In this document: one piece after another, positions 1 to 33,236 of the stretch
How the letters are laid out: every line of letters begins with the position of its first letter
How positions within the stretch are numbered: the stretch's first letter is position 1
Source of the DNA: Clostridiales bacterium
GTDB lineage: Bacteria; Bacillota; Clostridia; Oscillospirales; QAMX01
NCBI GenBank assembly: GCA_012800055.1
Contig: JAAZKA010000105.1
Coordinates: 1-33,236 of the forward strand
Reading direction: 5' to 3'
DNA: 33,236 bases
Notes under the pieces: generated by a model
Databases searched by the model: none
The model's input: only the letters and a program-made list of their open reading frames with translations
What the model was told of the DNA's origin: nothing
Translations under genes and position numbers: made by a program

Positions 1-1
1 A

Positions 2-118
2 CTCTGCGGACTCGACGCGCGGGAGAATCCGTTCTCCGAAACCGACGAGCCGGTCAGCGACGAACTGCTCACGCTTGCGAAGACGTGCGCGCATGAGGCG
101 GCCGAGGCGTATCGATAA
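2..118 (+). CDS. C-terminal fragment of an unidentified CDS running in from the left edge
   Basis: Open frame from base 2 to TAA at 116-118 (LCGLDARENPFSETDEPVSDELLTLAKTCAHEAAEAYR*), followed closely by a hairpin plus T-tract terminator. Confidence 0.6.
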   Translation, partial: LCGLDARENPFSETDEPVSDELLTLAKTCAHEAAEAYR

Positions 119-142
119 CCCATACTTCTTTCAAAAGGCATG

Positions 143-181
143 AAAATGCGAGGTGAGAAAAACTCACCCCGCATTTTTTTG
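143..181 (+). terminator. Rho-independent terminator, possibly bidirectional
   Basis: AATGCGAGGTGAG-aaaaa-CTCACCCCGCATT followed by TTTTT; the opposite strand also has a short T run. Confidence 0.8.
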
Positions 182-329
182 TAGTCGGCTGTGACAAAAT
201 GCCCTCTTGCGCGGTATTCAATGAGGTGTCTCATGTTCTTGATGTTTGCCTGCGAGCCGCCGCCGGTTTGCCGCTTCGGATTCACTTACGACGGGTTGTG
301 CGCCAGCGTCCCGGCTTTGCGGCAGCGCG

Positions 330-1652
330 TTATGTCCGCTCTACGACGGTTTCCCCGAGGACATAGAAGCCGTCATCGGATGGCGCGTCGGTGGCGAGGA
401 AGACCGGTAGCAGCGGATGGACAATACCCAGCTCGAGTTTGTATGCGTCTGCTTCGATGCCCGAGACGTCCAGGTCAAGCGGTACCGTATGAATACCCGG
501 CAGCCACGTACGGATATCCGCAGAGGTCGGCAGGTCATAACAGCGCCGGTCGTTCTTCAGCCTTAAAACCAATGGCAGCGCCTCATAGCACGGTGCGACG
601 CCGCGGTTCTCGATCACCAGCTCCGCCCGCATCCGTTCGTCCGTCACACGCTCCGGGAACGTGAACGAGACAGGGGAGAGGTGATACCCCATCCGTGCGA
701 CCCAGGCGTCGATCTTCTCATGCCACTTGTATGGAATCGGGATGGACTTCGCATTGAACGAGCTGAGGTGCCAGTCCAGACTGCGGGCGATCGCCTCGTC
801 GATATCCCAGCCCTTGCGTTCCCACTCGCCGAGCCACCAGTAGGACTCAAACGAGATCGGCGCTGTCTTCCATACGTCGCTCAACAGCTGAAAGCGCGGC
901 GGATAGAATTCCTGCATATGCCTCGGCTCGCCGTAACCGTCACCGCGCACCCCGACGTTTCGGCGTGTCCGGGCATAGGAGATGATGTCCGGCAGCGAAA
1001 TCTGGCCGATGAGTTGTGTCTGCGTGAAGGTGTCCAGATACGCGTCCGTCATTTCGAGGATTGCTTCCCGCGGGAACTCGTCGAGCTGGTGTCCCTCGCC
1101 CCACGCCCCGGGTACCGTCAGGTAGACCGACGACAGCCGCGGATCCGCGTCAAACCGCTTGCCGAGCTTCCGCACCGCGCGGGAGAACAGTGTGATGAAC
1201 AGCGGATCTTTCGGCGAATCCTTCACCCGCATCCCGTCAGGCCGCTCCGGGCACGAAATTTTCGCCTTCAGCCAGTCCGGGACGTCGTCGCACGCCCGTG
1301 TGGAGTGCGCCATCAGCCGGAATGCCACCGTCTGTCCATGCTCATGGGCAAGCCGCAGGATGTTCTCGATGAAGGCGTAGTTGTATACGCCCTCCGTTGC
1401 CTCAAACTCCTTCCACAGCACACGGATATAAGCGACCGACGAGGCGGGATAATATCCCTCCGCGCGCCCGTTCTGCGGTACATAGTCGGGAACAGGATAG
1501 CATTCCACATTCTCCGTCTCCGTATAGCGATTCTCCGGGCGGACGACAATGTCCGAATAGAGTGCGCCGCCGTTGAAATGCTGGAAACTGACGAAGCCGG
1601 TGTTCGGATTCTGACCCGCCTCGGGACGGTATTGAAAATGGGTTGTCATCAT
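330..1652 (-). CDS. DUF4832-type / GH42-like TIM-barrel glycosidase-related protein
   Basis: 440 aa ORF; beta-galactosidase-like barrel segments (YIRVLWKEFEATEGVYNY..., HEHGQTVAFRLMAHS) and a C-terminal beta domain as in DUF4832 proteins. ATGA overlap with the upstream GH13 gene. Confidence 0.65.
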   Translation of the reverse strand: MMTTHFQYRPEAGQNPNTGFVSFQHFNGGALYSDIVVRPENRYTETENVECYPVPDYVPQNGRAEGYYPASSVAYIRVLWKEFEATEGVYNYAFIENILRLAHEHGQTVAFRLMAHSTRACDDVPDWLKAKISCPERPDGMRVKDSPKDPLFITLFSRAVRKLGKRFDADPRLSSVYLTVPGAWGEGHQLDEFPREAILEMTDAYLDTFTQTQLIGQISLPDIISYARTRRNVGVRGDGYGEPRHMQEFYPPRFQLLSDVWKTAPISFESYWWLGEWERKGWDIDEAIARSLDWHLSSFNAKSIPIPYKWHEKIDAWVARMGYHLSPVSFTFPERVTDERMRAELVIENRGVAPCYEALPLVLRLKNDRRCYDLPTSADIRTWLPGIHTVPLDLDVSGIEADAYKLELGIVHPLLPVFLATDAPSDDGFYVLGETVVERT

Positions 1653-3640
1653 AACGGATTCCTTTCCTGCTTTGATGGATCTGACGTGCAGCTATAAAAC
1701 CACGCACATGAAATCGGCGGCAGAGTACAGCTCAGTGTGCCGCTTGAGATGTACGCACGGTGACCGTTGAGCAATGCGTCCGCCGTGGGCGCGTCCCACG
1801 GGATTTGCAGTGTGTACGGCGTGTTTCCGCGGTTCAGCGCGCACAGCACCCGCTCAGCGCCGGTCTCCCGTATAAACGCGAGGACGGCGGCACCCGCGTA
1901 TACGAACCGCAGCGTTCCGCGCTTCAGCGCGTCCGTATGCGCTCGGACGGTTCCGAGCAGACGGTACCACGACAGCAGTTCCGTGTCCTCATCGCCCCAC
2001 GGATACCCGCGCCGGCACAGCGGGTCCTCAAAGCCCTCCATTCCCGCCTCATCGCCGTAGTAGATCGTCGGAGAGCCGGGGAACGCGTAGAGAATCGCTG
2101 TTGCAAGCTTCAAAAGCGCCTTGCCGTGTGAGCGTTCGTCCGGAGTGAGCCGATGGTTCGCGCGGGCATCCAGCGTCTCGGGGATGTGCGCACAGCCTAA
2201 GAGTGTCAGGATGCGCTCGGTGTCGTGCGTACCGAGGACGTTCATCAGGCTCATAAAGCACGGCGCGGGGTAGTTCTGCTGCAGCTCCTCCATGTCATAC
2301 ATGAAGTCATACGCGTCGCCGCCTTTGAGATACGCGAGGATCGCCCGCCGCAGCGGATAGTTCATCACGCCGTCGAGCTGCTCCCCCAACAGAAAGCGCC
2401 GGCGGGCACCGTAGCTCTCCTTGTTTGACGCATCCTCCCAGACCTCGCCGATGACGACGGCGGCGGGATTCTCCTCACGTACGGCAAGCCGCAGTGCGTC
2501 GAGGAATGCGTCGGGCAGCTCATCCGCGACGTCCAGCCGCCAGCCCGAGGCGCCCGCCCGCAGCCAGTACCGCACCACGCTGTCCTCTCCCCGCACGGTG
2601 TAGTCAAGGTACGACGGTTCCGTTTCCTCTACGCACGGCAGAATCTTGACGCCCCACCACGTCTCGTAGTCGTCCGGCCATGTCCGGAAGCGGTACCAGG
2701 CGTAGTACGGCGACTGCTGTGACTGGTACGCGCCGGGTTCGGGATAGGTGCCGTAGCGGTTGAAGTAGCGGGAGTCCGCACCGGTGTGAGAGAACACGCC
2801 GTCGAGCAGCACACGGATGCAGTACGCGCGGGCGTCCCGGCACAGCGCGGTGAAGTCTGCCTCATCACCCAACATCGGGTCGATTGTCAGGTAGTCGGCG
2901 GTGTCATAGCGGTGATTTGAGCGCGCGGCGAAGATCGGGTTGAGGTAAAGCGTCGTCACGCCGAGACTTTTCAGGTATGGCAGCTTCTCCCGGATGCCCG
3001 CGAGATTGCCGCCGAGGAAGTTGTTGTTCGCGAGCGTTCCGTCCGGTGCGCGGAGGTAGTCGGGCGTCGCGTCCCACGGCTGAATGACACGCCCTTCCGT
3101 GATACCGTGGGAAATGCCGCCGGATACAGTACACCCGAAGGGGAGATCTGCGTTCACTCGCTCTATGCCGTGCGGACGATCTCCGGCACGCGCGAACCGG
3201 TCGGGGAATATCTGATACGTCACACCCTCGCCATACCACGCCGGGACATCGAGCGCCGGGTCATAGACGGTGAGCTGCCACGCGGGGATGGGTACCGCGT
3301 TGTAGATGCCGCCGGTGACATCGGGATGCGTGGGACTGCCGCGCAGCTTGCCGTAGAAATAGGGCAGCCCGCCTTCGCGGCACAGTGTGAAGTGGTAGAA
3401 ATACAGTCCCGACGCGTCCGGTGTGAAGGTGGCGGTGAAGCGGTCGTACAGCTTCCCCGCCGACGTCCGCGTCATGAGAATATGCAGCTCCCCGCGGTCG
3501 GTGTGTACGGTGAGCGTGGCGTCGCGGACAGCGAAGGTACGGGGAGTATCAATGGCCAGTGTGACCGTTTGCCCCGCCGGTACCGCGCCGTAGGGCGTGC
3601 GGTACACCGCGAGACGCGGGTCGTGAATCGGCATGAGCAT
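1649..3640 (-). CDS. GH13 alpha-amylase family protein (neopullulanase/cyclomaltodextrinase-like)
   Basis: GH13 conserved regions: DGVFSHTG (I), GWRLDVADELP (II), VVIGEVWED (III), LGTHDTERIL (IV). Start placed at 3640 (MLMPIHDPRLAVYRTP) because of the upstream CGGAGG, rather than the ORF-track start at 3760. Confidence 0.9.
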   Translation of the reverse strand: MLMPIHDPRLAVYRTPYGAVPAGQTVTLAIDTPRTFAVRDATLTVHTDRGELHILMTRTSAGKLYDRFTATFTPDASGLYFYHFTLCREGGLPYFYGKLRGSPTHPDVTGGIYNAVPIPAWQLTVYDPALDVPAWYGEGVTYQIFPDRFARAGDRPHGIERVNADLPFGCTVSGGISHGITEGRVIQPWDATPDYLRAPDGTLANNNFLGGNLAGIREKLPYLKSLGVTTLYLNPIFAARSNHRYDTADYLTIDPMLGDEADFTALCRDARAYCIRVLLDGVFSHTGADSRYFNRYGTYPEPGAYQSQQSPYYAWYRFRTWPDDYETWWGVKILPCVEETEPSYLDYTVRGEDSVVRYWLRAGASGWRLDVADELPDAFLDALRLAVREENPAAVVIGEVWEDASNKESYGARRRFLLGEQLDGVMNYPLRRAILAYLKGGDAYDFMYDMEELQQNYPAPCFMSLMNVLGTHDTERILTLLGCAHIPETLDARANHRLTPDERSHGKALLKLATAILYAFPGSPTIYYGDEAGMEGFEDPLCRRGYPWGDEDTELLSWYRLLGTVRAHTDALKRGTLRFVYAGAAVLAFIRETGAERVLCALNRGNTPYTLQIPWDAPTADALLNGHRAYISSGTLSCTLPPISCAWFYSCTSDPSKQERNPL

Positions 3641-3763
3641 GGGAAACCTCCGAAAACAGAACCTGGTACGCTTTGCGTTCCTGCATAAGATGAATATGCT
3701 GAAAACTGCGTGATCATACAGGACGGAAACCGGCAGCGGGCATTTTTTCACTGCCGGCATCGT

Positions 3764-4969
3764 TTACTTTTTCAGCAGCTTTTCCATCATACGGAAACCG
3801 TTCGGCTCATATACTCCGGTAGACGCAGCGTCATGTTCGGTGTAGCGGGGGGCGGGATGCGCGCCCGGCTCGTTCGAGCGCCACAACACATACGGCACGG
3901 GGGTGCGCGTATGCGTCCGGACGTCGCAGGGCGTCGGGTGGTCGGGCATTAACAGTACGCTCAGGTCCTCCCCGGCAAACGCGTCGAGGATGGGGCCGAG
4001 AATCTCGCGGTCGATGCTCTCGATCGCCCAGACTTTCTTCATCGGGTCGCCGTGGTGTCCGCATTCATCGGGCGACTCGATGTGAAGATAGACGAAGTCG
4101 CAGCCTTCACGTAAAAGAGAGATCGCCGCGTCACCCTTGCCGCGGAAGTTTGTCTCGATCGCGCCGGTCGCTCCCGGGACATCGACCGTCTGCAGACCGG
4201 CGCACATGCCCAGGCCGCGGATCAGGTCGACCGCACAGACCACACCGCCGCGCACGCCGTAGGTCTGGCAGAGGTTTGGGAGCGTCGGACGCGTTCCTTC
4301 ACCCCAGAACCATGCGGTGTTCGCAGGATGCAAGCCTCTTGCCCGACGGCTCACGTTCACCGGATGATCCCGAAGAATTTCCCGAGAGCGCTGCATCATC
4401 GTGAGCAGCCGGTCGGCGTAGCGACCGGTCGGGAGGTGTCCCGCGACGGGCTGGCCGATGATGTCGTGCGGCGGGGTGCAGTCGGTACCGGTCTGAGCGT
4501 GGGGGAGTACCAGGCAGTGGCGGTAACTGATGCCCGGATAGAGCGCCGCGTCGTACTCCGCGAAGACGGGGGCAAGCGCCGCGATGAGCTGCCGGGCTTC
4601 GTCGGTCGTGATCTCGTCGGAGGAATAGTCGATCATCGTGCAGTCTTCGAGGTTTTCGTCATCGGAGAGTGTGACGAGGTTGCAGCGCATGGCGACGTCG
4701 TCGGGAAGAAGGTCCACGCCCATGCTGGCGGCCTCGAGCGGGGAACGGCCGGAGTAGTAGATACGCGGGTCGAAGCCCATACAGGACATATTGGCGGTAT
4801 CGGAGCCGGTGGGCATGCTATCGGGGATGGTTTTTACCATGCCGACGGAGCCGTGCGCGGCGAGAAAGTCCATGTGCGGGTGGGAGGCGGCCTCGAGCGG
4901 GGTGCGGTTTCCGAGCGCCGGGACGGGAGTGTCTGCCATGCCGTCGCCGAGAAGGAGAACGTATTTCAT
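3764..4969 (-). CDS. apgM: Cofactor-independent phosphoglycerate mutase, ApgM type
   Basis: MKYVLLLGDGMADTPVPALGNRTPLEAASHPHMDFLA, TGSDTANMSCMGFDP, LHIESPDECGHHGD and LLMPDHPTPC are characteristic of the archaeal-type iPGM family. Start placed at 4969. Confidence 0.9.
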   Translation of the reverse strand: MKYVLLLGDGMADTPVPALGNRTPLEAASHPHMDFLAAHGSVGMVKTIPDSMPTGSDTANMSCMGFDPRIYYSGRSPLEAASMGVDLLPDDVAMRCNLVTLSDDENLEDCTMIDYSSDEITTDEARQLIAALAPVFAEYDAALYPGISYRHCLVLPHAQTGTDCTPPHDIIGQPVAGHLPTGRYADRLLTMMQRSREILRDHPVNVSRRARGLHPANTAWFWGEGTRPTLPNLCQTYGVRGGVVCAVDLIRGLGMCAGLQTVDVPGATGAIETNFRGKGDAAISLLREGCDFVYLHIESPDECGHHGDPMKKVWAIESIDREILGPILDAFAGEDLSVLLMPDHPTPCDVRTHTRTPVPYVLWRSNEPGAHPAPRYTEHDAASTGVYEPNGFRMMEKLLKK

Positions 4970-5010
4970 TTCGTCAAACCTCGGTCTTGTATGATATAGA
5001 AGAATACTAT

Positions 5011-5039
5011 ATTTTACCACAAAACCCGCCTGCGTGCAA
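5011..5039 (-). promoter_or_regulatory. Predicted sigma-A-type promoter for apgM
   Basis: On the minus strand: TTGCAC - 17 bp - TAAAAT. Confidence 0.6.
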
Positions 5040-5108
5040 TAGGGAATTTTATCTAAGGATTCGTTGTCCGAGCGTAATTAAATGATTAAAGAAATACGTT
5101 AAAAGCTA

Positions 5109-5137
5109 TTGCAAAACAGAAAAGAATATGCTATGAT
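5109..5137 (+). promoter_or_regulatory. Predicted sigma-A-type promoter for the small membrane protein gene
   Basis: TTGCAA - 17 bp - TATGAT. Confidence 0.65.
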
Positions 5138-5191
5138 AAAATTACTATGTGCGGACGGGCACCCGCCGTCTATTATGAAGGAGGATGCATC

Positions 5192-5539
5192 ATGGCAAAC
5201 AACTTTATGGAAGACATCACCGCAACCTTTGACTCGGCTGACATTGAGAAGAATAAAACCGTCGCAGCGCTTGCATCGATCCCTGCCCTGTTCTGGCTGC
5301 CCTTCGTCGCTGCAAAGGATTCTCCGTTTGCCAAGTTTTACGCCAATGTCGGTCTCGTCCTGCTCATCGCCGGAGTGGTTGCGTCCATCCTGATGAAAAT
5401 TTTGGGATGGTTCGGAGGCCTTGTCGGCGGACTGATTCAGCTTGCGGTAACCATCGCAGTGATCATCAGCTTGGTCAACGGATTCCAGGGCAAGGCGGTC
5501 AAGCTGCCGGTCATCGGGGATATCGTCATCATCAAATAA
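5192..5539 (+). CDS. Small integral membrane protein, DUF4870/Tic20-like
   Basis: 115 aa MANNFMEDITATFDSADIEKNKTVAALASIPALFWLPFVAAKDSPFAKFYANVGLVLLIAG...; GAAGGAGG upstream of ATG 5192; the 'DIEKNK..AAL..IP.LF..P...AKDSPFA.F.AN.GLVLL' pattern resembles DUF4870-like proteins. Confidence 0.8.
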   Translation: MANNFMEDITATFDSADIEKNKTVAALASIPALFWLPFVAAKDSPFAKFYANVGLVLLIAGVVASILMKILGWFGGLVGGLIQLAVTIAVIISLVNGFQGKAVKLPVIGDIVIIK

Positions 5540-5550
5540 ACCGTATACAC

Positions 5551-5582
5551 AAAAGGGAGCCGTCGGACGCGGCTCCCTTTTT
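5551..5582 (+). terminator. Rho-independent terminator
   Basis: AAAAGGGAGCCG-tcggacg-CGGCTCCCTTTTT. Confidence 0.9.
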
Positions 5583-5717
5583 GACTGCCCGGCAGACGGC
5601 AGAGCCGGGACAACCTGCTTGAAAAAGCATGAGCTTTCGCCGTCCGTGGATGGAAATCACGGGGGTTTTCTTACACCGGTCCGCGAAACGGGAAAGATAA
5701 ATAACATATACAAAGAG

Positions 5718-5736
5718 ATTATACTTTTCGTATAAT
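5718..5736. promoter_or_regulatory. Candidate operator upstream of the propeller operon
   Basis: Perfect inverted repeat ATTATAC-ttttc-GTATAAT ending 16 bp upstream of the predicted -35 box. Confidence 0.4.
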
Positions 5737-5752
5737 TATCTGTGCAAAAGGC

Positions 5753-5781
5753 TTGTAATTCCCGGCCAACTCTGGTATAAT
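5753..5781 (+). promoter_or_regulatory. Predicted promoter of the five-propeller operon
   Basis: TTGTAA - 17 bp - TATAAT, about 75 bp upstream of the P1 start codon. Confidence 0.75.
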
Positions 5782-5854
5782 GTATGCATATTCGGAAAAT
5801 CCGTACGGGAGCCGTCCCGCATCTCCACACCATAAATCAGGGAGGTTATCACTC

Positions 5855-7963
5855 ATGCCCAAGTACGTCTTCGAACGCTTCTCCGACGAGGCACATCGGC
5901 TGATCAATCAGGCGGGTGTTCACCAGGCGTTTCCGAAAGCCGAGGGAAACGAAAACTTCAACGCCTGCTGGGATGCTGCCATCTCCGACGACGGCACGTT
6001 CTACTACACCCTCTCCTCCGAGGCCGGCAAGTGCGACCACGCCAAGCTCGTGCGGTATGACCTCGAGAAAAACGAGATCGTCGAGTGCTTCCATGCGGCA
6101 AAGTACCTGATGCCTAAGGATCGCCAGCTTCCGCACTCGAAGTTCCACACCTCCATCAACTTTATGAACGACGGCCGCATCATTGCCACCACCCACTCCA
6201 CCGACCGTGCCAAGCAGCATGTCGAATGGATGCCGTTCGGTCATCACAACCACGTCTGGGAGGGCTTTCCCGGCTCACAGATTCTCGTATATGACCCCAA
6301 GACCGAACATGTCGAGAGCTGGGGCACACCCGTCACGCATGAGTCGATCTACGGCGCGAAATATGACCCGAAGCACAACCGGCTGTATATGATCGGTTTC
6401 ATGCGCGGGCATGTCTACTCCTTCGACTGCGAGACCCGCAAGGTTGAGGATTTGGGCAAGATGGCGGAGCTGTACTGCTACCGGCTCGTCCTCGGCGCCG
6501 ACGGGAATATCTACGGCTGCACCAAGTCCGGGCAGCTTTTCAAGATTGACACTGAGCGCAATAAGCTCGAGAATATGGCGTTCCGTGTCCCGGAGTACCC
6601 GGATAACTATGTCAATAACACCTGGTACCGCTATATGGAGAACGCGCGCAATCACGCGTCGGGACGCTTCATGTATATGATGTTCGCCGTTGCGCCTTAT
6701 ATGTACAAGCTGGACTTCGCAACAGGCGAGGTTTACCCGGCGGGGAAGATTATGCCCGGCGACGGACTGTACGAGCTGCCCGCGCGTGACGGCTCCTGGA
6801 ACCCCCACAGCTTCATTCTGGATAAAGACGGCGTTATCTGGTTCTGCGTCCACCACTGGAGTGTCCACAATGACACCGAGTACACCGACCCGCGTCCGTG
6901 CTATCTGATGCGCTGGGACGTTGAGAACGGGGAGGAGCCATACTGCTGCGGCATCATCGGTACGCCGACGCGTGTCGAGAACAGCATCACCGAGATGGAG
7001 TACGACGAGAAGCGGGACATCCTCTACTTCGCGAACGTCGGGCGCGGCTTCGGCGGCGACGGTCCGAGCGCAGTTGCCATCGAGCTTAAAAAGTTCCGTC
7101 CGGTATACCGTGAGCGCGGTCCGGTCTCCGACGACCCGATCATCCAGCCCCGCAAGCTGACTGAGGACGAGATAAAGGCCCGTGCTGCGCGTGCGGCGAA
7201 GAAAATCGGCGAGGAAGTCACCGAGCACAACCCCTTCCAGGCGTTCCCGCCGGCGAAGGTCACTCCGGTGCGCATCTGGCGCAGTTTCCCGCGTCTGGAT
7301 GTTGACGAGAGCAAGGTGATCGGCATGGCGTGGGATGACCACGGCGAGCTGCATGTCGTCTGCGGCGCGGGAGGGACATTCGATACCGCGAAGTATGTGC
7401 TGCGCATCACGGTCAATGTCGGTATCCCGGGGATGGTGGTGTCCGGACTGCGCGAGATGAAGTATATCCACGACGAGTACCGCGCGTGGCTGAAGGCGCA
7501 CATTCTGCCGCAGCCTGTGCCGGAATTCCCGGAGACGGTGAAGCTCCCCGAGGCGACGGGCCGCCGCTACCGTGCGAAGGCAAGCGCCGTATGTGAGTGG
7601 CACGACGGCTCGAAGATCGTCGGGACGCTTGATGCGCTGGCAGCGATCGTCCGTCCGAACGGCAAGGTGTATTCGCTCGGCAACGCCGCGGCATACGGGC
7701 CGGTGCGCTGCATGGTCACCAACGCTGCGAAGACGAAGCTCTGGGGCGTCGCCGGAGACGAAGAGGACATGGGCTATGTCTTTACCTATGACGATGACGA
7801 GGGTCTGCGGCAGCTCGGTATCCTCAACTACAACTCCCACGGTTGGTTTGACGGCCCGACCGCGTCCAACATCCTGTCGAGTATTGCAATCAGCCAAGAC
7901 GATAAGTACCTCGCCATCGGCGGTGCGGATCGCATCGCTGCGGTGCATATCATCACGCTGTAA
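5855..7963 (+). CDS. Multi-blade beta-propeller-like protein, paralog P1 (cytoplasmic, function unknown)
   Basis: Start ATG 5855 with GGGAGG upstream; 702 aa. Repeated blade-like units (DDGTFYYTLSSEAGKCDHAKLVRYD, ADGNIYGCTKSGQLFKIDTE, KDGVIWFCV...); C-terminal blade SSIAISQDDKYLAIGGADRIAAVHIITL. No signal peptide seen. Confidence 0.85.
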   Translation: MPKYVFERFSDEAHRLINQAGVHQAFPKAEGNENFNACWDAAISDDGTFYYTLSSEAGKCDHAKLVRYDLEKNEIVECFHAAKYLMPKDRQLPHSKFHTSINFMNDGRIIATTHSTDRAKQHVEWMPFGHHNHVWEGFPGSQILVYDPKTEHVESWGTPVTHESIYGAKYDPKHNRLYMIGFMRGHVYSFDCETRKVEDLGKMAELYCYRLVLGADGNIYGCTKSGQLFKIDTERNKLENMAFRVPEYPDNYVNNTWYRYMENARNHASGRFMYMMFAVAPYMYKLDFATGEVYPAGKIMPGDGLYELPARDGSWNPHSFILDKDGVIWFCVHHWSVHNDTEYTDPRPCYLMRWDVENGEEPYCCGIIGTPTRVENSITEMEYDEKRDILYFANVGRGFGGDGPSAVAIELKKFRPVYRERGPVSDDPIIQPRKLTEDEIKARAARAAKKIGEEVTEHNPFQAFPPAKVTPVRIWRSFPRLDVDESKVIGMAWDDHGELHVVCGAGGTFDTAKYVLRITVNVGIPGMVVSGLREMKYIHDEYRAWLKAHILPQPVPEFPETVKLPEATGRRYRAKASAVCEWHDGSKIVGTLDALAAIVRPNGKVYSLGNAAAYGPVRCMVTNAAKTKLWGVAGDEEDMGYVFTYDDDEGLRQLGILNYNSHGWFDGPTASNILSSIAISQDDKYLAIGGADRIAAVHIITL

Positions 7964-8070
7964 GTGTGTCATATACCCCGCGCGTGGGAATATCCTTAAG
8001 CGCAGGGTACAATCCTTTTATATTGACGAACCCGCTGCGGCTACACCGCACATCAAGGGAGGAACCAAAT

Positions 8071-10194
8071 ATGGCTCAGTACTTATATAAGGATCACAAC
8101 GACCCGGCGTTCTACCGGCTGATCAACCAGGCGGGTGTGCGTGCCGTCGCGCCGCCGGACAAGGGCAACGAGACCTTCAACACCTGCTGGGACGGCGCGC
8201 TCTCCCCGGACGGCGTGTTTTACTACACGCTTTCCTCCGAGGCCGGCAAGTTTGACCACGCCAAGCTTGTGCGCTACAACTATGAGAAGAACGCCGTCGA
8301 GGACTGCGTCTACACCGGCGACGTCGTGCTGCCGCAGATACGGCAGCTCCCGCACTCGAAGTTCCACACCTCTATCAACTTCCGTCCCAAGGAGGGCGGC
8401 TGCGGTTATATCGTCATCGGCACCACCCACAACACCGACCGCTCACCCTTCCATGAAGAGTGGATGCCCTTCGGTCACCACAACCACGTTTGGGAGGGAT
8501 TTCCCGGCTCGCAGATCATCGTATTTGACCCCGATACCGGCGAGAGCGAGAGCTGGGGCACACCCGTGCCGCATGAGTCCATCTACGGCGCGAAGTATGA
8601 TCCGAAGCATGACTGTCTCTACATGATCGGCTTCATGCGCGGGCATGTCTACAGCTTCGATTGCAAGACGCGCAAGGTCGAGGATTTGGGCAAGGCTGCC
8701 GAGGTCTTCAACTACCGCCTGTTCCTGGGTGCCGACGGCAACATCTACTCCTGCACCAAGTCCGGCGAATACTACCGCATCAACACCGAGACCAACAAGC
8801 TCGAAGACCTCCACTTCCACATCCCCGAGTATCCCGGCGCGTATGTCAACAACACCTGGTACCGCTACCTCGCCTGCGCACGCAACCATGCGTCCGGTGA
8901 GTTCATGTACTGCGTCAACAACAATGCCTGGGAGATGTTCGCCTACAACTTCAAGACCGGTGTGTTTACAACCGTCGGACGTCTCAAATCCCGCGACGGC
9001 TACTTTCCGCTCAACTGTGACGTGGACTACGGCTGCGCAAACTTCGCCGTCGACAAGTACGGCGTGATCTGGTTCGAGCAGCGCGTCTCTACGCACAACA
9101 GCATGGATCGTACGCGCTTCAACCCATATTACTCGCACCTGTTCCGCTGGGACGTCGAGAACGGGAAGGAGCCGGAGATGATGGGCGTCATGGGTACGCC
9201 CGAACGCAACCACGGCATCACCGTCGAGATGGAGTACGATGAGGTACACGACCGGCTCTACACGGTCGACCACGGCCGCGGCTTCGGGCATGACGGCCCG
9301 TGCGTGATCTGTATCGACCTGCCGGAGTTCAGGAAGCATATGTACGAGCCGGGGCCGTATACCGATGACCCGAAGATTCATCCGCGTGAGATTTCCGAGG
9401 AGGACTTCCAGAAGGAGCTGGCGCGCCGGAAGCTTGCGACAGGCGAGGAAAATACCGAGAAGAACCCCTTCCAGGCTTTTCCGATTGCAAAGACCCATCC
9501 GGTACGGTTGTGGAACGCGGTGCTGACGCCCGAGGACAGCGCGGTCATCGGCATGGTGTGGAAACCGTCGGAGATGGGCGGCGATATCCTGCACGTCGTG
9601 ACCGGCGCACAGAACCCTCCCGGCGCGGGCTTGTTCGACGCGGCAAAATATGTGTTCCAGATGAAAGATTGGGAGATTCTCTCTCGCGCGGACTTTGACC
9701 TGATCAAACCGGAGTACCGCGAGTGGCTGCGTGAAAACATCCTGCCTCAGCCGGTGGCGTTTGACGAAGGCATCAAGCTGCCGGAGGCGACGGGACGCCG
9801 GTACCGCGCGACGGCGAGTGCGACGGCGCTGTGGCATGACGGCCGCACGTTCGTCGGTACGCATGACGCATTCGCGGCTCTGGTATCCCCGGACGGCGAG
9901 GTCTTCTCTTTAGGCGCGGCGGCGGCATACGGGCCTGTGCGGTGCGTCTGCACGAATGCGGCGCGTACGAAGCTGTGGGGTGTCGCGGGCGACGTCGAGG
10001 ATATGGGGTATGTGTTCACTTATGACGATTTGAACGGGCTGCGGCAGTGCGGGATGCTCAACTACAACGCGGCGGGCTTCTATCGTCCGACGGCGTCCAA
10101 CGTACTGTCGAGCATCGCGGTCAACGCGGACGAGACACGGCTTGCCATCGGCGGCGCCGACCGGCTCGGGACTGTGCACGTCGTGGAGCTGTAG
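8071..10194 (+). CDS. Multi-blade beta-propeller-like protein, paralog P2
   Basis: ATG 8071 with AAGGGAGGA upstream; 707 aa; shares PHSKFHTSINF, EWMPFGHHNHVWEGFPGSQI, ESIYGAKYDPKH, GFMRGHVYSFD, GEENTEKNPFQAFP and PEATGRRYRATASA with P1. Confidence 0.85.
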   Translation: MAQYLYKDHNDPAFYRLINQAGVRAVAPPDKGNETFNTCWDGALSPDGVFYYTLSSEAGKFDHAKLVRYNYEKNAVEDCVYTGDVVLPQIRQLPHSKFHTSINFRPKEGGCGYIVIGTTHNTDRSPFHEEWMPFGHHNHVWEGFPGSQIIVFDPDTGESESWGTPVPHESIYGAKYDPKHDCLYMIGFMRGHVYSFDCKTRKVEDLGKAAEVFNYRLFLGADGNIYSCTKSGEYYRINTETNKLEDLHFHIPEYPGAYVNNTWYRYLACARNHASGEFMYCVNNNAWEMFAYNFKTGVFTTVGRLKSRDGYFPLNCDVDYGCANFAVDKYGVIWFEQRVSTHNSMDRTRFNPYYSHLFRWDVENGKEPEMMGVMGTPERNHGITVEMEYDEVHDRLYTVDHGRGFGHDGPCVICIDLPEFRKHMYEPGPYTDDPKIHPREISEEDFQKELARRKLATGEENTEKNPFQAFPIAKTHPVRLWNAVLTPEDSAVIGMVWKPSEMGGDILHVVTGAQNPPGAGLFDAAKYVFQMKDWEILSRADFDLIKPEYREWLRENILPQPVAFDEGIKLPEATGRRYRATASATALWHDGRTFVGTHDAFAALVSPDGEVFSLGAAAAYGPVRCVCTNAARTKLWGVAGDVEDMGYVFTYDDLNGLRQCGMLNYNAAGFYRPTASNVLSSIAVNADETRLAIGGADRLGTVHVVEL

Positions 10195-10204
10195 GGATTA
10201 GACA

Positions 10205-10238
10205 GGTGGAGACGAGGGCTCAACGCCCCGCCTCCACC
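10205..10238 (+). other. Intergenic hairpin between P2 and P3
   Basis: GGTGGAG...GGGC-tcaac-GCCC...CTCCACC nested inverted repeat with no downstream T-tract. Confidence 0.5.
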
Positions 10239-10377
10239 ATACAAGGACTGCGGTTCGGACGATGACAGGCTGGATGAATTTTGCACAGAGCAGCGCGGTT
10301 TCGATCCGCAGGAAATATCCCGTACACCCTGACGCTTGTATCCTGAATCCTGACATCTTTCAGAGGAGGTTTCGGCT

Positions 10378-12519
10378 ATGGCATCCTATGTCTTCCCGCT
10401 GTTCTCCGAGGAATCCTTCCGGCTTATCAACCAGACCGGCGTCCGCCAGGCGCACCCGAAAGCCGAAGGGTACGAAAATTACAACTGCAACTGGGACGGT
10501 GCACTCGCGCCCGACGGCACCTTCTACTTTACCCTCTCATCCGAGGCCGGTAGGTGCGACCACGCCCGCCTCGTTCGCTACGACTACGACCGCAACGAGA
10601 TCATCGAGTGTTTCTATGCTGCCGATATCCTTGCGCCCAAAGACCGCCAGCTCCCGCACTCCAAACTCCATACCTCCATCAACTTCATCCCGCGCGGTGC
10701 GGAGCACGGTGACCTCAGCAACCCTTCCGACTACCTCGTCCTTGCCGTCACCCACTCCACCGACCGTGCGCGTCAGCATACCGAGTGGATGCCCTTCGGG
10801 CACCACAATGACCTCTGGGAAGGCTACCCAGGCTCCCAGATCCTCATCTATGACCCAAAGTCCGGCCACGCCAAGTCCATCGGTACGCCCGTTCCGCGTG
10901 AGAGCATCTATGGTGCGAAGTATGACCCCGTCCACAACCGCCTCTATATGGTCGGATTCATGCGCGGCCATATCTATTCCTATGACCTTGCCACCAAAAA
11001 GGTTGTTGACCTCGGACGCGGGATGGAATTTTGCTCCTACCGGCTCTCTCTCGGCGGCGACGGCAATATCTACGGCGGCTCGAAAGCCGGCTACTTCTTC
11101 CGCGTCGATACGAATACCAACACGCTCGAGAGTCTCGGGTGGAAGGTACCGGATTATCCCGCGGCGTCCGGCGACGGTGACAACTACATCAACAACACCT
11201 GGTACCGCTGGATGTCTCTGGCGCGCAATCATCCGTCGGGTAAGTTCCTCTATATGCTTGCGCCGTGTACCGACCACCTGTGGAAATATGACTACGAGAC
11301 GAAGACTGTCACCCGCGCCGGACGGATGCTTCCGAAGGACGGCATCGTCGAGCTGCCCAGCCGTGAGAGCTGTTACGCCACCTATACCTTCGCCATCGAC
11401 CGCGACGGCGTCCTTTGGTACACGATGCGCGGCTGGTCGATGAAGAACCGCCGGGATTATGTCTACAACATCCCCTGCTACCTCATCCGCTGGGATATAG
11501 ATCGCGGCCGTGAGCCGGAGGTCATGGGCATCATGGGCACTCCCGAGAACACTCAGCGCCTCACCTGTGAGATGGAGTACGATCCCGTGCGCGATATCCT
11601 TTACTGCTGCAACGTCGGACGCGGCTTCGGCGCGTTGGGGCCGGATGTCATCGCCATCGACCTGAAGGAGTACCGGAAGCATATGTACGAGCCGGGGCCG
11701 GTATCCGAAGACCCCGCTCTGCGTCCGCGTGAGCTGACCGATGACGAGAAGCGCAAGCGTGACGAACGGCTCCACAAGTTTGTCGGCGAGGAGGTCACCG
11801 AGAAGAACCCCTTCCAGCCCGTCCCCGACGCAGACTGCTACCCCGTGCGCATCTTCGAGTATCTCGCGCCTGAGCGCATCCTTGACGCTGCCGTCATCGG
11901 GATGGCCTGGGAAGGCGATATCCTCCACGTCATCACCGGCGCGAAGGAAACCTTCGACGAGGCGGCGTATGTCTTCCGCATCCGGGGACGTGAGGTGCTG
12001 GGCGTGCTTGACTTTGCGTGCATCCGGGACGAGTACCGCGATTGGCTGCGGGAGAACATCCTGCCCAAGCCGGTGGATTTCCCCGGCGACATCCCGCTGC
12101 CCGAGGCGACGGGCCGCCGCTACCGTGCGAAGGCGAGTGCTGTGTGCGACTGGAACGGCGGACGCAAGCTCGTCGGAACGATGGACGGGCTGTTCGCGGT
12201 TGTCACGGACAAGAACGTCTACTCGCTCGGGAATGCCGCCGCGTACGGACCGGTACGCTGCCTGTGCGCCGATGCCGACTGCACCGTCGCCTACGGAACC
12301 GCCGGAGACCATGAAGACATGGGGTATCTGTTCACCTACGATGACCGCCGGGGTCTGCGGCAGATGGGCATTATCAGCTACAACTCGCACGGTTTCTACG
12401 GCACCACGCAGGCCAACATCCTGACCTCTGTCGCGCTCTCACCGGACGGGAAGACCCTCGCGGTGGGAAACTCCGACCGTATGGCGTGTGTGCACCTGCT
12501 CACACTTCAGAAAGAATAA
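10378..12519 (+). CDS. Multi-blade beta-propeller-like protein, paralog P3
   Basis: ATG 10378 with GAGGAGGT upstream; 713 aa; shares PHSKLHTSINF, EWMPFGHHNDLWEGYPGSQI, ESIYGAKYDP, GEEVTEKNPFQPVP and PEATGRRYRAKASA. Confidence 0.85.
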   Translation: MASYVFPLFSEESFRLINQTGVRQAHPKAEGYENYNCNWDGALAPDGTFYFTLSSEAGRCDHARLVRYDYDRNEIIECFYAADILAPKDRQLPHSKLHTSINFIPRGAEHGDLSNPSDYLVLAVTHSTDRARQHTEWMPFGHHNDLWEGYPGSQILIYDPKSGHAKSIGTPVPRESIYGAKYDPVHNRLYMVGFMRGHIYSYDLATKKVVDLGRGMEFCSYRLSLGGDGNIYGGSKAGYFFRVDTNTNTLESLGWKVPDYPAASGDGDNYINNTWYRWMSLARNHPSGKFLYMLAPCTDHLWKYDYETKTVTRAGRMLPKDGIVELPSRESCYATYTFAIDRDGVLWYTMRGWSMKNRRDYVYNIPCYLIRWDIDRGREPEVMGIMGTPENTQRLTCEMEYDPVRDILYCCNVGRGFGALGPDVIAIDLKEYRKHMYEPGPVSEDPALRPRELTDDEKRKRDERLHKFVGEEVTEKNPFQPVPDADCYPVRIFEYLAPERILDAAVIGMAWEGDILHVITGAKETFDEAAYVFRIRGREVLGVLDFACIRDEYRDWLRENILPKPVDFPGDIPLPEATGRRYRAKASAVCDWNGGRKLVGTMDGLFAVVTDKNVYSLGNAAAYGPVRCLCADADCTVAYGTAGDHEDMGYLFTYDDRRGLRQMGIISYNSHGFYGTTQANILTSVALSPDGKTLAVGNSDRMACVHLLTLQKE

Positions 12520-12533
12520 AGGGGGAGATACTC

Positions 12534-13343
12534 TTGATACATTCCGACTGGCATATTCACACGACCGCGTCTTACGACGCAAAGCTTCCGCTGCCGACGC
12601 TCATCGACGCAGCGCAGAAGCAAGGGCTGCGCGCGTTCGGCATGACCGATCATGCCAACTACAATGACCGCTCCTTCCTCGGCAACATCGCCGAATCGCA
12701 GCGGCTCTATGAGCAGTACCGCGTGCCCGAGCTGAAGTTCGGCGTCGAGTTTACCCCCATTGCGAAGCCCATGTACGACTACATCGCGAAGCACGGCACG
12801 CGCGAGGGCTATGTTCCCGTGCCGCAGGACAAGCCTTATGACATAGAGCTCGCGCTGACACTCGACGAGATGAAAGCCCTTGGGATGAGCTACTCTGTCG
12901 GTGCCGCACACTGGCGGGTCGACGTCGCCGACGCCAGAACGGTCGACAACTCTGCCTACGCGCAGATCAAGGAGTGGTTCCGGCAGCAAATGTGGCTGGC
13001 GTGCGACCCGCGCGTGACGATTCTCGGGCATCCGTGGTCGTGCAACCAGACCTGGTACGACGACTTCTCGATGATCCCCCGGATGATGCACGATGAGCTG
13101 GGCGCGGCGCTCAAAGAAAACCGCAAGTACATCGAGTGCAACGCCGGCATGCTGATATCGCCGAAGCTGACCGATTTCTTCAAGCGTCAGTACGCCGATT
13201 TCCTGCGCTATATGTTTGAGAAGGGTATCCCGATTACCTACGGCTCGGACTGCCACGGCCCGGAGTACCCGGACAACCGCGCGCAGTGCGAGGAATATCT
13301 GAGCTATGCCGGATTCCGCGACGGTGACTTTTCCGAACTGTGA
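12534..13343 (+). CDS. PHP-domain metallohydrolase (histidinol-phosphatase/TrpH-like), paralog A
   Basis: Probable TTG start at 12534 with GGGGGAG upstream. PHP motifs: SDWHIHTTASYD, GMTDHANYND, FGVEFTP, ILGHPW, YGSDCHG. Confidence 0.85.
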   Translation: MIHSDWHIHTTASYDAKLPLPTLIDAAQKQGLRAFGMTDHANYNDRSFLGNIAESQRLYEQYRVPELKFGVEFTPIAKPMYDYIAKHGTREGYVPVPQDKPYDIELALTLDEMKALGMSYSVGAAHWRVDVADARTVDNSAYAQIKEWFRQQMWLACDPRVTILGHPWSCNQTWYDDFSMIPRMMHDELGAALKENRKYIECNAGMLISPKLTDFFKRQYADFLRYMFEKGIPITYGSDCHGPEYPDNRAQCEEYLSYAGFRDGDFSEL

Positions 13344-13411
13344 GAGGGAGACGGCAGAGAACGCGGGGACAGCGATGGGACATATTTTGTCCCCCGTAAA
13401 GGGGTTTCAAT

Positions 13412-14278
13412 ATGATTACATCCGACTGGCATACGCATACGACGGCAAGCCCTGACGGAACACTCACGGTCGGAACGCTGTGCGAAGAGGCACGGCGTCA
13501 GGGGCTGCGGGTCATCGGTATGAGCGACCACTGCAACTTCAACGACGCGAAGTACCGTCAGGTGATGCGGGATTCCCGGGCAGCGTATGAGCGGCACTGT
13601 ACGCAGTATCCGGAACTGCGGTTCGGTGTTGAGCTGTCGCCGTATTCAAGGACGGTGTACGACGCGCTCGCACGGGGAGATACGCTCGGGAGCTGCCGCG
13701 CGGGGTATATTGCCGCGGGAGAGCCGCCGTATACGCCCGCATTCGCGCTCACGCGGGAGGACGTCGACGCGCTGGGGCTTTCCTATGTGATTGCCGGGGT
13801 ACACTGGCGCTGTGATGCGCCCGACGCGTCCGTGCCGCCTCGGAGTGCCGACGCGTGGATAAAAGAGTGGCTGCGGCTGATGACGTGGTCAGCGGAGGCG
13901 CTCGCGGAGATTGCCGGAGACAGGCTTAAAATTCTCGCGCATCCTTGGTACAGCTGCATCCGCGCACCGTGGGTACAGTCGCCCGGCGAGGATAACCGCG
14001 GCTTTGCAAGGATTCCCTTCAGCGCGCATGACGAGCTTGCCGCCGTACTGCTGCAGTACGGCGTGGCGGCGGAATGCAACGCCGACCAGGTTACACATCC
14101 GACTCTGTCCGAACGCTACCGCCGCGAGTATGCCGAGTTCCTCGTCTACCTCAACGAGCGCGGCGTTCCGATCACCTACGGTACCGACGAGCATGAACGC
14201 TACCCGGACCGCCGTAAGAGCGTCCTTGCAGCGCTGCGGCAGTCGGGCTATCGTGAGAATACGCTGTACGGCGGGTGA
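13412..14278 (+). CDS. PHP-domain metallohydrolase, paralog B
   Basis: 288 aa; PHP motifs SDWHTHTTASPD, GMSDHCNFND, FGVELSP, ILAHPW, YGTDEH; clear paralog of the preceding gene. Confidence 0.85.
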   Translation: MITSDWHTHTTASPDGTLTVGTLCEEARRQGLRVIGMSDHCNFNDAKYRQVMRDSRAAYERHCTQYPELRFGVELSPYSRTVYDALARGDTLGSCRAGYIAAGEPPYTPAFALTREDVDALGLSYVIAGVHWRCDAPDASVPPRSADAWIKEWLRLMTWSAEALAEIAGDRLKILAHPWYSCIRAPWVQSPGEDNRGFARIPFSAHDELAAVLLQYGVAAECNADQVTHPTLSERYRREYAEFLVYLNERGVPITYGTDEHERYPDRRKSVLAALRQSGYRENTLYGG

Positions 14279-14383
14279 ATGCACCGCCGAAGAAATCGGG
14301 TATATTCCTGAACAGATAGATGACTTCAGTGACCGCGCTGACTGTGAGATCACAGGTTACCATATGGAAAAGGAGGAACTACG

Positions 14384-15808
14384 TTGTATACAAAACTCGC
14401 GCCGGTGGAGGAAATCTTCGAGGGAGTACCGGAACCGCATATCCCGACGGTTGTCGGTGCATCGCCGGGCGTACCGTTTCTGTACCGGCTGCCGTGCAAG
14501 GGCGCGCGTCCGCTGAGATGGCATGTTGACGGGCTGCCGGAAGGATTGTGCTGCGACGCCGACACAGGCATCCTCGGCGGCACCGCGCCGGAGGGCGTGT
14601 GGGAGCTGCGCGTATCCGTGGAGAATGTGTGCGGATCTGCAAAAACAGGCTGCACGCTGCGCATCGCACCGGATGGGCTGCTGCGTACGCCGATGATGGG
14701 CTGGTGCTCGTGGAACGCCACGCGCCGCTTCATCACACAGGAAAAGGCGCTCAATACCGCAAAGCTGCTGTGTGAGACGGGGCTTGCGGAGTATGGTTAC
14801 ACGTATGTCAACATCGACTCGGGCTGGCAAGGCGAGTATGACACGGATAAGTCGATCCTGCCGAACGCAGGCTTCCCGGATATGCGGGCACTCGCGGATG
14901 AGGTGCATAGGCTGGGACTGAAGCTGGGTATCTACTCCACACCGATGCTGCAGGCCTGGGGCGGCGGCATCTACCCCGGCTGTACGGTGGGACAGCTCGA
15001 CCCGCGTTACCCCACCGCATACTACGGCATCGGGAAGATACATAAGGAACGCGAAAACGTCAGGAAGTGGGCCGCATGGGGCATCGACCATCTCAAATAC
15101 GACTGGTCGCCGAGCGATGTGGAGAACGCCGCGCTCATGAAGAATGCGCTGACAGCCTGCGGACGCGACATCAGCTTTACGGTCACCGTCCGCGCCGGGA
15201 TGCAGGACGCCGACTGGTGGAAGACGCACTGCGCGTCGTGGCGTGACAACGGCGATTCAGACGATACCTGGGAGAACGTCCGCGACGGGCGCTTCCATAC
15301 TGACGACTGGGCGCAGCATATCTCTCCCGGGCACTTCTTCGATCTTGACATGCTCGAGACCGGCGTCTATGACGGACATCCCTGCCGCTTGACGGAAGAC
15401 GAGCAGCTCGTCTCGATGACTATCCGCGCAATCTTCCCGTCACCGCTCGTCATCTCCTGCGACCTCTCACGCCTGACCGCATTCGACTTGGCGATGCTCT
15501 GTAACCCCGAGGTGATTGCCGTCAACCAGGACGCTGCAGGAAAGGGCGCGGTCTGCAGGGATGAGTATATCGCCCGGCATAACGGTGCGCTCACCCGGTA
15601 CGTCAAGGTATACGAGAAACAGCTTACTGAAGGCCGAGCCATCGCGCTGTTCAACCTCGGGGAACGGGAGGAGACCGTCGCGCTGAAAAACTACACCGGC
15701 GCCGCGATGCTGCGCGATGTCTGGGCACGCGAGGATATCCCCACCGGTGACGTCACACTCGCGCCGCATACCTGCCGCCTGTTCCGTGAACCCATCAATG
15801 TTGTATAA
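14384..15808 (+). CDS. GH27-type alpha-galactosidase-like glycoside hydrolase with N-terminal Ig-like (He_PIG-like) domain
   Basis: TTG start after AGGAGGA. TPMMGWCSWNA, YVNIDSGWQG, HRLGLKLGIYSTP, IDHLKYDWSP (nucleophile region), SWRDNGDSDDTWEN (acid/base region); C-terminal beta domain. Confidence 0.85.
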   Translation: MYTKLAPVEEIFEGVPEPHIPTVVGASPGVPFLYRLPCKGARPLRWHVDGLPEGLCCDADTGILGGTAPEGVWELRVSVENVCGSAKTGCTLRIAPDGLLRTPMMGWCSWNATRRFITQEKALNTAKLLCETGLAEYGYTYVNIDSGWQGEYDTDKSILPNAGFPDMRALADEVHRLGLKLGIYSTPMLQAWGGGIYPGCTVGQLDPRYPTAYYGIGKIHKERENVRKWAAWGIDHLKYDWSPSDVENAALMKNALTACGRDISFTVTVRAGMQDADWWKTHCASWRDNGDSDDTWENVRDGRFHTDDWAQHISPGHFFDLDMLETGVYDGHPCRLTEDEQLVSMTIRAIFPSPLVISCDLSRLTAFDLAMLCNPEVIAVNQDAAGKGAVCRDEYIARHNGALTRYVKVYEKQLTEGRAIALFNLGEREETVALKNYTGAAMLRDVWAREDIPTGDVTLAPHTCRLFREPINVV

Positions 15809-15819
15809 GGAGATTTGCA

Positions 15820-17955
15820 ATGTATCACTTCGAATGGTTTTCCGACGACTACTACCGCCTGACCAACCGCGCCGGCGTGCGTGCGGCACGTCCGAAGGCA
15901 GAGGGCAACGACAACTACAATGCCTGCTGGGACGGCAACATTGCCCCCGACGGCACCTTCTACTTCACGCTCTCCTCCGAGGGCGGCAAGTGTGACCACG
16001 CCAAGCTCGTTCGCTATGATTTCGACCGCAACGAGATCATCGACTGCTTCTACTCCGGAGACGTCGTGCTCCCCAAGGACCGCCAGCTTCCACACTCCAA
16101 GCTGCACACGTCCATCAACTTCATCCCGCGCGGCGCGGTGCACGGCGATCTCTCCGATCCGTCTGACTACCTCGTCATCGCGACCACCCATTCCACCGAC
16201 CGTGCCAGGCAGCATCCCGAGTGGATGCCCTTCGGCCACCACAACCATGTCTGGGAGGGCTTCCCCGGCTCACAGATCCTCGTCTATGATCCCAAGTCCG
16301 GCTGCACCGAGAGCTGGGGCACACCCGTCACCCACGAGTCGATCTACGGCGCGAAGTATGACCCGAAGCACAACCGGCTGTATATGATCGGCTTCATGCG
16401 CGGGCATGTCTACTCGTTCGACATCGTGACACGGAAAGTGCGCGATTTGGGCAAGGCTGCGGAGCTCTTCAATTACCGTCTCATCCTCGGTGCCGACGGC
16501 AACATCTACGCCGGCACCAAGTCCGGCTACCTCTACCGCATCAATACCGAGACTGACGCGCTCGAAGACCTCGGCTATGCCGTTCCCGATGAACCGGGAC
16601 ACTATATCCACAACACCTGGTACAAATACATGATCAACGGACGGAACCATCCGTCAGGCCGCTTCATGTACTGGAGGTCGCTGAGCTCCGATTACTTCCA
16701 TACGCTTGACTTCAAGACCCTCGAGGTCGCGCGCGCGGGGAAGCTGCTGCCCGGAGACGGGCTGATTAAGATGCCGTCGGAGTGGTCGGACAACGAGTGC
16801 GACACCTTCGTGCTTGATAAGTACGGCGTGCTGTGGTATCATTATCGCGTATGGGTGCTCGACTCCGACCTGCCGCATACGATGCCGGTGCCGAACTACC
16901 TGATGCGCTGGGATGTCGAGAACGGGAAGGAGCCGGAGTGCCTGGGCATCATCGGCGGCTGGGCCGACTATACGCAGACGCTCACCACCGAGATGGAGTA
17001 CGACCCCGTGCGGGATATCCTCTACTGCGTGAGTGTCGGGCGCGGCTTCGGCAGCGAAGGCCCGGACATCGTCGCGTTTGACCTGAAAGAATTCCGGAAG
17101 CATATGTACGAGCCGGGGCCTGTCAGCACTGACCCCGCGCTGCGTCCGCATGACCTCACGCCCGAGCAGATCAAAACGCGTGCGGAGAACCGTCTTAAGC
17201 GTACCGGTGAGGAGAATACCGAACACAATCCCTTCCAGGCGTTCCCCAACGAGAACGTCTATCCCGTGCGTCTGTGGCGGCATGTTCCGAAAGCACGTAT
17301 CGAGGACAGTAAAGTCATCGGCATGGCGTGGCAGCCGTCCGCGTCGGGCAGCCGGGACATTCTTCATGTCGTGACCGGTGCGGCGTGCGCGTTCGATCAG
17401 GCGGCGTATGTTTTCCGCATCCGTGGACGTGAGGTATTGGGACGCGTGGACTTCGCGGACATCGGAGAGGAATACCGGGCGTGGCTCAAGGCAAACATCC
17501 TGCCGCAGCCGGTCGAGGAGTTCGCGGAGGATGTGAAGCTGCCGGAGGCGACGGGCCGCCGTTACCGCGCGAAAGCCAGTGCTGTCTGTGAGTGGCATGA
17601 CGGCCGGAAGTTTGTCGGGACACTTGACGCACTTGCCGCGCTGGTATCACCGGAGGGAAAGGTCTACGCGCTCGGCAATGCCGCAGCGTACGGGCCGATC
17701 CGCTGTGTCTGCACGAATGCCGCGAAGACGAAACTCTGGGGCGTTGCCGGGGATGATGAGGATATGGGCTATGTCTTCACCTATGACGATGACGAAGGGC
17801 TGCGTCAGCTCGGCATCCTCAACTACAACAGCCACGGCTACTACGGCACCACTGCTGCGAATGTTCTGTCGAGTATTGCTCTGTCCCCGGATGAACACAC
17901 CCTTGCCATCGGCTGCTCCGATCGCATCGCGAGTGTCCATCTGGTCACATTATAA
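15820..17955 (+). CDS. Multi-blade beta-propeller-like protein, paralog P4
   Basis: ATG 15820 with AAGGAGA upstream; 711 aa; all signature motifs present, including GEENTEHNPFQAFP. Confidence 0.85.
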   Translation: MYHFEWFSDDYYRLTNRAGVRAARPKAEGNDNYNACWDGNIAPDGTFYFTLSSEGGKCDHAKLVRYDFDRNEIIDCFYSGDVVLPKDRQLPHSKLHTSINFIPRGAVHGDLSDPSDYLVIATTHSTDRARQHPEWMPFGHHNHVWEGFPGSQILVYDPKSGCTESWGTPVTHESIYGAKYDPKHNRLYMIGFMRGHVYSFDIVTRKVRDLGKAAELFNYRLILGADGNIYAGTKSGYLYRINTETDALEDLGYAVPDEPGHYIHNTWYKYMINGRNHPSGRFMYWRSLSSDYFHTLDFKTLEVARAGKLLPGDGLIKMPSEWSDNECDTFVLDKYGVLWYHYRVWVLDSDLPHTMPVPNYLMRWDVENGKEPECLGIIGGWADYTQTLTTEMEYDPVRDILYCVSVGRGFGSEGPDIVAFDLKEFRKHMYEPGPVSTDPALRPHDLTPEQIKTRAENRLKRTGEENTEHNPFQAFPNENVYPVRLWRHVPKARIEDSKVIGMAWQPSASGSRDILHVVTGAACAFDQAAYVFRIRGREVLGRVDFADIGEEYRAWLKANILPQPVEEFAEDVKLPEATGRRYRAKASAVCEWHDGRKFVGTLDALAALVSPEGKVYALGNAAAYGPIRCVCTNAAKTKLWGVAGDDEDMGYVFTYDDDEGLRQLGILNYNSHGYYGTTAANVLSSIALSPDEHTLAIGCSDRIASVHLVTL

Positions 17956-17970
17956 AAAGGAGGCTTATCC

Positions 17971-20160
17971 ATGTACTACTTCGAGCAGTTTTCCGATGCC
18001 TACTACCGTCTGACCAATCAGACCGGCGTGCATCAGGCGCGTCCGGTCGAGAAGGGCAACGAGAACTTCAACTGCTGCTGGGACGGCGACTGTGCTCCCG
18101 ACGGTACCTTCTACACCACACTGTCGTCCGAGACCGGCAAATGCGACCACGCCAAGCTCGTCCGCTATGACCGTGAGACCAACGAGCTCGTCGATTGCTT
18201 CTACGCCGGAGACCTCGTCCTTCCGCAGGAACGGCAGCTCCCGCACTCCAAGCTGCACACCTCCATCAACTTCATCCCCACCGGTCCGAAACCGGAGGAT
18301 TACGTCGTCATCGCGACGACCCACTCCACCGACCGCGCGAAGCATCACACCGAGTGGATGCCTTTCGGTCACCACAACCATGTCTGGGAAGGCTTCCCCG
18401 GCTCGCAGATTCTCGTCTACAACCCCAAGACCGGCGCCGCCAAGAGTCTCGGGACGCCCGTGCCGCACGAGTCGATCTATGGCGCGAAGTATGACCCGAA
18501 GCATAAGCGGCTTTATATGATCGGCTTCATGCGCGGGCATGTCTACTCGCTCGATCTGAACATCACACAACGCGATGGTGTTGTGCAGAATCTGCACGCG
18601 AAGCCGCCGGTACGCGACCTGGGTAAAGCGGCGGAGGTCTTCTGTTTCCGACTCGCGCTCGGCGCAGACGGCAACATCTACGGCTGCACGAAGTCCGGCT
18701 TCCCGTTCATGATCGATACGGAAGCGGATAAGCTCGTCGACCTGGGCGCGGAGGTACCGGAATACTTCTCGCCCGAAGGCAACCCGCGCTTTGTCAACAA
18801 CACATGGTACCGCTACCTCGGCCAGGCGGAGAACTCCACCGACGGGAAGTACCTCTATATGGCGCATCCGTATGCGTACGACCTGTTCAAGCTGGAGTTT
18901 GCGACGAAGAAGATCACCTCCGCCGGTTCTCCGCTGCCGTGGAAGGACGGCGAGAGCTGCAGCGATATTGTCAAGCCGCAGTCAAAGAAGTCCAGTACGG
19001 GGCTGCACTGCTTTACGAAGGATAAGTACGGCGTGCTGTGGTATGTGTTGGGCGTGCGTCCGTATGATACTGACGAGGACGTGAAATACACGCCGGCGCA
19101 GTATCTGATGCGCTGGGACATCGCCGGCGGCGGACATCCTGAGCTTTTAGGGCAGGTCGGCACGCCGGAGTGGACGCACAACCGCTCAACCGAGATGGCG
19201 TGCGACCTGATCCGCGACGAGCTGTATATTGTCAACGTCGGCCAGGGCTTCGGACATGATGGACCCGACGTCGTACGCATCGAGCTTTCTAAGTTCCGTA
19301 AGCACATGTATGAACCGGGTCCGAAGACCGCGCAGAAGCGCTACTACCCGGTGCCGATGACACAGGAGGAGCTTGACAAGCGTGCCGAGAGCCGCAAGAA
19401 GAAGAACACATCCGGCGAGGAGAACACCGAGAACAATCCCTTCCAGGCGTTCCCGATCGACTGTGCGTACCCGATCCGTCTGTGGCGTATGATCGGCAAG
19501 CCCGGCGAGGTCTGTGACCACATCGAGGACAGCAAGGTCATCGGCATGGCGTGGGAGGGCGATGTGCTCTACGTTGTGACCGGTGCCAGCGGGGTGTTCG
19601 AGACGGCGAAGTACGTCTTTCGCATCCGTGACCGTGAGGTACAGGAGCGTACGGATTTTGACGCGATCGGACCGGAGTACAAGGCATGGCTGAAGGCGAA
19701 CATCCTGCCGCAGCCTGTACCGGAATTCCCGGAGACGGTGAAGCTTCCGGAGGCGACGGGACGCCGCTACCGCGCGAAGGCGTCGGCGACGGCGAAGTGG
19801 CACGACGGCCGCACGTTCGTCGGGACGCTGGATGCGCAGACGGCATTTGTCAGCGAAAACGGCGACGTTTACGCGCTCGGCGGCGCGGCGGCGTATGGGC
19901 CGGTACGCTGCCTCTGTACCAACGCCGCGCAGGACATCCTCTACGGCGTCGCGGGCGACGACGAGGATATGGGATATGTCTTCACCTACGACGATAAGCG
20001 CGGGCTGCGGCAGCTTGGGATTCTGAGCTATAACAGCGCCGGGTATTACCGTCCGACCGAGGCTAATTTGCTGTCGAGCATTGCACTTTCACCGGACGAG
20101 AAGACGCTTGCCATCGGATGCGCCGACAGGATTGCGACGGTGCACTGGATTACACTGTAA
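17971..20160 (+). CDS. Multi-blade beta-propeller-like protein, paralog P5
   Basis: ATG 17971 with AAAGGAGG upstream, 15 bp after the P4 stop; 729 aa; signature motifs present plus a paralog-specific insertion near 18555-18612. Confidence 0.85.
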   Translation: MYYFEQFSDAYYRLTNQTGVHQARPVEKGNENFNCCWDGDCAPDGTFYTTLSSETGKCDHAKLVRYDRETNELVDCFYAGDLVLPQERQLPHSKLHTSINFIPTGPKPEDYVVIATTHSTDRAKHHTEWMPFGHHNHVWEGFPGSQILVYNPKTGAAKSLGTPVPHESIYGAKYDPKHKRLYMIGFMRGHVYSLDLNITQRDGVVQNLHAKPPVRDLGKAAEVFCFRLALGADGNIYGCTKSGFPFMIDTEADKLVDLGAEVPEYFSPEGNPRFVNNTWYRYLGQAENSTDGKYLYMAHPYAYDLFKLEFATKKITSAGSPLPWKDGESCSDIVKPQSKKSSTGLHCFTKDKYGVLWYVLGVRPYDTDEDVKYTPAQYLMRWDIAGGGHPELLGQVGTPEWTHNRSTEMACDLIRDELYIVNVGQGFGHDGPDVVRIELSKFRKHMYEPGPKTAQKRYYPVPMTQEELDKRAESRKKKNTSGEENTENNPFQAFPIDCAYPIRLWRMIGKPGEVCDHIEDSKVIGMAWEGDVLYVVTGASGVFETAKYVFRIRDREVQERTDFDAIGPEYKAWLKANILPQPVPEFPETVKLPEATGRRYRAKASATAKWHDGRTFVGTLDAQTAFVSENGDVYALGGAAAYGPVRCLCTNAAQDILYGVAGDDEDMGYVFTYDDKRGLRQLGILSYNSAGYYRPTEANLLSSIALSPDEKTLAIGCADRIATVHWITL

Positions 20161-20169
20161 GGATAGATG

Positions 20170-20208
20170 AAAAAGCGGACGGCTCACAAGAAGCCGTCCG
20201 CTTTTTTA
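20170..20208. terminator. Bidirectional rho-independent terminator between P5 and ybaK
   Basis: AAAAAGCGGACGGCT-cacaaga-AGCCGTCCGCTTTTTT; convergent genes on both sides. Confidence 0.92.
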
Positions 20209-20676
20209 TTCTATTACGTCCGCGACCGTCGCGCCGACGAAAGATACCAGCGTGTCGGTGTCGATCAGGAGCTGACAGCCGCGCACACCGGCGCTCACGG
20301 TGATTTGGTCAAAGAGGATGCAGGTCTCATCGATAAACGTCGGGTACTTCTTCTTCATGCCGATGGGGGAACAGCCGCCGTGGATATAGCCGGTCGTGGG
20401 GAGCAGCTCTTTTAAGAGGAGCATGTCGATTTTCTTATCATGGGCAGCCTGGGCGGCCTTTTTGAGGTCGAGGGAGGCGTTGGCGGGGATACAGAAAACC
20501 ATGATGCCGTGCTTCTCACCGCGGACGGAGAGGGTTTTGAAGACCTGTTCGGGAGGAAAGCCGCAAATCGCGGCGATATCGACGGCGGTGAGTGCGGGGT
20601 CTGCGCCGTCGTAGGTGTAGGGCGTGTAGGCGATGCCCGCCGCGTCGAGCAGACGCATTGCGTTGGTTTTGGTCAT
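20206..20676 (-). CDS. ybaK: Cys-tRNA(Pro)/aminoacyl-tRNA deacylase, YbaK/EbsC family
   Basis: 156 aa; NAMRLLDAAGIAYTPYTYD, VFKTLSV, CIPANASLDLKKAA, TGYIHGGCSPIGMKKKYPTFID. Confidence 0.92.
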   Translation of the reverse strand: MTKTNAMRLLDAAGIAYTPYTYDGADPALTAVDIAAICGFPPEQVFKTLSVRGEKHGIMVFCIPANASLDLKKAAQAAHDKKIDMLLLKELLPTTGYIHGGCSPIGMKKKYPTFIDETCILFDQITVSAGVRGCQLLIDTDTLVSFVGATVADVIE

Positions 20677-20688
20677 GCCGCTTCCTCC

Positions 20689-22611
20689 TTAATCCGGCGT
20701 CTTTAAGTGCATGTACCGGTCGGATTCATTCCACGGCACCAGAAATCCGGCCCCGTGCGCGCAGAATACCGAGTTTCCATCTTCCTCCGGGTCTCGCAGC
20801 GCGTTGTACCCACATGCCGCGATGATCTCCTCCGGCTCACTCACCGGCTCGTACCCGTCATGCGTCAGCTGTACCGCAGCACCGCCATGCGTCAGTTCTG
20901 CCAGCACCAGCGGTAAATCCATCACCCGCGCCGTTGCCGCGCGTCCGGTCACCCGCGTCACACCGTACACATCCTTCGGTGCATCCGTCACCGCCCCACG
21001 CTTCTGCAGCTCCGCCAGGACCTTCCCTAAAAAAGATGTCTCTGCCTCCACTGTCAGCGTGCTGTACGGCTCCAGCAGCAGGTTCGAACCCTTCAGCAGT
21101 CCCTGCCGCAGTGCCCGATAGGTTGCCTCACGGAAGTCACCGCCTTCCGTGTGCTTTTCATGCGCCTGCGCTGCCAGCAGCGTCACCCGTACGTCCGTCA
21201 GCCGTGACCCTGTCAGCACACCTTTGAAGTTCCGCTCCAGCACATGCGTCCGTACGAGGTTCTGCCACGACTGCGCCAGGTCATCCGTGTGAACCGCCGA
21301 CCGGAAAGTGATTCCTTCACCGCGCGGCGCAGGCTCCAGCCGCAGATGTACCTCCGCGTAGTGCCGCAGCGGTTCGAAGTGCCCGCGCCCCGTTACGGGT
21401 GCGGCGAGCGTCTCGAGATACACCACCGACGCGTCCGAGAACTGTACAGTGATGCCGAAACGTTCCCGCATCCGCGCCGCCAGAGTCTCGAGCTGGATCA
21501 CCCCGCAGACGTTCACCCGAAGCTGCCGGATCGCCTCATCGTCGTGCACAGAGATCGACGGCTCCTCATCCGCGAGCATGTTCAACGCCGGCCGCACGGC
21601 GGATACGTCTGCGTCCACCCGGACGGTCAGCGTCGGGGTATACCGGGGAATGGCACGCGGGACATAGCCGCCGAACGCATCGCCCGGGCGTAAGGATAAT
21701 CCCGCTGCCGCGAATATCTCGCCCGCGTGTACCTCCGCAACCGGCGCTGACTTTGCGCCCACGATGTCCCGCAGTTCGGTGATCTTGTCCTTACCTACCA
21801 TGTCCCGCGTCCGCAGCACACCGCGCGTCAGCCGGCAACGGCATAACCGTACCCCGCGATCGTCCCGCGTTACCTGATAACACACCCCGGCAGGTGTACC
21901 CGATGGGAATATCGGCGCCGGTGCCAAGACATCGAGCAGTGTCAACAGTTCCACGATGCCGGAACTCTGCAGTGCCGCGCCGTACGTTACCGGGAAAATC
22001 CCCCGCGCCCGCGTCAGCTCCCGCGCTGACCGAAGAAACCGCGCGTCATCCGTACGGTCGGCGAGAAAGTCCGACAGCAGCTCGTCATCCCGCAGCGCCA
22101 AAGCGTCGCGCAGAGCGGGGGAGACATGTACGCCGTCGAAGTCCGAGAAGTCCGTCACGCCTACGCCGCCCAGTGTCCGCAGCTCGTCGAGCACCGCGTC
22201 AAGCCCGGCGTACGGCAGGTCGGTTTTGTTGACGAAGAAGAATGTCGGAATCTCCAGACGCTCGAGCAGCGCCCAGATTGCGCGGGTGTGACCCTGCACG
22301 CCCGCCGGAGCGCTGATCACGACCACTGCGCAATCCGCGGCCAGCAGTGCCCGCGCCATTTCCGACGAGAAGTCCGCGTGGCCCGGCGTGTCCAGCAGCG
22401 TGAACTCCGTATCGCCGTAGACGAACCGCGCCGACGACGCGTAGATTGTGATACCGCGCGCGCGTTCCTCCGTGTCGGAGTCGAGGAACGCCGTCCCACG
22501 GTCGACGCGTCCCGCCGCGCGCAGCGTATGGGTACGGTATAGAAGCTGCTCGCACAGTGTCGTCTTGCCCGCGTCGACATGCGCAAGCACCGCCAGGGTC
22601 AGATGTCTCAT
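20689..22611 (-). CDS. TetM/TetO-like translation-factor GTPase (EF-G-related)
   Basis: G1 AHVDAGKTT, RGIT, G3 DTPGHADF, G4-like NKTD; C-terminal domain IV/V features and the tail NSVFCAHGAGFLVPWNESDRYMHL. Start placed at 22611 (MRHLTLAVLAHVDAGKTT). Confidence 0.88.
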   Translation of the reverse strand: MRHLTLAVLAHVDAGKTTLCEQLLYRTHTLRAAGRVDRGTAFLDSDTEERARGITIYASSARFVYGDTEFTLLDTPGHADFSSEMARALLAADCAVVVISAPAGVQGHTRAIWALLERLEIPTFFFVNKTDLPYAGLDAVLDELRTLGGVGVTDFSDFDGVHVSPALRDALALRDDELLSDFLADRTDDARFLRSARELTRARGIFPVTYGAALQSSGIVELLTLLDVLAPAPIFPSGTPAGVCYQVTRDDRGVRLCRCRLTRGVLRTRDMVGKDKITELRDIVGAKSAPVAEVHAGEIFAAAGLSLRPGDAFGGYVPRAIPRYTPTLTVRVDADVSAVRPALNMLADEEPSISVHDDEAIRQLRVNVCGVIQLETLAARMRERFGITVQFSDASVVYLETLAAPVTGRGHFEPLRHYAEVHLRLEPAPRGEGITFRSAVHTDDLAQSWQNLVRTHVLERNFKGVLTGSRLTDVRVTLLAAQAHEKHTEGGDFREATYRALRQGLLKGSNLLLEPYSTLTVEAETSFLGKVLAELQKRGAVTDAPKDVYGVTRVTGRAATARVMDLPLVLAELTHGGAAVQLTHDGYEPVSEPEEIIAACGYNALRDPEEDGNSVFCAHGAGFLVPWNESDRYMHLKTPD

Positions 22612-22685
22612 AATGTGTGCCCTCATGACACGAAACGCTCCCGCGCTCCGGCTTGTGCGGATACACGGGGGCGTATTTGTGTATT

Positions 22686-24509
22686 CTACTGTTTATTCTT
22701 GCTGATCATGCGCATTCTCTCCGCGTGATCGAGCACGCGCTTGCGGATACGCAATGACTGCGGCGTGACTTCCAGCAGTTCGTCATCGGACAGATACTCG
22801 AGACTCTCCTCGAGGCTCATAATCTTCGGGCTGTGTAAACGCAGCGCTTCATCTGAGCCGGCCGCGCGTATGTTCGTGATGTGCTTCTTCTTGCACACGT
22901 TGACCGTGATGTCTTCACCCTTCGAGGAGAAACCGACAACCATGCCCGCGTACACCTGCGTACCCGGTACGATGAACAGCGTGCCGCGGTCCTGCGCGTT
23001 GAACAGGCCGTACGTCACCGCCTCGCCCGTCTCGAACGCCACCAGCGACCCGACAGACCGTCCGGGCAGATCACCCTTGCACGGCGCGTAATCGTGGAAC
23101 ACCGAGCTCATGATGCCTTCGCCGCGCGTATCGGTCATGAACTCAGAACGGTAGCCGAACAGGCCGCGCGACGGGATGATGAACTCCAGACGCATCCGGT
23201 CGCCCATCGGCATCATCGTCTTCACCTCGCCGCGGCGCGCGCCGAGCTTCTCCATCACCGAACCCACGCACGCCACCGGGACATCCGCCACAAAGTCTTC
23301 GAACGGCTCACACTTCACGCCGCCGATCTCCTGGTACAGCACGCGCGGCGCGCCGACCTGCAGCTCATATCCCTCACGCCGGATTGTCTCAATCAGGATG
23401 CTCAGGTGCATCTCGCCGCGGCCGAGCACGCGGAACGCGTCGGTCGAGTCGGTCTCCTCGACATGCAGCGACACGTCGCGCAGCAACTCACGGAACAGAC
23501 GGTCGCGCAGATTTCTCGACGTGACATATTTGCCCTCGCGTCCGGCGAACGGTGAGTCGTTGACCGAGAAGGTCATCTCGACGGTCGGCGGGGAGATTTT
23601 CACGAACGCCACAGGCTCCACGCAAGCCGGGACGCAGATGGTGTTGCCGATGTTGACCGTCTCGATGCCGGACAGACAGACGATGTCGCCGGCGATGGCC
23701 TCTTCGACCGGATCGCGCTTGAGGCCGCCGAACTGATAGAGCGCGGTGATCTTGCCGCGCGAGGAGACATGCTCATAATGGTAGTCGCAGACCTGAATCT
23801 CCTGACCGACGTTGAAGCGGCCGCGCTCGATGCGTCCGATTGCCATACGTCCGACGTAGTCGTTGTAGTCGACGTTGGAGACGAGGAGCTGCGCGGGGCC
23901 TTCGGTGTCGACATCCGGTGCGGGGATCGTGCGGATGATCGTCTCGAACAGCGGCGCGAGGTCGGTTCCCGGCTCGTCCCACCGCAGCGATGCGGTACCG
24001 TCACGGCCGGAGCAGTAAACCACAGGGCTGTCAAGCAAGTTCGGATCGGCGTTTAGGTTTATCAGCAGCTCGAGCACTTCGTCGGCGATCTCCGATGTAC
24101 GTGCGTCGGGACGGTCGATCTTGTTGACGACGATGATGACGCGCAGGTTGAGATCGAGCGCCTTCTGCAGTACAAAACGCGTCTGGGGCATGGGGCCTTC
24201 AAACGCATCGACGAGCAGCAAGACGCCGTCGACCATCTTCAAAACACGCTCGACCTCGCCTCCGAAGTCGGCGTGCCCGGGGGTGTCGACGATGTTGATC
24301 TTGATACCGCGGTAGACGGCGGCTGTATTTTTTGCGAGGATGGTGATTCCGCGCTCTCTTTCGAGATCGCCGGAGTCCATGACGCGGTCCTGAATGACCT
24401 GGTTTTCCCTGAAGATACCGCCCTGCTTGAGCATCTCGTTGACGAGTGTGGTCTTGCCGTGGTCAACATGGGCGATGATGGCAACGTTGCGTAGGTTTTT
24501 GCGAATCAA
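22686..24509 (-). CDS. typA: Ribosome-associated GTPase TypA/BipA
   Basis: [78 protein letters not shown]. Probable TTG start at 24509 with GGAGGAG upstream. Confidence 0.96.
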
Positions 24510-24541
24510 AGAGACTCCTCCACGAATTTCAAATACACCAT

Positions 24542-24570
24542 AGTATATCACATTTTCCTGCCGATGTAAA
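24542..24570 (-). promoter_or_regulatory. Predicted promoter for typA
   Basis: On the minus strand: TTTACA - 17 bp - TATACT. Confidence 0.65.
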
Positions 24571-24694
24571 CACTGCTTTTTCACAAGCGATAAGACGTAT
24601 TTGAACTGCCTTCGGTCATTTTTGCGGAATATTCTTGAGTTGTCTCCCTCTGTGTGTCCGAAGCGCGGATGCGAACGGGCAGCTTACGGTCGTT

Positions 24695-24739
24695 ATAAAA
24701 ATCAGGGAAGACAGTGTTTTCAAAACACTGTCTTCCCTG
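24695..24739 (-). terminator. Rho-independent terminator downstream of the Gfo/Idh/MocA gene
   Basis: Perfect 18-bp arms CAGGGAAGACAGTGTTTT-c-AAAACACTGTCTTCCCTG followed on the minus strand by ATTTTTATA. Confidence 0.85.
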
Positions 24740-24752
24740 TAATGGGTGAAAC

Positions 24753-25928
24753 TTATATCTCGGGGATGTTGATCTCAATTTCGCGGCCGAGCTTCGCCGA
24801 ACGATTGATGCCGTCGATGATGGCCTGGTTACGGATGATCTGAGAGGACGGGACGGGTGCCGGCTTGTTGTAGAGAATTGCGTCGAGGAACGAGCGAATC
24901 TTCTGCTCAAACAGACCTGCCTTGCCCTTATTTTCGATGATCGGGATGATTGTCTCGGTCTGCTCACCGGCAACTTCATGGTAGAGGGTCATCGGGCCGC
25001 CGACGGTGCCGTTCCAGCAGTCGGTGGACGGGATGCGCAGACCGCCCTCGGTGCCCAGGATGATTGTGTCGCCGGGGGTGTTGATGTTCATCGCCCATGC
25101 GATACGGAAGTCCAGGATGATGCCGCCCTCGAGACGGATGAATGCGGCTGCGAAGTCGTCGACGCCGAACACGTCCGCATACTCCGGATGACCGCGGCCG
25201 ATGAACGTTGCGGGGTTCTTGCCGAAGAAGTCGGAGGTGTAGCCGGAGACTGTCAGGGGCTTCGGGTAGCCGATCGCGTTGAGAACCATATCCAGCGAGT
25301 AGCAGCCGATATCGCCCAGGGCGCCGATGCCGCCGGTCTCCTTCTCGATGAAGGTCGTGCCGAAGGGGGTCGGAATACCGCGGCGGCGTCCGCCGCCGGT
25401 CTGGATGTAATAAACCCTACCCAGCTCGCCGGAATCGACGATCTTTTTGATCATCTGCATGTTCGCGTCGAAGCGGGGCTGGAAACCGATGGACAGAACC
25501 TTGCCGGACTTCTTCTCGGCCTTACAGATGGCGACGGCTTCCTCGAGAGTCACGCACATCGGCTTCTCGAGCAGCACGTGGACGCCGCGATTCAGAGCGT
25601 CGATCGTCGGGACGGCGTGCGCCATGTTGTAGGTACACACGGAAACCGCGTCGAGCTTCTCGGCTTCGAGCATCGTCAGATGGTTCGGGTAGGTGCGGAC
25701 GCCTTCCATGCCGTGCTTCTTGAAGAATGCATCAGCCTTGCCGGGGATCAGGTCCGCGCCGGCGACGACATCGACGTCGGGCATCTGCTTATAGCTCATG
25801 ATGTGTGAGTCGGCAATCCAGCCGGTGCCGATGATGCCGACCTTCAGGCGGCGCTCTTTACACGCGCACGGGGTTGCTTCCTCTGCCGGGGCGTCGATGT
25901 TGGTGAGGACATCGTCTGCTTTTTTCAT
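24753..25928 (-). CDS. Gfo/Idh/MocA family oxidoreductase
   Basis: KVGIIGTGWIADSHIMSYKQMPDVDVVAGAD (Rossmann), HVLLEKPMCVTLEEA, GGIGALGDIGCYSLDMV; AGGAGG upstream of the ATG. Confidence 0.93.
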   Translation of the reverse strand: MKKADDVLTNIDAPAEEATPCACKERRLKVGIIGTGWIADSHIMSYKQMPDVDVVAGADLIPGKADAFFKKHGMEGVRTYPNHLTMLEAEKLDAVSVCTYNMAHAVPTIDALNRGVHVLLEKPMCVTLEEAVAICKAEKKSGKVLSIGFQPRFDANMQMIKKIVDSGELGRVYYIQTGGGRRRGIPTPFGTTFIEKETGGIGALGDIGCYSLDMVLNAIGYPKPLTVSGYTSDFFGKNPATFIGRGHPEYADVFGVDDFAAAFIRLEGGIILDFRIAWAMNINTPGDTIILGTEGGLRIPSTDCWNGTVGGPMTLYHEVAGEQTETIIPIIENKGKAGLFEQKIRSFLDAILYNKPAPVPSSQIIRNQAIIDGINRSAKLGREIEINIPEI

Positions 25929-25969
25929 TGGTGGGGTGCCTCCTTTTCATTCTATGGGTGTATGGGAAA

Positions 25970-25998
25970 AGTATAACATACGGTGCACGATTTTGCAA
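25970..25998 (-). promoter_or_regulatory. Predicted promoter for the Gfo/Idh/MocA oxidoreductase
   Basis: On the minus strand: TTGCAA - 17 bp - TATACT. Confidence 0.7.
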
Positions 25999-26026
25999 GG
26001 GGGATTGTGTGAATTTCTCCGTGTGG

Positions 26027-26884
26027 TTACGATTCCTCACGCTCTCCGGTCAGTGTAAGTACCGTGATTTCGGGGACGGAGCGGAAACGTATCGGCAGGA
26101 GGGACATCCCGATGCCGCGGTTGACATAGAGCTTACCCTCGTCGCAATTGCCGGGAGTATAGAGACCTTCCGCGTAGATACGTCCGAGGTGCGGCAAATA
26201 GACGATGCCCAGGAAGGGGAGCTTGACCTGGCCGCCGTGGGTATGGCCGGAGAGCATCAGATCGTAGCGCGCGGCGTTTATGTCGGCGGCGATGTCCGGT
26301 TCATGGCACAGGAACAGCCGGAAGCCGTCGGCCGGTTCCTCCTTGAGCGCGGTGCAGCGGCCGTAGAGAATATCATCAAACCCGCTGACGGTCACATGCG
26401 TCCCGGGCACCGTGACGGTGTCACCGATGAGCAGCGTGAACCCGACCTCTTCCCAGATCGCCTTGCAGGTATTTAAGGCGTTCTTTTCATAGTCATGGTT
26501 CCCGAGGATGGCATAGCGTCCGCAGCGTGCCTCCATCTGCGAGAGTACGGCGATGAGCGCGTTGATGTCGCCGTGGTAGTCGGCGTAGTTGTCGAACAGG
26601 TCGCCGGTGAAAACGAGGATGTCGGCATCCTGGGAGTTGACCAGATCGCGCAGGTTCGTGAGCTTGCTTGAAAAGTCGTCATCGCTGACATGGAGGTCGG
26701 AGAACTGCACAATCCGCAGACCTTCATCGTCCCGATGCAGACGCAGAGAGAAGATTGTGACATTTTCGATATCCAGAAAGCGCGGTTCGATAAAGCGCGC
26801 ATAGCATAGCAGTGCCAGTGCCGTCACAAGCAGGGCAACCACGCAGATAAACAGAATACTCATAAACCTCTTGATCAGGCGCAT
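26027..26884 (-). CDS. Membrane-anchored calcineurin-like metallophosphoesterase (YkuE/YaeI-like)
   Basis: N-terminal TM segment; IVQFSDLHVSD, FTGDLFDN, LGNHDYEKN, LSGHTHGGQVKLPFLG. Confidence 0.92.
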   Translation of the reverse strand: MRLIKRFMSILFICVVALLVTALALLCYARFIEPRFLDIENVTIFSLRLHRDDEGLRIVQFSDLHVSDDDFSSKLTNLRDLVNSQDADILVFTGDLFDNYADYHGDINALIAVLSQMEARCGRYAILGNHDYEKNALNTCKAIWEEVGFTLLIGDTVTVPGTHVTVSGFDDILYGRCTALKEEPADGFRLFLCHEPDIAADINAARYDLMLSGHTHGGQVKLPFLGIVYLPHLGRIYAEGLYTPGNCDEGKLYVNRGIGMSLLPIRFRSVPEITVLTLTGEREES

Positions 26885-26885
26885 A

Positions 26886-28016
26886 TCACTCCTGCGCGGG
26901 CTTTCCCAGTGTGTCGGCGGCGAGCGCGTTGAGATAGGCGTTGATGAAGCCGTCGATGTTGCCGTCCATCACGGAGTTGATGTTGCCGTCCTCGAAACCG
27001 GTACGGTGATCCTTGACAAGCGTGTAGGGCATGAAGACATAGGAGCGAATCTGGCTGCCCCATTCGATCTTCTTCTGTACACCTTTGATGTCCTCGATCC
27101 TGTCGTATTGCTCGCGCTCCTTAATCTCCAGCAGCTTGGAGGTGAGCATACGCATCGCAACGGCGCGGTTCTGAGTCTGGGAGCGTTCGTTCTGGCAGGC
27201 CACGACGATGCCGGTGGGGATATGGGTGATGCGGACGGCGCTTTCGGTCTTGTTGACGTGCTGACCGCCGGCACCGGAACTGCGGTAGGTGTCGACTTTC
27301 AGATCCTCGTCGCGAATCTCGACCTTTATGTCGTCGCCCATCTCGGGCATGACCTCGATGGCGGCGAAGGATGTATGCCTTCTGCCGGACGAATCATACG
27401 GTGAAATACGCACCAGACGGTGGATACCCATCTCGCCTTTGAGGAACCCGAAGGCGTTTTCACCTTCGATGAGGATTTCGGCGCTCTTCATGCCGGCTTC
27501 CTCACCGTCGAGGTAGTCGAGCACTTTCACTTGATACCCGTGCCGCTCGGCCCAGCGGATGTACATGCGGTAGAGCATCTCGGCCCAGTCCTGCGCCTCG
27601 GTACCGCCGGCACCCGCATGGAAGCTGACGATTGCGTTCTTATCGTCGTACTCGCCGGAGAGCAGTGTCTCCATGCGCGTCTCCTCGAGCTTTTCGAGAA
27701 ACTCCGCCAGACCGGTTTTGACCTCATCGGTCAGGCTCTCGTCGTTCTCCTCCATCGCCATCTCGCACAGCGTCAGCAGATCCTCCCACTTCGCGTGAAG
27801 GTGGTCATATTTGCTTTGCTTATCCTTGAGGGTTTTGATGCGTTTGAGAGTTTTCTGAGACGCGTCCAGGTCATTCCAGAAGTCGGGGTCGGCGGACTTC
27901 TTCTCAAGCTCCGCGACTTCGATCTTTGCGCCCGTCAGATCGAACGCCGCCGCGAGCTGATCAAACACGGGCTCCGCAGCGAGAAGCTGTTGCTTAAAGA
28001 CATCAAATTGTATCAT
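26886..28016 (-). CDS. prfB: Peptide chain release factor 2
   Basis: GGQ motif RSSGAGGQHVNKTESAVRITH, SGRRHTSFA, N-terminal RF2 helical region (KSADPDFWND). Continuous frame with no internal stop. Confidence 0.95.
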   Translation of the reverse strand: MIQFDVFKQQLLAAEPVFDQLAAAFDLTGAKIEVAELEKKSADPDFWNDLDASQKTLKRIKTLKDKQSKYDHLHAKWEDLLTLCEMAMEENDESLTDEVKTGLAEFLEKLEETRMETLLSGEYDDKNAIVSFHAGAGGTEAQDWAEMLYRMYIRWAERHGYQVKVLDYLDGEEAGMKSAEILIEGENAFGFLKGEMGIHRLVRISPYDSSGRRHTSFAAIEVMPEMGDDIKVEIRDEDLKVDTYRSSGAGGQHVNKTESAVRITHIPTGIVVACQNERSQTQNRAVAMRMLTSKLLEIKEREQYDRIEDIKGVQKKIEWGSQIRSYVFMPYTLVKDHRTGFEDGNINSVMDGNIDGFINAYLNALAADTLGKPAQE

Positions 28017-28150
28017 GGTATCATCCTTTTTAGATTCGTCTTTTTATTATATCACAGCACCCACGCGAACGCAAGTATTTTTTGATGCGCGTGAAAAAAT
28101 CGCACCGTCCCCTGATTCCCGCCGCGTCGTTCCTGTACCCGGACATGGAG

Positions 28151-28181
28151 GCGCCCTCCGACACGATTGCATCGGAGGGCG
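28151..28181. terminator. Strong hairpin between SBP and prfB genes, possible terminator
   Basis: GCGCCCTCCGA-cacgattgca... paired with TCGGAGGGCGC; weak T-tract only. Confidence 0.5.
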
Positions 28182-28219
28182 CTTTATATTGCGGGACAGG
28201 TTTCACGCTTTCTGAGGGA

Positions 28220-29878
28220 TTACTGCTCGGCGCGCCACGCATCGAGCTGGCTCTGAACCTCGGCGACGATCTTCTCAGCGCCGTTGTCATTCAGCTTCTT
28301 GGCGAAGTCAGCCAGACGGGCATCAACATCGGTGACCATACCTGTGATGAGGTCGGTGTTGTACTCGGCGATGACAGAGGCGCAGGCGGAGACTTCGTTC
28401 TCGATGGCGGTGTTGTCTACGACGAAGCCCATGCTCGGGGAGGCGGCGGCAGACTGGTTCATCTGATCGAGGTAGACGAAGAAGTTGGAATCCTGCTCAA
28501 CCGGCAGCAGGCAGGTGAAAAGGTTGCCCTGCTCGGCATGATACCAGAGGTAGAAGCCATCGGTGTCACGGGTTTCCTTATTTTCGTTGAGGGTGCCCTT
28601 GAAGTCAACGCGATCCTTACCATCGACCTGGACGCGCTTCCAGTACTCGCCTTCGATACCGAAGCGGAGGGTGGTGGAGACGTCGACGTCGGAGAACACG
28701 AGCTCCATGAGCATCATGGCGCGTTCCTTATTCTCGGAAGCAGCGGCAATGGCCTGCATGACGGCCTGGATGTAACCGGTGTAGGTGAACGCAACAGTCG
28801 GCTGGATCAGACCCTGCTTGTAGTTCTCGTACTGGTTTTCGTCAACGGCGACGAGACCCCAAGTATACCTGGAGAACATCTTGCCGGAATTGCGGATAAC
28901 GTTCTCGGTGTCCCAGTTCCTCTGGTCGTACGGAACGATACCATCGGTGACCCACTTGGTGACGAGCTTGATGGCGTCAGCGTATTCCTGGGAAGCGTAG
29001 ACGTTGAAGACCTTGGTGCCGTTGGCATACTCATCCTCGACGAAGGACGGGGTGCCGGGGATGGAGTTGTAAGCCAGAGAGGAAAGCTGATCGGCTTCGA
29101 AGTAGATGTGCAGGGTGTCACGCAGGATGTTGAGCGGAATCTTATCCTTTACATACTCCGGATGAGCAGCGTCACGGGCATCGCGAACCTTGTAGTAGAA
29201 CTCGTCGAGCTCCTTGGCGACAGACCACTTGATACTGAGCAGCTCTTCTTCCATGCCCAGCTCTTCCATCATGGACTTGTTGTAGATGAGACCCATCGTG
29301 ACAGCGACGTCCTTGTAGGTCGGCATCGCGTAGATTTCGCCCTTGATGCTCGCGCCGTTCCAGACGTACTCAGGAATGGAGGAATAGGTAATAGGGGCAT
29401 ATTCCTTCAGCAGGTCGGTAATCGGGGTGAAGGCGCCGCGGTTGTACCAGACGCCGAACGGCAGACAGCTGATGGAGGTAAAGAGGACATCCATCGGCTG
29501 GCCGGCGCTCAGGGCGGCGGTGGCGTTCTGCTCGTACTCGGCAGCGCCCCACCACTTATAATCGACGGTGGCGTTGATTTTTTCCTGGAACATGGTGTTG
29601 AGGTGATCGGCGACCTTTAGTCTGTTCTCGCCGGCGTCGGGCGCGAACGCACCGGAGGCGTTATACCAGGTCAGGGTCACGGCGTCGAGAGCACCGGTGC
29701 CGGCTGCGGTCGTCGCGGCAGCGGTGGTCGCAGCAGCGGTCGTCGCGGCGGCGGTCGTCGCAGCGGCAGTGGTCGCGGCGGCGGTTGTGGTCTTGCCCGT
29801 GCCGGACTGGCAGCCGGTCAGTGCGAGACTGAGAATCATGACGAGTGCGAGGGTCAGCGTCAGAATCTTGCGTGTCAT
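28220..29878 (-). CDS. Extracellular solute-binding lipoprotein of a carbohydrate ABC transporter
   Basis: Signal peptide with lipobox (LALTGC), low-complexity TTAAA linker, SBP-like body (VTLTWYNASGAF..., KGEIYAMPTYKDVAVTMGLIYNKSMMEELG...); directly downstream of two permease genes. Confidence 0.9.
   Translation of the reverse strand: MTRKILTLTLALVMILSLALTGCQSGTGKTTTAAATTAAATTAAATTAAATTAAATTAAGTGALDAVTLTWYNASGAFAPDAGENRLKVADHLNTMFQEKINATVDYKWWGAAEYEQNATAALSAGQPMDVLFTSISCLPFGVWYNRGAFTPITDLLKEYAPITYSSIPEYVWNGASIKGEIYAMPTYKDVAVTMGLIYNKSMMEELGMEEELLSIKWSVAKELDEFYYKVRDARDAAHPEYVKDKIPLNILRDTLHIYFEADQLSSLAYNSIPGTPSFVEDEYANGTKVFNVYASQEYADAIKLVTKWVTDGIVPYDQRNWDTENVIRNSGKMFSRYTWGLVAVDENQYENYKQGLIQPTVAFTYTGYIQAVMQAIAAASENKERAMMLMELVFSDVDVSTTLRFGIEGEYWKRVQVDGKDRVDFKGTLNENKETRDTDGFYLWYHAEQGNLFTCLLPVEQDSNFFVYLDQMNQSAAASPSMGFVVDNTAIENEVSACASVIAEYNTDLITGMVTDVDARLADFAKKLNDNGAEKIVAEVQSQLDAWRAEQ
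29699..29788 (-). repeat. Six tandem 15-bp units encoding (TTAAA)5-TTAAG
   Basis: GCx GCx GCx GTx GTx pattern on the plus strand, encoding TTAAA units directly after the lipobox region. Confidence 0.9.
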
Positions 29879-30056
29879 CTGAGAGTTTCCTCCTTTAATT
29901 TTTTATTTCATTCCGTTCGGAAAGAAATACAACAGAGAATATGTTGATATGTTAAGAATATATTATCACATATTACAGAAGTTTAAAATGGACAAAACAG
30001 ACTAATATACTCGACATATCACGCTGTATTATGGGGATAGTGCACAGACAGAGACC

Positions 30057-30971
30057 TCAACCCTTGACGGAGCCTATCGTAAGACCCTGGACGAAGTATT
30101 TCTGGAAGAAGGGGTAGGCGAAGAGGATCGGCGCAACGGTGATGACGGTGATGGCCATACGGGCTGATTCGGTGGGCATATCGTTGAGGATGGCTTTGAT
30201 CTGGTCGTCGTTGAGGTTGGCGGCGTTGTTTTTAATAAAGCTGATGCTGTCCATGATACGGGTGAGCATGGTATTCAGAGGCGTGAGCTTCGGTTCGGTG
30301 ATGTAAAGCTTGCCGGTGAACCAGTCGTTCCAGTTGCCGACAACCTTGAACAGACCGATGGTGGCAAGTCCGGCTTTGAACAGAGGCAGGACGATCTGGA
30401 AGTAGATGCGGAAATGTCCCGCGCCGTCGATCTTGGCTGCCTCGAACAGGCTGTCGGGGATCGAGGAGGTGATGAAGGTGCGCAGGATAACGCAGCTATA
30501 GAAGCTCATGAGGCCGGGGAAAATAAAGATCCAGAAGGTGTTGTACATGCCGAGGTACTGGACGTTGAGAATGTAGGAAGGCACCAGACCGCCGGAGAAA
30601 AGCATGGTGAAGAACGCAAACAGGGTTATGGCGCGCCGGGCCTTGAAATTTTTCTGCGCGAGGACATAGGCGAACATGGACATGACGAACAGGGAGAGCA
30701 CGGTATTGACGACGGTATAGGCGATGGTCACCTTATAACCGTTGGCAATCTGGGTGCCGGTTTTGGCAAGGTGGCGGTAAGCGACGGTGGTCCACTCGGA
30801 GGGCCAGAAGGTATAGCCCTGATAGGCGAGGGAGGAGGAGCTGGAGAGAGAGATGACAACGACGAGGACGAGCGGGGCGACGCACAGAATTGCGCTAATC
30901 GTCAGGAGGACGGAAAGCGCGATGTTCCACCCCGGCGAGATCGAGTTTAAGCGGTTATATGTTTTAGCCAT
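30057..30971 (-). CDS. Carbohydrate ABC transporter permease (YtcP/AraQ-like)
   Basis: Multiple TM segments; EAAKIDGAGHFRIYFQIVLPLFKAGLATIGLF (EAA loop); C-terminal YPFFQKYFVQGLTIGSVKG. Confidence 0.93.
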   Translation of the reverse strand: MAKTYNRLNSISPGWNIALSVLLTISAILCVAPLVLVVVISLSSSSSLAYQGYTFWPSEWTTVAYRHLAKTGTQIANGYKVTIAYTVVNTVLSLFVMSMFAYVLAQKNFKARRAITLFAFFTMLFSGGLVPSYILNVQYLGMYNTFWIFIFPGLMSFYSCVILRTFITSSIPDSLFEAAKIDGAGHFRIYFQIVLPLFKAGLATIGLFKVVGNWNDWFTGKLYITEPKLTPLNTMLTRIMDSISFIKNNAANLNDDQIKAILNDMPTESARMAITVITVAPILFAYPFFQKYFVQGLTIGSVKG

Positions 30972-31013
30972 AACGACAGTTCCTTTCTTTCTCGATATAG
31001 ATGGGGTATTCGA

Positions 31014-31952
31014 TTAAAACAGCGCGTTATCCGGTTCGATGCGGGAGACGATTTTATTGGAGATGAAGATGAGGATGCAGCCGACGACGGACTGGTAAAG
31101 ACCGGCGGCGGTGGCCATACCGTAGTTAGAAAGGACAGCCATGGCGTTGTAGACGTAAGTATCGATGATGTTGGTGACGGGGTACAGCGTACCGGTATTC
31201 CTAGGGACGGTGTAGAACAGGCCGAAGTCGCCGCGGAAGATACCGCCGATGGCCATGATCAGGAGGATGGTCATCATGGTTTTGAGGTGGGGGATGGTGA
31301 TATAACGGGCCTGCTGGACCTTTGAGGCACCGTCGAGCATGGCGGCTTCGTAGTACTCCTGGGAAATCCCGGAGATGGCGGCGAGGTAGACGATGGCGGA
31401 GTAGCCGACGCCCTTCCACATAGTGACGACGACGAGGATCAATGGCCAGGGTTTGACCTCCATATACCAGTTGGTACGCTCGGGACCTCCGAAGAACGCG
31501 ACAATCTTATTCAGAAAGCCGTTGTTGGCGGAGAGGAACGCGAAGGCGATGATGGCGACGACGGGCCAGGAGAGGAAGTGAGGCATAATAAAGATGGTCT
31601 GGAGGGTCTTGGCGAGCTTGCGCGAAATCAGCTCGGACAGCAGCAGCGCCAGCAGCACGGCGAGGAACATGTTCAGTACAATGAACACGGCGTTGTAGCA
31701 GACCGTGTTGCGGGTGATGACCCAGGCGTCGGTGGAATAGAACAGGAACTTGAAGTTATCCAGTCCAACCCAGGGGCTTGTAAAAATTCCCTTGCGCAGG
31801 TCGAGCTTTTGGAACGCCATGACCAGACCGATCATCGGCAGATACGAGAAGATCAACAGGCACAAAAGTCCGGGCAGAGCCATCAGATACAGCGGAATAT
31901 CGTCCACCCAGCGGGGCCTCAGGTGTCTTTCCTTTTTCTGTGTAACATTCAT
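31014..31952 (-). CDS. ABC transporter permease (LplB/YteP-like)
   Basis: Multiple TM segments; YYEAAMLDGASKVQQARYITIPHLKTMMTILLIMAIG (EAA loop); C-terminal SNKIVSRIEPDNALF. Confidence 0.93.
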   Translation of the reverse strand: MNVTQKKERHLRPRWVDDIPLYLMALPGLLCLLIFSYLPMIGLVMAFQKLDLRKGIFTSPWVGLDNFKFLFYSTDAWVITRNTVCYNAVFIVLNMFLAVLLALLLSELISRKLAKTLQTIFIMPHFLSWPVVAIIAFAFLSANNGFLNKIVAFFGGPERTNWYMEVKPWPLILVVVTMWKGVGYSAIVYLAAISGISQEYYEAAMLDGASKVQQARYITIPHLKTMMTILLIMAIGGIFRGDFGLFYTVPRNTGTLYPVTNIIDTYVYNAMAVLSNYGMATAAGLYQSVVGCILIFISNKIVSRIEPDNALF

Positions 31953-32126
31953 GCGGCATCCTCCTTAATGCTTATGACAGACGACATCTGAAACGAGAGG
32001 GGATAAAAAAACACGCGCTTAAATGTACGCATCCTCCGCTTCATCGCAGCGCATCCGTAATGCACTTATATTAACACATTGTTAGCATAATTACAATAGA
32101 CATAATATCCAATTTCAACAATATGT

Positions 32127-32140
32127 TATTGTGCACAATA
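32127..32140. promoter_or_regulatory. Candidate operator palindrome in the divergent intergenic region
   Basis: Perfect 14-bp palindrome TATTGTGCACAATA in an AT-rich region between the ABC operon and the right-edge gene. Confidence 0.45.
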
Positions 32141-32278
32141 GCCAATTTTTCGTGCGTTTTGCCGAAAGAGCCCCCTTTTCTTCCTGAGTATTACAGCTTT
32201 ATTACCATCAAAATCTCCAATTCTTTCAAACTCCGCTCCTCTCCCATCTCCGGCGAGTGGATATTTTGACACCGGTAC

Positions 32279-32307
32279 TTGTATTCTTTGACTTTATGTG
32301 GTATCAT
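32279..32307 (+). promoter_or_regulatory. Predicted promoter for the right-edge CDS
   Basis: TTGTAT - 17 bp - TATCAT. Confidence 0.6.
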
Positions 32308-32364
32308 ATGCACAAACGTATTCTGTCCAAATGTTCATGAGATATGGAAAGGCGGCGTTTCCCT

Positions 32365-33236
32365 ATGCGTACCGACTGTACAAAGCTGTTCAAAACGGCA
32401 CCCGGCATCCGCATCCTGCGGCTGACCCCGGAGGATTCCGCGCATTCGAATATCTACCCCGAGACTCCCGTCTGGCTCACCGACCGGCGGCGGTTCCTCA
32501 TCACAGGCGACAGCGGCTACATGATTGCCTCCCTCGACGGCGACGCCCCCGTCACCATCCTCCCGCGCGTTTTGCCCGACGGCTCGCGTCCGACTTCGGT
32601 GTGCATTTCTCTTGACGGCGCGTGGTTCTACCACCTGCGCGTACAAGGCACGGGCCTTACCTCCACATCCTCCCTCTGGCGCATCAATACCGAGACGTTT
32701 GCGGAGGAGCATATCATGGACACCCCGTACTTTCTCGACGGTTATCATCCGTCGCGCTGGTACGGCATCGGCACCATCTCGTCGGACGGCGAGCGCTTCG
32801 CATCGTCGGCCTTTCTCGGTGACGGCACCTACGCCAACGCACCCGCCGGTTTGATCGTCTGGGACATGCCGCAGGAAGAGGTTCGTCTGGTTGCGATGGA
32901 CACCGCGTTCGGCAACGCGCATCTGCAGTACTGCAGGTCCCATGACCCGGAGCTGTCGCACGACCTGCTCATCCAGATGAACCACGGGATGCAGCTTGCG
33001 CCGGACGGTACCTGCACGCTCAGTCAGGAGCCGCTGCCGACCGGTCTCGGCGTCGATATCCACGTCATCCGCGACGACGGCACCCATTGGCGCGACCTGC
33101 CCTGGGGACGCGACGGCATCGAGTCGTGTATCGGGCATCAGGCGTGGCGTTCCGATACCGGCGCGTGCATCACGGTGCTGCTGGAGAATGCCGACCCGAC
33201 GTACGGTCTCGCGCCGAACACCCGGCAGCACATCTG
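32365..33236 (+). CDS. Oligogalacturonate-lyase-like (PL22-like) beta-propeller protein, truncated by the right edge
   Basis: Frame read manually and open to the edge: MRTDCTKLFKTAPGIRILRLTPEDSAHSNIYPETPVWLTDRRRFLITG...DGYHPSRWYGIGTISSDGERF...IHVIRDDGTHWRDLPWGRDGIESCIGHQAWRSDTGA... Propeller-like 'SxDGxxF' units and a GHQxW motif. Alternative in-frame ATG at 32344. Confidence 0.7.
   Translation, partial: MRTDCTKLFKTAPGIRILRLTPEDSAHSNIYPETPVWLTDRRRFLITGDSGYMIASLDGDAPVTILPRVLPDGSRPTSVCISLDGAWFYHLRVQGTGLTSTSSLWRINTETFAEEHIMDTPYFLDGYHPSRWYGIGTISSDGERFASSAFLGDGTYANAPAGLIVWDMPQEEVRLVAMDTAFGNAHLQYCRSHDPELSHDLLIQMNHGMQLAPDGTCTLSQEPLPTGLGVDIHVIRDDGTHWRDLPWGRDGIESCIGHQAWRSDTGACITVLLENADPTYGLAPNTRQHI

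Follow-up and report, generated by a model that had tools for sequence, protein, structure and literature searches.

Organization of the array

The window analyzed here, i.e. the whole stretch of 33,236 nucleotides, belongs to a gut-type anaerobe and carries five intact open reading frames on a single strand, each encoding 702–729 aa without internal stops, and the products align end to end with 58–66% identity (59–66% relative to copy 1). Upstream of copy 1 lies a promoter-like site (5753..5781, + strand, as are all features below), recognized by consensus scan only, in which a sigma-70-like TTGTAA-17-TATAAT is preceded at its −10 by TG, i.e. an extended −10. Copy 1 (5855..7963, 702 aa), copy 2 (8071..10194, 707 aa), and copy 3 (10378..12519, 713 aa) follow. 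At 14 nt 3′ of copy 3 there is a PHP-domain metallohydrolase gene with a TTG start (12534..13343; PF02811, E=1e-9; HxH...TDH motif), then a second one (13412..14278, 288 aa; PF02811, E=1e-8) and a gene for a GH27-like alpha-galactosidase family protein, also with a TTG start (14384..15808, 474 aa; PF16499, E=1e-25, and PF17801). Copy 4 (15820..17955, 711 aa) and copy 5 (17971..20160, 729 aa) complete the series, and an intrinsic terminator (~20165..20210), in which a U-run follows a hairpin of −32.8 kcal/mol (z −8.9), closes the unit 3′ of copy 5. Good ribosome binding sites precede all five copies, in order GGGAGG, GGGAGG, GAGGAGG, AAGGAGA, and AAGGAGG.

An earlier note on this DNA had described five full-length homologs on one strand at these coordinates, each with its own ribosome binding site, and both observations hold. 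Its description of an operon-like array is supported: the promoter-like site, the terminator, and the common strand are consistent with it, and the five copies together with the PHP and GH27-like genes look like one transcription unit, but the run of copies is interrupted by these three genes between copies 3 and 4. Five full-length intact homologs rule out chance or a gene-calling artefact. Antisense frames opposite the array genes reach 617 aa and were taken as high-GC by-products.

Family assignment, fold, and conserved residues

No match to the five copies was found in Pfam, NCBIfam, or PADLOC or to any specific PDB protein, so that membership of a known family was rejected and the earlier description of the family as uncharacterized stands; a literature search also found nothing specific to it. 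The WD40 model PF00400 missed its cut-off (best 19.3 bits vs 27), as did the SGL (SMP-30) model (14.5 bits vs 26.3), and no polysaccharide lyase (PL) Pfam model, PL42-type BNR_4 (PF15892), RPE65/CCD, or 7-bladed lactonase was listed at E<0.1. The PADLOC anti-phage defence models likewise gave no match to the PHP genes or the GH27-like gene. Phage, plasmid, or viral origin was rejected, there being no match among plasmids, phages, or IMG/VR. The top PDB sequence match (E 4.7e-14) was to the generic blade repeat of a designed Cake propeller (6tji) and spans only one recurring two-blade stretch. A Kyte-Doolittle scan of the five copies detected no signal peptide or transmembrane segment, as the earlier note had proposed; the best 19-residue mean was 1.36 and hydropathy of the N-terminal 45 residues was at most 0.25 in all copies.

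The AlphaFold model of copy 4 (mde95087d85c7) is confident (pLDDT 94.4, pTM 0.93), all-beta, and propeller throughout. DSSP resolves a succession of ~11 units with three or four strands each, which with generic propeller matches by Foldseek and HMM bears out the beta-propeller proposed from the sequence. A single regular seven-bladed propeller of ~300–400 aa does not fit a protein of 711 aa and ~11 blades. A single 11-bladed propeller ring has been reported as new in TED (PMC7618865), but the present model is probably better explained by two rings, because blades 5–8 modeled alone fit single propellers poorly, matching known ones about two blades at a time at TM ~0.3, with rmsd of 4–6 over ~155 columns or ~16 over 300. 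The ring arrangement is thus read from secondary structure and this poor fragment fit rather than from coordinates.

A set of 22 conserved polar residues is present in all five copies, and many of these lie in loops of one propeller face. Nearly invariant residues (K, H, E, R, Y, and D) concentrate in blades 1–4 and 8–11, many in DA/BC loops, and include invariant H96, H124, H196, R220, R580, and Y176 (copy 4 numbering, here and below). Positions fixed within ortholog groups and different between them numbered 20, against 0.06 on average when the groups were randomly redrawn, and clustered on the face bearing the conserved residues: 14 of 296 DA/BC loop positions were group-defining vs 0 of 162 in AB/CD loops, which lie on the other face (Fisher p=0.003). 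Strand positions were also group-defining (6/253), not significantly fewer than in DA/BC loops (p=0.17). The loop positions specific to groups lie within 216–218, 288–292, 326–329, and 384–389.

Distribution, orthology, and gene neighborhoods

The family is rare, being present in 2 of 59 close relatives, and further members occur in scattered metagenome-assembled genomes (MAGs) of Clostridia, Lentisphaerota/Kiritimatiellota, and Treponema; its distribution is patchy across several bacterial phyla. The host genome has ~11 copies, five in the array and six elsewhere, and its relative SIG502 has ~17. The earlier note had called for a phylogeny to establish whether each copy has its own orthologs, and four copies have a strongly supported one in SIG502, with copy 1 weaker. 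Copy 1 groups with L036:7732 of the genome AS15tlH2ME_27 and L074:7891 of SIG502 at support of only 88; copy 2 with three SIG502 copies and L036:10088 (100); copy 3 with L074:10024 (100); copy 4 with L074:12973 (99); and copy 5 with L076:3468 of SIG502 and L043 of AS15tlH2ME_27 (100). Values of pN/pS between orthologs were 0.23–0.40, and all five pairs are under purifying selection. The possibility of decaying duplicates, raised in the earlier note, is ruled out by these orthologs and ratios, and the five copies are old, maintained paralogs.

Sugar-breakdown genes lie near roughly two thirds of annotated family neighborhoods, including GH27, GH13, GH78, GH10, GH20, GH29, GHL6, DUF4838, PcRGLX, PfkB, and ABC sugar transporters. 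This sugar context may not be an enrichment, because neighbors vary between genomes and sugar genes are abundant in the host genomes; some copies adjoin unrelated genes (U32 peptidase, transglutaminase, CODH/ACS, radical SAM). There was no fixed partner gene among the neighborhoods. The GFO/IDH/MocA family was dropped as a specific partner since its 7 loci roughly equal, by a rough estimate, the expectation from 42 copies in the host genome. PHP genes recur near the family in few independent settings (the window, contigs C93, C111, and C120 of SIG502, and the genome G594), and AraC-type regulators occur in ~10 loci.

Predicted role of the copies

We infer that the copies are enzymes or binding proteins. 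The explanation we favor, whose chances we judge to be evenly balanced, is a new enzyme family that processes carbohydrates in the cytoplasm and whose copies have diversified in substrate. The array would represent five members of this uncharacterized ~700-aa cytoplasmic all-beta-propeller family, each forming two velcro-closed rings, most simply of 6+5 blades, whose conserved faces may form one pocket with a putative catalytic or ligand-binding set of K94, H96, H124, E173, Y176, H196, E215, R220, R580, and D603. Each copy would take its own imported substrate derived from glycans, different from but related to those of the other copies, and work with the GH27-like glycosidase and the PHP hydrolases of its own unit, with lyase, hydrolase, or isomerase as candidate chemistries. 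In a more far-reaching version, which we offer tentatively and consider doubtful, a clamshell of two small propellers (~6+5 blades) would enclose an invariant His/Glu/Lys/Arg site performing a reaction on glycan-derived compounds that is new for propellers, with diversification within single operons into at least five specificities and transfer among Clostridia, Lentisphaerota/Kiritimatiellota, and spirochaetes. Precedent for paired propellers exists in the GH74 xyloglucanases, in which two seven-bladed Asp-box propellers hold the substrate between them, although those enzymes are usually secreted and the array proteins have no Pfam match.

A specific form of the favored explanation, in itself improbable, is that the copies are cytoplasmic oligosaccharide lyases working like PL22, PL24, PL25, and PL42, with a His base/acid, an Arg or Lys neutralizing the uronate carboxylate, and possibly a metal, in the beta-elimination of uronic-acid-containing fragments. 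PL22 oligogalacturonate lyase is a cytoplasmic propeller in sugar catabolism, a setting like that proposed here; it is Mn-dependent and about half the length of the array proteins, which unlike it do not match PF14583. The PL24, PL25, and PL42 lyases (LOR_107, PLSV_3936, FoRham1) share with the array proteins a propeller, a carbohydrate setting, and possibly an anterior-face site of His, Arg, and Tyr, and K94, H96, H124, H196, Y176, R220, and R580 appear to resemble their His/His, Arg, and Tyr sets (PMC8377490, PMC10951650). A mechanism of this kind is recognized by a His-His-Asp triad plus an Arg neutralizer on the anterior face. PcRGLX- and GH78-type genes adjoin copies in Lentisphaerota-type loci and the host encodes KDPG aldolase. 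Those lyases are, however, single seven-bladed domains (PMC8377490), while the array proteins, at ~700 aa and ~11 blades, have no signal peptide or PL Pfam match, and the host genome (89% complete, ~11 copies) shows no GH88/105 or UxaC. KduI was also rejected, the sole match to its family (PF04962) being IolB-like, and G594, with one copy, shows no GH88/105, UxaC, or KduI. Also unlikely is that the copies are non-catalytic cytoplasmic ligand-binding or sensor propellers, soluble counterparts of BT4663-type sensor domains that would signal the presence of glycan fragments to regulators or enzymes. The periplasmic sensor domains of the hybrid two-component systems BT4663 and BT3049 (PDB 4a2l, 3v9f), with two propellers per chain, came out best among bacterial proteins when the full model was compared by Foldseek, and AraC-type regulators accompany the family as above, but the matches are weak (TM-score 0.26–0.34, 9–11% identity), those domains are extracytoplasmic parts of membrane proteins whereas the array proteins are soluble and lack a kinase part, and AraC genes are presumably common in such genomes. 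The array proteins have no signaling, transmembrane, or DNA-binding domain and no constant partner, and so many invariant ionizable residues are more usual in active sites.

The earlier note had offered two functional readings, subunits of a hetero-oligomer or proteins tuned to related substrates. The latter fits better because group-defining positions cluster on the conserved-residue face. That the five copies are subunits of a single hetero-oligomeric complex is consistent with their common operon and maintenance as paralogs, but an obligate complex is less likely because several genomes are apparently single-copy, as judged from scoring only the best two candidates in each genome. Moreover the orthologous operon does not have a constant set of genes: SIG502 has three copy-2 types and the copy-5 type on a separate contig, and AS15tlH2ME_27 shows copies 1, 2, and 5; overall we consider such a complex very unlikely. 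We assign a similarly slight probability to WD40-kind protein-protein scaffolds with no role in sugar metabolism. The blades are WD40-like and tandem WD40 proteins are among the Foldseek matches, but the conserved residues are ionizable and clustered on one face, and amplified copies, patchy inheritance, and nearby glycosidase genes are not what such a scaffold would suggest.

None of the curated libraries searched contains the family, although many diversified copies are maintained in several anaerobes. The conserved and group-specific positions open the enzyme reading to mutagenesis and substrate screening. If the copies are enzymes, they would mark a hidden step in the way gut, rumen, and sludge bacteria break down plant or host glycans, and a panel of naturally occurring variants in specificity would be at hand in a single operon.

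The five-copy array and its history

The five propeller paralogs, which the earlier note had read as full-length collinear ORFs, are intact on the plus strand (5855-7963, 8071-10194, 10378-12519, 15820-17955 and 17971-20160), copies 2–5 having 59–66% identity with copy 1 across their length. Between copies 3 and 4, on the same strand, lie two PHP-domain genes (12534-13343 and 13412-14278) and a GH27-like gene (14384-15808). A good ribosome-binding site precedes each of the five copies, as had been claimed, and a sequence scan found no signal peptide or membrane segment in any of them, in keeping with the cytoplasmic location proposed. A single transcription unit is plausible, because the genes of the array share a strand and are bounded by an extended -10 promoter-like sequence (a consensus match only) upstream of copy 1 and a strong terminator hairpin downstream of copy 5; the gap between copies 2 and 3 has a hairpin without a U-run. 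A small hydrophobic protein at 5147-5539, with no Pfam match and its own terminator-like hairpin 3′, is probably outside the array, and two adjoining translation-factor GTPase genes, EF-G-like (645 aa) and BipA, occupy the minus strand at 20689-24584.

In a 61-sequence tree, every window copy paired with its own ortholog in the relative Oscillospiraceae SIG502, not with its neighbours in the window (SH-aLRT 100, 100, 99 and 100 for copies 2, 3, 4 and 5; 88, an open fork, for copy 1), and a further genome, AS15tlH2ME_27, carries orthologs of copies 1, 2 and 5. Among ortholog pairs pN/pS was 0.23–0.40, with synonymous sites near saturation. Together these patterns argue that the duplications are older than these genera and that the copies are maintained by selection, and not that they are decaying duplicates, the outcome the earlier note had named as counting against it. 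Copy content of the operon differs among genomes, with three copy-2 types in SIG502.

Distribution and genomic setting

The family is real, old and patchily distributed. A pattern-based scan, in which undercounting is likely, found 37 loci among 84,980 species genomes. Their carriers were MAGs labelled Oscillospiraceae or Clostridiales that came from sludge, the rumen or the ruminant gut, members of Lentisphaerota/Kiritimatiellota, and a single Treponema. Counting the host, 2 of 59 close relatives had the family, as did 7 of 394 genomes in the order sample and 1 of 398, the host itself, in the phylum sample. SIG502, the second same-family carrier, has about 17 copies, six in tandem; its contig C28 bears a second tandem array, of five copies (3580-15261), which is a relative of the array of three on the host's C115. 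One SIG502 copy joins the Lentisphaerota/Kiritimatiellota clade and the copy from Treponema groups with those of the host and SIG502, which suggests transfer between phyla; plasmid, phage and viral records yielded no family relative.

The host MAG (2.14 Mb, 89% complete) has about six additional members at 38–45% identity, three in tandem on C115 and one each on C58, C54 and C64. A stop and/or frameshift breaks the C64 copy (6322-8733), which could be a pseudogene or the result of misassembly. At 5042-11577 on C54, close to the propeller copy, two genes of the radical SAM kind, one for a SPASM-type maturase and the other B12-binding, occur with small ORFs, possibly as a peptide-modification cluster. 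GFO/IDH/MocA oxidoreductase matches are dense in this genome (42 in 2.1 Mb).

Neighbours of family members include GH27, GH13 and DUF4832/GH42-like genes in the window, and elsewhere GH78, DUF4838, PcRGLX and GFO/IDH/MocA, GH10 and AraC, GH29 and WbsX, and GHL6, PfkB and GH20, as well as ABC sugar transport genes. PHP genes recur in the window, on SIG502 contigs C93 and C120 and the end of C111, and in a genome with one copy, G594. This carbohydrate setting is only suggestive, because other neighbours are unrelated and GFO/IDH/MocA proximity is, by rough estimate, about that expected from its host-genome abundance.

Fold and conserved face

Like the earlier note, the library searches mapped the copies to no named family: Pfam gave sub-threshold propeller repeats only (WD40, DUF6923, SGL), NCBIfam nothing above cut-off, PADLOC no match, and the family profile only generic blade matches to designed and natural propellers in the PDB. 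This is a new family inside a known fold, apparently undescribed in curated libraries. The fold proposed earlier was recovered for copy 4, the one modelled (AlphaFold2, 53-row family alignment; pLDDT 94.4, pTM 0.93), with about 11 blades counted from the DSSP string and a velcro-kind N-terminal strand at 20-23. Foldseek matched it only to generic propellers, in the PDB mostly tandem (query-normalised TM 0.15–0.36). When residues 262-562 (blades 5–8) were modelled separately (pLDDT 90, pTM 0.75), the fragment could be matched to known propellers over no more than about two blades at once, so we infer two rings joined near blade 6/7, with 6+5 blades simplest; the alternative would be a single 11-bladed ring, a type that has been reported (PMC7618865).

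Twenty-two near-invariant polar residues, picked as a putative site, are kept in all five window copies (copy 4 numbering; including W37, D38, E54, R88, K94, H96, H124, T126, E173, Y176, H196, E215, R220, R580, T601, D603, D645, D648 and R702). They lie in blades 1–4 and 8–11; many belong to a DA or BC loop, others to a strand. Twenty positions are fixed inside ortholog groups yet different between them (mean 0.06 on random regrouping of sequences), at 14 of 296 positions in DA/BC loops, 6 of 253 in strands and 0 of 162 in the AB/CD loops of the opposite face. The contrast between loop classes (p=0.003) is not due to general variability, since CD loops are the most variable; DA/BC loops did not differ significantly from strands (p=0.17). 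On the model, then, the copies appear to have one conserved site in common and to diverge on the same face, mainly in blades 3–7, a pattern in favour of a shared chemistry with different ligands.

Possible function

The likeliest reading is that these are cytoplasmic enzymes, whose substrates would be small and glycan-derived. The His/Arg/Tyr set of the family would suit a uronide lyase of the PL24/25/42 kind (PMC8377490, PMC10951650), although GH88/105, UxaC and KduI were undetected in the 89%-complete host genome. Rival readings would make the copies sensors, scaffolds or subunits of a hetero-oligomer.
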